Assembly: GCF_020662265.1 (NCBI RefSeq)
Contig: NZ_VEWM01000122.1
Location: 186,001 to 250,000, forward strand
DNA: 64,000 bases
Direction: 5' to 3'
Origin: Psychrobacter sp. I-STPA6b
GTDB taxonomy: Bacteria > Pseudomonadota > Gammaproteobacteria > Pseudomonadales > Moraxellaceae
The notes beneath the pieces were generated by a model. It ran no database searches, had not been told where the DNA came from, and was given only the letters and a program-made list of their open reading frames with translations. The translations under genes were made by a program, and so were the position numbers. This document shows positions 1 to 64,000 of the stretch, in pieces. Numbering within the stretch: position 1 is the stretch's first letter; the number at the start of each line of letters is the position of its first letter.

Positions 1-26
1 ATTTCCACATTATGAAGGATAGTAAG

Positions 27-620
27 ATGAGCGAAAGCAATCAAGATAGTGCTTTAACTTTTAGTGAAGAATTAAAAAAGCACTCTAGAGTAACCCATGA
101 CAGTGTTGATGAATTAGTTATGTCAATGCAACCATTTGCATCTGTTGAAAATTATGGCAGATTTTTACAAGCTCAGCATGAGTTTCATGAAACGTTACGT
201 GATATTTACCAAGATGATCAGCTAAATAAAGAGTTAGAAGCTCTAAATGAGCTAGCAAGAGCTGATATGGTAAATAAAGATATGCAAACTCTTAATGTAC
301 AACCTGCTCAGATAGAGATTGCTCGTCCAGCACCAACAGGCGCAAATCGCCTTGGTTGGTTGTATTGTGCCGAAGGGTCAAATGTCGGTGCTGCTATTTT
401 GTATAAAGAAGCAGGCAAGATTGAGTTAACTGATGAGCATGGTGCAGCTCACTTGGCAGCACATCCTGATGGACGTATGCGTCACTGGCGTGCATTTAAA
501 GAAAAACTAGATAATCTAAAACTTAATGACGAAGAAAAAGCACAAGCAATGCAAGGTTCTGATGAGGCATTCGCTTATTTTAAATCTTTGATTCATGCAG
601 TATATGCAGGTAGTAAGTAA
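27..620 (+). CDS. hemO: Heme oxygenase (HemO/PigA-type)
   Basis: Predicted cytosolic heme oxygenase that opens the heme ring, releasing iron, CO and a biliverdin. The protein is about 197 aa, the usual size for bacterial HemO/PigA enzymes. Seen directly: an N-terminal helix with HSRVTHDSVD, whose THD histidine (residue 24 from this start) is the likely proximal heme ligand, and the distal-helix motif GWLYCAEGSNVGAA. I prefer the ATG at 27 over the in-frame ATG at 12 because an AAGGA lies 7 nt upstream of 27. The promoter lies outside the window, so iron control cannot be checked here. The gene stands alone and is followed by a terminator-like hairpin. Family assignment is secure; the biliverdin isomer made cannot be told from sequence. 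Confidence 0.9.
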   Translation: MSESNQDSALTFSEELKKHSRVTHDSVDELVMSMQPFASVENYGRFLQAQHEFHETLRDIYQDDQLNKELEALNELARADMVNKDMQTLNVQPAQIEIARPAPTGANRLGWLYCAEGSNVGAAILYKEAGKIELTDEHGAAHLAAHPDGRMRHWRAFKEKLDNLKLNDEEKAQAMQGSDEAFAYFKSLIHAVYAGSK

Positions 621-731
621 AAATACTTCTCTATCTAAAAGTATAAGAGTGTCAGTTTGTTACATCCATATTTGTATTTAATGCTTGTGAAAAAATGACA
701 TGTCCTCATTGTAGGTTTGGTTGTTTAATAT

Positions 732-769
732 AATAAAGTAGTTTGATGAATGTCAGGCTACTTTATTTT
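732..769 (+). terminator. Rho-independent terminator of hemO
   Basis: A perfect 10-bp inverted repeat (AATAAAGTAG at 732-741, CTACTTTATT at 758-767) with a 16-nt loop runs into a T-rich end. It lies about 110 nt downstream of the hemO stop. The stem is AT-rich, so strength is uncertain. Confidence 0.55.
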
Positions 770-1241
770 GTATCTATCTGTTTATATTGATAATATCTCT
801 GGTAAATCATAAGTTTTGAAATATACCTCACAGATATTCTTTCTGTATCTTCTATAAACTTCAATATGGTCGATAAGTGATTAATAGATATATTTAAAAT
901 ATGGAGATGATTGATATTAGGAGAAAGCCTCTAGGGAGGTTGGATATATGTCTAAGTAATTATATTTAAAGGTTATTTATAGCAAGATGCCAGATTGATG
1001 ATAATGATTAAGAAACTAATAATTATTGAATGGTTATATTATTAGCGCAATAATTGATGGTAGTAATGGTTTATCATTTAGTTATTGCTTTTAAATTATT
1101 TGTGACTTATCTAATATCTAGATATTGCTATTGATTGGTATGATGATATAAGTGAGCTAATTGAAGAGTTGCACTTTAACTGTTCTAATCAAAATAAAAG
1201 TACAATAGGTTTTTATGAATAAATCTGTATAACAGCATGAT

Positions 1242-1256
1242 TGATAATCATTATCT
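1242..1256. promoter_or_regulatory. Candidate Fur box upstream of MFS gene
   Basis: TGATAATCATTATCT matches the 7-1-7 Fur model (TGATAAT-N-ATTATCA) at 14 of 15 positions and contains the perfect inverted hexamers GATAAT/ATTATC. It lies 100 bp upstream of the MFS start. Binding is inferred. Confidence 0.5.
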
Positions 1257-1355
1257 GTTATTACAGTGTGTATAGGTCTTTTGAGTAGCGAAAATTGGCT
1301 TCTTAGACTATAGTGTCTTTTTTTTATGAGTAATACTGCAATAGGGCGGTAATGT

Positions 1356-2720
1356 ATGAATCATGTAGAAAAGCGCGCCATTGCTGGCGTTGGTGGTATC
1401 TTTGCCTTGCGTATGTTTGGGCTGTTTATGATAGTCCCTGTTTTTTCGGTATATGGTGATCAGTATACTCATGCAACCCCCTTTTTGATTGGTCTGGCGG
1501 TTGGTATCTATGGATTAGGGCAAGCCCTGTTTCAGATTCCAATAAGCTTGGCAGCAGATAAGTTCCCTCGTAAGCCAATGATTCTATTTGGGTTGGTCTT
1601 ATTTGCATTGGGAGGCATACTGGCGGCGACAGCGGATAGTATTTATCAAGTAATTATTGGTAGAGCATTGGCAGGTAGTGGTGCAGTATCTGCAGTATTA
1701 ATGGCTTTATTGGCAGATGTAACTCGAGAGCAGACACGCACCAAAGCGATGGCAACGATGGGCTTGACCATTGCGACCTCGATCATGTTAGCATTTGCAT
1801 TTGGTCCAATGTTTGTTGATGTGCTTGATATTTCAGGGTTATTTTGGCTAACAGTTGTATTAGCATTGATAGCAATGGCTTTACTGGCAGTGATTCCTAC
1901 ACCAGTGCGTGTGTTAAAACATAATTTAGCAGATAAGTCGATTGGAGAACAGCTTAAAGATGTGGTCACGATTGGTGATTTGAATCGGTTGCATTTTGGA
2001 ATATTTGCACTACATTTAACCATGACTGCGATTTTTGTGATTTTGCCACAGCAGTTGTCTGCGGTATTGGGTCTAAATGTACGCCAACAGGGCTATGTAT
2101 ATTTGCCATTGCTCTTTATTGGTTTTGCCATTGCGATCCCTTTTATTATTATTGCGGAAAAACGCAAAAAAATGCGAGAAGTATTTATTGCTGCAGTGGC
2201 ATTGATGGTTATTGCATTAGGTGGCTTAGCACTGGCGTATCAATGGGGTGCGGGTATTATCATTAGTCTTGGCCTGTACTTTATTGGTTTTAATCTCTTG
2301 GAAGCAACCATCCCTTCATGGATATCTAAAAAAGCACCAGTTGCAAATAAAGCAACAGCAATGGGACTGAATTCATCTAGTCAGTTCTTTGGTGCTTTTG
2401 TTGGTGGGGCATTAGGTGGTATTTTGTTGACACATAGCCCTGCTTTAGCATGGAGTATATTGGCATTGGTTATGGCGACTGCCTTATTTTTTATTTTTAC
2501 CATTGATCATCCGCCTTATTTGACCAGTGCAACACTAAGCATTCCAGAAAATATTGATATTCATCGTTGGTCACAGCAAGTTATGTCAATTGATGGTGTT
2601 GATGATATTGTGGTGATGGATAAGGAGGGTGTAGCATACCTGAAGGTGGATAAGCATCAAATGGATGATGCTGCACGACAGCAGTTGTCGAGTCTAACTC
2701 CAACAGTGCTAGATATCTAA
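1356..2720 (+). CDS. yajR: MFS transporter with C-terminal YAM domain (YajR-like)
   Basis: Inner-membrane major facilitator protein of 454 aa, the same size class as E. coli YajR. Twelve hydrophobic segments span roughly residues 10-385. The first-half loop holds DKFPRKP, a variant of the MFS motif A. After the last TM segment a soluble domain of about 65 residues (about 388-454) begins PENIDIHRWSQQV and looks like the ferredoxin-fold YAM domain of YajR. The substrate is unknown for the family. The gene lies just upstream of ssb, as in related Moraxellaceae (recalled context). The ribosome binding site is weak (AGGGCGG). A Fur-box-like palindrome about 100 bp upstream suggests iron control, which would be unusual for this family and is only inferred. 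Confidence 0.85.
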   Translation: MNHVEKRAIAGVGGIFALRMFGLFMIVPVFSVYGDQYTHATPFLIGLAVGIYGLGQALFQIPISLAADKFPRKPMILFGLVLFALGGILAATADSIYQVIIGRALAGSGAVSAVLMALLADVTREQTRTKAMATMGLTIATSIMLAFAFGPMFVDVLDISGLFWLTVVLALIAMALLAVIPTPVRVLKHNLADKSIGEQLKDVVTIGDLNRLHFGIFALHLTMTAIFVILPQQLSAVLGLNVRQQGYVYLPLLFIGFAIAIPFIIIAEKRKKMREVFIAAVALMVIALGGLALAYQWGAGIIISLGLYFIGFNLLEATIPSWISKKAPVANKATAMGLNSSSQFFGAFVGGALGGILLTHSPALAWSILALVMATALFFIFTIDHPPYLTSATLSIPENIDIHRWSQQVMSIDGVDDIVVMDKEGVAYLKVDKHQMDDAARQQLSSLTPTVLDI

Positions 2721-2840
2721 GGTAAATTTAGGTAAAGTAACATCATTGTATTTCTAGGAATTAAATTTGTGTAGCCTATCCTTATGAAAGGTAGTGTCTA
2801 TTTACTATATAAATCAAATTTAAGAATGTTATATTGTTTG

Positions 2841-2865
2841 CATAGATACATGTTTTGCATCTATG
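2841..2865. promoter_or_regulatory. Imperfect palindrome upstream of ssb
   Basis: CATAGATAC (2841-2849) and GCATCTATG (2857-2865) form a 9-bp inverted repeat with one G-T pair and a 7-nt loop, about 60 bp before the ssb start. It could be an operator in the ssb promoter or a chance hairpin. I do not recognise it as a LexA-type box. Confidence 0.3.
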
Positions 2866-2922
2866 GTAAGTATATGACATTTATAAAAACTTACAATTTT
2901 TATCTTTTAAAAGGATATAACT

Positions 2923-3546
2923 ATGCGTGGTATTAATAAAGTCATTATCGTTGGTAATTTAGGTGCAGATCCTGAGTCTCATCAATTTAGTAATGGTGGT
3001 AGTGTTACAAATATCTCTGTTGCGACATCTGAACAATGGACAGATAAACAGACAGGTGAGAAACGGGAAGCCACAGAATGGCATCGTATTGTGCTATTTA
3101 ATCGTCTAGGTGAGATTGCCGCTCAATATTTGCGTAAAGGAAGCAAGGTTTATATTGAAGGTAGCCTACGTACTCGCAAGTGGCAAGACCAAAATGGTCA
3201 AGACCGTTATACAACTGAAATACGTGCTGACCAAATGCAAATGTTAGACAGTGTTGGTTCAAATCAAAATGGATATCAGGGAGGCTATCAAAATAACCAG
3301 TCTCAAAATAATAACTTTGGTCAATCCAATAACTTTGGTATGAATCAATCTCAGCAAGGTGGTTATCAAAATCAATCTGCACCTCAAAATACTGGTGCTT
3401 ATAATAACCAAGCTCCTCAAAACAGCTTTGCTAATAATGCCCCTAATGTACAACAAGGGCAACCACAAAACACATCCACAGCAAATGTTCCAAATAATAA
3501 TGCACCAATGTCAGATGCGCCTGTAGATGATGATATACCGTTTTAG
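2923..3546 (+). CDS. ssb: Single-stranded DNA-binding protein
   Basis: Binds single-stranded DNA during replication, repair and recombination, normally as a tetramer. Residues 1 to about 110 form the OB fold (start [18 protein letters not shown], then ATSEQW and [15 protein letters not shown]). Residues about 115-195 are a low-complexity linker dominated by Q, N, G and S with repeated YQN/NNF units. The tail ends in DDDIPF, the acidic tip that docks SSB partner proteins. At 207 aa it is longer than E. coli SSB (178 aa), and the excess is in the linker. A strong AAAGGAT lies just before the ATG. A short hairpin-terminator follows, so the gene is probably monocistronic. Confidence 0.97.
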
Positions 3547-4440
3547 AATGTATCTTTAGGTTCATGCAGTAGTCAAAGCCTTCAAAGCTTATACTGGACG
3601 GATCTGAAATACCTAGCTTAAAGTGTTTGTTGAATTAGAAAGCCTTACTATATTGTAGTTGGGCTTTTTTTGTATTAGGTAATAAAACTATAAGTAAGAT
3701 ACCATTCTTAATATAGATTATAGTAATAATCTGAAGGAATGAGAAAGAGATAAATATATAATACTCGTAGATAGTACGAAGCTATTTTTATTTTATAGTA
3801 GGGCTATCAAAGATTTTTTATTATAAATTTTGTTACGGATTTCTATCAAACTGTACTTTTATTCCATAAAAATTTGAATTAATTGCAAATAAACTGTATT
3901 TAAGTATCAGTTATTTAAAACAATAAAGCTGTTTTAAAGTTGAAAATTAATATATAATTACCAGCAGATTAGCCATAGTTAGAAAGATAGTGTTAGTATA
4001 TGGGATAGCTTTTATAGTTTATTGTATTTATTAAGCAATTTTATTTAAAAAAATCCTAACTTTGTTATAGAATATATAGCGCTATCATGATGGTTTATCT
4101 ACCATAGGTAGTATGTTATGGTTTATTTATATCAGTCTGATATATTAGTTAGTTTTATTTTAGTATAATCTACTAAATTGAAGGACTATGATATTGCTAG
4201 GATCGTTGTGAATAAGCTATAAAACATAGGGATATATTAAAGCAAGTGTAAGTATGTTGAGTGATGTATTAGTAATAAAACATACTTAGATGGTCATAGA
4301 TAGAAAATGGTGCTAGCCATTTGTATTACTGCCATAAGTTTAATGATGACTTATTTTATTGTTATGCTTATTTGCTATATATTTATTCTTATCGTTATTT
4401 CAAAAATATTTTTTAACCCAGACTATAGGTAGGGCAAATA
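3547..4440. other. Long AT-rich spacer upstream of hns-like gene
   Basis: This 894-bp stretch has no supportable gene. It starts with the ssb terminator (3639-3671) and is then very AT-rich with many stops in all frames and runs such as ATATATA. I saw no tRNA or IS remnant. Such DNA could bind H-NS and so feed back on the following gene (inference). Confidence 0.6.
3639..3671 (+). terminator. Rho-independent terminator of ssb
   Basis: AAAGCC (3639-3644) pairs with GGCTTT (3662-3667) and is followed directly by a T run. It lies about 95 nt after the ssb stop. The six-base core is short but the T tract is good. Confidence 0.65.
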
Positions 4441-4764
4441 ATGAGTAAACTTACAGCCGCAGATTTAGCAAAACTTGATGTTGATGAGCTTTTAGCTCTT
4501 TCTGAAAATGCAAAGCAATTAATTGTTGAAAAGCAACATCAGCGTTTATTTGATGCTTATCGTCAATTTGAACAAATTGCTGAACAGTGCGATGCTAGCA
4601 TTGATGAGATTTTAGAAGCGGGTGAGCAGCTAGAAAGAGAGCGTAATATTAAATATCGCAACCCTAATAATGCAGATGAGACTTGGATTGGTCGCGGACG
4701 CAAACCAACTTGGTTGGTCGAAGCTTTAGAGCAAGGCAAAAAGCTTGAAGACTTTGCAGTCTAA
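4441..4764 (+). CDS. hns: H-NS family nucleoid-associated protein
   Basis: Small (107 aa) DNA-binding protein of the H-NS histone-like family, expected to coat and silence AT-rich DNA. Residues about 1-65 are a charged helical, coiled-coil-prone oligomerisation region. Residues about 70-107 are the H-NS DNA-binding domain, with KYRNPNNADETW followed by the minor-groove loop GRGRKPTW and the usual WLVEALEQGK tail. It stands alone between two long AT-rich spacers. This is the true H-NS fold type, not MvaT, judged by the GRGRKP loop. The gene symbol is by family; paralogues cannot be excluded. Confidence 0.88.
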   Translation: MSKLTAADLAKLDVDELLALSENAKQLIVEKQHQRLFDAYRQFEQIAEQCDASIDEILEAGEQLERERNIKYRNPNNADETWIGRGRKPTWLVEALEQGKKLEDFAV

Positions 4765-5220
4765 TATATTCATTAGACTATTATTGTACTGATTTAATGA
4801 ATGAGTCAATAAAGCAAGATTAGGGCATGATAGATATCCTATCATGTCCAGATCTATGTTTATTTAAAGTATGACAATTCTTTTTCTATAATATATGACC
4901 ACTTTATATGCTTATGATAGTCGTGGAAAAGTTATCCAGCCGACTGTTTAGCTAACCTCAAAAAACAATCACTTAAAACAATTAAGATAAAAAATTATAA
5001 AAATAGTATGAGTAACCATACTTTCTCTGTTAAAATCTGACCAATTTTTTATTTAAGAGCCTCCATCATCTTCTAATTTGTTTTGACCTGAAAGTGTTCA
5101 CTCGTTAATATGGACATTTTTTAATCAACAGTGATAGTAACACTGGTTTGTTGTATTGGCTGTTGTTACATATGTGCTCTTAGATTTCTCTACAGCTTTG
5201 TAATATAGGCATCTATAATT
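4765..5220. other. Spacer between hns and gspN
   Basis: This 456-bp spacer holds a strong hairpin 60 nt after the hns-like stop (4823-4849) and then the presumed gspN promoter region. No ORF or RNA gene is supported. Confidence 0.5.
4823..4849 (+). terminator. Hairpin after hns-like gene
   Basis: GGGCATGATAG (4823-4833) pairs with CTATCATGTCC (4839-4849) over 11 bp with one G-U pair and a 5-nt loop. The sequence after it is only moderately T-rich, so it may be a weak terminator or an mRNA-stabilising hairpin. Confidence 0.45.
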
Positions 5221-6030
5221 GTGGCTTTGAAGACCGTTGCATCCTCAGCTAATCAAAAACCTCGACCATGGAAGATATGGTGGTTGGTTGCTATTGTGAT
5301 ATTGTTGCTTTGTATTCTAGTTCAGATACCAGCAATATGGCTATTAGGTAAGTTTGCACCTGATTCAAAGCTGATTCAGCAAGTGTCGGGGAATTTATGG
5401 CATGGTTCAGCCATTGTTCAGCTGCCACCTGAGCTGTCAGCCAATCCTTCATCAGTGGTTACTGGTTCGGTTATGTGGCAGTGGCGTCCTTGGGCTTTAT
5501 TTTTAGGAAAGGTAGGCATGGATGTTGAGATTGAGTCCGGACAGACGCGATTACAAGGACAGATTAATCGTAGTTTTAGTCAGTGGCAGTTGCAAGATTG
5601 GTCAGGAAAAATTGATAAGCAAACATTGTCTTCTGTAGTAAATTGGCAACTTCCAGATGCACCAATACAGATTAATGCACTTTCTTTAAGTTATGATAAG
5701 TCAGTGGGTTTTGAGGATGTTGATGGACAGCTGACTTGGGTTGGTGGAGAGATGGGCTATCCTAGTGGAAACAAGATATATCAGATTTTATTGCCAGCAA
5801 TGCGTGCTGATATTAGTAATGAGAATAAAGATAATAAACAAGTTATTCATGCCAATCTTGTAGATAATAATAATAAGCGCCTTGGCGACTTGTATATTGA
5901 TAATGATGCGATGTTAGATGTGAGCTTGACGCAAAGATTTTTGGAAAATATGCCAGAATATAGTGGTAGTGCGCCCGCAGATACAGCCGTTGTGAGTGTG
6001 CGTCAGCCTCTTTTGGGTGGTCAGTCATGA
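5221..6030 (+). CDS. gspN: Type II secretion system protein N
   Basis: GspN-family accessory protein of the type II secretion system, a bitopic inner-membrane protein with most of its mass in the periplasm. Seen: a short cytoplasmic N-terminus, one TM segment at about residues 19-44 (WWLVAIVILLLCILVQIPAI), then a beta-rich region with the family-typical GNLWHGSA and a Trp-rich stretch (VMWQWRPWALFL). It starts with GTG; no in-frame ATG lies nearby and the ribosome binding site is weak. It overlaps gspC by 4 nt (ATGA), indicating translational coupling, and the N-C-D cluster supports the call. Other gsp genes must lie elsewhere. Confidence 0.85.
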   Translation: MALKTVASSANQKPRPWKIWWLVAIVILLLCILVQIPAIWLLGKFAPDSKLIQQVSGNLWHGSAIVQLPPELSANPSSVVTGSVMWQWRPWALFLGKVGMDVEIESGQTRLQGQINRSFSQWQLQDWSGKIDKQTLSSVVNWQLPDAPIQINALSLSYDKSVGFEDVDGQLTWVGGEMGYPSGNKIYQILLPAMRADISNENKDNKQVIHANLVDNNNKRLGDLYIDNDAMLDVSLTQRFLENMPEYSGSAPADTAVVSVRQPLLGGQS

Positions 6031-6995
6031 CTACTTCAGCAAGTCAAATAGCTAAGTCGGCGATCGTATGGGTGAACCGACTGTCAGGTTGGTTATTATT
6101 ATTAGCAATTATTTGGTTGTGCTGGAGTGTTGCCCGTATTCTTTGGCTGATTTTAGCCCCGCCTGTAGCACCAGCTTTACCTCTTTTAGAAAAACAGCCA
6201 CCCCCAGTATTATCTACAAATACCAGTAATGCTTTGACTATCTTCGAGAATGAACCAAGTCAGCCTGCAACTCCAAAACGTCCACCACCACAAGTTACCC
6301 TGAAGGGTGTCATGATAGCGCAGCCAAGTGATCTATCTTCAGCAATGCTTGAAGTAGAGGGAAAAGTAGCGAATTATCGTATTGGTAAGTTTTTGGCAGA
6401 CACAGGGTATAAGCTGATAGATGTTTCATGGAATCAGGTCATTATTGCTGATGATAGTGACAATCAAGTTGTTATTGATATGCCTCCACCATTAGAGTTA
6501 AATCAAAATACAGCTGGGGCTAGTAATAGTCGTGGTATTGGTAACCATCGTTTGTCTGCATCGTCTGGTGCTTCAGTAACTACAAATAATCGCCTTGATG
6601 AGCAGATGGCACTAGATGCATTGGATACGGATGGAGCATTAGAAGGTTTTCAAGCTGAAGGTGGTATCGAAGCACCAGAGCAAACAGAACCGGATGTGAA
6701 TGCTTCTTTGAATCAAGCCACAGAAGAACTAAAACAAAATCCTGCCAGTTATTTAAGTCGTATGGGTGTGATGGCGACAGGAGAAGGCTATCAGGTCACA
6801 GAAGCCATGCCAGCACATATCCGTGATAGGTTGGGTCTTGAGGCTGGAGATAGAGTATTGTCTGTAAATGGGCAGAATGTGGGTAGTAATCCTGCGGCAG
6901 ATGCCGATTTACTGCAACAAGTGAAGCAGTCGGGTGAAGCTCAAATTGAGGTGAGACGTGGCGATCAGGTGATTAATATTCGTCAGCAGTTTTAA
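6027..6995 (+). CDS. gspC: Type II secretion system protein C
   Basis: Inner-membrane GspC, which links the secretin GspD to the inner-membrane platform. Domains in order: one TM segment (about 17-42), a Pro-rich linker, the HR domain (about 88-150; PPPQVTLKGVMIA and YRIGKFLADTGYKLIDV), a low-complexity Ser/Asn/Glu linker (about 155-235) and a C-terminal PDZ domain (about 240-320; GLEAGDRVLSVNGQNVG). It overlaps gspN by 4 nt and sits 202 bp upstream of gspD, its binding partner. The long disordered linker between HR and PDZ is notable but plausible for the family. Confidence 0.93.
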   Translation: MTTSASQIAKSAIVWVNRLSGWLLLLAIIWLCWSVARILWLILAPPVAPALPLLEKQPPPVLSTNTSNALTIFENEPSQPATPKRPPPQVTLKGVMIAQPSDLSSAMLEVEGKVANYRIGKFLADTGYKLIDVSWNQVIIADDSDNQVVIDMPPPLELNQNTAGASNSRGIGNHRLSASSGASVTTNNRLDEQMALDALDTDGALEGFQAEGGIEAPEQTEPDVNASLNQATEELKQNPASYLSRMGVMATGEGYQVTEAMPAHIRDRLGLEAGDRVLSVNGQNVGSNPAADADLLQQVKQSGEAQIEVRRGDQVINIRQQF

Positions 6996-7197
6996 TGGCT
7001 TATTTTAGCAGTCTATATATTTATATGCCTTAAGTCGAGTTTTAGATGTTGTAAACACAGTAGTGTTGATTGAGTGTGATGAGACTACTTTGTGTGTGGA
7101 AGCTATATTTTACTTTTAGGTGAAAATTGGCTACATTTTTCCAACGAAGATGAAGATTGAGCATACCCTAATTATAGTCGGATAAAGACAGTGGATA

Positions 7198-9687
7198 ATG
7201 ATGATAAGGTTTAAATTACACAATTTTGGTATCGATTCTTTGCACGCATTGCAACGGAATTTTTTAGATCGTTATCAATGGCAAAAGAAGGCTGAAAGTA
7301 GCAGTGGTCGCAAGCATACTTTGCGTCTGTTGTGTTTATCGACTTCATTATGGATGGCATCATTGCATCCTGCTTATGCAGAAAGTTGGAAGGTCAATCT
7401 ACAGGATGCTGATATTAAGGCTTTTATTAATGAAGTGGCAACGATTACTAACCAAAACTTTGTGTTAGATCCTCGTATTAATGGTAATGTGACCGTCATT
7501 TCTAATCGTGCTTTATCAAAAGAAGAAGTCTACCAGCTATTTTTAGGTGTGATGCAGGTCAATGGGATCGCAGCTATTGATACAGGGACAACCGTTAAGC
7601 TAGTACCTGATACTGTCGCAAAGCAGACTGGTATAGAGGTTGATTTGCGAGGTGATAGTGTTGGTGAAGCCATGAAGACGCGGATTGTCTATTTGAGCAA
7701 TACACCAGCAGCAGAGATATTAACCGTTATTAGACCCTTAATGCCTCAGTCTGCGCATGCAGCCGCTGTTCCAGGAGTCAATGCGTTAGTATTGTCTGAT
7801 CGTGCAGAGAACCTAAACCAAATTACGGCACTGGTTAGAGATTTAGACAGTGATAGTAATGATATTTTAAGCGTGATACCTTTGCGTCATGTTGATGCTG
7901 AGCGTATGATGGATTTGATTAGCAATCTGACGGGAACAGCAAGTGACAATGGTACAACAGGAAGTCAGCTAAAAATTATTGCTGATACTGCCAGTGATCG
8001 TTTATTAGTCAAAGGCAGCCCTGAGACGATTGCACAGATTCAAGAGATGGTAAACCAGCTAGATACGATGCCATCTCGACGATTAAGTGGTTTGAGAGTA
8101 TTTCGTCTTAAATATGCCAGCGCTAGTCATATTGCCGAAATGTTACGTGGTTTATTATCAAACCAATCACTCAATAGTACAGGCGCTGTATCTACACTTG
8201 AGTCTGCTTCGCTCCTTGATGGAAGCAGTAATTCTTCGGCAACTACCAGTAGTGCATCATCAGGGTTAAGCTCTGCTAGTAGTACAGCTTCCTCAGGTAG
8301 TCGAGCCAGTTCGGGTTCGGCTGGGTCATCTTCTGTAGGTAGTGGTTCACGTCCATTTAGTATCATTGCTGATGAAACCCAGAACTCTGTGATTATTAAT
8401 GCTGAGCCTGAGTTGATGGCAGAGATTGAAGAAGCTATTAATCAGTTAGATACACGACGTGCGCAGGTATTGATTCAGGCTGCGATTGTTGAAGTATCAG
8501 GTAATGATGCCAAACAGCTGGGTGTACAGTGGGCATTAGGTAATGCTAACAGTGGCTATGGAGTGGTGAACTTTAATAATGTGGGTGTGAGTGCAACGGC
8601 ATTGGCTACAGCAGCACTTACTGGTGGCGCAAGTAGTGCTGCAAGTTCCATTGCAGGTGCCTTACTGGGTATGGGTAATGTAAATAAGGACTCCAATGGT
8701 AATACCCAGTTTTATGGTGCAGTTTTACAAGCACTGGATTCTACAAATAGTGCTAACTTATTGTCGATGCCGTCTATATTGACACTGGATAATGAAAAAG
8801 CCAGTATTTTGGTGGGGCAGAATGTTCCTTTCGTTACAGGCTCTTATACCACAAGTGGTAGCTCGTCTAATAACCCCTTTCAAACAATTGAGCGTAAAGA
8901 TGTCGGGATTAATTTAAATGTTATTCCTCATATTGGTGAAAATGGAACAGTGCGTTTAGAGGTCTCACAAGAAGTATCTTCTGTCGTGAATGGTTCAGCA
9001 AGCAATGCCAGTGGCTTAGTGACAAATAAAAGCTTGATTAATACGACAATTTTAGCAGATGATCAGCAAACCATCGCTCTTGGTGGATTAATGCGTGATA
9101 ATACAACCAATGGTCAGCAAAAAGTACCTGGTTTAGGTGATATTCCATTTGTTGGACGATTATTCCGTTCAGATAATACTAAGACAGATAAAAGTAACTT
9201 AATTATCTTTTTACAACCAACGATTTTACGAGATGGTGGTGCAGTGGCAAGTGTGACTGAGCGCACCTATAATCAGATGCGAGTTATGAAGTTGGTTATT
9301 GACAAAAATGGTACGATTAAAAAAATACCATTATCTGGCGCTCAAGGTTGGGAGAGTTATGATAATAATGGCTATAAACTGATGCCTTTAAACCCAATGA
9401 CAAACTCAACAATAAATATAGAGCAGGTACGCTCATCAGATGTCCAGAAAGTGACGACAGAAACAGAAGCTGGTCTGGCAACTAAGGAAGCTGTGGTATT
9501 GCCAGCTAGCACAACCTACCAACAAGCACCAATAATTGAATCGCCAGTATTAATTGAGTCTGTGCCAGAGTCATATTCTGAGCCACCACCTGTTTATCCA
9601 GCAGACATGTCAAATTTGGGTAGTCCAGAGTTACACTCAGAAGAAGCAACTATTGTAGATATTGAGGATAGTCAGATTACAGAATAA
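7198..9687 (+). CDS. gspD: Type II secretion system secretin GspD
   Basis: Outer-membrane secretin forming the multimeric exit channel of the type II system. Residues 1-61 form an unusually long N-terminus with a signal peptide core at about 41-61 ending AYA. N0-N3 domains follow (about 62-400), with repeated NALVLSD/RLLVKGS-type motifs. A Ser/Ala-rich block at about 324-382 lies within the N3 region. The secretin core occupies about 400-690 and contains the hallmark VPGLGDIPFVGRLFR. The last roughly 130 residues are Pro/Glu-rich and may be the S-domain/pilotin region (inferred). Length (829 aa) exceeds E. coli GspD (about 650-690 aa) because of the long N-terminus, Ser-rich insert and tail. 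No convincing ribosome binding site marks an alternative start. Confidence 0.95.
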   Translation: MMIRFKLHNFGIDSLHALQRNFLDRYQWQKKAESSSGRKHTLRLLCLSTSLWMASLHPAYAESWKVNLQDADIKAFINEVATITNQNFVLDPRINGNVTVISNRALSKEEVYQLFLGVMQVNGIAAIDTGTTVKLVPDTVAKQTGIEVDLRGDSVGEAMKTRIVYLSNTPAAEILTVIRPLMPQSAHAAAVPGVNALVLSDRAENLNQITALVRDLDSDSNDILSVIPLRHVDAERMMDLISNLTGTASDNGTTGSQLKIIADTASDRLLVKGSPETIAQIQEMVNQLDTMPSRRLSGLRVFRLKYASASHIAEMLRGLLSNQSLNSTGAVSTLESASLLDGSSNSSATTSSASSGLSSASSTASSGSRASSGSAGSSSVGSGSRPFSIIADETQNSVIINAEPELMAEIEEAINQLDTRRAQVLIQAAIVEVSGNDAKQLGVQWALGNANSGYGVVNFNNVGVSATALATAALTGGASSAASSIAGALLGMGNVNKDSNGNTQFYGAVLQALDSTNSANLLSMPSILTLDNEKASILVGQNVPFVTGSYTTSGSSSNNPFQTIERKDVGINLNVIPHIGENGTVRLEVSQEVSSVVNGSASNASGLVTNKSLINTTILADDQQTIALGGLMRDNTTNGQQKVPGLGDIPFVGRLFRSDNTKTDKSNLIIFLQPTILRDGGAVASVTERTYNQMRVMKLVIDKNGTIKKIPLSGAQGWESYDNNGYKLMPLNPMTNSTINIEQVRSSDVQKVTTETEAGLATKEAVVLPASTTYQQAPIIESPVLIESVPESYSEPPPVYPADMSNLGSPELHSEEATIVDIEDSQITE

Positions 9688-9992
9688 GTTATCAATTAGT
9701 TTTTATCTCATTACGTTGATGCTGTCCCATTATTGTATAAATAATGGGCAGTTTTTATTTATGAATACCGAAATATGTTGAAGAATTATGCAGTAAGTGC
9801 AAATTATTTCTAAAAATATGATATGAGTCATGTTACTTTACAAACAAATGTCATTAGTAACATACTTATACATATCGTCCAGATAAATTTAGTTAACATA
9901 GTCAAATATATATGTTACTAGATAAAAATAAGTTTGTATTTTTATATAATTGAATTGTTCAATAGTAAAAGCTAAAACGATTGAGAGGAGAA
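9688..9992. other. Spacer downstream of gspD with repeated ATGTTACT motif
   Basis: Besides the gspD terminator, this 305-bp spacer carries the octamer ATGTTACT three times: 9830-9837 (+), 9856-9863 (-) and 9912-9919 (+). The first two form an inverted repeat with an 18-nt loop. They may be regulator sites for the genes that follow, or chance in AT-rich DNA. Confidence 0.35.
9722..9757 (+). terminator. Rho-independent terminator of gspD
   Basis: CCCATTATT (9726-9734) and AATAATGGG (9740-9748) form a perfect 9-bp stem with a 5-nt loop. Outer CTG/CAG pairs extend it, and a T tract starts at 9752. It lies about 35 nt after the gspD stop. Confidence 0.85.
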
Positions 9993-10157
9993 ATGCTTGT
10001 GCGTAAAGCATCAATAATAAAGCTCAGCTTGGTAGGATTGGCACTCTTATTAATTCCTCGGCGAAGTAGTACAGCCAACGGCTATATAACCATGAGGCAA
10101 TCTAGTGGTCAGAAGTATCACCGTATTCAGAAAAATAGAGATACTTCAAGTCAGTAA
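9993..10157 (+). CDS. Possible 54-aa signal-peptide-like small protein
   Basis: A 54-codon ORF preceded by a strong Shine-Dalgarno sequence (GAGAGGAG at 9983-9990, close before the ATG). The N-terminus has the lay-out of a signal peptide: basic residues (VRKASIIK), a hydrophobic core (LSLVGLALLLI), then PRRSSTANG. The rest is polar and basic. Its end precedes the lipoprotein start at 10207 by 49 nt, so it could be a small secreted or membrane peptide, or a translated leader feeding the lipoprotein gene. I recognise no family. Confidence rests only on the ribosome binding site and the signal-like N-terminus; it may be non-coding. Confidence 0.35.
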   Translation: MLVRKASIIKLSLVGLALLLIPRRSSTANGYITMRQSSGQKYHRIQKNRDTSSQ

Positions 10158-10206
10158 CGTCAGATTTGCTTGGTTGTTTATTTATATGTTTTATCATAAG
10201 TCAGTG

Positions 10207-11406
10207 ATGGTGCGTTTGAAACAGTGGTTATTTGGTTATCATAAGCGACAAAGCTGGTGGCAGGGAAGTTTTGGTGTCAGTTTATTGGGCATAGTTATGC
10301 TAGGTGGTCTCTCTGGTTGTGATAAAGCCCCACAAGAGCCAAGAGAGTTGCAAGAGGATCTAGTTACTGAGACAAGTAGTCGTAGTATACCAACAATACA
10401 GTCAGATGAACTGCCTAAGCTTGCAGAGTTATCAAAATTGCAGAAAGGTAGTACTTCTAGTGTTGACCAAGAGCTATATACTAGCTTAGTTCTAGAAGAT
10501 GCGTTCATTTCTCCACACCTACAGGCAAACTTATACCAGACAATAGCACAAACCCCTAATTGTCAGTTTGAGATAAACGAAGATAGTGCTATGAGCTTGG
10601 CACAGACGGCAAATACGTTAGGAAGTCAGCAGTGTCGTTATCTTGAGTTAAATACTTTATTGTTTTCTCCCTCACAGCCGTGGCTTGAAAATATCATGTG
10701 GAAGACAATAGCACAGCATATTGCTCCAGAAACTTCATTAAGTGGTGAAAAGGATATCGCAAAAACTTTTGTACGTATGCTGTTAAGACAGGTAAAGGGA
10801 CAGCATAAAGGCACAGTAGATTTACCTGTTTATCAGTTTATACAGACAAACTTTTATCTCAATAAAAATCAGACTGGATATTTTAATATTGCTTCTGTAC
10901 AACAACGCTTTAATTACTCTCCTAGGTTAGATTATGTTTATTATGCCATGGTTGATATGGCAAATAATAAGCAACTATCATTAAAAGATATACTTAAAGA
11001 GCAATATGTTATAGAAGATTTATTATCTGTCTTACAAAAGGCAACAAAAAAGTTTGATGCTCAACCTGCATTGACAGACAAGATTCCACTTCCCATTGAT
11101 TTTCCTGCACAGTGGTATTTAGATGGAGACGGGTTACACTTGCTCTATCAGCCAGGGGAAATTGTAGATATGGATATGCCAGCGTTGAAGACAGATACTG
11201 TGGCTGAGAATCTAACTGAGCGTAAGGCATCATCAGAGCCAGATAGACAGAATGAGATTGTGGAGCTGTATGTACCTTATACATTGATTCAGCCGTTACT
11301 TAAACCACGTTATGTAATTAATACGACTAAGCAGGATAGTAATAATAACCATGATACCGACAATAAGAGCAAAGCAGTGATAGAGGTACGCCATCTTTCT
11401 TATTAG
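10207..11406 (+). CDS. Lipoprotein with DUF3298/RsiV-like domain
   Basis: Probable lipoprotein of about 399 aa. From the ATG at 10207 the N-terminus is basic, followed by SLLGIVMLGGLSGC, a lipobox with the acylated Cys at residue 38. The C-terminal half has the pattern of DUF3298/RsiV-type domains: a tyrosine-rich strand region (YSPRLDYVYYAMVDM), LSLKDILKEQ, PIDFPAQWYLDGDGLHLLY and a final VELYVPYTLIQPLL. RsiV itself is an anti-sigma factor that binds lysozyme, but no sigma gene is adjacent, so that role is not implied. Starts at 10105 (GTG) and 10186 (ATG) are also open; none has a good ribosome binding site. Function unknown. Confidence 0.7.
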   Translation: MVRLKQWLFGYHKRQSWWQGSFGVSLLGIVMLGGLSGCDKAPQEPRELQEDLVTETSSRSIPTIQSDELPKLAELSKLQKGSTSSVDQELYTSLVLEDAFISPHLQANLYQTIAQTPNCQFEINEDSAMSLAQTANTLGSQQCRYLELNTLLFSPSQPWLENIMWKTIAQHIAPETSLSGEKDIAKTFVRMLLRQVKGQHKGTVDLPVYQFIQTNFYLNKNQTGYFNIASVQQRFNYSPRLDYVYYAMVDMANNKQLSLKDILKEQYVIEDLLSVLQKATKKFDAQPALTDKIPLPIDFPAQWYLDGDGLHLLYQPGEIVDMDMPALKTDTVAENLTERKASSEPDRQNEIVELYVPYTLIQPLLKPRYVINTTKQDSNNNHDTDNKSKAVIEVRHLSY

Positions 11407-11439
11407 TTAGGGGTAGGGCGTGGTTAGTAGTAAAGAGAA

Positions 11440-11473
11440 CAAAAGAAAAGGCCAATCAAGTATGATTAGCCTT
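11440..11473 (-). terminator. Rho-independent terminator of argB
   Basis: On the minus strand, AAGGCTAATC and GATTGGCCTT form a 10-bp stem (one U-G pair) with a 6-nt loop, followed by TTCTTTTG. It lies 38-70 nt beyond the argB stop. Confidence 0.7.
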
Positions 11474-11510
11474 ACCGATGCAACTTTTATAGGGTTAAAT
11501 TTTTATCATA

Positions 11511-12431
<921 letters not shown>

Positions 12432-12504
12432 CTAATATTGATTAATATAGAGCATTGTAAACACATCATATGCCCTAAAACTTTTTATTTTATAACTTTA
12501 TATT

Positions 12505-14274
12505 TTATACAGTTGGACAGATATTGGCTATCTGCTTGGCAAAGTCTGGGTCAAATTGATGACATAGAGACACAAAATATTGTTGTACCTTTGTTAGGTC
12601 ATCAAGGGTGTCACCTGCAAAGCGTACTGTAAAGCTGTGACTGGTATTTGATTGACGAATGATACCAAAGCCATGAGAAAAGTCCAAACGTATACCATCA
12701 ATACAGGTTAGGGTTGTTTTTTTGGGTAGTATATTTTCGGATAGGTCAGTCTGTTGGCTTTTACTGGATGCAGAGTTGCACAACTGCTGACATAATTGAC
12801 GCAATTGTATCAGTAGTGGATGGTCTTTAGTGTTAGTATTATTTGTAGATTTGGTTTGTTTTGGCGATGATAGTTGTATGGTAGAAGAAGGGGGTAAGGG
12901 TAGGTAGATATCAGCAGTGCTAACCATTGTCGGTAGTTCATCCACAATATCTGCCAAGCTTTGTTTTGATTGTTGTGATTTACGAGTGAGCCAGTTTAAT
13001 AGGCGCAATCCTGCGTACATGGCATCATCATGTAAGACAAAAAAGCCATCATTAAATAAAAAATGCCCTGATAGCTCACCTGCAAAAATGGCATGGCTAC
13101 CACCAGTTTGTAAGGCTTTACGCATGAGGCTACTACCTGTTCTACTCATGGTTGGTTGCGCTTTTAGACCAGTGATAAGTTTGGGCAGATGGTGTGAGCA
13201 CTTCACATCAAAAATGACTTCTGGTATCTGCTTGCTGTTAGCAAATTGTTTTGTATGTTTGCTTTCAAAAATAGCAACTTGTGCCAATAAATAGAGTAGA
13301 TGGTCAGGCGCGATGAGCCTGCCTGTATTATCAACGACCATCAAGCGGTCGCCATCACCATCAAAGGCAAGTCCAATATCAGCATCATGTTGTATGATGG
13401 CTTGTTGCAGTTGTTGTAGGCGGTTTTCTTCAGCAGGGTCAGGGTTGCCTAGTGGGAATGTACCATCGGGGTAGTCATTTAAGCAAATAACCTGCTGACA
13501 AAATTGTTCAAATAACTGCTGGGCATACAGACTGGTTGCCCCATTTAGGCAATCCAAAACAACTCGAATGGGTAGTTTCTCGGAGGTTGTATTATCTACG
13601 TTGTTAGTAGGATTGTAGGGCTGGTTAATGGTTTTTAGGGCATTATCAATACGGGTAATATAACGTGTTGCAATTTCATTATTATTTGGATTGTTAGGTG
13701 ATGCTTTGAGTGCTTTGGCTGAATTTAAGGTTGGGTATTTGGTGAGGGTATCTTGCTGTGCTAGTTGTAATAACTGCTGATATAACGCCTGAATGTCTGC
13801 ACTACTAGGAGATTCTCCTGCTACCAGCCACTTTATTCCATGCACATCTTTTGCTGAATGACTGGCAGTCACCATCAGTCCATGTCCTGAGTACTGCTCT
13901 GCCCAATATGCCATGATGGGTGTGGTGACTAAGCCTAGCCAAAGAACTTCAATATTTTGTTGTTGCAGTGCAGAGGCGAGTTGATGGGCAATGTCCAAAC
14001 TGCCATAACGCACATCATAACCAATCACCACTTGTTTGGCACAATGCTTGGCAAACAGTTGGGCAAATGTTTGGGCTAAATAATAGACAAACTCATCGGT
14101 AAAGTATTGGTAGTCACCACGAATGTCATAGGCACGAAATAGGCGTTGTTGTTGTCTAAAGTCGTATGGGCTATTTCTAGCAGTGTTTTTTTTTACTTGA
14201 GTATTATTTGACTGAATACTAATACTTGGATGCTTGATTGTTTTATTATCAGTAGTTGTGATAGTTCGGCACAT
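12505..14274 (-). CDS. algC: Phosphomannomutase/phosphoglucomutase
   Basis: Alpha-D-phosphohexomutase family enzyme interconverting mannose- or glucose-6-phosphate and the 1-phosphates for polysaccharide and LPS precursors. A strong AGGAGGG sits 8 nt before the ATG. Active-site loops: phosphoserine loop TASHSAKDVHGIKW (Ser138) where relatives have TGSHNP, metal loop DGDGDRLMVVD, sugar loop GELSGH and phosphate loop RQSNTSH. All core residues are kept although the first loop is altered. At 589 aa it is much longer than the 463-aa Pseudomonas core: about 38 extra N-terminal residues plus Gln/Asn/Ser-rich inserts (about 190-225 and 480-515). It lies between dut and argB as in Pseudomonas. Confidence 0.9.
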   Translation of the reverse strand: MCRTITTTDNKTIKHPSISIQSNNTQVKKNTARNSPYDFRQQQRLFRAYDIRGDYQYFTDEFVYYLAQTFAQLFAKHCAKQVVIGYDVRYGSLDIAHQLASALQQQNIEVLWLGLVTTPIMAYWAEQYSGHGLMVTASHSAKDVHGIKWLVAGESPSSADIQALYQQLLQLAQQDTLTKYPTLNSAKALKASPNNPNNNEIATRYITRIDNALKTINQPYNPTNNVDNTTSEKLPIRVVLDCLNGATSLYAQQLFEQFCQQVICLNDYPDGTFPLGNPDPAEENRLQQLQQAIIQHDADIGLAFDGDGDRLMVVDNTGRLIAPDHLLYLLAQVAIFESKHTKQFANSKQIPEVIFDVKCSHHLPKLITGLKAQPTMSRTGSSLMRKALQTGGSHAIFAGELSGHFLFNDGFFVLHDDAMYAGLRLLNWLTRKSQQSKQSLADIVDELPTMVSTADIYLPLPPSSTIQLSSPKQTKSTNNTNTKDHPLLIQLRQLCQQLCNSASSKSQQTDLSENILPKKTTLTCIDGIRLDFSHGFGIIRQSNTSHSFTVRFAGDTLDDLTKVQQYFVSLCHQFDPDFAKQIANICPTV

Positions 14275-14493
14275 GTTTATTCCCTCCTAGCATATCCTAA
14301 CTTAAATTTCTTCTAAAAATGTTGCAGAACTTTTGCTAAAAGGTGTGATAAACTCAACAGTCAATTTTTATATTTTATAACAAGTTAGATATCATTCTAC
14401 CTCGTGCAAATATTAACTTAACGAGATAAACGTTCCACATTATCTAAAAGGGTAGTATAAAAAATAACTGTTGACTATAGTACAAATGAACTA

Positions 14494-14958
14494 TTATTGC
14501 CTGCCAGAATGTCCAAAGCCTCCAGCACCACGTGCACTGATATCACTAAATTCATCAACAATATCAAACTCAGGGCGAGCGATAGGTACAACCATATATT
14601 GAGCCATACGCTCGGCAGGTTGTAAGATAAAATCGGTGTCACTACGATTCCAGATACTGACCATCAATTCACCTTGATAATCAGCATCAATTAACCCCAC
14701 CAAATTTCCTAAGACAATACCATGTTTATGTCCTAACCCTGAACGAGGTAGAATCAGCCCTGCAAAATTAGGGTCAGCAATATAAATGGCAAGCCCTGTC
14801 TTAATAAGGTGGGTTTCACCTGCTTTGATGGCAAGTGGCTCATCAATACATGCCCGCAAATCAATGCCGGCTGAGCCATCAGTAGCACGAGTGGGCATGG
14901 GAAAATCTGGGTGAGTGCCGATTTTTGGGTTTAAAATTTTAACTTGTACAGATTGCAT
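14494..14958 (-). CDS. dut: dUTP diphosphatase (dUTPase)
   Basis: Trimeric dUTPase hydrolysing dUTP to dUMP and PPi, which keeps uracil out of DNA and supplies dUMP for dTMP synthesis. The 154-aa protein has the five family motifs: [48 protein letters not shown] and the C-terminal [10 protein letters not shown] arm that closes over the active site. It lies 34 nt downstream of mgtE on the same strand and upstream of algC, matching the conserved dut-algC-argB block. Confidence 0.97.
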
Positions 14959-14992
14959 AAGACTTCCTAGATTTCAAATGTCATTATAAGAG

Positions 14993-16369
14993 CTACAATA
15001 TTAATAAACTTGCTAATCCTAAAAAGGATAAAAATCCGACAATATCAGTGACTGTGGTTAAGATTACTGAAGCAGAAAGGGCAGGGTCAATATTCATTTT
15101 CTTTAATAATAAAGGAATACTAATGCCTGATACATTGGCAACGGTCATATTAATAGCAATAGCAAGACCAATAACCATACTGATGGTCAAGTCTTTAAAC
15201 CATACTTGAGCAATTACTGCCATAATCACCGCCCAAATCACACCATTAATTGCTCCGACCCACAGCTCTTTATTAAATAGCCACCAACGGTTTGAACCAC
15301 CAATTTGACCCATTGCCAATCCTCGAATCACGACGGTTAGGGTCTGGCTACCAGAGATACCACCCATACTGGCAACGACAGGCATCAGTACAGCGAGTGC
15401 CACCACTTGTGAAAGTACTGCTTCAAATTGTCCGATGACCGCAGCAGCTAATAGCGCTGTTCCTAGATTAATGCCCAGCCAAATACTACGACTTTTAGCA
15501 CTGGTAATAATGGGAGCAAATAGCTCTTCATCATCACTGACACCTGCCAAATGTTTCATTGTACTATCGACATCATCTTGGATAATTTCCATGATGTCTT
15601 CAGCATTTAATTGCCCAACCAATTCACCAAAACTGTTTACTACAGGGGCGAAACGAATATCTTCGGCACGGAAGATGGCGGCTGCATCTTGGATATCCAT
15701 GCGGTCATGAATGGTGATGGCAGGGTCAATCCATTCTGAAACTAAGGACTCTTGAGGGTACTTAATTAAGTCTACCAAACTTAGTAGTCCAAGTAATTGT
15801 TGCGTTTTATCAACCACTAACAGCTCTTGGGTTTGGTCATCTAGTAAGTCTTCTGTATGGCGTAAATAGTTTTGGACATCAGCCAAACTGATATTATCTT
15901 GAATCTGAATGGTGTCAGGGTCCATATAGTCCCCCACTTCCCAATCTTCATAGGTATCAAGCTTGTTGACCTGAATGCGTACGTCTTCATCAAGGGTTGC
16001 CATGATTTCAGCACGTACTTCATCATCAACGGTGTCTAAAATCTCAGCAATATCTTGGGCGTCAAGGTCTTCAGCAAGTGTTTCAATTTCGCTGGCTTGC
16101 ATGTTTGCCATCAGTGAAGGACGAATGTCATCCTCAACTTCGGCTAAAACTTCCCCTTTGATATCTAGGGGTACTTGTTGCCAGATATCTTGGCGGTCAT
16201 TGCTGGGGAATGACTCTAATAGGTTGGCAATTTCATACTCGGACTGTTCTGCCAAAAACTCTGCCATTGCCTCGGTATCTTCACTGGCAACCAAAGATTG
16301 TAAATAAATCAGTTTTTCTTCGGCATTGAGTGAAGTGGTATTTGTTTGGCTGTGGTCTGTATGTGGCAT
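14993..16369 (-). CDS. mgtE: Magnesium transporter MgtE
   Basis: Homodimeric Mg2+ channel/transporter of the inner membrane. Order: acidic helical MgtE N-domain (about 20-135, many D/E residues that sense Mg2+), a CBS-domain pair (about 145-265; YMDPDTIQI, ITIHDRMDIQDAAAIF, VGQLNAEDIMEII), a plug helix and five TM segments (about 290-458) with the signature MPVVASMGGISGSQTLTVVI. At 458 aa it is full length. It sits between rep and dut on the minus strand; the close gap to dut (34 nt) suggests co-transcription. Confidence 0.95.
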   Translation of the reverse strand: MPHTDHSQTNTTSLNAEEKLIYLQSLVASEDTEAMAEFLAEQSEYEIANLLESFPSNDRQDIWQQVPLDIKGEVLAEVEDDIRPSLMANMQASEIETLAEDLDAQDIAEILDTVDDEVRAEIMATLDEDVRIQVNKLDTYEDWEVGDYMDPDTIQIQDNISLADVQNYLRHTEDLLDDQTQELLVVDKTQQLLGLLSLVDLIKYPQESLVSEWIDPAITIHDRMDIQDAAAIFRAEDIRFAPVVNSFGELVGQLNAEDIMEIIQDDVDSTMKHLAGVSDDEELFAPIITSAKSRSIWLGINLGTALLAAAVIGQFEAVLSQVVALAVLMPVVASMGGISGSQTLTVVIRGLAMGQIGGSNRWWLFNKELWVGAINGVIWAVIMAVIAQVWFKDLTISMVIGLAIAINMTVANVSGISIPLLLKKMNIDPALSASVILTTVTDIVGFLSFLGLASLLIL

Positions 16370-16496
16370 GATGGCTAGTTTCCAGTGGTTGTGCTATTGG
16401 TTGCTCAGTGATACGTTACAATAAATTATAGTCAAGAACTATTTAACGGCTACAGTGTATTGTTTGCTGGTTGGGTAAGCATTATTTTTGCTATAG

Positions 16497-18530
16497 CTAT
16501 TTCTGCTTTAATAAGGCTCGAATATTAGCAAGATATTCATCAGCAACTTTTTGTGGGTCTTTTTGTGCCTTTTGTTTTTTGGCTTTGGCTGGCCAGTTGA
16601 TATGGTCTTCAGGTAGCTCTTCTAAAAAGCGACTTTCTGTAGTCGGACGCATTTGTCCACCTGAGCGACGCTGAGCAGCAAGTGTCAGTGTGAGTTCACG
16701 TCTGGCACGTGTGATACCGACATACATTAAACGGCGCTCTTCTTCTACTGTCTCCGCTATGATGGAGTTGCGATGCGGTAGCAACTCTTCTTCTAAGCCC
16801 ATGATATAGACGTAATTAAACTCTAAGCCCTTGGCAGCATGGAGGGTCATTAGATTGACTTTGTTGGTATTTTCTTCTTCTTGTTGCTGCTCTAGCATAT
16901 CCAGCAGTACCAACTTACGAATGACCGATTCAATGTTACGTTCATCGTCATCTTCTGCACGGTTAATCAGTGCTTGAATACTGTTATACAGTGCTTCAAT
17001 ATTATCCAGACGGTTTTTTTCTTGTTGTGGTGTTTTTGCTTCACTTCTGACTACATCAATATAGCCTGTCTCGTCAATCATCTGCCGAACTACGGGGACA
17101 GGGTCAGGGTGTTGGTCAAGCTCACGGGTATAATGCTCAATAAAGTCACCAAATTCTTTTAGTGAGGCATGTGCTTTTTTGGGTAGAACATGTGCTAGAC
17201 CACCATGTGTGCAAGAGGCAAGCAGTGAGATGCTATGTTCTTGTGCAAACAGTCCTAGCTTTTCTAAGGTAGCAGGACCCATGCCTCGTTTTGGTGTGTT
17301 GATAATACGTAAAAAAGCACTGTCATCCTCGGGGTTTAAAATTACCCGCAGATAGCCCATGATGTCTTTGATTTCACTACGAGCAAAAAATGACGTACCA
17401 CCCGAGAGCTTATAGGGCACTTGCAGTTGGCGCAGTTGTGCCTCAAGCATACGTGCCTGAAAGTTACTGCGATATAGCACCGCATAGTCTTCCCATTCGT
17501 TACCAAAGCGCAGTTTATGAGTGACAATTTCTTTAGCAACCCGTTCTGCTTCATCGTCATCATTACGGCAGTTAATAATGCGGATTTTTTCGCCTTCACC
17601 TTTGTCTGACCACAGTGCTTTTTCAAACAAATGCTCATTATTGGTAATCACCGAGTTGGCAGCATTTAAAATGCGGCTGGTAGAGCGGTAATTTTGCTCC
17701 AGTTTGATGACCTTTAATTTAGGAAAGTCCTCTTTTAGCAATGCCATATTTTCAGGCTTTGCCCCACGCCATGCGTAGATGGATTGGTCATCATCACCAA
17801 CGACAGTAAAGCGCCCTTGTATCCCAACAATTAACTTAATCAGCTCATATTGAGCAGTGTTGGTGTCTTGATATTCATCAACCAATAGATAGCGGATACG
17901 ATTTTGCCATTTGTCACGCAGTTGTGTGTTTTCTCGTAAAATTTTGGTTGGTAGCACAATCAAATCATCAAAATCTACCGCATTATAAGCACGTAGATTA
18001 CGCTCATATAAGGCATAGAGATTGGCAAAAATCATGTCTTCAGGGTCAGTTAAGGTCTCTACAGCCTTATCAGGCTCTATTAAGTCATTTTTCCAATCAG
18101 AAATCATTTTGATGGCTTTGCCGACCAGCTCTCGACTTTCTGCCCCTGACAAATTGTCACGCATCATCAGCTCCATCAATAGCCGTTTGCTATCGTCAGA
18201 GTCCATGATAGAAAAGTTACCTTTTAATGGCGTGTGCAACAGTTCATAGCGCAAAAACTGTAAGCCAAACTGGTGGAAAGTGGATACTGTCAAGCCACGT
18301 GTTTTTTCACTTGGCAGTAGTTTGCTAACCCGTGCTTTCATTTCACGGGCCGCTTTATTGGTAAAGGTCACTGCGGTGATGCGCTCGGCTGGCATGTTGC
18401 ACTGCTCAATCAGATAGGCAATTTTACGTGTGATGACTGAGGTTTTGCCTGAGCCTGCTCCAGCCAAGACCAGTAGTGGCCCCGATACATACGTCATTGC
18501 CTCAAGCTGTCTGGGATTGAGTTGGCTCAT
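16497..18530 (-). CDS. rep: ATP-dependent DNA helicase Rep
   Basis: Superfamily 1A 3'-5' DNA helicase that clears proteins ahead of replication forks. The N-terminus (LNPRQLEAMTYVSGPLLVLA) and the 677-aa length match Rep (E. coli 673 aa) rather than UvrD or PcrA. Helicase motifs seen: Walker A GAGSGKTSVITRK, motif II LLVDEYQDTN, motif III VGDDDQSIYAWRGA, motif IV LEQNYRST, motif V TLHAAKGLEF and motif VI YVGITRARREL. It is the first gene of the minus-strand run rep-mgtE-dut-algC-argB, separated by 127 nt from mgtE. Confidence 0.95.
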   Translation of the reverse strand: MSQLNPRQLEAMTYVSGPLLVLAGAGSGKTSVITRKIAYLIEQCNMPAERITAVTFTNKAAREMKARVSKLLPSEKTRGLTVSTFHQFGLQFLRYELLHTPLKGNFSIMDSDDSKRLLMELMMRDNLSGAESRELVGKAIKMISDWKNDLIEPDKAVETLTDPEDMIFANLYALYERNLRAYNAVDFDDLIVLPTKILRENTQLRDKWQNRIRYLLVDEYQDTNTAQYELIKLIVGIQGRFTVVGDDDQSIYAWRGAKPENMALLKEDFPKLKVIKLEQNYRSTSRILNAANSVITNNEHLFEKALWSDKGEGEKIRIINCRNDDDEAERVAKEIVTHKLRFGNEWEDYAVLYRSNFQARMLEAQLRQLQVPYKLSGGTSFFARSEIKDIMGYLRVILNPEDDSAFLRIINTPKRGMGPATLEKLGLFAQEHSISLLASCTHGGLAHVLPKKAHASLKEFGDFIEHYTRELDQHPDPVPVVRQMIDETGYIDVVRSEAKTPQQEKNRLDNIEALYNSIQALINRAEDDDERNIESVIRKLVLLDMLEQQQEEENTNKVNLMTLHAAKGLEFNYVYIMGLEEELLPHRNSIIAETVEEERRLMYVGITRARRELTLTLAAQRRSGGQMRPTTESRFLEELPEDHINWPAKAKKQKAQKDPQKVADEYLANIRALLKQK

Positions 18531-18647
18531 AAAACTAACCTATTGTTGATGATTTAATAATTTGGCTATATAAATATGAATAAATAAGAGATGGCTTATT
18601 ATAGTGGTTGATTGTTAAATAACAACCGATATCACTGCATTTAGGGA

Positions 18648-19546
18648 ATGAATCGTAGGAAAAGTAAAGTGAGAATCATCTATGAAGATAGTATACGGGT
18701 TGAAATGGTTAACGATACCTATGTGGTGACCGAATTGCGTTATCAACGTGCCAAAGAATCATTGATTCGGCGTGTATTAATGATGTTTGGGCATCTTGTT
18801 TTTCCTATTTTTTTACTGATAGCAGGATTGGCTGTTTGGTCTGGCTTTACTTATTCAACGATCATCTCTTGTCAAAGACTATCTACCCTAGATGGTATAA
18901 AGAATCCTACTAATAATACAAGTGTCACCGCAGAATGTCAGGTAAGTAGAGATTACTTGTTACGCAGTGATGAAGTTATTGTACAGTGGCAATCTGTCAG
19001 TGGTGTTCGGGTAGTTCCAAGCCATGAGACGTGTTTTGTTGAGTTGGTATTACCAAACAATCAAAGCCTGCCATTAAGTTCTCATTCTAGCTCAACGCAA
19101 TGTACTGCTTATACTAAGATTAGAGAGATGAACCAATATATTCAGCTACCTAGACAGTATTGGGAAAATAATAATGCCAAAAATGTGTCATTTGGAGGTA
19201 GTGTGTTGCCATGGATAGGTGGTGGGGTGTTGATATTTTTGGGGATTGCTATGATTAAATACATGATGTCTCCGGGACTTTTGACTCAAATTATCATTGA
19301 TAAACATCGCCATAAGATGACCATTGACTATCTAACCATATTTGGCAGTTATCAGCGAGTCATTAAGTTTTCTGATATTGTTGACATTATATTTTTGGCA
19401 AAATTGAACAGTGATACTGAACAAATGAAAGTACAAAAACATGAAATACGGCTGGCAAATAGTAAGCCGATTGATGTGCTAATTTGCTATGACCATGATG
19501 AGATGTTGGCTGTTCATCAAGAAATGAAACAGTGGATAGGATTGGG

Positions 19547-19550
<4 letters not shown>
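18648..19550 (+). CDS. Unknown two-TM membrane protein with PH-like C-terminus
   Basis: No family recognised. The 300-aa protein has a cytoplasmic basic N-terminus, TM1 at about residues 47-70 (FPIFLLIAGLAVWSGFTY), an extracytoplasmic domain of about 115 residues with four cysteines (two disulfides possible), TM2 at about 187-207 (LPWIGGGVLIFLGIAMIKYM) and a cytoplasmic tail. The tail (IIIDKHRHKMTIDYLTIFG...VIKFSDIVDI) resembles bacterial PH-like membrane proteins (inference). The ATG at 18648 has AGGGA directly adjoining it; a GTG at 18669 has a better-spaced AGGA and may be the true start. Its stop overlaps the convergent gene by 4 bp. Confidence 0.6.
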
Positions 19551-21233
<1,683 letters not shown>

Positions 21234-21307
21234 TCAAGAAAGTAAAGGTGAAAATAAAAAGAATTATGGTAAAATCATGATTTACATTATAGCCTAAGGA
21301 AGGTCTT

Positions 21308-21874
21308 ATGACGACTCATACTGATGGAACAGAAACAATTGATGAACATTCAGACTTAATGAATGAGGAAGAATTTTCTTCCGTCATGGATGATAATAAG
21401 CCAGCGTCAGCCATGGATGAGCATGAGTCTCGGCGACTGGATATTGCTGGACAAAGACTAGTAGATGCCTTTAATCATAGCCCTTATCTGAGTTTTAATC
21501 AGATGAAGATGTGCTTTGAAGACGATACCATTCGTTGTTATTTGGATGCCAGAGATGAACTTATTGGTAATGTAAACTTTAATATTTTACATGGTGGTGT
21601 TGCAGCTACGATGTTAGATAGTGTCGGTGGTATTGTGGCAATGCTAGAAATCTATCGTCGCAATCAAGGTGAGTTAAGTGAACAAGTTAAAAAAATCAGT
21701 CGCTTGGCAACTGTAGATTTGCGTATTGATTACATAGCGCCTGGAACAGGAAAACAGTTTATTGCCAGTGCAGAGGTGATTCGTATGGGGCGTAAAGGTT
21801 GTACATCACGTATGCAGATGGTTAATGATGAAGGTAAGTTAATCGCTGTTGGTATTGCAAGTTTCGCATTTTAG
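21308..21874 (+). CDS. PaaI-family hotdog thioesterase
   Basis: Probable acyl-CoA thioesterase of the PaaI/YigI hotdog group, 188 aa. The first roughly 45 residues are acidic and probably disordered. The hotdog core follows: FNILHGGVAATMLDSVGGIVA (HGG loop plus the central helix), then TVDLRIDYIAPGTGKQFIASAEVIRMGRKGCTS, the typical TVxLxIxY strand and the RxGRxxxxS strand. The HGG and acidic helix position fit a catalytic member, but the substrate is unknown. AAGGAAGG lies just before the ATG, and a strong terminator follows. Confidence 0.85.
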   Translation: MTTHTDGTETIDEHSDLMNEEEFSSVMDDNKPASAMDEHESRRLDIAGQRLVDAFNHSPYLSFNQMKMCFEDDTIRCYLDARDELIGNVNFNILHGGVAATMLDSVGGIVAMLEIYRRNQGELSEQVKKISRLATVDLRIDYIAPGTGKQFIASAEVIRMGRKGCTSRMQMVNDEGKLIAVGIASFAF

Positions 21875-21920
21875 TAGGGCTGGCTGGCGACATAGTCAGC
21901 AATATATAGATAAAGAAAGT

Positions 21921-21949
21921 AGGGCTGTTTTGACTAACAGCCCTTTTTT
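21921..21949. terminator. Terminator between thioesterase and efflux operon
   Basis: AGGGCTGTT (21921-21929) and AACAGCCCT (21936-21944) form a perfect 9-bp GC-containing stem with a 6-nt loop, followed by six T on the plus strand. It lies 46 nt after the thioesterase stop. It may also end transcription from the convergent efflux operon, less efficiently. Confidence 0.9.
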
Positions 21950-21963
21950 ATAGTTTGAGCACT

Positions 21964-23769
21964 CTATTGTGGTGAGTCTGTAGCAGTCTCTGGTATCGGA
22001 GCTTGATCCTCTCTTACTACCTCTTCTGTAACAACTGGCTGCTCAATTAGCACTTCTTCTTGTGGCATAGTTACTTGTTGCACTTCCACAATGGCTGAAT
22101 CTGGCTGACTATCATTATTCAGGTCAACGGTTGCAAGGGTTTGAGTATCTACAACGGTAACAGGAGAAACCATCTCAATGGCTTTAGCCTGTTCAAGGCT
22201 GACAACAGATGCTGAGCTTGCAGATTCTACGGCTTCTTTGACAACGGTTTCATCAGATTTCGGTGTCAAAATATTAACCAAGTTGCGATGTTGTGGGGTA
22301 GGAATTCCAATCGGCTCAATTAAGTTAGCCCCACCACCTAATACACGGTATAGGTCAATTTGGTTAGTCAGCTTTTCTTGCTCAAGGGTCAAGATATTCT
22401 GCTGGGTAGAGAATAACGAGCGCTGTGCATCTAATACGCTCAGATAGTCGTCAACCTGAGCGATATAACGAGCCTCAGAGATGTTGTATAGCTCATCATA
22501 ATTTTTTTGCAGACGATATTGTGAGGCAAGACGCTGATTTAGAGTAGCGGTATTGACCAATACATCGTTAACTTCACGGAAAGCTGTTTGAATGGCTTTT
22601 TCATAGTTATTAAGTGCTTGTTCACGCTCCACTTGTGCCACTTCATAATTTGCATCCAAGCGTCCTGCATCAAAAATAGGCACGCTGATAGAAGGACCAA
22701 ATGACCAACTGGATGCAGAGCTTTTTAATAAGCTGCTTAAATCACTACTAGAATAGCCCAACTGTCCAGTTAGGCTGATGCTGGGGTAGTAAGCCGTTCT
22801 AGCTACCTCAATATTAGCTCCAGCAGCTTTTAAGTTATATTCTGCTTGCAAGATATCTGGGCGATAGCGTAATAGCTCGCTAGGTAATCCGGGTCCGGTT
22901 ACTTTGTCTGTGACAATTTTAGGCACAGCAGGTGCTGGCATCAGCTCAGCTGGAATTGGCATACCAATTAAATATTGTAGGGCGTTTTTTGCTTTTTCAA
23001 TATTACCCTGAGCTTCTAATATGGCTGTGTGTGCATTTTCAGCAGCGACCTCTGCTTGTAAGGAAGGAGCTTTAGAATCTATACCAGCAGCAAGTCGTGC
23101 CTTGGTGATACGTAAAGATTCTGCTCGGGTAACATAGGTTTGTTGTGCAAGTTCCAGTTGCTTTAATTGATAGCTTAGGTTGACATAATTGGTGGCAATA
23201 CTACTGATTAAACCAACTTGCACAGTGTCTTTAGCTGCTGTGGTTGCTAAAAAGCCTTGCAAGGCTTGTTCTTTCATATTGGCAATTTTGCCCCAGAAAT
23301 CTAGCTCATAGTTTGACATACCTAGATTGACACTATAACCACCATGCGGGTTCTTATCGACTGCATTATTTGCAGAGCGATTATAGCCACCACTGCCATT
23401 GATACTGACTGAGTCGCCATTATCAGCAATACGGTATTGAGCTCGTGCTTTTTTAATTGCTAACGTTGCGTCATGGATATCTTTATTATTCGCTAGACCA
23501 AGAGCAATCAGCGCTTTTAGTTTTTCGTCAGTATAAAAGTCTTGCCAGCGTAGAGCTGCTTGATTGCTTGGTTGCATACCATTATTCCCAGCGACTAATG
23601 GGTAGTTGTCTGTAATGGGAATATTAGGATGAGCAACCACAGGTGCATTTTGTGCAGGTGGAATACTATTACAAGCTGTCATACTGGCAACTAAAGCAGT
23701 GACACCTGCCAAACGAAACCACGTAGTATAGGTATAACGATGGTTTGAGTAGAATTTGACAATCGTCAT
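21964..23769 (-). CDS. adeK: RND efflux outer-membrane factor (OprM/AdeK type) with C-terminal extension
   Basis: TolC-like outer-membrane lipoprotein channel of the NodT/OprM family. The lipobox ASMTAC places the acylated Cys at residue 33. Two repeated OEP domains follow (about 85-290 and 300-475), with markers such as NYELDFWGKI, LRYRPDILQAEYNLKAAGA, PSISLTGQLG and VPIFDAGRLDANY. The family normally ends near LYRVLGGG (about 476), but here about 125 further residues follow, rich in V, E, P, S and T. The extension contains DLNNDSQPD, a DxNxDxxxD pattern typical of Ca2+-binding loops. The start codon overlaps the RND stop by 1 nt (TAATG). The symbol is by analogy. Confidence 0.88.
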   Translation of the reverse strand: MTIVKFYSNHRYTYTTWFRLAGVTALVASMTACNSIPPAQNAPVVAHPNIPITDNYPLVAGNNGMQPSNQAALRWQDFYTDEKLKALIALGLANNKDIHDATLAIKKARAQYRIADNGDSVSINGSGGYNRSANNAVDKNPHGGYSVNLGMSNYELDFWGKIANMKEQALQGFLATTAAKDTVQVGLISSIATNYVNLSYQLKQLELAQQTYVTRAESLRITKARLAAGIDSKAPSLQAEVAAENAHTAILEAQGNIEKAKNALQYLIGMPIPAELMPAPAVPKIVTDKVTGPGLPSELLRYRPDILQAEYNLKAAGANIEVARTAYYPSISLTGQLGYSSSDLSSLLKSSASSWSFGPSISVPIFDAGRLDANYEVAQVEREQALNNYEKAIQTAFREVNDVLVNTATLNQRLASQYRLQKNYDELYNISEARYIAQVDDYLSVLDAQRSLFSTQQNILTLEQEKLTNQIDLYRVLGGGANLIEPIGIPTPQHRNLVNILTPKSDETVVKEAVESASSASVVSLEQAKAIEMVSPVTVVDTQTLATVDLNNDSQPDSAIVEVQQVTMPQEEVLIEQPVVTEEVVREDQAPIPETATDSPQ

Positions 23770-26700
23770 TATAAATTTTCTCCAGAATGGGTTGGCTGTG
23801 GCTTCAATGGTTTATTATGAACTTTATTTGGAAATACGGAGCGTACCCAAATATAAAACATTGGAATAAAGAAGATGCCTAGGAAAGTGGCACTAAGCAC
23901 ACCACCTAAGACACTGGTACCAATAGCATTTTGACTGCCTGAACCTGCACCTGTGGCAATAAATAATGGCACAACGCCAATACCAAAGGCAAGTGAGGTC
24001 ATGATAATTGGACGCAAACGCTGTCGAGCAGCCGTCATGACCGATTCTTTAAGACTGAAGCCAGCTTCTTGATATTCTTTAGCAAATTCAATGATTAAGA
24101 TAGCATTTTTAGCAGACAAACCGACCACCGTCAATAAGCCAACTTGTAAATAAACGTCATTGGCAAAGTCTCGTCCCCATGTCATTAAGGCAGCACCCAA
24201 GACACCCAGTGGAATGACTAACATCACTGCAAAAGGAATGGACCAGCTTTCATACAATGCCGCCAGACACAAAAATACAACTAAGATAGATAATGCATAT
24301 AGCATGGGGGCTTGGTCACCTGATTTTTTCTCTTCAAGTGACATACCAGTCCACTCATAATCAACCCCTGCAGGTAGCTGTGCAACCATCTGCTCCATTG
24401 CCGTCATGGCATCTCCAGAGCTGAGTCCGGGTGTGGCTGAGCCCTGCAACTTCATTGAAGAGAAGCTGTTATAACGGGTGAGCCTTGGTGAGCCATAAGT
24501 CCATTCTGTACTGGTAAAGGCACCAAAGGGAATCATCTCATTAGAGTTATTGCGCACCGACCATTTACCAATATCTTCAGGATTGGTACGACTATTGGGC
24601 TGTCCTTGGACAAAAACACGTTTAATCCGACCTCTATCAACAAAGTCATTGACATAAGTAGAACCCCAAGCTGTGGTTAATACCCCATTAATGTCTTGCA
24701 TCGACAAGCCATAAGCTGCCGCTTGGTCTTGATTAATATTAACTTTAAGCTGAGGCGCATCTTCTTGCCCACTTGGACGTATCTGACCGATGGTCTCATT
24801 TTGCATTGCCATCCCGATTAGCATATTGCGAGCATCAGTGAGGGCTTCATGTCCAATATTACCAGTGTCTTGTAGTATTAATTCAAAACCACTGGCTTCT
24901 CCAAGCTCAGGAATGGCAGGTGGAATGGTACTATAAACTGTTGCTTTATTAAACTGAGTAAAGAAGTAGCCATTGGCTTTTTCAGCAATGGTTTTTGCCG
25001 AGTTTGCTTCACCAAGGCGTTCACTCCAATCAGTGAGGCGCACAAAGGCGATACCCATATTTTGTCCTGCACCTGCAAAACTAAAGCCAGAGACAGTAAA
25101 AATATCTGAAACATTGTTTTTTTCTTGAGTCTCAAAGTATTCTGTCACTGTGTGCATGACATCTTGTGTTTCCTCCAGTGTTGAGCCTGATGGCAGTTGC
25201 ACTAAGGTAAGCATGATGCCTTGGTCTTCATCAGGTAAAAATGAACCCGGAATTCGCATAAATACAGCTACTAACAAGCCAATAATAAGCACATAAGGAA
25301 TAAGGTATAACCACTTTAAACCAAAGCTTTTACCAACAAAGTGTTCATAACGTTTGCTTAAGGTATAAAAGCTACGGTTAAACCATGCAAAAAATCCTTT
25401 ACGATTTTCATCTTGTTTATCATGGCTTTTGCCACGTTTTAAGATAGTGACACACAGGGCTGGAGTAAAAATCAAAGCCACAATGGCAGATAAGGTCATA
25501 CTACTAATCAGCGTAATGGCAAATTGGCGATAAATCACCCCAGTTGAGCCACCGAAGAATGCCATGGGTACAAAGACAGCCGATAAGATGACTGCAATAC
25601 CGATGACCACTTTGCTAATCTCTCGCATACTCTCTAAAGTAGCATCTTTGACAGAAATGTCAGGATTTTCCTCAAGTAGTCGCTCAACGTTTTCTACTAC
25701 CACAATGGCATCATCGACTAATAGACCAATAGATAATACCATCGCAAACATGGTTAATACATTGATACTAAAGCCAACCGTATAAAGTATGCCAAAAGTA
25801 CCTAGTAATACGACAGGGACAGCAAGTGTGGGAATGATGGTGGCACGCCAGTTTTGTAAAAACAAGAACATGACTAAAAATACCAACACAATGGCTTCTA
25901 GTAGAGTATGAGCCACTTGCTCAATTGACAATTTAACAAAAGGTGTGGTGTCGTAGGGTACTTTGACTTCTAGACCAGAGGGAAAGTTTTTCTCTAGCTC
26001 AGCCATGCGCTCGGCAACGGCAGCACGAGTATCTAGGGCATTTGCTCCTGAGGCTAGGGCAATTCCCATACCCGCAGCAGGTTTTCCATTATAGGAAGAT
26101 ATCATACTATAGTCTTCACTACCAATTTCAACCTTTGCCACATCACCCAAACGGACTTGCGCACCGGCTGTATCTGTTTTTAGTAAGATATTTTTAAATT
26201 CATCAGGTGTTTGCAGATAGCTTTGAACCGTTACTGTGGCATTAATAACTTGTTGCTCAGTATCAGCAGGTGCTTGTCCTAGTTGTCCTGCAGACACTTG
26301 GGCATTTTGTGCTTGTATGGCATGGATAATGTCTGATGGCATTAGGTGGTAGTTGCGTAGGCTTTCAGGGTCAAGCCAAATGCGCATGGCATAAGGTGAG
26401 CCAAAAACGGTGACATCACCAACCCCTTCTACACGGCTTATCTGATCAATAATATTAGAATTAATATAATCAGCAATATCTGCTCTATCCATATTGCCGT
26501 TAGTTGAGATAAATGCTTGCACCATCAAAAAACCACTGGATGATTTGGCAACATTAATCCCTTGTCTTTGTACGATTTGAGGCAGCTGACTGGTGGCGGC
26601 TTGTAGTTTGTTTTGCACCTGTACTTGAGCTTGGTCAGGGTCAACGCCATTTTCAAAGGTTAGGGTAATTGAAGCAGAGCCATTTGATGAGCTGGATGAT

Positions 26701-26936
26701 GACATATACATTAAGCCATCTAGCCCTTTCATACGTTGCTCAATGATTTGTACCACAGAATCTTCTAATGTTTGTGCATTAGCACCAGGATAGGTGGCAC
26801 TGATGGTAATGGTTGGTGGAGCAATACGGGGATACTGCTCGATGGGCAGTTTGATAACTGCAATGACACCCATCACCATGATTAAAATAGCTATCACCCA
26901 AGCAAAAATAGGGCGATGAATAAAAAACTTTGACAT
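23769..26936 (-). CDS. adeJ: RND multidrug efflux pump, inner-membrane subunit (HAE1)
   Basis: Proton-driven drug exporter of the AcrB/AdeJ/MexB family, trimeric in the inner membrane. Full length (1055 aa). Start MSKFFIHRPIFAWVIAI matches AcrB and its ATG has AGGAG 7 nt upstream, better than the ATG one codon before. Seen: PIEQYPRIAPPTITISATYPGA, the TM4 proton-relay pair in GLLVDDAIVVVENVERL, and TM10 GLSAKNAILIIEFAKE with the relay lysine. The gene lies between the periplasmic adaptor (9-nt gap) and the outer-membrane factor (1-nt overlap), a complete tripartite operon. Drug range cannot be read from sequence. Confidence 0.95.
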   Translation of the reverse strand: MSKFFIHRPIFAWVIAILIMVMGVIAVIKLPIEQYPRIAPPTITISATYPGANAQTLEDSVVQIIEQRMKGLDGLMYMSSSSSSNGSASITLTFENGVDPDQAQVQVQNKLQAATSQLPQIVQRQGINVAKSSSGFLMVQAFISTNGNMDRADIADYINSNIIDQISRVEGVGDVTVFGSPYAMRIWLDPESLRNYHLMPSDIIHAIQAQNAQVSAGQLGQAPADTEQQVINATVTVQSYLQTPDEFKNILLKTDTAGAQVRLGDVAKVEIGSEDYSMISSYNGKPAAGMGIALASGANALDTRAAVAERMAELEKNFPSGLEVKVPYDTTPFVKLSIEQVAHTLLEAIVLVFLVMFLFLQNWRATIIPTLAVPVVLLGTFGILYTVGFSINVLTMFAMVLSIGLLVDDAIVVVENVERLLEENPDISVKDATLESMREISKVVIGIAVILSAVFVPMAFFGGSTGVIYRQFAITLISSMTLSAIVALIFTPALCVTILKRGKSHDKQDENRKGFFAWFNRSFYTLSKRYEHFVGKSFGLKWLYLIPYVLIIGLLVAVFMRIPGSFLPDEDQGIMLTLVQLPSGSTLEETQDVMHTVTEYFETQEKNNVSDIFTVSGFSFAGAGQNMGIAFVRLTDWSERLGEANSAKTIAEKANGYFFTQFNKATVYSTIPPAIPELGEASGFELILQDTGNIGHEALTDARNMLIGMAMQNETIGQIRPSGQEDAPQLKVNINQDQAAAYGLSMQDINGVLTTAWGSTYVNDFVDRGRIKRVFVQGQPNSRTNPEDIGKWSVRNNSNEMIPFGAFTSTEWTYGSPRLTRYNSFSSMKLQGSATPGLSSGDAMTAMEQMVAQLPAGVDYEWTGMSLEEKKSGDQAPMLYALSILVVFLCLAALYESWSIPFAVMLVIPLGVLGAALMTWGRDFANDVYLQVGLLTVVGLSAKNAILIIEFAKEYQEAGFSLKESVMTAARQRLRPIIMTSLAFGIGVVPLFIATGAGSGSQNAIGTSVLGGVLSATFLGIFFIPMFYIWVRSVFPNKVHNKPLKPQPTHSGENL

Positions 26937-26945
26937 CATACGCTC

Positions 26946-28286
26946 CTAGTTTGTTTGTGTTGACGCTTTATTATTATCTGTCGTAGCGCTACTTGTGTTC
27001 TCTGAAGTCTCTTTGTTTGCTGTTGGTGCAACAGGACCTTGACCAGAATTAGGTTTAATTTGATTGCTAGGTGCTGTACCTGCCTGAGCATTACCACCTT
27101 CTGGACTTACTGGTTTTGCGACTACTTGTTGCTCAGGGCGTACTTTTGCACCACCTATAATGACCACTTTTTCACCAGCTTTTAGTCCATCAGTGACAAT
27201 CCATTTATTTCCAAAAGTACCATCTATGGTGACAGGACGCACTTGAATTTTACTTTCTGCATCCACGATATAAACCTGTGCATCACCTTTAGGTGTACGC
27301 ATTACCGCACTTTGGGGCAACAAAACAGCGTTATTAAGTACACCTTGAGTTAGCTTGGCAGTAACGAACATACCTGGAAGCAACAAGGTGTGCTCATTTG
27401 GGAAAACTGCTCTTAATGTCACACCGCCTGTGTCAGCGTTAACCTTAGCATCTATCAAGGAAAGCTGTCCCATTGCTGGATACACAGAATTATCCTCTAG
27501 TATTAGCTCAACGATGCTACTGCCTGCTTGTAGCTGTCCTGCTGCTTGTTGTTGTTTTAGCTTGAGTAAATCGGCAGATGATTGACTGATATCAACATAG
27601 ATGGGATTGAGCTGCTCAATGGTGACTAAAGGCTCACCCTGATTGGCACTGACCAATGCACCAGCAGTGACACTTGATAGACCTGTTTTTCCAGAAATGG
27701 GCGCACGTACAATGGTACGACTATAATCAAGCTCACTGGCGTTTAGGTTCGCTTGTGCCGTTTCTATCGCCGCTTGTGCATTTGCCACGCCTGCTTGTGC
27801 AGTTTTATAACTAGTCTGTGCTTGTTGGAATTGCTGTTGGGAAATAGCGTTGATTTCTACCAAAGGCTGTAGTCTTTGCAAGTCACTACTGGCTTGTTGT
27901 AGTAATGCTTGCTGATTTGCTAAATTTGCATAAGCCTGTTTAACCGCAGCCTCACCACTAGCCTTAGCAGATTGATAGTTATCGATATTGATACGGTATA
28001 AGGGTTGTCCTTTTTGTACCATACTGCCTTCTTGAAATAAGACCTCATCAATAATACCTGACGCTTGCGGACGTACTTCTGCACTTTGATAAGCAGCAGT
28101 TCGTCCAGCGAAGGTCTGCTGTAAGGGAACAGATTGGAATTGGACAGGCATTACATCAACCACACTAGGAGGCGGTGCTTGTTGCTCAGTAGGAGCTTGT
28201 TCTGTATTGTTACGGTTACAACCAACAAGTGTCATACTGGTAGTAGCCATCAGAAAAGAGACTAACACAAGGGGAGCGTATTTCAT
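26946..28286 (-). CDS. adeI: RND efflux periplasmic adaptor subunit
   Basis: Membrane fusion lipoprotein (AcrA/MexA/AdeI type) bridging the RND pump and the outer-membrane channel. Start MKYAPLVLVSFLM is preferred: GAGGAA lies just upstream and the lipobox LVGC then gives an acylated Cys at residue 23. Domains: half-lipoyl EVRPQASGIIDEVLFQEGSMV, a Gln/Ala-rich alpha-hairpin (about 90-185), the second half-lipoyl RTIVRAPISGKTG, a beta-barrel and a membrane-proximal domain. The tail of about 60 residues is Gly/Asn/Thr-rich. It is first in the operon; the promoter must lie in 28287-28680. No regulator gene is adjacent. Confidence 0.94.
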   Translation of the reverse strand: MKYAPLVLVSFLMATTSMTLVGCNRNNTEQAPTEQQAPPPSVVDVMPVQFQSVPLQQTFAGRTAAYQSAEVRPQASGIIDEVLFQEGSMVQKGQPLYRINIDNYQSAKASGEAAVKQAYANLANQQALLQQASSDLQRLQPLVEINAISQQQFQQAQTSYKTAQAGVANAQAAIETAQANLNASELDYSRTIVRAPISGKTGLSSVTAGALVSANQGEPLVTIEQLNPIYVDISQSSADLLKLKQQQAAGQLQAGSSIVELILEDNSVYPAMGQLSLIDAKVNADTGGVTLRAVFPNEHTLLLPGMFVTAKLTQGVLNNAVLLPQSAVMRTPKGDAQVYIVDAESKIQVRPVTIDGTFGNKWIVTDGLKAGEKVVIIGGAKVRPEQQVVAKPVSPEGGNAQAGTAPSNQIKPNSGQGPVAPTANKETSENTSSATTDNNKASTQTN

Positions 28287-28757
28287 TCGATTCCTCGGAA
28301 TGTACTTAATTTTAGATTTTAGTGAGTTAGAAAGGGGTTGATGGGCAATAGCTAGCAAAAAATGCAGATACGCTGTAGTTTAATAATCATGATTAAATGA
28401 ATAAGACTAAGAGCAAGTGTGAAGTGGCACATGATTGCTATTTTAATAAGTGGAAACATTACCCTAATATTACAGTTATATTGACTATCATAGACTAGAA
28501 GTTACTTGAATTGCCATCAAAGAAGCATTAAGAAACATTAAGAAAGGTAACAAAGTTTACAAAAACAAGTCTATAAGCCAGTCATGAGCTTTTATTTTTC
28601 TTTCTATTTATATCTTATATTTAGCATCACTTCTATATGGAGCTATTATAACTGATGGTAGTTGTAATCAAACAATAGAAAGGTAAGCGCTAGAGTCAGC
28701 TTGCCTTTACCTATATAAAATAATAAATAATATAGAAACTATAACTATAATATAAAA
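28287..28757. other. Spacer between ispB and efflux operon
   Basis: This 471-bp spacer, on the upstream side of the efflux operon, contains an ispB terminator-like hairpin (28679-28708) and the presumed efflux promoter. No adjacent or divergent regulator gene and no clear operator palindrome was found. Confidence 0.5.
28679..28708 (-). terminator. Terminator-like hairpin after ispB
   Basis: Ten-base arms (28679-28688 and 28699-28708) pair with a single mismatch as read on the minus strand and run into TTTCTATTGTTTG. It lies about 50-80 nt beyond the ispB stop. Confidence 0.5.
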
Positions 28758-29771
28758 TTATAATAAACGAGCGCTTGCCAGCTCTGTAAGTTGCCATAGG
28801 CCCTGTAGATAGGGGCTATCTTGTGATACAGGCAGTTGTTTTAAAGCCTCTTGAGCAAGACGAGTTTCTTCTAATGCACGCTCACGACAATAACTAAGCG
28901 CACCAGACTGCTGTACTAGGTCTATTAATGCTTGCACATTGGATGTTTTACCAGTTTGCACAGCAATACGTAGCTGATCATAGCTAGTTGGATTACTATC
29001 TTTAAGTAAAGATAGCGCTTTAATAGTTGGCAAAGTAGGCTTGCCCTCTGCCAAATCATCACCAAGATTTTTACCCATCACTGCGCTATCACCACTGTAA
29101 TCAAGTACATCATCAATAATTTGGAATGCATTACCAAAGTGCTGACCAAATTTAGCAAAAGCATCCATAAACTCTGGTTTGTCGTGCAAGATAGCCACAC
29201 CTTGAGTTGCCATCATAAATAAGCGTGATGTTTTACCATCAATAATACGCATATAATCATCTTCAGTGGCAGCAGGATTATGTTGATGTTGTAGCTGTAA
29301 TACTTCACCTTCTGCAATATCACAGGTGCCATCAGAAAATAGCTTGAGTAAGGGTAGACTGTTAAAATCGACAAGTAAGTTAAATGCTCGAGCGATGAGA
29401 TAATCCCCTACCAAAACAGCAGTGGCATTATCCCAAGTGGCATTTGCTGTTGGTTTACCACGACGTAAGCCTGATTCATCAATCACATCATCATGTACCA
29501 AAGTTGCAGTATGTAGCATCTCTGTAATGGCGGCCAAGTGCATTGCAGGTTGTGATTGGATATCGGCACATAGTCGCGAGCAGAGCAAAGTAATTAATGG
29601 ACGCATACGCTTACCACCAGCATCAATCACATGCTGAGACACACTCATCACAAGCTGAACCTTAGAGTTTAAGTTACCAAAGACTTGTTTATCCATAATG
29701 GCAAAGTCTTGAGCAACAATAGACTGGATATCAGCATAAGAGGGTATAGAATGTGAAGATGTCTGAGTCAT
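28758..29771 (-). CDS. ispB: Polyprenyl diphosphate synthase (octaprenyl type)
   Basis: Trans-prenyltransferase making the long isoprenoid tail of ubiquinone from FPP and IPP. The two Asp-rich motifs are LVHDDVIDES (D94, D95, D98) and FQIIDDVLDYSGD. GGKRMRPLI and the KTSRLF motif are also present. I start at MTQTSSHSIP (337 aa) because E. coli IspB aligns from about this point; the ORF is open 31 codons further, without a ribosome binding site. Divergence from rplU-rpmA is the classic gammaproteobacterial arrangement for ispB. Chain length (C40 or longer) is not readable here. Confidence 0.92.
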   Translation of the reverse strand: MTQTSSHSIPSYADIQSIVAQDFAIMDKQVFGNLNSKVQLVMSVSQHVIDAGGKRMRPLITLLCSRLCADIQSQPAMHLAAITEMLHTATLVHDDVIDESGLRRGKPTANATWDNATAVLVGDYLIARAFNLLVDFNSLPLLKLFSDGTCDIAEGEVLQLQHQHNPAATEDDYMRIIDGKTSRLFMMATQGVAILHDKPEFMDAFAKFGQHFGNAFQIIDDVLDYSGDSAVMGKNLGDDLAEGKPTLPTIKALSLLKDSNPTSYDQLRIAVQTGKTSNVQALIDLVQQSGALSYCRERALEETRLAQEALKQLPVSQDSPYLQGLWQLTELASARLL

Positions 29772-29978
29772 GAAAGGCCACTTAGTATTGTGATGGTGGT
29801 AAATTAAAAGAATTAAGAAACTGGGGCAGTGGACTGTAAAGCAGGTCAGTCCTGACTGTTTCAAACTATAAGTAGTTCATATTATAGTTATAACCCATTA
29901 TATAGCAATGGTAAATCCTAACAAAAAATAGAGCAGAGGGTATCCATAGCCAACTCAATGAGAAATTATAATGACTTC

Positions 29979-30007
29979 TTGCAATCAGTTATAAAATTGC
30001 GTACAAT
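29979..30007 (+). promoter_or_regulatory. Sigma-70 promoter of rplU-rpmA
   Basis: TTGCAA (29979-29984) and TACAAT (30002-30007) are separated by exactly 17 nt, each one mismatch or two from consensus. The predicted start near 30014 leaves a leader of about 80 nt before rplU. Confidence 0.7.
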
Positions 30008-30048
30008 TTCGCCTTTATATTTTTCCCTGTCGTGTTCGTTAGAAAAGC

Positions 30049-30065
30049 GTTGCCATTACGGTAAC
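30049..30065 (+). promoter_or_regulatory. Stem-loop in rplU leader
   Basis: GTTGCC (30049-30054) pairs with GGTAAC (30060-30065), one G-U pair, loop ATTAC, about 30 nt before the rplU start. The GC-rich leader around it (about 30025-30090) stands out from the AT-rich surroundings and is a candidate ribosomal-protein autoregulatory leader. Confidence 0.4.
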
Positions 30066-30094
30066 CACGGCACACGGGTTAAACGGAGCCTAAG

Positions 30095-30406
30095 ATGTAC
30101 GCAGTAATTAAAAGTGGTGGTAAACAACATCGCGTCAGTGTCGATGAAACATTGAAAGTTGAGCTATTAAAAGCAGAAAAAGGCGAGACAATTAAGATTG
30201 AAGATGTCTTAATGGTTGTCGATGGCTCAGATGTAAAAGTTGGTCAGCCTATCGTTGAAGGTGCTAGTGTTGAAGCTGAAGTGGTTGAGCATGGTCGCGG
30301 TGAAAAAATTCGCATCATCAAGCACAAACGTCGTAAGCATTATCACAAAGAGCAAGGTCATCGTCAGTGGTACACTTTGCTAAAAATCAAAGCAATTAAC
30401 GCCTAA
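30095..30406 (+). CDS. rplU: 50S ribosomal protein L21
   Basis: Large-subunit ribosomal protein bL21, which binds 23S rRNA. At 103 aa it has the usual length. Start [14 protein letters not shown] and the basic C-terminal [16 protein letters not shown] are hallmarks. GGAG lies upstream of the ATG. It is co-transcribed with rpmA (63-nt gap) from the promoter at 29979-30007 and divergent from ispB. Confidence 0.99.
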
Positions 30407-30469
30407 TTTTAAGACGCTATTTGCTTTTGATGCATAAACGATAAGTCATATTTACAAGGAGATTTTCTC

Positions 30470-30727
30470 ATGGCACATAAAAAGGCCGCAGGTTCAACTC
30501 GAAACGGACGTGATTCTAACCCTAAAATGCTTGGCGTAAAAGTATTTGGTGGTCAGGATGTCGTCGCTGGTAACATCATCGTTCGTCAACGTGGTACAGA
30601 ATTCCATCCTGGCGTTGGTGTTGGTATGGGACGTGACCATACACTATTTGCATTGACAGATGGTGTGGTTAAATTTGAGACAAAAGGTCAATTTAACCGT
30701 CGCTATGTATCAGTACAGTCTGCTTAA
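30470..30727 (+). CDS. rpmA: 50S ribosomal protein L27
   Basis: Large-subunit ribosomal protein bL27, whose N-terminus reaches towards the peptidyl-transferase centre. At 85 aa it has the usual length, starting [16 protein letters not shown] with no Firmicutes-type cleaved leader. [17 protein letters not shown] is typical. AAGGAG precedes the ATG. Second gene of rplU-rpmA; a very strong terminator follows. Confidence 0.99.
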
Positions 30728-30784
30728 TTGTTGATTAGTAGGCTAAGCGATTAGCTGTATAGACTGTTTGATAACGCATTATCA

Positions 30785-30824
30785 AAAAGCCTTTATCATA
30801 AAACTATGATAAAGGCTTTTGTTT
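30785..30824 (+). terminator. Strong terminator of rplU-rpmA
   Basis: A perfect 16-bp stem (30785-30800 with 30805-30820) and a 4-nt AAAC loop ends in TTTTGTTT. It lies about 58 nt after the rpmA stop. Confidence 0.95.
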
Positions 30825-31091
30825 ATTCTGGTTCTGTATTATGTAGTAGCATTTGTTGTATTTTTAAATTTTTCCACTATAGAGAGTTACATAGCAGTAG
30901 TGTTCTTTGCAATTTAAAACTAGCTGTGTAAGAAAAAAACTGTCAAAATTCATCTTATCTAAACAGCTTTTATGTATTAGGCATTTTGCTGGCTATTTTT
31001 TATGGTTAAAGAATTTTGAAACCGTTAAGGTGTTGCTCTCAGTCTCCTTGTATCTGTTTGAGACTTCTTCGACTATAGCTGAGCTTAATGG

Positions 31092-31123
31092 TTAGATTTT
31101 ATAATTTTTAGATTTTATAATTT
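31092..31123. repeat. Tandem 16-bp duplication before lolA
   Basis: The 16-mer TTAGATTTTATAATTT occurs twice head to tail (31092-31107 and 31108-31123). Each unit contains a consensus TATAAT. The second unit abuts the lolA Shine-Dalgarno sequence (AAGGAAT), giving two candidate -10 elements 16 bp apart. The rest of the 30728-31135 spacer holds only the rpmA terminator and AT-rich DNA with a 62-codon ORF I do not credit. Confidence 0.8.
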
Positions 31124-31135
31124 AAGGAATAAACG

Positions 31136-31801
31136 ATGACAAAGAACATGATGAAAGCAGTACTAGGTAGTACTTTAATGGGAGCAGTATTGTTTTCTGC
31201 ACCAATACTGACAGTGACTCAAACAGCAAATGCAGCAGCTACAGACAATCTTAATGCAGCCGAGAAGTTGAGTCCTCTACTGAGTGGTGTAAAAAGTATG
31301 ACAGCAAACTTTACTCAGACGACGCAGGGTGCAGGCGCGCGTAATGGCAACTTCTCTGGTACAATGAGTGTACAGCGCCCAAATCAGTTCCGTTGGCAGA
31401 CTGCATCACCTGCTGAGCAGTTGATTGTTGCTAATGGTGATACGTTATGGGTATATGATAAAGACTTAAAACAAGCAACAAAGCAAAATGTTGATAGACA
31501 GGTCGGTAATACACCAGCACTGCTATTATCAGGTGATCCGAAACGTATCGCTGAGAATTTTAAGGTTACTCAGCCAAATACCAGTCGTAACTATTTTGAG
31601 CTATATCCAAAATCTAGCAATGCAAATTTCCAAAAGTTAGGCATTAGCTTCAACTCAGGTAAGCCTGTGCGTATGGTTTTAATTGATAGCTTAGGGCAGA
31701 CAACGTCAATTAGATTTAGCAATGTACGTCTCAATGGTAATATCAGTGCATCGAAGTTTTCATTTACGCCACCAGAAGGTGTGGATGTGATTAATCAGTA
31801 G
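31136..31801 (+). CDS. lolA: Outer-membrane lipoprotein carrier protein LolA
   Basis: Periplasmic chaperone that takes lipoproteins from LolCDE to LolB at the outer membrane. The 221-aa precursor has a signal peptide with a hydrophobic core at about 8-26 and a likely cleavage after ANA (about 33). The mature part shows the LolA pattern: SMTANFTQTT, NFSGTMSVQRPNQFRWQT, EQLIVANGDTLWVYDKDL and the C-terminal strand ISASKFSFTPPEGVDVI. AAGGAAT precedes the ATG. A MITE-like element is inserted directly after the stop, before the transcription terminator. Confidence 0.95.
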   Translation: MTKNMMKAVLGSTLMGAVLFSAPILTVTQTANAAATDNLNAAEKLSPLLSGVKSMTANFTQTTQGAGARNGNFSGTMSVQRPNQFRWQTASPAEQLIVANGDTLWVYDKDLKQATKQNVDRQVGNTPALLLSGDPKRIAENFKVTQPNTSRNYFELYPKSSNANFQKLGISFNSGKPVRMVLIDSLGQTTSIRFSNVRLNGNISASKFSFTPPEGVDVINQ

Positions 31802-31812
31802 ATAATTAGCTA

Positions 31813-31977
31813 GGGGCTGTTGAACATTCATCTTCATAGGAAAAATTGAGAAAAATTTGACTTAGTCAAGGCAATGAACGCAGAATAAGGCAAATTCAGC
31901 CAATTTTTACATGAAAGTAAAAAATAGCTGTATGTCTTGTAGGTATTAGCCTAACGGGGTGAATGTTCAACAGACCC
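31813..31977. mobile_element. 165-bp MITE-like element with 18-bp terminal inverted repeats
   Basis: The ends GGGGCTGTTGAACATTCA (31813-31830) and TGAATGTTCAACAGACCC (31960-31977) are inverted repeats matching at 17 of 18 positions. TA flanks both sides (31811-31812 and 31978-31979), consistent with a TA target duplication as made by IS630/mariner-like and some IS5-like transposases. The interior has no ORF and includes a small palindrome, TTGACTTAGTCAA. A shorter degenerate relative lies at 63744-63859. It sits between lolA and its terminator. The parent transposase is not in the window. Confidence 0.8.
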
Positions 31978-32030
31978 TACTATATCGATACATTTTTTTT
32001 CAAAATATCAAATATAATCATATGGATATG

Positions 32031-32062
32031 AAGGCTGCTTTTAATAAGAAGTAGCCTTTTTT
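32031..32062 (+). terminator. Rho-independent terminator downstream of lolA and MITE
   Basis: AAGGCTGCTT (32031-32040) pairs with AAGTAGCCTT (32049-32058), one G-U pair, 8-nt loop, ending in six T. It is probably the lolA terminator, now displaced 230 nt from the stop by the MITE. Confidence 0.8.
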
Positions 32063-32621
32063 CTTGTGCAGCCTAGGTGTGTAAAGGCTTTCACTGTTTT
32101 AATAAAGCAAAAATAGTGACTTATAGTTTTTATGAAAAACTGGCTTTTGTCTTTTAAAAAAAGTATAGTAGTATTTCGTATTTATGCCAGTTATTGCAAA
32201 AGCTCGGTTAATAGTTTTTATTTATTAGATAAATCACAAATTTACATATTTTTATATTATATGTAATCAACAGTGGATAGCGTGGTTTTTTTACTGATAG
32301 TAATAATAAATAAAAGTCATCGACCCAGTGAATATGCGCTATAGCCAGCGAGTATTAAATTATAATTATATTTACTCAAATGTATGTCATCAATGATGCC
32401 ATCATTTAAGTCTCATATAATGCCCCTCTGTTTGCCTACTCTATCGTCTGTATAGAAGACAGCAGTGGTATGTCAAAATAAGGATTTATGCCTTGTTGTG
32501 ACATACTTGGTTGGTCAATGGCTATCATCACACGTTCCCCTTTGCACTTGACTGGTGCTATCTTTTTATCATGACTTATTAACATCTTAGCGCGTCTTAA
32601 ATGTCGTGAGGAGCGTTCATC
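32063..32621. other. Leader and promoter region of the nuo operon
   Basis: This 559-bp spacer before nuoA has no supportable ORF. It must contain the operon promoter, but I could not pick one with confidence. It includes a strong hairpin at 32468-32506. Confidence 0.5.
32468..32506 (+). promoter_or_regulatory. Long hairpin in nuo operon leader
   Basis: GTATGTCA (32468-32475) and TGACATAC (32499-32506) are perfect complements. Inside them AATAAGG and CCTTGTT pair with one G-U, giving a 16-position stem with one A-G mismatch and a 7-nt loop. No T run follows, so it is not a simple terminator. It ends 115 nt before nuoA. Confidence 0.55.
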
Positions 32622-33239
32622 ATGATGTCTGCCTTTAATTGGTCAGCACTTGCTTTTATTCTAGCAGCCATTGGCTTGGTTATCTTTATGCTGGTTGTGC
32701 CTCGTCTATTAGGGGGACGCTCTCAAGGCTCGCAAAAAGAAGAAATATTTGAGTCAGGTGTTGTTGGTGCTGGTAATGCACGTATTAGGCTGTCTGCCAA
32801 GTTCTACTTAGTTGCCATCTTCTTTGTTATTTTCGATTTAGAAGCATTGTATTTATATGCCTATGCTGTGTCTGTTAAAGAGGCAGGCTGGGCAGGGTTT
32901 ATTACGGCTGCAACTTTTGTGGTTGATTTATTAATTGGTTTGATTTATGCGTTAAGTTTGGGGGCTTTAAATTGGGCCCCAGCAGATAAACGCCGTAAAA
33001 AGCAGCGCCTTCAGTCCGCACCTGTTGGATTTAATTTGGCAGATATCACACGTTTTAATGGTATTGATGAGCTGCATACTGATCCAACAGGGAAAGTGCC
33101 AGCACAGTCGTCTGGACAGATTAATGTCTCTAATGATATTGCAGCCAATCGTGCGCATTTAGCTAATATTGATCATATTAATAAGACGGGACATATTACC
33201 AGTGTGGACTTTACAGATACCTCTGTAAAAAAGACTTAA
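32622..33239 (+). CDS. nuoA: NADH-quinone oxidoreductase subunit A
   Basis: Membrane subunit of respiratory complex I near the quinone-binding joint. Three TM segments lie within residues about 8-130. Family markers are EIFESGVVGAGNARIRLSAK and VIFDLEALYLY. GAGGAGCG precedes two adjacent ATGs; either could start. The protein is 205 aa against 147 in E. coli. The excess is a soluble C-terminal tail (about 130-205) rich in D, N, T and H. It is the first gene of the nuoA-N operon, 202 bp before nuoB. Confidence 0.95.
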   Translation: MMSAFNWSALAFILAAIGLVIFMLVVPRLLGGRSQGSQKEEIFESGVVGAGNARIRLSAKFYLVAIFFVIFDLEALYLYAYAVSVKEAGWAGFITAATFVVDLLIGLIYALSLGALNWAPADKRRKKQRLQSAPVGFNLADITRFNGIDELHTDPTGKVPAQSSGQINVSNDIAANRAHLANIDHINKTGHITSVDFTDTSVKKT

Positions 33240-33441
33240 AAACTAAATATTTAAGACAGTTGTTTCTGCAAGAATATTAAGATATTTATTTGATTTTCTT
33301 GATGATTAAAATAGAGTTGGATTCATAATAATTTTTATTAAAAAGTTTTTTGATAGATTGTTTTTGTAGCTAAGTTTTTGATAAATAGTAGTTTGTTTGT
33401 TATTTCGTTATGGTTTCGCCATTTAAGATAGGTTGTGTGTC

Positions 33442-34110
33442 ATGAAATATACCTTAACCCGTGCTAATCCCGATGCAGATACTTATCCTGCGCAGACTCG
33501 TCAGACGGTAAATGACCCGATAGAAGATGAGGTCAATAAGAATGTCTTTATGGGTAAGCTTGAGGAGATGGTGAACGCGTCTGCGAATTGGGGACGTAAA
33601 AATTCACTTTGGCCATTTAATTTTGGGACATCATGTTGCTATGTTGAGTATGCGACAACATTGACAGCCGTACATGATTTGTCTCGCTTTGGTGCAGAGG
33701 TGATTCGTGCTTCCCCTCGTCAGGCTGATGTGATGATTGTCGCTGGTACGTGTTTTATTAAGATGGCACCTGTTATTCAGCGTTTATATGAGCAAATGCT
33801 TGAGCCTAAATGGGTGATTTCGATGGGTGCATGTGCTAATTCAGGCGGTATGTACGATATTTATTCGGTGGTACAAGGGGTCGATAAAATTATTCCTGTT
33901 GATGTTTATGTACCGGGATGTCCACCTCGTCCAGAGGCCTTGATACAGGCATTGATGTTGTTACAGGAGTCGATTAGCAAAGAGCGTCGTCCACTGGGTA
34001 TTCATGTGAAGGATCAGGGTATATATCAACCACAAATGCTACCAGAGCGAGACCGCAAACAGGCAGATCGTATTGCTGTTAAAAATTTGCGTAGCCCAGA
34101 TAGTATTTAA
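33442..34110 (+). CDS. nuoB: NADH-quinone oxidoreductase subunit B
   Basis: Peripheral-arm subunit holding the terminal [4Fe-4S] cluster N2, which passes electrons to ubiquinone. From the ATG at 33442 (222 aa) the ligands are C65 and C66 (GTSCCYVEY), C131 ([10 protein letters not shown]) and C160 (VPGCPPRPE), matching E. coli C63, C64, C129 and C158. The ORF is open 9 nt further to a TTG, which I reject. Located between nuoA and nuoCD. Confidence 0.98.
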
Positions 34111-34177
34111 TGAGTTGTTGTAGAGCTTGGTAGCGTTTTTTGGTGTTGTTATAAGGTGATTAAGGGAAGCCACATTT

Positions 34178-35965
34178 ATGGTTATGGCAGTGAATAATCA
34201 AGATAGTAATCATAGTGCTGATGCGCAGTCAGTACCGGCGGTGTTACGTGAGCTGGGCCATAAGTTTTCTGGAAAGTTTGTGCAACAAGCAACCGCAGAT
34301 GGTATTCCCACAATTTGGGTTGCTCGTGAAGACGTATTCAATATTTTAATGTTTTTGCGTACGCTACCTAAGCCATATGTCATGTTATTAGATTTGTCGG
34401 CGGTTGATGAGCGCTTGCGTCAGCACCGTCAAGGGCTTCCAGCCAGTGATTTTACAGTGTTTTATCACTTGATGTCACTTGAGCGTAATAGTGATATTCG
34501 CGTGAAAGTAGCATTATTTGAGGATGATTTAAAGACACCAACTGCAACTAAAATCTGGCCAAATGCCAATTGGTATGAGCGTGAAGTGTGGGATATGTTT
34601 GGTATCGTTTTTGACGGTCACCCACATTTAACCCGTATTTTACTGCCAAAATATTGGGAAGGACATCCTCTGCGTAAAGAATATCATGCTCGGGCAACGG
34701 AATTTACGCCTTATTTTCTAAACGCTGCCAAACAGCAGTTTGAGCAAGAAAACTTACGCTTTGTCCCAGAAGAGTGGGGAATGAAACGCTCTGGGCGTGA
34801 TGAAGATTTTATGTTTTTGAACATTGGTCCAAACCATCCTTCGGCTCATGGTGCATTTCGTTTGGTGTTACAGCTAGATGGTGAGGAAATCATCGACTGT
34901 ATCCCTGATATCGGTTATCACCATCGTGGCGCTGAAAAGATGGCAGAACGGCAAACGTGGCATTCATTTATCCCTTATACCGATAGGATTGACTATTTGG
35001 GTGGGGTAATGAATGAGCTGCCTTATGTGATGGCGGTAGAAAAGCTGGCAGGTATTACTGTACCAGATAGGGCAATGACCATTCGTATTATGATGAGTGA
35101 GTTTTTCCGTATCACCAATAATCTGCTGTATTTTGGTACGTTTATTCAAGATGCTGGTGGTATGACCCCTGTTTTTTATATGTTTACTGACCGTCAAAAA
35201 GCCTATGATGTGATTGAGGCGGTGACTGGTTATCGTATGCATCCTGCATGGTTCCGTATCGGTGGTACGGCGGCTGATTTGCCACGTGGTTGGCATAAGT
35301 TGGTGCGAGAGTTTTTGGATTGGATGCCAAAGCGCCTTGACGAATATGTGAAGGCGGCAATGAAAAATACGGTACTACAAGGACGTACACAAAATGTCGC
35401 TCAATATGATGCCAAGCAAGCATTGGCTTGGGGTGTGACAGGGGCAGGTTTGCGAGCCACTGGTGTTGAGTTTGACCTGCGTAAAGCCCGTCCTTATATG
35501 GGTTATGAGAATTTTGAGTTCGAAATCCCTGTATTTTATAACGGTGATGCTTATGACCGTTGTATGGTTAAAATTGAGGAAATTCGTCAGTCACTGCGTA
35601 TCATTCGTCAGTGTCTCGATAATATGCCTGAAGGTCCTTATAAAGCCAGCCACCCATTGGCAGTACCGCCACCTAAAGACCGTACTTTAAATGACATTGA
35701 AACCTTGATTAACCACTTTATTTCGGTGTCTTGGGGACCGGTGATGCCAGCAGGTGAGTCGTGCATGATGGTCGAAGGTGTCAAAGGGATTAACAGTTAT
35801 TATGTCACTTCTGACAAATCGACCATGAGCTATCGTACCCGTATTCGTACACCGACATTTGCACATCTGCAACAAATGCCATCAGTGATTAATGGTTCGT
35901 TGGTATCAGATGCGATTATTTATTTAGCCAGTATTGATATTGTGATGGCGGATTCTGACCGTTAG
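34178..35965 (+). CDS. nuoC: NADH-quinone oxidoreductase fused subunit C/D
   Basis: Fused NuoC (30-kDa) and NuoD (49-kDa) subunits, the fusion found in E. coli and related gammaproteobacteria. Residues about 1-180 are NuoC ([24 protein letters not shown] is split here: [12 protein letters not shown] then [10 protein letters not shown]). Residues about 200-595 are NuoD, with [22 protein letters not shown] read as [24 protein letters not shown] and the C-terminal [11 protein letters not shown]. The histidine and aspartate-rich NuoD motifs help form the quinone site. At 595 aa it equals the E. coli length. AAGGGAAG lies before the ATG. Confidence 0.97.
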
Positions 35966-36022
35966 TTTTAGTAAGACAAATAGCAATAGTTAGTAGCCTT
36001 ATCCGTAGGGAAAGATATAGCA

Positions 36023-36535
36023 ATGATTAAAATTGTTTCTGACAAAGCCCCAAAAGTTGATATAGCCAGTATTTTGACTGAGCAGGAAATTGATGCGATA
36101 CATGAGTATATGCACCATTATCCACAGGCTCGGGCAGCCTCATTGGACGCTTTAAAATATGTACAGCGTCGTAATGGCTGGGTGAACGATGCTCAGGTGA
36201 ATGCGATTGCCAATATTTTAGATGTGCCAGTGACAGATATTGAAGGGGTGGCAACTTTTTTTAATCGTATTTATCGCTCGCCTGTGGGTCGACATGTGAT
36301 TTTGATATGTGATTCGATTGCTTGTTATTTGACTGGCTATGAAGCACTGGCAGCTGAGCTAAAAAATCAGCTTGGTATTGAGTATGGTCAGACGACCAGC
36401 GATGGACGTTTTACTTTATTACCCATTTGTTGTTTGGGCAATTGTGATAAAGGCCCTGCGGTATTGATTGATGAGGATACCTATGGACCCGTTCAGCCAG
36501 AGGAAGTTGCACAGTTATTGGAGCTATACGCATGA
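36023..36535 (+). CDS. nuoE: NADH-quinone oxidoreductase subunit E
   Basis: 24-kDa subunit of the NADH dehydrogenase module, carrying [2Fe-2S] cluster N1a. Ligands seen: C96 and C101 ([12 protein letters not shown]) and C137 and C141 ([10 protein letters not shown]), with the same spacing as in E. coli. The 170-aa protein has the usual helical N-terminus. A GGGAAAG lies upstream of the ATG. It overlaps nuoF by 4 nt (ATGA), so the two partners are translationally coupled. Confidence 0.98.
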
Positions 36536-37983
36536 GTCAGACTATCGCCGAACAGATTGCCAGCCGCCAAGCAGGAAAAGCACCAAGCCAGCTTAATAGC
36601 CAACGTATCCCCATTTATGGTGATAAAGAGCAGGCTACGATAGAGACTAAGCCTTTGACATGGCGTTTAGCACATCATGATGCTGTCTTAGATTTGCAGA
36701 CGTATCAAACGTTACGAGGCTTTGAAGGGTTAAAAAATGCCTTAGAAACAGATCATAAAGATGTTGCTAATATGATTAAGGCTGCAAACGTACGTGGGCG
36801 TGGTGGTGCAGGTTTTAATGCAGGGTTAAAGTGGTCGTTTATGTCACCTCCAGATGGTGGCCCTCGCTATTTGATTTGTAATGCTGATGAGATGGAGCCG
36901 GGGACATTCAAAGACCGCCTGCTAATGGAGCGCCTACCTTTTCAATTAATCGAAGGCATGCTCATTACTGCTTATGCAATCGGGGCATCATCAGGATATA
37001 TATTTATCCGTGGCGAGTATATCTTAGCGGCAGAGCGTTTAAGTCGTGCTATTGATGAGTTGCTTGCCAATAATCTGCTTGGTGACAATATTTTAGGCAC
37101 TGATTTTAGTTTTGACTTACATGTGCATACAGGGGCAGGGCGTTATATTTGTGGTGAAGAAACAGCACTGATTAACTGTTTAGAAGGTCGCCGTGCTAAC
37201 CCTCGTACCAAGCCCCCTTTTCCACAGATTTCTGGGGCATGGGGTCGTCCAACAGTGGTTAACAATGTTGAGACGCTTAGTAATATGCCAGCGATTATGG
37301 TAAATGGTGTTGATTGGTATCAAGAGCTACCCAAATCATTGGGACGTAGTGAAACACCCGGAACCAAAATCTTTGGTTGCTCAGGTCTGGTCAATGATGC
37401 AGGCTTGTGGGAGTTGCCTTTTGGTTATACGGCACGTGAGATTATTGAAGACTTTGCAGGCGGGATGAAAGATGGACGCACCCTCAAAGCATGGTTGCCC
37501 GGTGGTGCATCGACAGATTTTTTGACCACAGAGCATTTAGATACCCCAATGGACTTTGATGCGATTCAAAAAGCGGGCAGTCGTATGGGGACTGGGCTAA
37601 TTATGGTGGTTGATGAGTCTCAAGATATGGTGGCATTGCTACAAAACTTAGAGACCTTCTTTCAGCGTGAATCTTGTGGGTGGTGTACGCCGTGTCGTGA
37701 TGGTTTGCCGTGGGGTGTGAAGTTATTAACAGCGATTAATCATGGTCAAGGTCAGCTTGGTGATGTCGAAAAACTACAAGGTTTGACCCGTGATTTATGG
37801 CTAGGTAAAACTTTTTGTGCGCATGCTCCGGGTGCAATGGAGCCTTTGATGAGTGCACTGAAATATTTCCGTCATGAATTTGATAGCAAGATTGAGCAGG
37901 CGGTTGGGGTTCAGGCAATAGATGCAGTAAAGTCTGCAAAAAAACAGCCAGCTAAACCAGTGAAAGAAGCGGTTAGCCAGTAA
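36532..37983 (+). CDS. nuoF: NADH-quinone oxidoreductase subunit F
   Basis: 51-kDa subunit that binds NADH and FMN and holds [4Fe-4S] cluster N3. Seen: [17 protein letters not shown] (FMN/NADH glycine-rich loop), [18 protein letters not shown], and cluster ligands C382, C385, C388 ([11 protein letters not shown]) and C429 ([10 protein letters not shown]). At 483 aa it is about 38 residues longer than E. coli NuoF. The extra is mainly a Lys/Ala-rich C-terminal tail. It is followed not by nuoG but by a DUF1566 lipoprotein gene. Confidence 0.98.
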
Positions 37984-38023
37984 ATAGATTGACATGAGTT
38001 CTGTACAATGGAATGAACGAGCC

Positions 38024-38692
38024 ATGGTAAAACATCACTTAACCAATAAACTAGCTCAAACAGTTGTCTTGGGAATGCCGATTGGGCTATCAGCCGTCTT
38101 AATTTCAATATTATCAGGGTGTGTGACTGCTCAACATACTACTTATCCTAATGGTGAGAGAAATACTGATATAAAGAGAGGTATTTTGATAGATCATTAC
38201 ACAGTTTTTGATGATGGTACAGCGATAGATAATGATACTCGTATGATGTGGTCACGCTGTAGTATTGGGCAAACGTGGAATGGTAAAACCTGTATTGGTG
38301 AAGCAAATAAATATACGTGGAATGAAGCAGTTGATGCTGTTAAGCAGTTAAATACTGAAAATTATTTGGGTTATGACGATTGGCAAATGCCACATATCGA
38401 AGATTTACATAGTCTGATTTATTGTAATAAAGGATTTGTAGAGATGCGAAACATTCCAACAAAAATGAATACTGAAAAACAGGTTGGATGGTTTTGTCAA
38501 GGTGGTGATTATGGATACCAAAAGCCCACGATTAATCAACAGGCATTTCCCAATACAATAAAACGTTTTTATTGGTCATCTTCGGTACAACAAGATGATT
38601 ATATGTGGGGAATATATTTTGATGATGGTTATTCTCTTTATCATAAAAAGCATGATAGACACTATGTACGCCCCATACGTTTAGTACAGTAA
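38024..38692 (+). CDS. DUF1566 lipoprotein inserted in the nuo operon
   Basis: Predicted lipoprotein of 222 aa with no known link to complex I. From the ATG at 38024 the N-terminus is a signal peptide with lipobox ILSGC (Cys33). The C-terminal part is a DUF1566 (Lcl C-terminal-like) domain: YTWNEAVDAVKQLN, YDDWQMPHIEDLHSLI, RFYWSSSVQ, MWGIYFDDG and the closing HYVRPIRLVQ. Four further cysteines could form disulfides. An upstream in-frame ATG at 37994 is possible, but neither has a good ribosome binding site. It lies 40 nt after nuoF and 153 nt before nuoG, same strand. The coding style looks more AT-rich than its neighbours, suggesting insertion. Function unknown. Confidence 0.8.
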   Translation: MVKHHLTNKLAQTVVLGMPIGLSAVLISILSGCVTAQHTTYPNGERNTDIKRGILIDHYTVFDDGTAIDNDTRMMWSRCSIGQTWNGKTCIGEANKYTWNEAVDAVKQLNTENYLGYDDWQMPHIEDLHSLIYCNKGFVEMRNIPTKMNTEKQVGWFCQGGDYGYQKPTINQQAFPNTIKRFYWSSSVQQDDYMWGIYFDDGYSLYHKKHDRHYVRPIRLVQ

Positions 38693-38845
38693 TAGCAATA
38701 GTTTTTAGATAAATTGATATAAAGTGTTATTAAAATTAGCAAGCGATAGCAAGCAAAATGACCTTTGTTATTTATGTGTGAGTAAAGCCATAAAATGGTG
38801 CAATCTAGGCATAAATGACAAGTTTTAGATAACAGAGAGATACAA

Positions 38846-41800
38846 ATGGCAGTCATTCATATTGATGGAAAAACGGTCGAAGTTGATGGAGCAGACAATC
38901 TGTTGCAAGCTTGTTTGTCTTTAGGTATCGACGTTCCCTATTTTTGTTATCATCCTGCGTTAGGCTCAGTGGGGTCGTGCCGTCAATGTGCGGTCAAGCA
39001 GTTTAATAATAAAGAAGACATGGAGTCTGGGCGTGGACGTTTGGTAATGTCTTGTATGGTTGCCCCGACTGATGATATGTATATCTCAATCGACGATAAA
39101 GAGGCAAAAGAGTTTCGCCAGTCTATCGTTGAGTTTTTAATGACCAATCACCCCCATGACTGTCCAACTTGTGAAGAGGGTGGTCATTGTCATTTACAAG
39201 ACATGACTTATATGTCTGGACATAATCAGCGTCGTTATCGCTTTACCAAACGTACGCATCAAAACCAAGATCTAGGTCCTTTTATTGCCCATGAGATGAA
39301 CCGTTGTATCGCTTGCTATCGCTGTGTCCGCTTTTATAAAGATTATGCAGGTGGTGAAGATTTAGGGGTCTATGCGTCTAATAATCGTGTGTATTTTGGA
39401 CGTGATAAAGATGGACAGTTTGAAAGTGAGTTTTCAGGAAATTTAACTGAAGTTTGCCCGACAGGTGTGTTTACTGATAAAACCCATTCTGAGCGTTATA
39501 ATCGTAAATGGGATATGCAATATGCCCCAAGTGTTTGTCATGGCTGTTCGGCAGGGTGCAATATTTCACCAGGTGAGCGTTATGGGGAGTTGCGCCGTAT
39601 TGAAAATCGTTATAACGGTGAGGTAAATCGTTATTTCTTATGTGATTTGGGGCGTTTTGGCTATGGTTATGTGAACCGTAAAGACCGTCCTATCCAAGCA
39701 ATTGAGCGTATTAATGATAAAAACGTCAAGATTAATATTGATTATGCGCTTGATGAGACAGTGAAGCGTTTAAAAGATAAAAAAGTGATTGGTATTGGGT
39801 CGCCTCGTGCCAGTTTAGAGACCAATTTTGCTTTAAAAAAACTGGTTGGTTTTGATAAGTTTTCAACGGGATTAAATAGTCATCAGCAACAGTTGGTTGA
39901 AAAGTGTATTGAGGTATTGTCCACTGAAGACATTCATAACCCAAGTATTACTGAGATAGAATCTCATGACGCTGTTTTGATATTGGGTGAAGACATTACT
40001 CAGACTTCATCACGGGTAGCATTGGCAGTACGTCAGGCTGCAAAAAATAAAGCAGTAAAAATGGCGGCTGCGTTAAAAACTCAAGAGTGGTTAGCAGAGC
40101 CAGTACAGCGTATCGGTCAAAAAGAATATAGCCCTGTCTATATTATTGATGCTGTGCAAACTAAGCTAGATGATATTAGTAAAGTGAGCTGTGTGGCAAC
40201 ACCAGAGGATATTACCAAACTTGGCTATGCCATTGCTGAGCAGATTAATCATTTGTCTGATGATTTAGAGCAGATTAAGCAATCTGGAGGTACATGCGAA
40301 GTAGTAAATGATGAAGCATCACATGATATTAATTCAGATGCAGATTTAGATGCTATGACAGAGCTGGCAAGACAAATAGCTTATGACTTAGTGACTGCTG
40401 ATAAACCCTTGGTTGTCTCTGGTACAAGTCTATTTAATGTCTCTATCATTGAGGCGGCTGCACAAGTAACACAAGCATTAACCAGTAAGCGTCAAGCAAT
40501 CAAAACAACTGAGCTTGAGCATATAGAAATTCACAATGCCAGAGTGCGGGCGCAACAAGAGCAACCAGCAGTAGACAAAGAGCTAGAGGCGAAAGCGAAG
40601 CAAAGTGATACAGCTCAAGTAACAAGAGATACTAAAGAAAATTTAGAGCTTAAGCAGGAAGATACAGCTTACCGTAATCAAGCAAGTATTTATCTAAGTG
40701 TGCCAGATGCCAATAGTATTGGAGTATGTTTGCTAGGTGGTCAGTCTGTAGAGACATTATTGGCAAGTGAGTTTGATGCTGTGGTTGTGGCAGAGAATCA
40801 ATTAACTGATGCCATTGATGTTTCACGACTGGCTGACTTATTAGAGAATAAAACAGTCATTGCTTTAGATCATCAGTTTTTAGCTTGGCATCAGTTTGTT
40901 GATTTGGTATTACCCGCAGCAAGTTTTGCTGAAGCTGATGGTACGTTGGTATCTGCTGAGGGACGAGCGCAACGCTTCTTCCAAGTATATGACAGTAACT
41001 ACTATCATCCAATGAGTGGTATTAAGGAAGGTTGGCGTTGGTTGCATGCAGTACAAGCAAACTTAGAAGGCTTGCCTATTGACTGGACACAGTTGGATGA
41101 TGTGATTAGTGCATTGATAGATAGCCATCCGCATTTGCATGGTATTCGTCAAGCAGCCCCTGAAGCAGATTATCGAATCAGTGGATTGAAAATTGCTCGT
41201 GAGCCACGCCGTTATTCTGGGCGAACCGCCATGCGTGCGCCGATTTCAGTACATGAACCGATGCAGCCAAAAGATATTGATACGGGTTTGACTTTCTCAA
41301 TGGAAGGTTACACTGGAGAGCAAACGGATAGCTCAATGATTCCTTTTGCATGGTCGGCTGGCTGGAACTCGCCACAAGCATGGAATAAATATCAAGATAA
41401 GGTGGGCGGTCATCTGAAAAAGGGAGACCCTGGAGTGAGGTTGTTTGACCTTATTGAGGCTGAGCAACGGTTGCCAAAACGTGAATATGTCGCACCTGCA
41501 CAAACCTTCCCTGTTAAGACCAGTATGTTCCAAGGTCGTGCCAAACTTGTCCCTGTCTATAATATTTTTGCTAAATCTGCGATGGCGTATCGTAGTCCTT
41601 TAATTGCCTCACAAATGCCTGAAGCTACTTTTTATGTTTCTGCGGAGGATGCAGAGCATTGGCAAGTGTCAGAAGAGGACTGGTTAGCAATCACCACAGA
41701 TGGTGTACGTATAGAGTTGCCAGTACAGATTGTGCCTTATTTGGCAGAAGGGTGTATTGGTTATCCAGTTGGACAAGTGCCGATTATTCATGGCAATTTG

Positions 41801-41911
41801 CCAGCATCTGTAATCAAAATAGACCCACCGCAAATCAACGAAATACATGAAACAGCGGATATGGTAGAAGATTCTTTAACAACACAAACAACGGCTACTC
41901 AGGGGGCATGA
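38846..41911 (+). CDS. nuoG: NADH-quinone oxidoreductase subunit G
   Basis: 75-kDa subunit, the wire of the peripheral arm. Cluster ligands: N1b C34, C45, C48, C70; N5 H102, C106, C109, C115; N4 C154, C157, C160, C204; and the extra N7 cluster C231, C234, C238, C266 found in E. coli-type enzymes. A molybdopterin-oxidoreductase-like domain follows. The protein is 1021 aa against 908 in E. coli. A charged Gln/Glu/Lys-rich insert occupies about residues 553-613, and the C-terminus has a short Thr-rich tail. The stop overlaps nuoH by 4 nt (ATGA). Confidence 0.97.
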
Positions 41912-42957
41912 CCATGCAAGTAACTCGTATCATTCCTGATGTGCCTAGTTTCTTGGCAGGTAGTATGAGCTATGCTACTTGGTCGACATTATTTATGGTA
42001 GCACAGGCATTAGTTATCTTTTTGTCTGTGGTGATTGTGGCTGCTTTGATGATTATCTATGAGCGCCGTATGCTCGCATTATGGCAGGATAGATATGGCC
42101 CTAATCGGGTAGGACCTTTTGGGTCATTACAGCTGGTTGCTGATATGCTCAAAATCTTCTTTAAGGAAGACTGGACACCAAAGTTTGCTGATAAGTTTAT
42201 GTTTACTCTAGCGCCAGCTATTGCCATGTTTACGGCTCTGGCATCATTTGCCATTATTCCTATCTCACCAACACTTGGTGTTGCTGACTGGAACATTGGT
42301 ATTTTATTTTTCTTTGCCATGGCAGGTATGGCAGTTTATGCGGTGATGTTTGGTGGTTGGGCATCAGCAAATAAATACTCTTTACTAGGTGGCTTGCGCT
42401 CAGCAGCACAGACGATTAGTTATGAAGTGTTTTTAGGCTTGTCATTGATGGGTATTGTGGCTATGACAGGCTCATTCAATTTGCGTGAGATTGTTGAAGC
42501 ACAATCTGGTGGCTTATTGCACTGGAATGTCTTTCCACAGTTCTTGGGCTTTTTGACCTTTGTGGTTGCAGGTGTGGCTGTGACTCACCGTCATCCGTTT
42601 GACCAGCCAGAGGCAGAGCAAGAGCTGGCGGAAGGTTATCATGTTGAATATTCAGGTATGAAGTTTGGTATGTTCTTTATTGGTGAGTATGTCAATGTGG
42701 TGCTGATTTCAGCCTTGATGACTTGTTTGTTCTTTGGTGGTTGGATGCCATTAATAGATACAGGTTTTACCATATTGCCACCTGCTTTTTGGTTTATGAT
42801 TAAGACATTGTTTTTTATGACCATGTTTGTCTTGGCGCGGGGCTCTTTGATGCGCCCACGCTATGATCAGGTGATGAATTTTGGTTGGAAAGTATGTCTA
42901 CCAGTTACTTTGGTTAATTTATTGGCAACAGCAGCCATTATCTTATTGGTTCAATAA
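41908..42957 (+). CDS. nuoH: NADH-quinone oxidoreductase subunit H
   Basis: Membrane subunit forming much of the quinone chamber and the link to the proton pumps, with eight or more TM segments. Family signatures: [31 protein letters not shown] and [19 protein letters not shown] (charged quinone-side loop). It has 349 aa against 325 in E. coli; the extra residues are at the N-terminus. A second ATG two codons in is an alternative start. Overlaps nuoG by 4 nt; 35 nt before nuoI. Confidence 0.97.
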
Positions 42958-42992
42958 GTAAATTTTTTGTAAAAAATGCAAAGGAAAATTCC

Positions 42993-43553
42993 ATGTTAAC
43001 AGCATTTTTCACTGCTTTGAAAAAAACGGTCATAGGCATATTTACTATTGTCCGCTCAATGTGGATGGTGAATAGTCATGCGTTACGTCCTCGAGATACG
43101 ATTTTGTATCCAGAGCAGCCCGTTCCAGTTCCACCCAGATTTCGTGGACGTATTGTCTTAACTCGTGACCCTGATGGTGATGAGCGCTGTGTGGCATGTA
43201 ATCTGTGTGCGGTGGCGTGTCCAGTTGGCTGTATTTCATTACAAAAAGCAGAGCGTGAAGATGGACGCTGGTATCCTGAGTTTTTCCGTATCAACTTCTC
43301 ACGCTGTGTCTTTTGTGGTATGTGTGAGGAAGCTTGTCCAACCACAGCGATTCAGCTAACACCAGATTTTGAGCTGGGTGAGTATGTACGTCAAAACTTG
43401 GTCTATGAAAAAGAGCATTTGCTGATTTCTGGTCCGGGTAAATATCCAGATTATAACTATTATCGAGTAACAGGAATGGCGATTGCTGAAAAGCCAAAAG
43501 GGGCGGCACAAAATGAAGCACCACCAGTTGATTTAAGGAGCTTGTTGCCATGA
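42993..43553 (+). CDS. nuoI: NADH-quinone oxidoreductase subunit I
   Basis: Ferredoxin-like subunit with two [4Fe-4S] clusters, N6a and N6b, relaying electrons between NuoG and NuoB. The two binding motifs are [15 protein letters not shown] (C66, C69, C72, C76) and [12 protein letters not shown] (C105, C108, C111, C115). The N-terminal amphipathic helix anchors it to the membrane. 186 aa, standard length. AAGGAAAA lies before the ATG. Overlaps nuoJ by 4 nt. Confidence 0.98.
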
Positions 43554-44290
43554 CCAGTTTTTTACATTTTTTTGATAATACAGCATTGGTTGGCTTTTAT
43601 TCGCTAGCGATTGTTGCGATTGTTGCCAGTTTGCGAGTAGTTATTCATGCCAATCCAGTACATGCCATTTTATCAATGATTGTATCGTTACTGGCAGTGG
43701 CAGGCATCTTCTTTATTCTCGGTGCACCATTTGCAGGTGCATTGGAAGTGATTGTCTATGCAGGGGCAATTTTAGTGCTGTTTGTCTTTGTGATAATGAT
43801 GCTGAACTTGGGTGCGGCAAATGATGCCCGTGAAAGTCGTTGGTTATCGGCTCAAGTATGGGCAGTACCAACAGGATTGGCATTGATTATTGCTTTGGTG
43901 CTGTTCTCCATGATTGGCTTGGGAACATCTAATCCAAGTATTGATGGCTCAATGGCGATGGTGGCACAAGATACAGTATCTGCAAAGGCAGTGGGGGCAA
44001 CTTTATTTACACAATATATGTTGTTAGTTGAGGTTGCCGCGATGTTGCTATTAGCGGCTTTAGTGGCAGCTTATCACTTGGGTAAAAAAGCTTTGGATGA
44101 TGAGAATATTAGTCATAGCAGCCAGCAGTTTCAGCCCAGTGTTGGCAGTATCTCTGAGTATGATAATGAGGATGCTAGTGATGCGGTAGAGATGGCTAAG
44201 CCGTATGTATATCAGCCAGTGGATGCCAAAAGCTTTAAGGAAAAAGTTCAAAAAAATAAGATTCAGACAGCAGTTGAGGAGAAGCACTGA
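43550..44290 (+). CDS. nuoJ: NADH-quinone oxidoreductase subunit J
   Basis: Membrane subunit with five TM segments in the first roughly 180 residues. It contains the family TM3 region [21 protein letters not shown] (split: [25 protein letters not shown]), where a pi-bulge moves during coupling. The protein is 246 aa against 184 in E. coli. About 65 extra C-terminal residues (about 182-246) are polar, acidic then Lys-rich. Overlaps nuoI by 4 nt and nuoK by 1 nt (TGATG). Confidence 0.95.
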
Positions 44291-44754
44291 TGGCACAATC
44301 TGCGTTACAGGCTTCACAAAGTCCGACTGAATCATCAGCCCAGCCATTTGCTCATGAGCTATCCATTCATCAAGGTGGTGAGGCTCAAGCAGGTATAGAA
44401 ATGATGCCATCGACACATTCCAATGGATTTACAGCATCAGAAGCAGTGACAGGTATCCCGATGGGGCATGGATTGGCATTGGCAGGTATTTTATTTGCGA
44501 TTGGTCTATGTGGGGTAATGGTTCGGCGTAATTTCTTATTTATGCTGATGAGCCTTGAGATTATGATGAATGCAGCTGCATTGGCTTTTGTAGTGGCAGG
44601 CAGTCGCTGGGCAAGTCCTGATGGACAAGTTATGTTTATTTTTATTTTGACGTTAGCGGCAGCAGAGGCTTCGATTGGATTGGCGATTTTATTGCAATTT
44701 TATCATAAGCGGGGTCATTTAGATGTCGATAGTGCCAATGAGATGAAAGGATAA
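44290..44754 (+). CDS. nuoK: NADH-quinone oxidoreductase subunit K, N-terminally extended
   Basis: Small proton-pump-type membrane subunit. Residues about 55-154 align with the whole of E. coli NuoK (100 aa): [35 protein letters not shown] (membrane Glu of the proton path) and [14 protein letters not shown] (second Glu). About 55 residues precede this, polar and rich in Ser, Gln, His and Glu. The upstream ATG at 44290 has a strong GAGGAG 8 nt before it and a 1-nt overlap with nuoJ, so the extension is probably translated. Internal GTG 44446 or ATG 44461 would give a standard-length protein but lack a good ribosome binding site. Confidence 0.93.
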
Positions 44755-44759
44755 GTGCC

Positions 44760-46634
44760 ATGAGTTTATTATCATTGACCTTTATATTCCCATTCATTGG
44801 CTTTTTGATATTAGCCACAATGCGTGACCGTTTAAGCCAAGATACGGCAAGAGCTGTTGGTGTTGGTAGTATGGGGCTAAGTGCGCTGTGTGCATTGGTC
44901 GTATCGATTCAGTTTTTGACAACTTATGAGTCTGGTACTGTCGTCAATATACCTTTGTGGACATGGATGCAAATAGGAGATTTTGCACCAGCTTTTGGAT
45001 TGAGCTTTGATGGTCTTGCATTGACGATGACAGGTATCATCACTGGCGTGGGCTTTCTGATTCACTTATTCGCATCTTGGTATATGAAGGGTGAGTCTGG
45101 TTACTCACGCTTTTTTAGTTATATGAATCTGTTTGTCGCCAGTATGTTATTGCTGGTATTGGCAGATAATTTGTTGCTCTTATATCTTGGCTGGGAAGGT
45201 GTTGGTATCTGCTCTTATCTATTAATTGGTTTCTATTTTCATGATAGAGCCAATGGTCGAGCAGCCATTAAGGCATTTACAGTGACCCGTGTGGGTGATG
45301 TGTTTTTGGCGTTTGGACTGTTCTTATTGTTCCGTGAGTTTGGGACATTAAATATTCAAGATATTATTACTCAAGCCCCTGCATTATATGCAGTCAATAA
45401 TCAAAATATGATTTTGGCGACGATGATGCTTGTTGGTGGTGCGATGGGTAAGTCTGCCCAGATTCCATTACATACATGGTTGGCAGATGCAATGGCAGGA
45501 CCAACGCCTGTATCGGCTTTGATTCATGCGGCAACGATGGTAACGGCAGGTGTCTATTTGATTGCACGGATGCATCCAGTATTCTTATTAACACCAGGTA
45601 TTTTATTGTATTGGGTCGGTGCCGTTGGTGCGATTACACTTGTAGTGGCTGGTTTTTGTGCTTTGGCACAGACAGATATTAAACGTATCTTGGCCTATTC
45701 AACAATGAGCCAAATTGGCTATATGTTTTTAGCACTGGGTGTTGGTGCTTGGCAAGGTGCGATTTTTCACTTGATGACGCATGCTTTCTTTAAGGCATTA
45801 TTATTCTTATCTTCAGGTGCTGTCATTATTGCTGTTCATCATGAGCAGAACATCTTTAAGATGGGCGGATTACGCAAAAAGATTCCATTGGTATTTTGGA
45901 GCTTTATCGTTGGTGGCGGTGCATTGGCAGCTATTCCATTTGTGACCATTGGTTATTATTCAAAAGATGCTATCTTGTGGGAAAGTTATGCTGCAGGACA
46001 CCAAATGTTGTTTTATATGGGTGTATTTGGGGCATTTTTAACGTCTATATATACCTTTAGAATGATTTGGTTCACCTTTTATGGTGAAGAAAAGACACAT
46101 GCTCATAAGCTGTCAGGATTATCCTATCAGATACCTTTGGCTGTGTTATTGGTATTATCGACAGGACTTGGTGCATTGATTACGCCACCGCTACAGGGTG
46201 TGTTGCCAGAAGGCGTCGGGAAACTTTTAGAAGTGGCTGGTGAGGCACATGGTAAACACTTTGCTGAGTTTACAGCGATGGGGGCAATGCTGGCAGGTGC
46301 TGCTGTGGCATACATGCTGTATGTGGTCAATGCTGGTCAATTATTAGCAAAATTTAAAGCGTCTAGCATTGGTGGTGCTATTTATTATTGGTGTTATAAC
46401 GGCTTGGGTTTTGATGCGTTATATGATTGGATTTTTGTGAAACCATTCTTGTTGATTGGTCGTTTGCTAAAAGTAGATCCAGTGGATAAAACATGGGGTG
46501 TTTTACCAATGCTTGCCTCTATTGGAAATAAGGCCGTGGTGGCAATACAAACAGGCTCACTGCGAGGGTATGCTGCTAGCTTTGGTATTGGCATGGCAGT
46601 GTTATTGGTACTTGTGATGATGACGGTGGTATAA
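44760..46634 (+). CDS. nuoL: NADH-quinone oxidoreductase subunit L
   Basis: Antiporter-like distal proton-pumping subunit with about 14-16 TM segments and the long lateral helix at the C-terminus. Signatures: YLGWEGVGICSYLLIGFY (conserved Glu), PLHTWLADAMAGPTPVSALIHAATMV (split in print: LHTWLADAMAGPTPVSALIH) and KRILAYSTMSQIGYMFLALG. 624 aa against 613 in E. coli, full length. It starts 5 nt after nuoK, and nuoM follows after 1 nt. Confidence 0.97.
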   Translation: MSLLSLTFIFPFIGFLILATMRDRLSQDTARAVGVGSMGLSALCALVVSIQFLTTYESGTVVNIPLWTWMQIGDFAPAFGLSFDGLALTMTGIITGVGFLIHLFASWYMKGESGYSRFFSYMNLFVASMLLLVLADNLLLLYLGWEGVGICSYLLIGFYFHDRANGRAAIKAFTVTRVGDVFLAFGLFLLFREFGTLNIQDIITQAPALYAVNNQNMILATMMLVGGAMGKSAQIPLHTWLADAMAGPTPVSALIHAATMVTAGVYLIARMHPVFLLTPGILLYWVGAVGAITLVVAGFCALAQTDIKRILAYSTMSQIGYMFLALGVGAWQGAIFHLMTHAFFKALLFLSSGAVIIAVHHEQNIFKMGGLRKKIPLVFWSFIVGGGALAAIPFVTIGYYSKDAILWESYAAGHQMLFYMGVFGAFLTSIYTFRMIWFTFYGEEKTHAHKLSGLSYQIPLAVLLVLSTGLGALITPPLQGVLPEGVGKLLEVAGEAHGKHFAEFTAMGAMLAGAAVAYMLYVVNAGQLLAKFKASSIGGAIYYWCYNGLGFDALYDWIFVKPFLLIGRLLKVDPVDKTWGVLPMLASIGNKAVVAIQTGSLRGYAASFGIGMAVLLVLVMMTVV

Positions 46635-46635
46635 G

Positions 46636-48321
46636 ATGACTCAATTACAGCTTTCTTGGATGTTACCAGCGCTTATTTCAGTACCTTTTATTGCCGGAAT
46701 TTTATGCTGGCTGGTTGAAAAGGTCAGTGATAGATTGCCACGCTGGGTAGCATTGTTTGGCATGATTATTACATTTGTCATGACACTCATTTTATGGCAA
46801 CACGGCGGATTTACTGGTATGAGCCAGCAGGTATATCCTGCGAGTGCTGATTTGCCATGGTTTGCTCAGTTTGATATGCCGTGGATTGATAGCTTTGGGA
46901 TTCGCTTCCATTTAGCTATGGATGGCTTGTCACTATTGATGGTGGTTTTAACAGCTTTGTTAGGTATTTTAGCTGTAGGTTGTTCTTGGGGTGAGATACA
47001 GCGCCGTGTTGGCTTCTTCCATTTGAATTTATTATGGAGTTTGGGTGGCGTTATTGGTGTCTTTTTGGCTATCGATTTGTTTTTGTTCTTCTTCTTTTGG
47101 GAGATGATGCTTGTACCGATTTACTTTCTAATTGCGCTTTGGGGACATAATATTCCAGGTGGTAAAAGTAGAGAGTATGCAGCAACTAAGTTCTTTATTT
47201 ATACTCAGGCATCTGGCTTGATTATGCTGATTGGTATCTTGATTTTGGTGATTGTAAGCTATGCAGCAACTGGAAAAGTAAGCTTTAATTATAATGATTT
47301 ATTAGGGGTACAACTGGGAGGATGGGAATATCCGATTATGTTGTGTTTCTTTATTGGCTTTGCGGTGAAGTTACCGGTAATGCCTTTTCATGGTTGGTTG
47401 CCAGATGCTCATGCCCAAGCACCTACTGCTGGTTCGGTCGATTTGGCTGGTATTTTGATTAAAACAGCAGCTTATGGGTTGTTACGTTTTGTCTTACCAT
47501 TATTTCCAACTGCATCACAAGAATTTGCACCAATCGCAATAACATTAGGCACAATTGGTATTTTTTATGGAGCATGGTTGGCGTTTGTGCAAACCGATGT
47601 CAAGCGCTTACTGGCTTATACCAGTGTATCTCATATGGGCTTTGTGGTATTAGCAATCTATGCAGGTACGTTATTAAGCCTGCAAGGATTGATGGTACAA
47701 ATGCTGGCTCATGGTTTATCTTCAGCCGCCTTATTTATTATGGCAGGACAGTTATATGAACGTCTACATACGCGTGATTTGACAGTGATGGGTGGTATGT
47801 GGGGGCAGTTGCGTTATTATCCTGCATTTTTGATGTTCTTTTGTGCCGCCTTATTAGGTATACCTGGAACAGGGAACTTTATTGGAGAATTCTTAATCCT
47901 ATTAGGCTCATTTGAGCAGTATCCAGTATTTGTCATTCTGGCGACATTCAGTTTGGTGTGGGCAGGTTTATATTCTTTAATACTGATTTATCGTGCTTTA
48001 TTTGGACAACCGCAGAAGTTTGAAGCTGTGTCAATGCAACAAGCCTCTTATTCTCATATAGATGAATCAGCAAAAGTGGTAAAAGAACCTGAAGTCAATC
48101 CAAGGGTTACGACAAAGCGTCGAATACTCTATGACTTAAATGCACGTGAAATGACGATGTTATTAATATTAGTTGTTGGCTTAGTTTGGTTGGGATTGTT
48201 CCCCCAGCAGGTGTTGGATACATCTAGTCAAAGTATGCAATGGATTAATAATGCCTATACTTATCATCAAGTTGTAAATATAGATATGCTGTCAACATTA
48301 ACAATCGAGGAGGCGCGTTAA
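46636..48321 (+). CDS. nuoM: NADH-quinone oxidoreductase subunit M
   Basis: Antiporter-like proton-pumping subunit. Signatures: FFFWEMMLVPIYFLIALWG (conserved Glu), LPVMPFHGWLPDAHAQAPT (conserved Lys region just before) and DVKRLLAYTSVSHMGFV. 561 aa against 509 in E. coli. Much of the excess is a charged loop at about residues 462-500 (SYSHIDESAKVVKEPEVNPR) before the last TM segment. It starts 1 nt after the nuoL stop, and nuoN follows after 3 nt. Confidence 0.97.
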   Translation: MTQLQLSWMLPALISVPFIAGILCWLVEKVSDRLPRWVALFGMIITFVMTLILWQHGGFTGMSQQVYPASADLPWFAQFDMPWIDSFGIRFHLAMDGLSLLMVVLTALLGILAVGCSWGEIQRRVGFFHLNLLWSLGGVIGVFLAIDLFLFFFFWEMMLVPIYFLIALWGHNIPGGKSREYAATKFFIYTQASGLIMLIGILILVIVSYAATGKVSFNYNDLLGVQLGGWEYPIMLCFFIGFAVKLPVMPFHGWLPDAHAQAPTAGSVDLAGILIKTAAYGLLRFVLPLFPTASQEFAPIAITLGTIGIFYGAWLAFVQTDVKRLLAYTSVSHMGFVVLAIYAGTLLSLQGLMVQMLAHGLSSAALFIMAGQLYERLHTRDLTVMGGMWGQLRYYPAFLMFFCAALLGIPGTGNFIGEFLILLGSFEQYPVFVILATFSLVWAGLYSLILIYRALFGQPQKFEAVSMQQASYSHIDESAKVVKEPEVNPRVTTKRRILYDLNAREMTMLLILVVGLVWLGLFPQQVLDTSSQSMQWINNAYTYHQVVNIDMLSTLTIEEAR

Positions 48322-48324
48322 GTC

Positions 48325-49800
48325 ATGAATGAATTAATGACGATAGGTTTAAATAGCTTAATGCCATTTGCCTCTATTATTATTGTTGTTTTGACGGTTT
48401 TGTTGGTGATGATTTTGATTGCTGCAAAGCGCTCACACTTCATCACGGCAACAATTAGTGTGATTGGATTGAATGCAGCACTGATTGTGCTGATGATGCA
48501 AATCTTAGGTTGGTATGCCATACCAGCCGAGATAGTCGTAGACCCTATGTTTGTGGTTGACTCTTTTGCCCAGTTTAACATGGTTGTGATTTTAGTATCA
48601 TCACTGGCTTGTTTTACCTTATCTTATGCTTATTTTGAGTCATTCAAAGATAAAAAAGAAGAGCTGTATTTATTGATGCTACTCTCTACTATTGGCGCAA
48701 TGTTGATGGTGTGTGCGCATAATCTTGCCTCATTCTTTATCAGCTTAGAGTTATTGTCCGTGCCATTATATGGCATGCTGGCATATGCTTTTATGCGCAA
48801 TCAATCGTTAGAGTCGGGTTTAAAGTATCTGGTTTTATCAGCAACTGCCTCTGCGACATTATTGATGGGTATGGCATTTGTGTATGCGGAAGTGGGTACA
48901 TTAGACTTTAAAGAAATCAGTGTTGCTATGCATTATGTACTAGAGTCACCATTGATGATTCTGGGTGCTACTATGATGTTATTTGCCATCGCTTTCAAGT
49001 TATCTGCTGCCCCTTTCCATACATGGACACCTGACGTCTATGAGGGTGCACCAGCGCCAATTGCGACATATCTGGCATCTGTGAGTAAAGTGGCCATGAT
49101 GGGATTAGCCATTCGTTTCTTAATTGATACAGCCGCCTTAGCAATTGAAAGTTTGCAAATGCTAATGATGGTTATTGCAACGTTATCAATATTGGTAGGT
49201 AACTTATTGGCAGTTCGTCAAAATAATTTAAAGCGTCTGCTAGGTTACTCTTCAATTGCTCATATGGGATATGTGCTGGTAGTGGTTGTTAGTATTGGTG
49301 CTGCTGCTGAAGTTGTCAGTAATATGTATATGGCAATGTATGCACTGACGTCGATTGGCTCTTTTGGCGTAATTACATTAATGTCAAGCCCTTATCAAGA
49401 TGCAGGTGAGGCTGATAAACTCAGTTATTATCAAGGCTTATTCTGGCGTCGACCAGTGATGACAGGGATGATGACGATTATGTTGCTATCTTTGGCAGGT
49501 ATCCCATTGACAGCAGGGTTCATTACCAAGTTTTTTGCAGTGTTATCAGCTGTTCAGGGGATGCAGTGGTTCTTAGCTGTTATGATTGTTGTTGGTAGTG
49601 CTATCGGCTTATACTATTATCTACGTGTATTACTGACAATGTATAAACGCCCTCATGGTAATATTAAATTTGATGCGATGCCTCATTGGGGCGCTCAAGT
49701 TGGTGGCATCATGATTATGATAGTAACTTTAGTGGTGATTTATTTTGGTATATTACCAAATGACTTGATTATATGGTCGGAGCAGGCACGGATTTGGTAA
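48325..49800 (+). CDS. nuoN: NADH-quinone oxidoreductase subunit N
   Basis: Third antiporter-like proton-pumping subunit, about 14 TM segments, 491 aa (E. coli 485). Signatures: FFISLELLSVPLYGMLAY (conserved Glu), LSAAPFHTWTPDVYEGAP and LKRLLGYSSIAHMGYVLV. CGAGGAGG lies 12 nt before the ATG. It is the last gene of the nuo operon; a terminator follows 50 nt later. Confidence 0.97.
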   Translation: MNELMTIGLNSLMPFASIIIVVLTVLLVMILIAAKRSHFITATISVIGLNAALIVLMMQILGWYAIPAEIVVDPMFVVDSFAQFNMVVILVSSLACFTLSYAYFESFKDKKEELYLLMLLSTIGAMLMVCAHNLASFFISLELLSVPLYGMLAYAFMRNQSLESGLKYLVLSATASATLLMGMAFVYAEVGTLDFKEISVAMHYVLESPLMILGATMMLFAIAFKLSAAPFHTWTPDVYEGAPAPIATYLASVSKVAMMGLAIRFLIDTAALAIESLQMLMMVIATLSILVGNLLAVRQNNLKRLLGYSSIAHMGYVLVVVVSIGAAAEVVSNMYMAMYALTSIGSFGVITLMSSPYQDAGEADKLSYYQGLFWRRPVMTGMMTIMLLSLAGIPLTAGFITKFFAVLSAVQGMQWFLAVMIVVGSAIGLYYYLRVLLTMYKRPHGNIKFDAMPHWGAQVGGIMIMIVTLVVIYFGILPNDLIIWSEQARIW

Positions 49801-49849
49801 TCTAAAAAGAAATAACTGTATAGACTGTAAAAGGTTGTTTGAGCATATA

Positions 49850-49888
49850 TAGGTGTTGGGTTTATGTTAAACTTAACACCTATTTTTA
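49850..49888 (+). terminator. Rho-independent terminator of the nuo operon
   Basis: TAGGTGTT (49850-49857) pairs with AACACCTA (49875-49882). Inside, GTTTA and TAAAC pair around TGT. The stem runs into ATTTTTATA. Confidence 0.75.
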
Positions 49889-49959
49889 TATAAAAATAGG
49901 CTGAATTTTGCTATAAATATGAACATTGATAATAGTTATTAGCCTATGAGTAAGTATTT

Positions 49960-50823
49960 ATGAGTAATAATATTGTGCCGGTACGGGTATTGAGCAAGAC
50001 AACATGGACACCAAAGCTATTTAGCTTTCGGGTGACACGTCCTAGTAGCTTTAAGTTTACAGCAGGTCAGTTTGTACGTTTGGGTGTCAATCCCAGTCAG
50101 CTTACCTACTATAGACAACTGAAGCTGTGTAACCAGCTAGCTGGTTATGACCCTGCTTCTAATTTACAAAGTATGACATGGCTACCTGCAAATACAGATA
50201 TTTTTCGAGCCTACTCGATTGTTTCATCGCCTTATGATGAAGAGATAGAGTTTTTTTCTATTGTGATTGCTGATGGTGCATTTACCTCACAGCTCCAGCA
50301 TTTACAAGTTGGTGATGAATTGCTTTTAAATACCACACCTTTTGGATTTTTGACATTGGCACGTTATCAAAAACCATTACCAAAGGATTTATGGTTATTG
50401 GCAACAGGAACAGGTGTTGCGCCTTTTCTATCTATGTTACAAGATTTGCAAACATGGCAGGATTATGAACATATTGTTTTGGCATACAGTGCAAGAACAT
50501 GTGCAGAGCTTGCTTATCTTGAAAAAATTGGGCGACTAGTTGAAGAGTTTGCTCAGTTAGTAGAGAGTCCTGCAACATTTACTTTTGTACCAATTGTGAC
50601 ACGTGAAGAAATGGCAGGTGCATTAGCAGAACGTTTGCCTAAGCTTTTATTAAGTGGTGAGTTAGAAAAGCAGGTTGGTATGAAGTTATTGCCTGAAAGC
50701 TCTCATGTTATGCTTTGTGGAAACCCACAGATGGTTGATGATACAAAAGAAGCCTTGAAGCAGATGGGGCTAACCATGAATCGACGTGGTGAGGGCAATA
50801 TTGCAGTAGAAAACTATTGGTAG
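49960..50823 (+). CDS. fpr: Ferredoxin--NADP+ reductase
   Basis: FAD enzyme exchanging electrons between NADPH and ferredoxin or flavodoxin, cytosolic. Seen: the FAD motif RAYSIVSSPYDEEIEFF (RxYS), the NADP-binding GTGVAPFLSM, LCGNPQMVDDTKEAL and the bacterial-type C-terminus AVENYW. At 287 aa it is about 30 residues longer than subclass-I Fpr proteins (about 258 aa). The extra is an insert at about residues 46-82 (YYRQLKLCNQLAGYDP...SMTWLPANTD) before the FAD motif. It stands alone after the nuo terminator. Confidence 0.9.
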   Translation: MSNNIVPVRVLSKTTWTPKLFSFRVTRPSSFKFTAGQFVRLGVNPSQLTYYRQLKLCNQLAGYDPASNLQSMTWLPANTDIFRAYSIVSSPYDEEIEFFSIVIADGAFTSQLQHLQVGDELLLNTTPFGFLTLARYQKPLPKDLWLLATGTGVAPFLSMLQDLQTWQDYEHIVLAYSARTCAELAYLEKIGRLVEEFAQLVESPATFTFVPIVTREEMAGALAERLPKLLLSGELEKQVGMKLLPESSHVMLCGNPQMVDDTKEALKQMGLTMNRRGEGNIAVENYW

Positions 50824-50877
50824 TTCAGTCTAGGGTGTTGGGATAAGGAAGGATTAATTAAGTTTGCTTAATGGTGA

Positions 50878-50928
50878 AGTGTAGGAAACAATAAGGCATC
50901 AAAGGAAAGACACCTTGATTCCTACACT
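50878..50928. repeat. Inverted repeat between convergent genes
   Basis: AGTGTAGGAA (50878-50887) and TTCCTACACT (50919-50928) are perfect 10-bp complements with a 31-nt loop that itself contains AAGG/CCTT. It lies between fpr and the convergent unknown gene. No T run follows on either strand. Confidence 0.5.
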
Positions 50929-50949
50929 CAGTTATACTGACAGCTTATT

Positions 50950-51690
50950 TTATTCCATGCTAGGGCTGGTTGCATCACTAACTGGTTGGATAGGACCGTC
51001 CATCAGTTCTGGTTGATCAGCTGGGGTGACAATGTCTTCGCCGCTGCTATTAATAAACAAGTTTTTAATTTTAACTTGTGACTTTAGTACTAGTTGTTCT
51101 TCTTCCACAACACCATAATTCACATGAAACTTATGTAAAGTACTCATGATTTTTTCATTTTTCTTTAACCAGCGATGTATATCTAAGTAAATGATATTAT
51201 CTTTGGGACGGGCGATATTGATATAACTTAGAATAAAGCCAAGAGGGTCTTTTTTAAGGATTCGATGATAAAACCAGATGACAGCTTTAATTCCTTGTAG
51301 TTTTAAAAATGACTGACAGCGTAGTTTTAGTACATCGGTATAGGTCTTTTGCGCAAAAACAAAGCGTTGTACATTGTTATCAATCTGCACATGTACCAGA
51401 CCAAAGTTACCAGCAACTTCTGCATAGATGCCAGCGACTTCAATTGTACAAAACAGGCGAAACCAGTCATCGTGTAACTCAACTCGCAGCTCTAAAATAG
51501 CGTCCACATTATTGGTTACGAATTTTTTGAGTGCATCATTGATATATTGTTGATTCACAGGTAAAGCAAACTCATCATCAACTATATCGGAGGCTTTATC
51601 CATCAAGTTTTTTGCTGTTGAGGCAATGTGATACCATGTTTCACTCAGGCTATCTGAGACAGTATCGATAAATGGCTGTGATTCTTGCAC
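50950..51690 (-). CDS. Conserved-looking protein of unknown function
   Basis: No family recognised. I start at the GTG at 51690 (246 aa), because AAGGA lies 8 nt upstream; the ORF is open 14 codons further to a TTG. The protein has no clear signal peptide or TM segment. Residues about 1-35 are helical and acidic (SLSETWYHIASTAKNLMDKA). The middle (about 60-200) has alternating beta-strand patterns (AILELRVELHDDWFRLFCTI, VHVQIDNNVQRFVF) and LKLQGIKAVIWFYHRILKKDPLG is split there by a turn. The C-terminal 35 residues are Pro/Asp/Ser-rich and disordered. It is divergent from the TonB-family gene. Confidence 0.65.
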   Translation of the reverse strand: MQESQPFIDTVSDSLSETWYHIASTAKNLMDKASDIVDDEFALPVNQQYINDALKKFVTNNVDAILELRVELHDDWFRLFCTIEVAGIYAEVAGNFGLVHVQIDNNVQRFVFAQKTYTDVLKLRCQSFLKLQGIKAVIWFYHRILKKDPLGFILSYINIARPKDNIIYLDIHRWLKKNEKIMSTLHKFHVNYGVVEEEQLVLKSQVKIKNLFINSSGEDIVTPADQPELMDGPIQPVSDATSPSME

Positions 51691-51927
51691 AGATTTAATC
51701 CTTCTGGTTAAACAAACGAACTTAGTGTTCAATGTATGAAGAGTGTGTTTTCAAGTGTTTGCAATGATGCTAACTGAAGTTGTCATGAATGTATAAAATA
51801 GTCGCCCATTTTAACAAAGTTACTCGTCATCTGTGTTAGATTATGTGACATATCAGCGCATCATGGTATCATATGATGTGTCGATAAATCAGCCACAAAA
51901 CGTGTTTGTAAGTCAAAGAGATTATTG

Positions 51928-52815
51928 ATGGCTCATATAAAAGATTCCCAAAGTTACCATTTTTCTGCTCAAGCACCACAGCGTGATTTTAGCATGCTGT
52001 TTGCAGTTGTCGTAGCAGTGGTGGTGCATGCTGTCATCATTTGGGGGATTACATTTTCAGATAACATTAGCCCCGCAGATAAAGTACAAGAAGTGGCAAC
52101 TGTACTGACGCAAAATATGCAAGAAAATGAAGAGGCTAATTTTATTGCCAATGCTTCACAAGAAGGCGGTGGGCAAGTGAGACAGCAGCTACGCTTGGAG
52201 ACGACTCAGATTAGTCCGATGAGTGATGATGCGATGAATGATACACAAGATATCATCAATCTACAAAAACAGCAGCGTCAACAGCGTTATCAAGATAGCT
52301 ATCTAAGAACGACGCTCAGTTATCGTGAAGTAGAGCAACAAAGTGATAATAAAGAAGAAGATACACACGATGATTTACGAGAGCAGGAGGAAAGATTGCG
52401 TCAAGAGATTGCCACTCTTGAAGCGCAATTGTCACAAAAGCAGCAAGTATTTGCTAAAAAGACAAAAATTGAAACAGTGGATAGTAATGCGACCACACAT
52501 GGCAAAGCAGCACAGTATTTAGAGCGCTTTCGTCAGCATGTAGAAAATGTAGCGACTCAACACTATCCTGCACAGGCACAATTACAAAATATTCATGGTG
52601 ATGTGCGTTTAATGGTTATTATTAGTAGTGATGGTACAGTCAAAGCCATTCGTTTATTAGAATCTTCGGGTTCAACGATTTTAGATGAAGCCGCTAAAAA
52701 GTCAGTACGTCAATCTGCACCTTTCGGTAAGTTTACCGATGATATGAGTGATATAGTAGAGTTGCGTATCATTAGGACATGGCGATACTCAGATAGTATT
52801 CAGGTAACTTATTAG
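51928..52815 (+). CDS. TonB-family protein
   Basis: Bitopic envelope protein with a C-terminal TonB domain, 295 aa from the ATG at 51928 (a TTG just before is rejected). TM helix at about 22-43 (MLFAVVVAVVVHAVIIWGIT), containing the His seen in TonB signal anchors. The periplasmic region is Gln-rich with a predicted coiled coil at about 145-180 (REQEERLRQEIATLEAQL). The TonB C-terminal domain (about 205-285) has HGDVRLMVIISSDGTVKAIR and LDEAAKKSVRQSAPFGKF. It lacks the usual Pro-rich EP/KP spacer and no exbB or exbD is adjacent, so it may not energise receptors. Confidence 0.85.
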   Translation: MAHIKDSQSYHFSAQAPQRDFSMLFAVVVAVVVHAVIIWGITFSDNISPADKVQEVATVLTQNMQENEEANFIANASQEGGGQVRQQLRLETTQISPMSDDAMNDTQDIINLQKQQRQQRYQDSYLRTTLSYREVEQQSDNKEEDTHDDLREQEERLRQEIATLEAQLSQKQQVFAKKTKIETVDSNATTHGKAAQYLERFRQHVENVATQHYPAQAQLQNIHGDVRLMVIISSDGTVKAIRLLESSGSTILDEAAKKSVRQSAPFGKFTDDMSDIVELRIIRTWRYSDSIQVTY

Positions 52816-52850
52816 TTAGTAGCGTTGAGCTTATGTCATTATAGTTATAA

Positions 52851-52887
52851 AAAAATGGCTTAGGGTTTTATTCTCTAAGCCATTTTT
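52851..52887. terminator. Bidirectional terminator between TonB-family and MipA-like genes
   Basis: AAAAATGGCTTAG (52851-52863) and CTAAGCCATTTTT (52875-52887) form a perfect 13-bp stem with an 11-nt loop, with A and T runs on either side, so it can act on both strands between convergent genes. Confidence 0.92.
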
Positions 52888-52910
52888 ACAGCTGTTTTAG
52901 GAATGGATTT

Positions 52911-53717
52911 TTAAAAATTATACAATAAACCGATGGTTGTTTTTGCTTCTGTGCGATTTTTTACCATTGGGCTGTCATACTGTGCATCTGGTAGATAGGT
53001 GAAGCTTTGATTCGCAAATCCAGCAAAATGCTCATTAATTTCGTAACGGGCACTTAAGTTAACATAAGGGCGGAAGCTTTGTTTAGCTTGATAAGCATCA
53101 ACGCCTGAGCGTTTTGCCTCTTGTTCACTTACTCCATAATAGTAGTTGCTATAGTTTTTATCATACCACTCAAATCCTACACTCGGATATGCTGTAAAGT
53201 TATCACGACTGTACTTTGCCACATAGTTAATCCGACCCATATTGCCATCGCTATTTCCACTGACATCATGGGCGGCTTGTATACGAAAACCGCCAATTGG
53301 AGTAGTGTGTAAGTATTCTGCACCTACAACAATACTTCGTTTACGTTCATCAAGCTGTGCCAAATTACCTTTAGCATCATCTGGATTAAACGGTGTGCCA
53401 TTTAGCTGGGCATAGGCGGAAATTCGTTTGTTATTATCTTTTGTAAGATAAGCACCAATTTGATTTCCACGCGCATACACACGATTATTATCATAAAATA
53501 GGCTGGGTAAAATATGAACCTGTGTATCCTTTGTATCATAGACAGAGCGAGTCATGACAGCATTAATACCCACACTCAGTTTTGCTTCTGGATCTGCTGT
53601 TAATGGCTTCGTCTCAGCCATGACAGTATGGCTGCAGCCAATGGCAACTAGAGCAAGCAACGTGCGATGATATATCATAGGTATATGAGTGGTTCGTTGG
53701 AGAGATGATAAAAGCAT
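52911..53717 (-). CDS. mipA: MipA/OmpV family outer-membrane protein
   Basis: Outer-membrane beta-barrel of the MipA/OmpV family; E. coli MipA scaffolds MltA and PBP1B in the murein machinery, while OmpV-type members are porin-like. A signal peptide core (LLALVAIGCSHTVMA) ends at about residue 34. The mature part has alternating aromatic strands, the family segment YSNYYYGVSEQEAKRS and a final strand ending in Phe (TTIGLLYNF), the usual signature for BAM assembly. M14 (53678) is an alternative start; neither has a strong ribosome binding site. It shares a terminator with the convergent TonB-family gene. Confidence 0.85.
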   Translation of the reverse strand: MLLSSLQRTTHIPMIYHRTLLALVAIGCSHTVMAETKPLTADPEAKLSVGINAVMTRSVYDTKDTQVHILPSLFYDNNRVYARGNQIGAYLTKDNNKRISAYAQLNGTPFNPDDAKGNLAQLDERKRSIVVGAEYLHTTPIGGFRIQAAHDVSGNSDGNMGRINYVAKYSRDNFTAYPSVGFEWYDKNYSNYYYGVSEQEAKRSGVDAYQAKQSFRPYVNLSARYEINEHFAGFANQSFTYLPDAQYDSPMVKNRTEAKTTIGLLYNF

Positions 53718-53774
53718 GAGAGTCTCACATATAGAGTTGATATGAAATGTATATGGGATATTTTAGTTTGTTAA

Positions 53775-54506
53775 TTAGCTCAAGTGTAATGCTATCTGCT
53801 GATGAATGTCTAGCCAAATCCAGAAAAAACTTATCGTACATAGACAAATGATGCTCCAAGGTAGGATGACTGAAAGTACTTTGGATTTTAAATGTGATAA
53901 GGCTATTGAACCTCCAATTACGGCACCTGTTAATGCACCTCCAATATGCCCTGCGTTGTCTATACCAGGAATCGCAAATCCATAGACCAGATTAATTGCC
54001 ATAATAATTGCCAAGCTTTTCATATTAAGTTGAATACCATTGACTGTCATTTTTAATAATGCGGCAACTAACAAAGCACCACCAATACCCATAATGCCAC
54101 CTGAAGCACCTGCAGATATTGCCGGTAGAGTGGTACTGCCATCTAGTAGAGACTGCCAACCTAAATAGTTATTTAGCAAGTTGCCACCCACTGCTGATAA
54201 TAAGAAAATAATAAGAAACTTAATATGACCAAACATTGGCTCAGCAACTTGTCCAAAAAAATACATGGCAAAGGCATTAAATAGTAAGTGCATCAAACCA
54301 ATATGTAAAAAGGCACTACTGAATAGTCGCCATGGCTCATAGCCCATACTGAGAGGGAGAACATTTGCACCCCATTTAATAAGATCTTGTGAGGAAGGAT
54401 TATCGATATTAACACCAGTTAGGGCTTGGATAATAAAGAGTAGTACTATTGAAATTAGCAATAAAGTTGTAACTGGAGCGAATTTTAATAAACTTTGTAT
54501 TTTCAT
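53775..54506 (-). CDS. Rhomboid family intramembrane serine protease
   Basis: Membrane-embedded serine protease with six or seven TM segments in 243 aa. The catalytic dyad is visible as S135 in the GxSG motif (SAGASGGIMG) and H187 in the last core helix (NAGHIGGALTGAVIGG). The TM2 motif HIGLMHLLFNAFAMYFFG carries the HxxxN-type histidine and asparagine of the oxyanion hole, and WR in L1 (EPWRLFSSAFLH) is also present. Substrates are unknown. Lies upstream of the mipA-like gene on the same strand (57-nt gap). Confidence 0.93.
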   Translation of the reverse strand: MKIQSLLKFAPVTTLLLISIVLLFIIQALTGVNIDNPSSQDLIKWGANVLPLSMGYEPWRLFSSAFLHIGLMHLLFNAFAMYFFGQVAEPMFGHIKFLIIFLLSAVGGNLLNNYLGWQSLLDGSTTLPAISAGASGGIMGIGGALLVAALLKMTVNGIQLNMKSLAIIMAINLVYGFAIPGIDNAGHIGGALTGAVIGGSIALSHLKSKVLSVILPWSIICLCTISFFWIWLDIHQQIALHLS

Positions 54507-54845
54507 AACGGTCTTTAACTAGATGTTAGGCATAGAGTGAGAATGGTGACATGGTTGTAGTATCAACTTAATTTTCTTCCTTTGCTTTTAGCTAGCTAGA
54601 TGGTTTATACCGTTGATAGGTATCATCCAGTCGTATGGAGTGAGAATTAATTGACCATCATGTCGTCGTCCTTTTGACTATAATGAAGGTGGAGTAATAA
54701 AAAACCACCTTTTGTATCTATATCATAAAATATATAACAAAAGGTGGTGGTTTTTTGACGACTTGCCCTAGATTAGATAAGAGCATACCTCATGCCTATG
54801 CAATGATGCTCATACTATGCAAGATAACTTGGTCCCAGTACACTT
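54507..54845. other. Spacer between lldD and rhomboid gene
   Basis: This 339-bp spacer holds the lldD terminator (54698-54756) and the presumed rhomboid promoter. No gene is supported. Confidence 0.5.
54698..54756 (-). terminator. Strong terminator of lldP-lldD
   Basis: Read on the minus strand, CCACCTTTTGT (54747-54737) and ACAAAAGGTGG (54715-54705) form an 11-bp stem with a 21-nt AT-rich loop, followed by a run of six T. A/T runs on both flanks also allow function on the plus strand. Confidence 0.85.
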
Positions 54846-56057
54846 TTAACCCCAATGCATCGGTGCAATATGAGGATTAGATGCTTTTAAATGCTCAAAT
54901 GTACCTTTAACAAGGATGTCATCAGTAACTGTATGAATGTCTGTATGACCACAAAATGCCATGGTGACATCACATTCTTTGTAGATAATCTCTAATGCAC
55001 GGCGAACACCATCTTCACCATATGCACCTAGACCATACAAGAATGAGCGCCCAATCATTGTACCTTTTGCACCCATTGCGATGGCTTTTAGTACATCTTG
55101 TCCAGAGCGGATACCACTATCAAGCCAAATTTCAATATTACTGTTTTCTGCTTGGATGGCTTGTACAATATCGGGTAGGGCAGCAATAGAAGAAGGTGCG
55201 CCGTCAAGTTGGCGACCACCGTGGTTAGATACAATTAATGCATCTGCGCCACTACGTGCAGCTAAGATGGCATCTTCTGGCTCCATGATACCTTTAATAA
55301 TCAGTTTGCCACCCCATAGCTCTTTGATTTGTGCAACATCATCCCAGCTTAATCCTGGATCAAATTGTTCAGCTGTCCAAGAAGATAAAGAGGATAAATC
55401 CCCAACACCTTTAGCATGACCGACAATGTTTCCAAATGTATGGCGTTTTGTGCCAAGCATGTTCATGCACCATTCAGGCTTGGTCATTAAGTTGAGAATA
55501 TTTTTAAGTGTTGGTTTTGGTGGTGCAGACAGACCATTTTTAATGTCTTTATGGCGTTGTCCAAGTACTTGTAGGTCAGCTGTCAGAATCAGAGCTGAAC
55601 AGTTGGCTGCTTTGGCACGATTGATAAGATTATGCATAAACTCTTTATCGCGCATCACATATAGCTGAAACCAAAAAGGACTACTGGTATTTTCAGCGAC
55701 ATCTTCAATTGAGCAAATACTCATGGTAGATAGTGAAAAAGGGATACCAAACTTTTCTGCCGCGCGAGCTGCGTGGATTTCACCATCTGCCCACATCATG
55801 CCAGTAAATCCAGTAGGTGCGATAGCAACTGGCATCTTCACATCTTGTCCAATCATCTTGGTAGCAAGGCTGCGTCCTTCCATATCAACAAGCACTCTTT
55901 GACGCAACTTGATACGGTCAAAGTCAGTTTCATTATTGCGGTAGGTTGTTTGTGTCCATGATCCAGAGTCGACATAGTCATAGAACATACGCGGTACTTT
56001 GCGTTCAGCTACTTGGCGTAGATCTTCAATCTCTGTAATTTTTGTTAAGTCTTTCAT
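54846..56057 (-). CDS. lldD: FMN-dependent L-lactate dehydrogenase
   Basis: Membrane-associated flavoenzyme oxidising L-lactate to pyruvate and passing electrons to quinone. It belongs to the FMN alpha-hydroxy-acid dehydrogenase family: DYVDSGSWTQTTYRNN at the N-terminus, APTGFTGMMWADGE, and the catalytic H279 with R282 in VSNHGGRQLDGAPSS. Phosphate-binding DSGIRSGQDVLKA and GTMIGRSFLYGL follow. At 403 aa it is close to E. coli LldD (396). It lies downstream of the lactate permease gene with a hairpin in between, which supports lactate over other hydroxy acids. No lldR or dld is adjacent. Confidence 0.93.
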   Translation of the reverse strand: MKDLTKITEIEDLRQVAERKVPRMFYDYVDSGSWTQTTYRNNETDFDRIKLRQRVLVDMEGRSLATKMIGQDVKMPVAIAPTGFTGMMWADGEIHAARAAEKFGIPFSLSTMSICSIEDVAENTSSPFWFQLYVMRDKEFMHNLINRAKAANCSALILTADLQVLGQRHKDIKNGLSAPPKPTLKNILNLMTKPEWCMNMLGTKRHTFGNIVGHAKGVGDLSSLSSWTAEQFDPGLSWDDVAQIKELWGGKLIIKGIMEPEDAILAARSGADALIVSNHGGRQLDGAPSSIAALPDIVQAIQAENSNIEIWLDSGIRSGQDVLKAIAMGAKGTMIGRSFLYGLGAYGEDGVRRALEIIYKECDVTMAFCGHTDIHTVTDDILVKGTFEHLKASNPHIAPMHWG

Positions 56058-56081
56058 AATACTACCTTTATTTATGACATA

Positions 56082-56110
56082 AAGCCTGTGTCACATGATG
56101 ACACAGACTT
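56082..56110 (-). promoter_or_regulatory. Intercistronic hairpin before lldD
   Basis: On the minus strand AAGTCTGTGTCA and TGACACAGGCTT form a 12-bp stem (one U-G pair) with a 5-nt loop, ending 24 nt before the lldD ATG. No T run follows, so an mRNA-stabilising or translation-control element is more likely than a terminator. Confidence 0.55.
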
Positions 56111-56277
56111 AAAGAAGCAATGCAATGGATGAGCAAAGTAAGGTTATGGAATGCCTTCTTATATTCTAATACCATATTAACGAATATTCATGTACTATCT
56201 GAACTATTTCAGTAAAGTAAGGTAAATTAAAATAGGGTTTGTCAAACTTTGCTCATTAATACACATAAGAAATACAG

Positions 56278-58032
56278 TTAGGCTGCTTTTTTACCACTAA
56301 TGCTCATGACAGTAAAGAATACTAGAGGCCAAATAATGGCTAATGCCCACCAGAGCATATTACCAAAGATTAATGCCATGCCAATAAAGCCAGCCTGTAC
56401 TACATAATAAATCATTGCCAGTAGTGTCTTACGGATGACATAGCCTTCTTTATTAATCAAGCCAACGACCGCACAAGCTGCTACAACGTTATGTACAGAA
56501 ACCATATTTCCTGCTGCACCACCAATGGCTTGTAGAGCCACAACTTGCGCGGCTAAATTAGTATCTAGACCAATCTGTCCAGCGGTTGACCATTGGAAGT
56601 AAGAGAACATCATATTACTAATGGTATTAGAGCCAGCAATAAATGCACCCATTGCACCAATCCAAGGTGATACTAATGGCCATGCACCATGGAACGCATT
56701 GGCAGCACTTTCAGCAAGCAAAATAGGCATAGCAGGTAGAGATGTTGCCACTTCAGTAGCTGAACCTGAGTTGATAAATACTTGCACCATAGGAACAGAG
56801 AACAACAAGGCAGGTGCTGCCGCAATCATGGTCTTGGCTGAATTTGACCAGCTGCGTTTGACAGCAGAGCTATTCATACTAAAGAGCCAGATACATAGTA
56901 GTGAGGTAATGATTAAAATAGTACCAGGTGAGTATGCCAGCTGAATCTTACTAGAAATAGAAGTACCGAACAGGTTGGCAAACTTAATGGTTGTCATATC
57001 ACCTACTAAGAAAGCTTTTAGAGGAGCAACCACACGAGTAATAATTAATAGCACAATCACAATGATATAAGGTGAAAAGGCACGAATAATTGAAAAACGA
57101 GGTGCAACGCTGTCATCAAATTTCTCTTCAGCCAATGTACCTAGCCAAGCTGGATCCCAGTCAGAACGAGGTGCGAAATCAAAAGTTTCTTTTGGTACTA
57201 AAAATCCAGCTTTGGCAGCAGGTAGTACAATTAATAAACCAATGAAACCACCAACTAATGATGGAAACTCAGGACCTAAATATTTTGCTACTAAGAAGTA
57301 AGGAACAGTAAAGGCAAGACCTGCAAAAATAGCAAATGGCCATGCTTTTAAACCTTCAACAAATGAACGCTTTTCACCAAAGAAGCGAGTTAAGAAAGCA
57401 CTAAGAATTAGCGGGATTAGAAATCCGATCAGAGCATGTAGAAGCCCGACATTTGCTGTGATTTGTAGTAGATACTGCTCTACTGTGCTTGGAGTAATGG
57501 CTTGAACGATATCTTCTTTACCACTAATACCAGTATTCACACCCAGTAATAAAGGCGTTCCAACAGCACCAAACGAGACTGGTGTTGATTGAATGATAAG
57601 CACTGTCATCACACATGCCATTGCAGGGAAACCTAATGCTAGAAGCAACGGTGCGCCCACTGCTGAAGGTGTACCAAATCCTGATGACCCTTCTACTAAT
57701 GAACAAAATAACCAAGCAACAATAATAGCCTGAACACGTCGGTCAGGTGAGATATCCATAAAGCCACGGCGGATGGCAATAATAGCGCCACTTTCTTTAA
57801 GTGTGTTTAACAGTAAAATAGCGGCAAATACAATAAATAAAATTGTTAATGCAACAATGATACCATTAACAGAAGCAGCGGCAACCTGTGCGCCACTGGC
57901 ATGCCAAACGAATAATGCTAATGCTGCAGTGACTAAGTAGGCAGCACCCATAGCAATTTTTGCTGGTAAACGTAATAAAACCAGCAGTCCTAGTACCACT
58001 AAAATTGGGGTAAGGGCTAAAAAAGTATACAT
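56278..58032 (-). CDS. lldP: L-lactate permease
   Basis: Inner-membrane lactate/H+ symporter of the LctP family, with 12 or more TM segments over 584 aa. Seen: LVEGSSGFGTPSAVGAPLLLALG (family hallmark, shown in part: EGSSGFGTPSAVGAPLLL), SFGAVGTPLLLGVNTG, GAMGAFIAGSNTISNMMF and GGAAGNMVSVHNVVAACAVV. I choose the third-codon ATG at 58032, because AAGGA is directly adjacent to the first ATG but 6 nt from this one. lldD follows after 220 nt. No regulator gene (lldR) is adjacent. Confidence 0.95.
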   Translation of the reverse strand: MYTFLALTPILVVLGLLVLLRLPAKIAMGAAYLVTAALALFVWHASGAQVAAASVNGIIVALTILFIVFAAILLLNTLKESGAIIAIRRGFMDISPDRRVQAIIVAWLFCSLVEGSSGFGTPSAVGAPLLLALGFPAMACVMTVLIIQSTPVSFGAVGTPLLLGVNTGISGKEDIVQAITPSTVEQYLLQITANVGLLHALIGFLIPLILSAFLTRFFGEKRSFVEGLKAWPFAIFAGLAFTVPYFLVAKYLGPEFPSLVGGFIGLLIVLPAAKAGFLVPKETFDFAPRSDWDPAWLGTLAEEKFDDSVAPRFSIIRAFSPYIIVIVLLIITRVVAPLKAFLVGDMTTIKFANLFGTSISSKIQLAYSPGTILIITSLLCIWLFSMNSSAVKRSWSNSAKTMIAAAPALLFSVPMVQVFINSGSATEVATSLPAMPILLAESAANAFHGAWPLVSPWIGAMGAFIAGSNTISNMMFSYFQWSTAGQIGLDTNLAAQVVALQAIGGAAGNMVSVHNVVAACAVVGLINKEGYVIRKTLLAMIYYVVQAGFIGMALIFGNMLWWALAIIWPLVFFTVMSISGKKAA

Positions 58033-58629
58033 AAACATTCCTTATTTGAATAGCTCCAGACATCCAAGGTTGGTAATAGTTGATAACCTCATGTCTGTCT
58101 TTGCATTATCACCCGTACCCATTAATCACACGTGGATATTTTGTACGTTAATATTATGAAGAATAGGCGAGTAATAATATCAATCATTAACACCCAATAA
58201 GCTAAAAATATAAACAAAGCATATTTAGAAAATAAGATACTGTTAAATAAGCTTTGTTCTTGTTCTCAGTTTCTGTCTTATATCTAGAAGTACAATTGCG
58301 TATCATATTCAAAGACAAGAAAGATTCTTATTGGACAAGCCATCATACCTAAATTTTTACAAAATGATACTATTGTTCACAGAGCAGATAACTAATTTGG
58401 TAGTCGTTCTTAAAGAATTGTGCTACATAAAAGGTGTGTGATGTTTGGAAAGACAATGAAATTGCGGGGTTGTCGGTGTGGAAGGACAGATAAGTAAGCT
58501 ATGATTGATTTTCCTTATCATTGAGTTGAGTTCGACTTATGATAATTAAAATGAGACGTATTTTTTCACTTAATCTTATCTTGTATTATTGCCTGTTGAG
58601 TGCAATAAAGCCATGCTATTATTAAGGTT
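58033..58629. other. Upstream region of lldP
   Basis: This 597-bp spacer before lldP (minus strand) has no supportable ORF. It contains an 8-bp inverted repeat, AACAAAGC (58213-58220) and GCTTTGTT (58251-58258), and the octamer AATAAGCT twice nearby. These could be operator elements for lactate control, but I recognise no LldR-type site. Confidence 0.4.
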
Positions 58630-58923
58630 TTATAAAAGTTGTTGCATGTCGGGTAGTGTAAAAGGGTAATCAAGACGAGCAGAAGGCGTTAGTAATACAG
58701 GAATTTTTTCAGCAAACTGCATCATCAAATCTTCATCTAAATCTGCTATGTCCAGTACCTTGTAGGTTATAGCGTATGTTCCACAAAATAGCCTAAGCAA
58801 ATTTTCTGCATCATCACACAAATGACAGCCGAGTGTACCTAATAAATACCAGTCTGTTACTTGTGTGTTGTCATGTGTCTGTATAAGTGATAATACTGCT
58901 GTACTGTTAGTGATAGGTTGCAT
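58630..58923 (-). CDS. Glutaredoxin-like family protein (DUF836 type)
   Basis: Small thioredoxin-fold protein, 97 aa from the ATG at 58923. The redox motif CHLC lies early in the domain (DWYLLGTLGCHLCDDAENLL), followed by ITYKVLDIADLDEDLMMQF and the cis-Pro region KIPVLLTP, as in short glutaredoxin-like DUF836 proteins. An upstream in-frame ATG at 58965 lacks a ribosome binding site; GGA precedes 58923. It is divergent from mtgA (about 100 bp). Partner and substrate are unknown. Confidence 0.75.
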   Translation of the reverse strand: MQPITNSTAVLSLIQTHDNTQVTDWYLLGTLGCHLCDDAENLLRLFCGTYAITYKVLDIADLDEDLMMQFAEKIPVLLTPSARLDYPFTLPDMQQLL

Positions 58924-59024
58924 AAATAATAAATCCAATAGTGATAAGCATATGAAGCTTATCATGACATAGGCGATGAGTTAAGATATATTGAGCATCC
59001 TTGTTAACTTTTAGGTCTTTATTC

Positions 59025-59708
59025 ATGGCAGTTATTGGTAAATTTATTAAACGTCTAGTATGGGCGTTAATTTTGCTTGTTGTCGCATTTCATGTATTGG
59101 TTGCTGGCTTATTAGCTATTTGGAAAACACAACCAATTAATAACACGATGTTTATGTTACAGCACCGCTTATCTGGTGGTAGTATCACTCAGCAGTGGGT
59201 TGAGTATGCAGATATTGCGAAGTCTGCTAAGCAAGCAGCCATTGCCAGTGAGGATGCGAAGTTTGTTAGTCATGATGGCTTTGATATAGAAGGTATTGAA
59301 GTTGCTATGAAGAAAAATGAAGCATCAGGAACATTAGCTGCAGGTGGTTCGACCATTACACAGCAATTAGCAAAAAACTTATTTTTAACGCCACATCGCT
59401 CTTTTATTCGTAAAGGGGAAGAGGCAATCATTACGGTAATGATTGAAAATATGTGGGATAAACAACGTATTTTGACTGCTTATTTGAATGTGGCCGAGTT
59501 CGGTGATGGTATCTATGGTATTGAAGCAGCAGCTCAGCACTATTTTGATAAGTCAGCTAGCCAGCTTAACCCCAGTGAGTCGGCATTACTTATTAGTATG
59601 CTGCCTAATCCAAAGTATTATGAAAAACATCTTGATGCTAGACGATTACGTAATAAGCAACGAATTATTGAAAGGCGTTTAAAGTCTGCGACATTGCCTG
59701 AGTCATAA
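59025..59708 (+). CDS. mtgA: Monofunctional biosynthetic peptidoglycan transglycosylase
   Basis: Inner-membrane GT51 enzyme that polymerises lipid II into glycan strands, without a transpeptidase domain. A TM anchor spans about residues 8-32. GT51 motifs in order: motif 1 AIASEDAKFVSHDGFD (catalytic E76), motif 2 GGSTITQQLAKNLFL, motif 3 RKGEEAI, motif 4 KQRILTAYLNVAEFGDGIYG and motif 5 ALLISMLPNPKYY. At 227 aa it is close to E. coli MtgA (242). A TTG at 59001 is open in frame but rejected. Compare the catalytically incomplete relative at 19547-20206. Confidence 0.95.
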   Translation: MAVIGKFIKRLVWALILLVVAFHVLVAGLLAIWKTQPINNTMFMLQHRLSGGSITQQWVEYADIAKSAKQAAIASEDAKFVSHDGFDIEGIEVAMKKNEASGTLAAGGSTITQQLAKNLFLTPHRSFIRKGEEAIITVMIENMWDKQRILTAYLNVAEFGDGIYGIEAAAQHYFDKSASQLNPSESALLISMLPNPKYYEKHLDARRLRNKQRIIERRLKSATLPES

Positions 59709-59867
59709 AGTACCAGACTCTAATAGATTAAAAAATAAAGTTTGTGATGTGATGGCTCCCCTGTTGCTATGGAATCGTCATATTCTTATGTTATGGTGCG
59801 CTGAGCCTTTATTTCTATTTAGTACAAGTGACTGATGATAGAGCATAAAAATTTTAGGAGAGAGAAT

Positions 59868-62075
59868 ATGTCAACAAATTCTAGCCAAAAAACAAATGTG
59901 AATGAGAATAATAGCCAGATAACAACGGTTAATGTTAAAGCAGAAAATAAGACAATAGCTCAAAGTGAAATGACCCAAATTGATTGGCATAAGTTGCCTG
60001 ATGGTACTTATTCACCAAACTGTTATATTAACCGTGAGTTGTCATGGTTGCAGTTTCATCTGCGAGTTTTGGCTCAAGCAACCAATCCTAACCATCCTTT
60101 ATTAGAGCGCTTATTTTTTCTCATTATTTTTTCATCAAATATGGATGAGTTCTTTGAGATACGCGTCGCTGGCGTGATGAAAAAGATGAATCATGGTAAT
60201 GTTTCTATTGCTTCAGATGGGATGAAGCCAAGTGATGTTTTGGCAGAAATCGCAAAAATTTCTCATGCGGCTATTACTGAGCAGTATCGTATTTTAAATG
60301 AAGATATTTTGCCTGAGCTGGCAAAGCAAGATATCCGCTATTTAAAGCGTGATGAGCTAGATGATAAACAGTCTGCATGGATGCGCAATTATTTTATCGA
60401 ACAGGTTATGCCAGTATTAACACCAATCAGTATTGACCCTGCGCATCCGTTTCCACGTTTGGTAAATAAAAGCCTAAATTTTATGGTGAGCTTGGAAGGT
60501 AAAGATGCTTTTGGTCGAGATATTAATTTGGCAGTCGTACCAGCACCTCGTAGCTTGCCACGTGTCATTCGTTTACCTGATGAGCTGACGGGGGGTAAAG
60601 AGCATCATATTATGCTATCAGCGGTGATTCATGAGCATGTTAATGAGCTGTTTCCAGGGATGAAGGTCACAGGCTGTCATCAGTTCCGCCTGACCCGTAA
60701 TGCCGATTTAAAACTCTCAGATGATGTTGATGATATTGCTAAGGCATTAGAAGGAGAGCTGGATAACCGTCGCTTTGGTGATAAGGTACGTTTGGAAGTG
60801 ACAACCAATTGCCCCCAAGAGATTAGCGACTATTTGCTTAATGAATTTGAGTTGCATGAAAATCAGTTGTATCGAGTGAATGGTCCTGTGAATTTAACAC
60901 GATTACTATTTGACTTTAATGTCCCTGAATTGCGTTATCAGCCCTTTACTCATGTGATTCCTAAGCCATTCCGTCGAGAGTCCTTTGATAAAGGCGATAG
61001 CATGTTCACTGCCATGCGCCGAGGTGATGTTTTGGTTCATCATCCCTTTGATTCTTTTAGCCCGATTGTATCTTTATTGTGGCAGGCAGCTCATGACCCG
61101 AAAGTACTGGCGATTAAACAGACATTATATCGCTCAGGAACAAACTCGGAGATTGTACAGGCATTGGCGGCGGCGGCTCGTAATGGTAAGGAAGTCACGG
61201 CTGTGATTGAGCTGCGCGCTCGTTTTGATGAAGCCAAAAATATTGAGGTAGCTAACTTATTACAAGAAGCAGGTGCAGTTGTTGTTTATGGAATTGTTGG
61301 TTATAAAACACATGCTAAACTTATGCTTATCGTTCGCCGTGAAGATAATCGTATTCGCCGTTATGTGCATTTAGGTACAGGTAACTACCATGCAGGTAAT
61401 GCCAAGGCATACACTGACTATGGCTTATTTACTGCTGACCCTGATATTTCAGAAGACGTGCATAAGATTTTTCAAGAGCTGACAGGTATGGGCAAACCTG
61501 CAAAAGTTAATAAGCTATTACATGCGCCTTTTACATTACATGATAGCCTAATGCGCTTTATTGATGATGAAATTAAGCATGCTAAGGCGGGTAAAAAAGC
61601 ACATATTATTGTCAAGGTAAATGCCCTGACAGAGCGCAAATTGATAGATAAACTTTATGATGCGTCACAGGCAGGTGTCAAAATAGAGCTGATATTACGC
61701 TCTATGTGCTGTCTGCGTCCACAAGTTAAAGGTTTATCAGAAAACATCACTGTACGCTCTGTTGTAGGACGTTTCCTTGAGCATACCCGTGTCTATTATT
61801 TTTATAATGATGGTGATGAGCGTCTATATTGTGGTAGTGCAGACTGGATGGATAGAAATCTATTCCACCGTGTAGAAGTTGCTTTCCCCATTGAAGATAA
61901 AAAGTTGTTCCAGCGTGTTTATCAAGAAGGGTTGATTAACTATCTACAAGATAATGTACAGGCATGGGAATTATCTGGCGATGGTTGCTGGCATGCCTTA
62001 CAACCACAGTCTGATGAAGAAGCTCATATTGCTCAAAAGCATTTGTTAAGTGTGATTAATCATGTCAATGATTAA
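59868..62075 (+). CDS. ppk1: Polyphosphate kinase 1
   Basis: Reversibly makes long-chain polyphosphate from ATP through a phosphohistidine intermediate. Start [10 protein letters not shown] is chosen because AGGAGAG lies a few nt upstream; an ATG 33 nt earlier lacks this. The first roughly 45 residues are polar and poorly conserved. The PPK N-domain begins [19 protein letters not shown]. The two catalytic histidines are H482 ([10 protein letters not shown]) and H639 ([10 protein letters not shown]), 157 residues apart exactly as H435 and H592 in E. coli. 735 aa. It is monocistronic as far as seen, and no ppx is adjacent. Confidence 0.96.
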
Positions 62076-62316
62076 GTGATAAGCATATCAATACTTCAGT
62101 GTATTTGACAGCTTATTATTAGTTGATATGCTTAATTTACAATGGATATCACACCCTCCTTCCTTGCTTTTTTTTAAAGTGGAAAGCTGGGAAGGGGTTA
62201 CATATAGTCACATATTGCTACATCATTACTTTAGTAAAATCAATAAGATAAATATATTATAAATAATAAGTAGGAAGGATTAGCGTAATTTAATTAATAG
62301 TATAGGATATGAAATT

Positions 62317-62562
62317 ATGACAAATAAAACAGAAGCTACCCTTGAAAAATCAAAAGAAATGATTGACTCAGAGCATGTCAATAAAGGTGATATGCCAGCA
62401 CGACAGCCAGATAGCAGAGACCAACAGGGGCAGCCTTTTGATGGTGGTCTGAATGAAGAAACGGCTGGCACGGAATCACCGCACAGTGAAGCTTTGAATG
62501 AACAGAACCGCTATGAATCGGTAGACCATGCGCAGTCTCGGACATTACCTACTCAAAAATAG
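62317..62562 (+). CDS. Small hydrophilic protein of unknown function
   Basis: An 81-aa ORF with an AGGA 9 nt before its ATG. The predicted protein is strongly hydrophilic, rich in E, Q, S, D, N and T, with no Cys or Trp and no hydrophobic segment, so probably intrinsically disordered. It has no recognisable domain. Composition resembles small stress-type hydrophilins (weak inference). It stands alone between ppk1 and the convergent miaE, followed by a hairpin. Confidence 0.55.
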   Translation: MTNKTEATLEKSKEMIDSEHVNKGDMPARQPDSRDQQGQPFDGGLNEETAGTESPHSEALNEQNRYESVDHAQSRTLPTQK

Positions 62563-62602
62563 TTCATAGAAAAGCAATTCAATTAAAGTCAAACTATTCA
62601 TA

Positions 62603-62628
62603 GCTAGAGCATTTTACTTTGCTCTAGC
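62603..62628. terminator. Hairpin between small ORF and miaE
   Basis: GCTAGAGCA (62603-62611) and TGCTCTAGC (62620-62628) form a perfect 9-bp stem with an 8-nt loop, between convergent genes. It lacks a good T tract on either strand, so terminator function is uncertain. Confidence 0.45.
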
Positions 62629-62685
62629 CACTACCTATCCCTATCCCTAGCTCTAGATTTAGATAGACAAAAAACAAGTTTGCTT

Positions 62686-63390
62686 TTAGGCTGGTACGCC
62701 ACTGTGAAAGCGTAACTCTGTATCAGGGCTAGTGATTAACTCAGCCTCTACCTGTCTAAAAAATGCCACCCGCTCATCTACTGGTGTGTCACTTAATGAA
62801 TCGGCTAATGCTAAATAATCCTCATAGTGACGGCTTTCTGACTTTAATAAATAGCGATAGTATTTGGTTAGGCGCTCATCATCGATGATATTTGCCAGCG
62901 CAGCAAAACGCTCACAAGAGCGTGCTTCGATAAATGCACCAATAATTAAAACATCAATCATCGCAGCAGGTTCATAAGTGCGTTTGTGTTTTAGTAGCCC
63001 CTTAGCATAGCGTCCAGCAGGTAGGTGTGACCATGATAAGCCACGCTCTGCCATGATACCTACCACCTGCTCATAATGAAGCATCTCTTCTCGGATAAGC
63101 TGTGCCAGTTTGAGTTGTAATTCTTGATGGAACTCATAACGAAAGATAAGGTTCATAGCAGTGCCAGCCGCCTTTTTTTCACAGTTGGCATGGTCTTGTA
63201 ATAATAGCGGAATATTATTAATTGCGGCATCTAACCATTTCTGAGGTGTTCTTGCGCCTAAAAACTCATGGATATGTGAGATATCGACGTGATGGGCTGG
63301 CAGGTTTGTAACCGTGGATTCAGAGCTATTCGTTTGTGTGTCTGTTAGCATTGTTGATTGAGATAGGGTAGTCGTCATTTGTTTACTCAT
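62686..63390 (-). CDS. miaE: tRNA-(ms2io6A37) hydroxylase MiaE
   Basis: Non-heme diiron monooxygenase hydroxylating the isopentenyl group of ms2i6A at position 37 of tRNAs reading UNN codons. The ferritin-like four-helix core shows the expected carboxylate/histidine ligands: LLQDHANCEKKAAGTAM, REEMLHYEQVVGIM, GAFIEARSCERFAAL and LKSESRHYEDYLALA. GAGGACTG lies just before the ATG. At 234 aa the first roughly 35 residues are Ser/Thr-rich and extra. The partner gene miaB/miaA is not in the window. It is a single gene, as usual. Confidence 0.93.
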   Translation of the reverse strand: MSKQMTTTLSQSTMLTDTQTNSSESTVTNLPAHHVDISHIHEFLGARTPQKWLDAAINNIPLLLQDHANCEKKAAGTAMNLIFRYEFHQELQLKLAQLIREEMLHYEQVVGIMAERGLSWSHLPAGRYAKGLLKHKRTYEPAAMIDVLIIGAFIEARSCERFAALANIIDDERLTKYYRYLLKSESRHYEDYLALADSLSDTPVDERVAFFRQVEAELITSPDTELRFHSGVPA

Positions 63391-63903
63391 CAGTCCTCAT
63401 TCATCTCTGACTAGGGTGTTTTTTTTAGCAAAAATTGCTGTTATAGTCGATATTATACAATGATACAGATAGGTAACAGCAAACATATGCATTGTTGTTA
63501 TTAAAGTTATTATCAAAATCTAAAAAATATACAATGGATTGAGACAGCTCACGTTCTAATGCAAGCCATATTTCATCAGGGTTATCAAATAATTAAAGCC
63601 TAGATATTTATCTAATGAATGATATTTTCTTGTATATTTTATTATTTGATAGTAGGATAAAAAATCTTCCCGCTCTAAACAAAGACATATTGTCATAAAG
63701 CTTCATGATTTTATGGCACATGTTATTTTTGATTTACTAGAAGCGGACTGTTGAACATTCATCTTTGTAAGAAAAATTTAGCCAATTTTTATACAACAGT
63801 AAAATATAGCTGTACCCCTTGTAAATACTAATTTAACGGGGTAAATGTTTAACAAGCTAATATCAAACCAACAAAACTTGTAACCAACAATAAGGAAAGC
63901 GCT
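63391..63903. other. Spacer between miaE and glcB with decayed sequence
   Basis: This 513-bp spacer has the degenerate MITE copy (63744-63859). On the minus strand there are two short open stretches, one starting MKLYDNMSLFRAGRF (ATG near 63706) and one containing DNPDEIWLALERELSQSIV (around 63525-63585). They could be remnants of a broken gene, but the evidence is weak. Confidence 0.3.
63744..63859. mobile_element. Degenerate, internally deleted copy of the MITE-like element
   Basis: Shares CTGTTGAACATTCATCTT at the left end, then GCCAATTTTTA, AATATAGCTGTA and AACGGGGT with the element at 31813-31977, in the same order and orientation. About 50 bp of the interior are missing, and the right end is decayed (AAATGTTTAACA for GAATGTTCAACA). 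It lies 45 nt before the glcB start. Confidence 0.7.
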
Positions 63904-64000
63904 ATGACTCAAAGCCAAAATGCAAATCAAGCCCGAGTTCAAAAAGGATGCCTAGCCATTGATAATGAGCTTTTTGACTTTATCGAAAAAGAGGTTCTGC
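63904..64000 (+). CDS. glcB: Probable malate synthase G, 5' end only
   Basis: The first 32 codons of a gene cut by the window edge. An AAGGAAA lies just before the ATG. After a short polar leader, the sequence ARVQKGCLAIDNELFDFIEK resembles the N-terminus of malate synthase G (pattern RVQVGxLQVAxxLFDFVNNE). That enzyme condenses glyoxylate and acetyl-CoA in the glyoxylate route. With so few residues the call is tentative. Confidence 0.6.
   Translation, partial: MTQSQNANQARVQKGCLAIDNELFDFIEKEVL

Follow-up and report, generated by a model that had tools for sequence, protein, structure and literature searches.

A DUF1566 lipoprotein gene, probably inserted between nuoF and nuoG of the complex I operon in one Psychrobacter lineage

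Background

The nuo/nqo operons of Paracoccus and Rhodobacter carry, among the genes of complex I, extra URFs that do not encode subunits of the enzyme. None of the paper titles surveyed reports a gene of the DUF1566 family within a nuo operon. The domain has been studied in surface proteins of other bacteria. According to the part of the source at hand, the Legionella adhesin Lcl is defined by collagen-like Gly-X-Y repeats, a trimeric stalk and glycosaminoglycan-binding surface lysines, and its DUF1566 (Lcl_C) domain is C-type-lectin-like, the role suggested for DUF1566 being to recognize carbohydrates and/or to form trimers (PMC11162425). The leptospiral protein Lsa25 is likely surface exposed and binds laminin, in part via the sugars of laminin, as described in the available portion of its report (PMC3444417).

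Here we analyze an interval of the nuo operon of Psychrobacter sp. I-STPA6b that contains such a domain. The window, namely the whole stretch of DNA that was analyzed, is 64,000 nucleotides long and corresponds to C63:186001-250000 of a draft genome (G000; 3.22 Mb in 142 contigs, with an estimated contamination of 3.11%). We consider it probable that a stand-alone DUF1566/Lcl_C lipoprotein gene was inserted after the nuoF stop codon in this Psychrobacter lineage, that it is read from the nuo transcript, and that its product is not part of complex I.

Results

The nuo operon and the nuoF-nuoG interval

The nuo operon occupies positions 32622-49800 on the + strand of the window. The genes nuoA, B, CD, E, F and G were assigned by family matches, while the names nuoH to nuoN are our assumption from gene order and general knowledge of the operon. 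With the nuoF stop codon ending at 37983 and nuoG starting at 38846, the interval between them is 862 bp, as had also been counted in the first-pass annotation. That annotation described a tightly packed operon broken between nuoF and nuoG. The break itself stands, given 862 bp against -4 to 67 nt at the other junctions, with the exception of nuoA-nuoB (33240-33432), which had gone unmentioned and is loose too, with 193 nt. NuoA is itself long (205 aa). Features of the interval and of its two neighbours are collected in Table 1.

Table 1 Features of the nuoF-nuoG interval. Positions are those of the window unless a contig is named. Column Basis denotes the evidence used for the assignment.
Feature	Position	Strand	Basis
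nuoF, intact, 5' neighbour	36532..37983	+	PF01512, PF10589; TIGR01959 above cut-off
Probable inserted segment, 762 bp, no counterpart in I-STPA10	37984..38745	+	Spacer alignment; congener gaps
DUF1566/Lcl_C lipoprotein gene, longest reading, 232 aa	37994..38692	+	ORF and Pfam profile
Predicted lipoprotein signal peptide MVKHHLTNKLAQTVVLGMPIGLSAVLISILSG	38024..38119	+	Sequence; lipobox motif LSGC
Lipobox cysteine, residue 43 of the 232-aa reading; Val at +2	38120..38122	+	Motif, sequence
Lcl_C (DUF1566) domain, residues 75-229	38216..38680 (= C63:224216-224680)	+	PF07603; structure model
TAGCAAGC repeated in tandem across the 3' end of the insert; the stretch homologous to the sister species takes in the second copy but not the first	38737..38754	+	Repeat counts, sister alignment
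Older nuoG leader common to I-STPA10, possible hairpin	38746..38845	+	Alignment, BLAST, z -2.0
nuoG, intact, 3' neighbour	38846..41911	+	TIGR01973, 617 bits, cut-off 470

The lipoprotein gene and its product

The operon was said to be interrupted by the gene of a secreted lipoprotein with a DUF1566 domain, and this agrees both with the lipobox and with the PF07603 match, which is above the cut-off (100.5 bits versus 34.9, E 9.6e-29) and covers profile positions 1-117 of 117. Four more Lcl_C/DUF1566 matches above the cut-off are found in the same genome. The alternative in-frame ATG at 38024, which results in a protein of 222 aa, is perhaps likelier to be the true start than that of the longest reading, because it coincides with the beginning of the signal peptide and is preceded, at a distance of 10 nt, by a weak GGAA. 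The features of a lipoprotein signal are present, consisting of a basic n-region, a hydrophobic stretch and the lipobox LSGC at residues 40-43 (read by motif only). By the lipoprotein sorting rule, Val at +2 directs such proteins to the outer membrane.

In order to examine conserved residues, the window protein was aligned with 39 homologues (40 sequences; numbering of the 222-aa reading). The three residues that are invariant in the 40 sequences, W76, C90 and P123, are all kept. Among the 16 nearly invariant DUF1566 positions, 13 are kept and three are replaced (R121 by Q, E127 by D and V218 by I). Since all three of the former and 13 of the latter are present, the gene is not a wreck. The cysteines C134 and C158 of the long loop co-occur in the same 12 of the 40 sequences, within and beyond Moraxellaceae, which suggests a disulphide between them.

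The AlphaFold2 monomer model, calculated with 37 sequences, has a mean pLDDT of 89.0 and a pTM of 0.82. Its fold is C-type-lectin-like, and the top match among solved structures is the C-terminal domain of Lcl (8q4e; Z 13.7, rmsd 3.5, 123 residues, 20% identity), followed by Bd2740 of Bdellovibrio (Z 11.1) and then by C-type lectins (Z 8-10). Foldseek returned 8q4e with an E of 4.2e-4 as the sole match below E 0.001. A plain phmmer search of the PDB with the window protein gave no match, and profile matches to hemagglutinin chains (E 0.03-0.1) were weak and taken as chance. The product is probably a lipid-anchored, extracytoplasmic, lectin-like binding protein of the outer membrane.

The empty site in relatives and the nuoG leader

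All 105 genomes of the genus that were examined have nuoF, and the nuoF-nuoG junction was compared in the 104 others. The gap is 9-112 bp in every one of them, compared to 862 bp here; it is 9-16 bp in 101 genomes and 59, 109 and 112 bp in the remaining three, and closed ORFs within the gaps reach 13 codons at most. Among other Moraxellaceae, the gap ranges from 1 to 62 bp in 17 genomes of 11 genera (of 18 genomes tried, one belonged to another family and yielded no match to NuoG). The junction comparison that the first-pass annotation had proposed therefore does confine the gene at this place to one lineage: it is known from one genome of 105 in the genus, and was found in 0 of the 104 other congeners and 0 of the 17 other Moraxellaceae.

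The 109-bp gap is that of Psychrobacter sp. I-STPA10 (G108; NZ_VFYU01000003.1), which groups with the window genome as its sister in the nuoG tree with a support of 0.985. We found that 106 of the 109 nt of this spacer align to the last 100 nt before nuoG with a score of 88, whereas 500 shuffles had a mean of 30 and a best value of 48. BLAST of the whole 153-nt gap between the lipoprotein gene and nuoG against the I-STPA10 genome matched the orthologous place (71% identity, E 3.7e-5). Because of this homology, the extra DNA is about the 762 bp directly after the nuoF stop codon. The 153-nt gap had been counted as part of the insert, which has to be revised, as the final 100 nt correspond to an older spacer also present in the sister species. 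The alignment implies that the nuoG leader would be at least as old as the lipoprotein gene. A hairpin at aligned places in the two leaders has a z of -2.0 in the window (7 of 200 shuffles as good) and -1.7 in the sister (12 of 200), values that are no more than suggestive. Among congeners, a leader of about 100 nt with this hairpin (window 38746-38845; L048 358-466) is found only in the two sister species, and it may serve as a site of processing or control inside the nuo operon.

The shared spacer may also be read in another order of events, in which the gene entered before I-STPA10 diverged and was then deleted in that species, with the 109-bp spacer as a remnant of its 3' flank. We regard this older insertion as unlikely, though deserving serious weight. 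It would account for a spacer that is common to these two genomes only, since its similarity to the 59- and 112-bp gaps does not exceed that of shuffles and 101 of the 104 gaps are of 16 bp or less; the NuoF C-terminus of I-STPA10 also looks unlike that of the window and of the others. However, an extra deletion is required, and the leader accounts for 106 of the 109 spacer nt, which leaves no room for a gene remnant. The choice between insertion after the split and earlier entry followed by loss rests on parsimony.

Composition, repeats and signals

As had been noticed before, the interval is AT-richer than its surroundings, with a GC of 34.3% compared to 39.9% for the window. The gene itself has a GC of 35.8%, the second lowest among the 48 ORFs of at least 100 aa in the window (mean 41.2, sd 2.6), and this low value fits an acquired gene. 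The codon-usage divergence of the gene is ordinary, and recent entry from a distant source is therefore not demonstrated. The duplicated TAGCAAGC reported in the gap before nuoG is indeed there, at 38737-38744 and 38747-38754. The octamer occurs in the window at chance frequency (3 found versus 3.55 expected), and the 18-nt tandem pair has one exact occurrence in the genome. With respect to a target-site duplication, the tandem was found at the 3' boundary only, with no copy at the 5' boundary.

Consensus scans gave no promoter-like site on the + strand in either gap flanking the lipoprotein gene, and the 862 bp were free of terminator-like sites. The secondary promoter that the first-pass annotation had suggested for the 153-nt gap did not find support, there being no consensus match in this gap or in the I-STPA10 spacer; other promoter types are possible. 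A promoter-like match (9 of 12) lies within the lipoprotein gene at 38186-38215 and a terminator-like match within nuoF at 37500-37512. Given regional totals of 6 promoter-like matches versus 6.7 expected from shuffles and 3 terminator-like matches versus 1.5 expected, neither of the two appears striking, though either may be real and would then speak against reading of the gene from the nuo transcript. A search of 37000-39500 against Rfam, with E up to 1, gave no match to an RNA element. Since the gene starts 10 or 40 nt from the nuoF stop codon, with no promoter-like site in the gaps and no terminator-like site in the interval, it is likely co-transcribed with nuo.

Relatives and origin of the gene

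Matches at E ≤0.001 were found in 5 of the 104 other genomes of the genus, in 34 of 348 genomes of the family and in 66 of 390 genomes of an order sample, the latter two counts including the own genome. In search of a donor, nothing above 41% over most of the domain was seen in the 348 family and 390 order genomes; the top long match in the genus is in G116 (41% over residues 75-227), and G324 of the family has 41% over residues 72-229. DUF1566 relatives are present on 42 of 72,556 plasmids, 27 of them predicted conjugative, with 28-29% identity among the 20 matches listed, and 50,697 phage records gave no match. Protein scans of viral contigs and genome contigs, the reach of which is close relatives, gave no confirmed match. 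An origin from a plasmid or phage was thus set aside, with distant relatives only on the former and no match in the latter.

No integrase, transposase or target duplication was found at the insert. Except for the DUF1566 gene, no ORF of at least 70 aa lies wholly inside the 862 bp, and the repeats found there are not longer than 18 nt. A mobile element at the insert may have been lost or degraded; entry may have been by natural transformation and illegitimate joining, or by such a since-lost element.

The G116 gene also stands alone, with a UvrD-like helicase gene on one side and a dus gene on the other. The helicase and dus genes are neighbours 54-176 bp apart (measured from BLAST ends) in 28 of the 30 genomes sampled, that of the window included; in the other two the helicase was outside the fetched stretch. 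A DUF1566 match at this junction was found in 0 of the 30. Hence, at both sites tested, nuoF-nuoG and helicase-dus, a lone DUF1566 gene is in a junction that is empty in relatives. The two inserts have no common ends above shuffles.

Other DUF1566 genes of the genus were also inspected. Transposase genes of G031 (rve, HTH_Tnp_1; L161, 6172-7322) are adjacent to a DUF1566 gene, and a HTH_Tnp_1 transposase gene of G108 (L153, 7317-7616) is about 0.7 kb from a DUF1566 gene, with a 148-aa ORF between them. The DUF1566 query matched I-STPA10 (G108; loci L152-L154, L156-L160) 19 times, more often than any other of the 105 congeners, the window genome being next with 4, which indicates an expansion in the sister of the window species; some of these matches are in open frames of 1000-1800 aa. 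The DUF1566 genes of the genus, often one large and one small, adjoin surface or haem-uptake genes. Examples are a TonB-dependent receptor and a Slam-dependent surface lipoprotein (L162 of G084, 326-6715), a long secreted-looking protein (L158 of G108, 215-5692) and, in the own genome, haem oxygenase (L163, 7034-10621; gene = window 12-620) and a ChaN-type haem-binding protein (L164 on C117, 5743-8425). Such neighbours hint at a role of DUF1566 in the capture of surface ligands or haem.

Other explanations of the locus

A functional coupling, such that the dose of the lipoprotein follows respiration or that the protein aids the assembly or stability of complex I, seems very improbable to us. 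The gene does stand between two subunits of the NADH module, with a complete domain and no promoter-like site before it. However, conservation with the operon, which would mark an accessory subunit of complex I, was seen in 0 of 104 congeners and 0 of 17 other Moraxellaceae; as the gene is at this place in no relative examined, coupling is unlikely. Furthermore, the product is predicted to be extracytoplasmic, and the top long match, in G116, adjoins helicase and dus genes instead.

An assembly error or contamination that joined foreign DNA into the operon is hardly credible. The insert comes from one genome only, of 142 contigs and with the contamination estimate given above, but it is flanked by intact nuo genes on both sides inside a 298,511-bp contig, the leader homologous to I-STPA10 is directly 3' of it, and searches of the own genome, phages and plasmids gave no near-identical copy, in collections that may omit records near the window.

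That the gene is the target of a diversity-generating retroelement (DGR) is next to inconceivable and was rejected: DUF1566 tops the annotated domains of DGR variable proteins in a human-microbiome study (PMC4159848, from the portion of the paper at hand) and the fold matches Mtd variants (Z 8.6-9.1), but the own genome has no second copy of the 3' end of the gene as a template repeat (862 bp without other match at E <0.69 in the 142-contig draft), and its two RVT_1 matches are an RT-Cas1 fusion and a retron St85-like protein, with no DGR-type reverse transcriptase. The fusion has 1081 aa (L233 298-3543, on C117) and the retron St85-like reverse transcriptase 489 aa (L234 943-2412, on C32).

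Discussion

Insertion of a stand-alone gene in the lineage of this Psychrobacter species is the explanation we prefer, and it would proceed as follows. A lone gene of a secreted, C-type-lectin-like lipoprotein would have been inserted directly behind the nuoF stop codon, with the older leader retained before nuoG and both nuoF and nuoG left intact. Having little or no promoter of its own, the gene would be translated from the nuo transcript. The product would leave the cytoplasm via Sec, receive its lipid at the lipobox cysteine and, with Val at +2, be sorted to the outer membrane, and would bind some glycan or protein ligand outside the cytoplasm. The insert would be tolerated because neither neighbour is disturbed, and its location among cytosolic subunits of the NADH module would be an accident of insertion.

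The protein family is already known, and the lineage-specific insertion looks real. The protein is probably unrelated to respiration, and for complex I itself the insertion probably has no meaning. What the locus offers instead is a clean example, with a well-resolved empty site and a sister species for comparison, of one gene that shows no mobile-element hardware and lies inside a respiratory operon which is highly conserved and stays unbroken. If the two-site pattern is general, surface proteins would be gained gene by gene, using ready-made transcription. As a tentative and rather doubtful generalization, the lone long-loop DUF1566 genes of Moraxellaceae could be itinerant single-gene cassettes of surface lectins that settle one by one between housekeeping genes (nuoF-nuoG in the window genome, helicase-dus in G116) with no mobile-element hardware. 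There they may rely on the surrounding operon for expression and provide a lineage with a new surface specificity; in the present case, the amount of the receptor would follow complex I transcription.

Comparison with known systems

The window protein resembles the Lcl_C/DUF1566 family (PF07603) in having a complete domain above the cut-off, the conserved residues (3 of 3 and 13 of 16) and a C-type-lectin-like fold. It differs from most of the members compared in its lipoprotein signal, as 74 of the 89 listed ORFs (that of the window included in the 89) have no lipobox by a motif which missed at least two plausible cases (L003, L205). The long two-cysteine loop, seen in 12 of the 40 sequences, and the location of the gene inside the nuo operon are further differences from other DUF1566 proteins.

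In the comparison with the Legionella adhesin Lcl, the C-terminal domain (8q4e) is the top structural match by a margin and has a profile match with an E of 4.8e-7. Unlike Lcl, the 232-aa translation has no collagen-like Gly-X-Y repeats, and its predicted anchor is a lipid whereas Lcl has an amphipathic helix. The glycosaminoglycan-binding lysines K369, K380, K385 and K391 of Lcl correspond to Q, D, L and D in the window protein, in a gapless comparison made by eye from YWSS to VR with Arg342 left out. These four replacements make it likely that the ligand differs from that of Lcl. To leptospiral Lsa25 (NF047850) there is a weak match over residues 53-107, of which the 41.2 bits are far under the curated cut-off of 260.

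Unlike the window gene, the lone gene of G116 runs opposite to the genes on either side and has about 160 bp of upstream DNA to itself; its product showed no lipobox, and its flanking DNA resembles the window insert no more than shuffles do. It resembles the window gene in its match over residues 75-227, in the same long cysteine loop and in occupying a junction that is empty in relatives.
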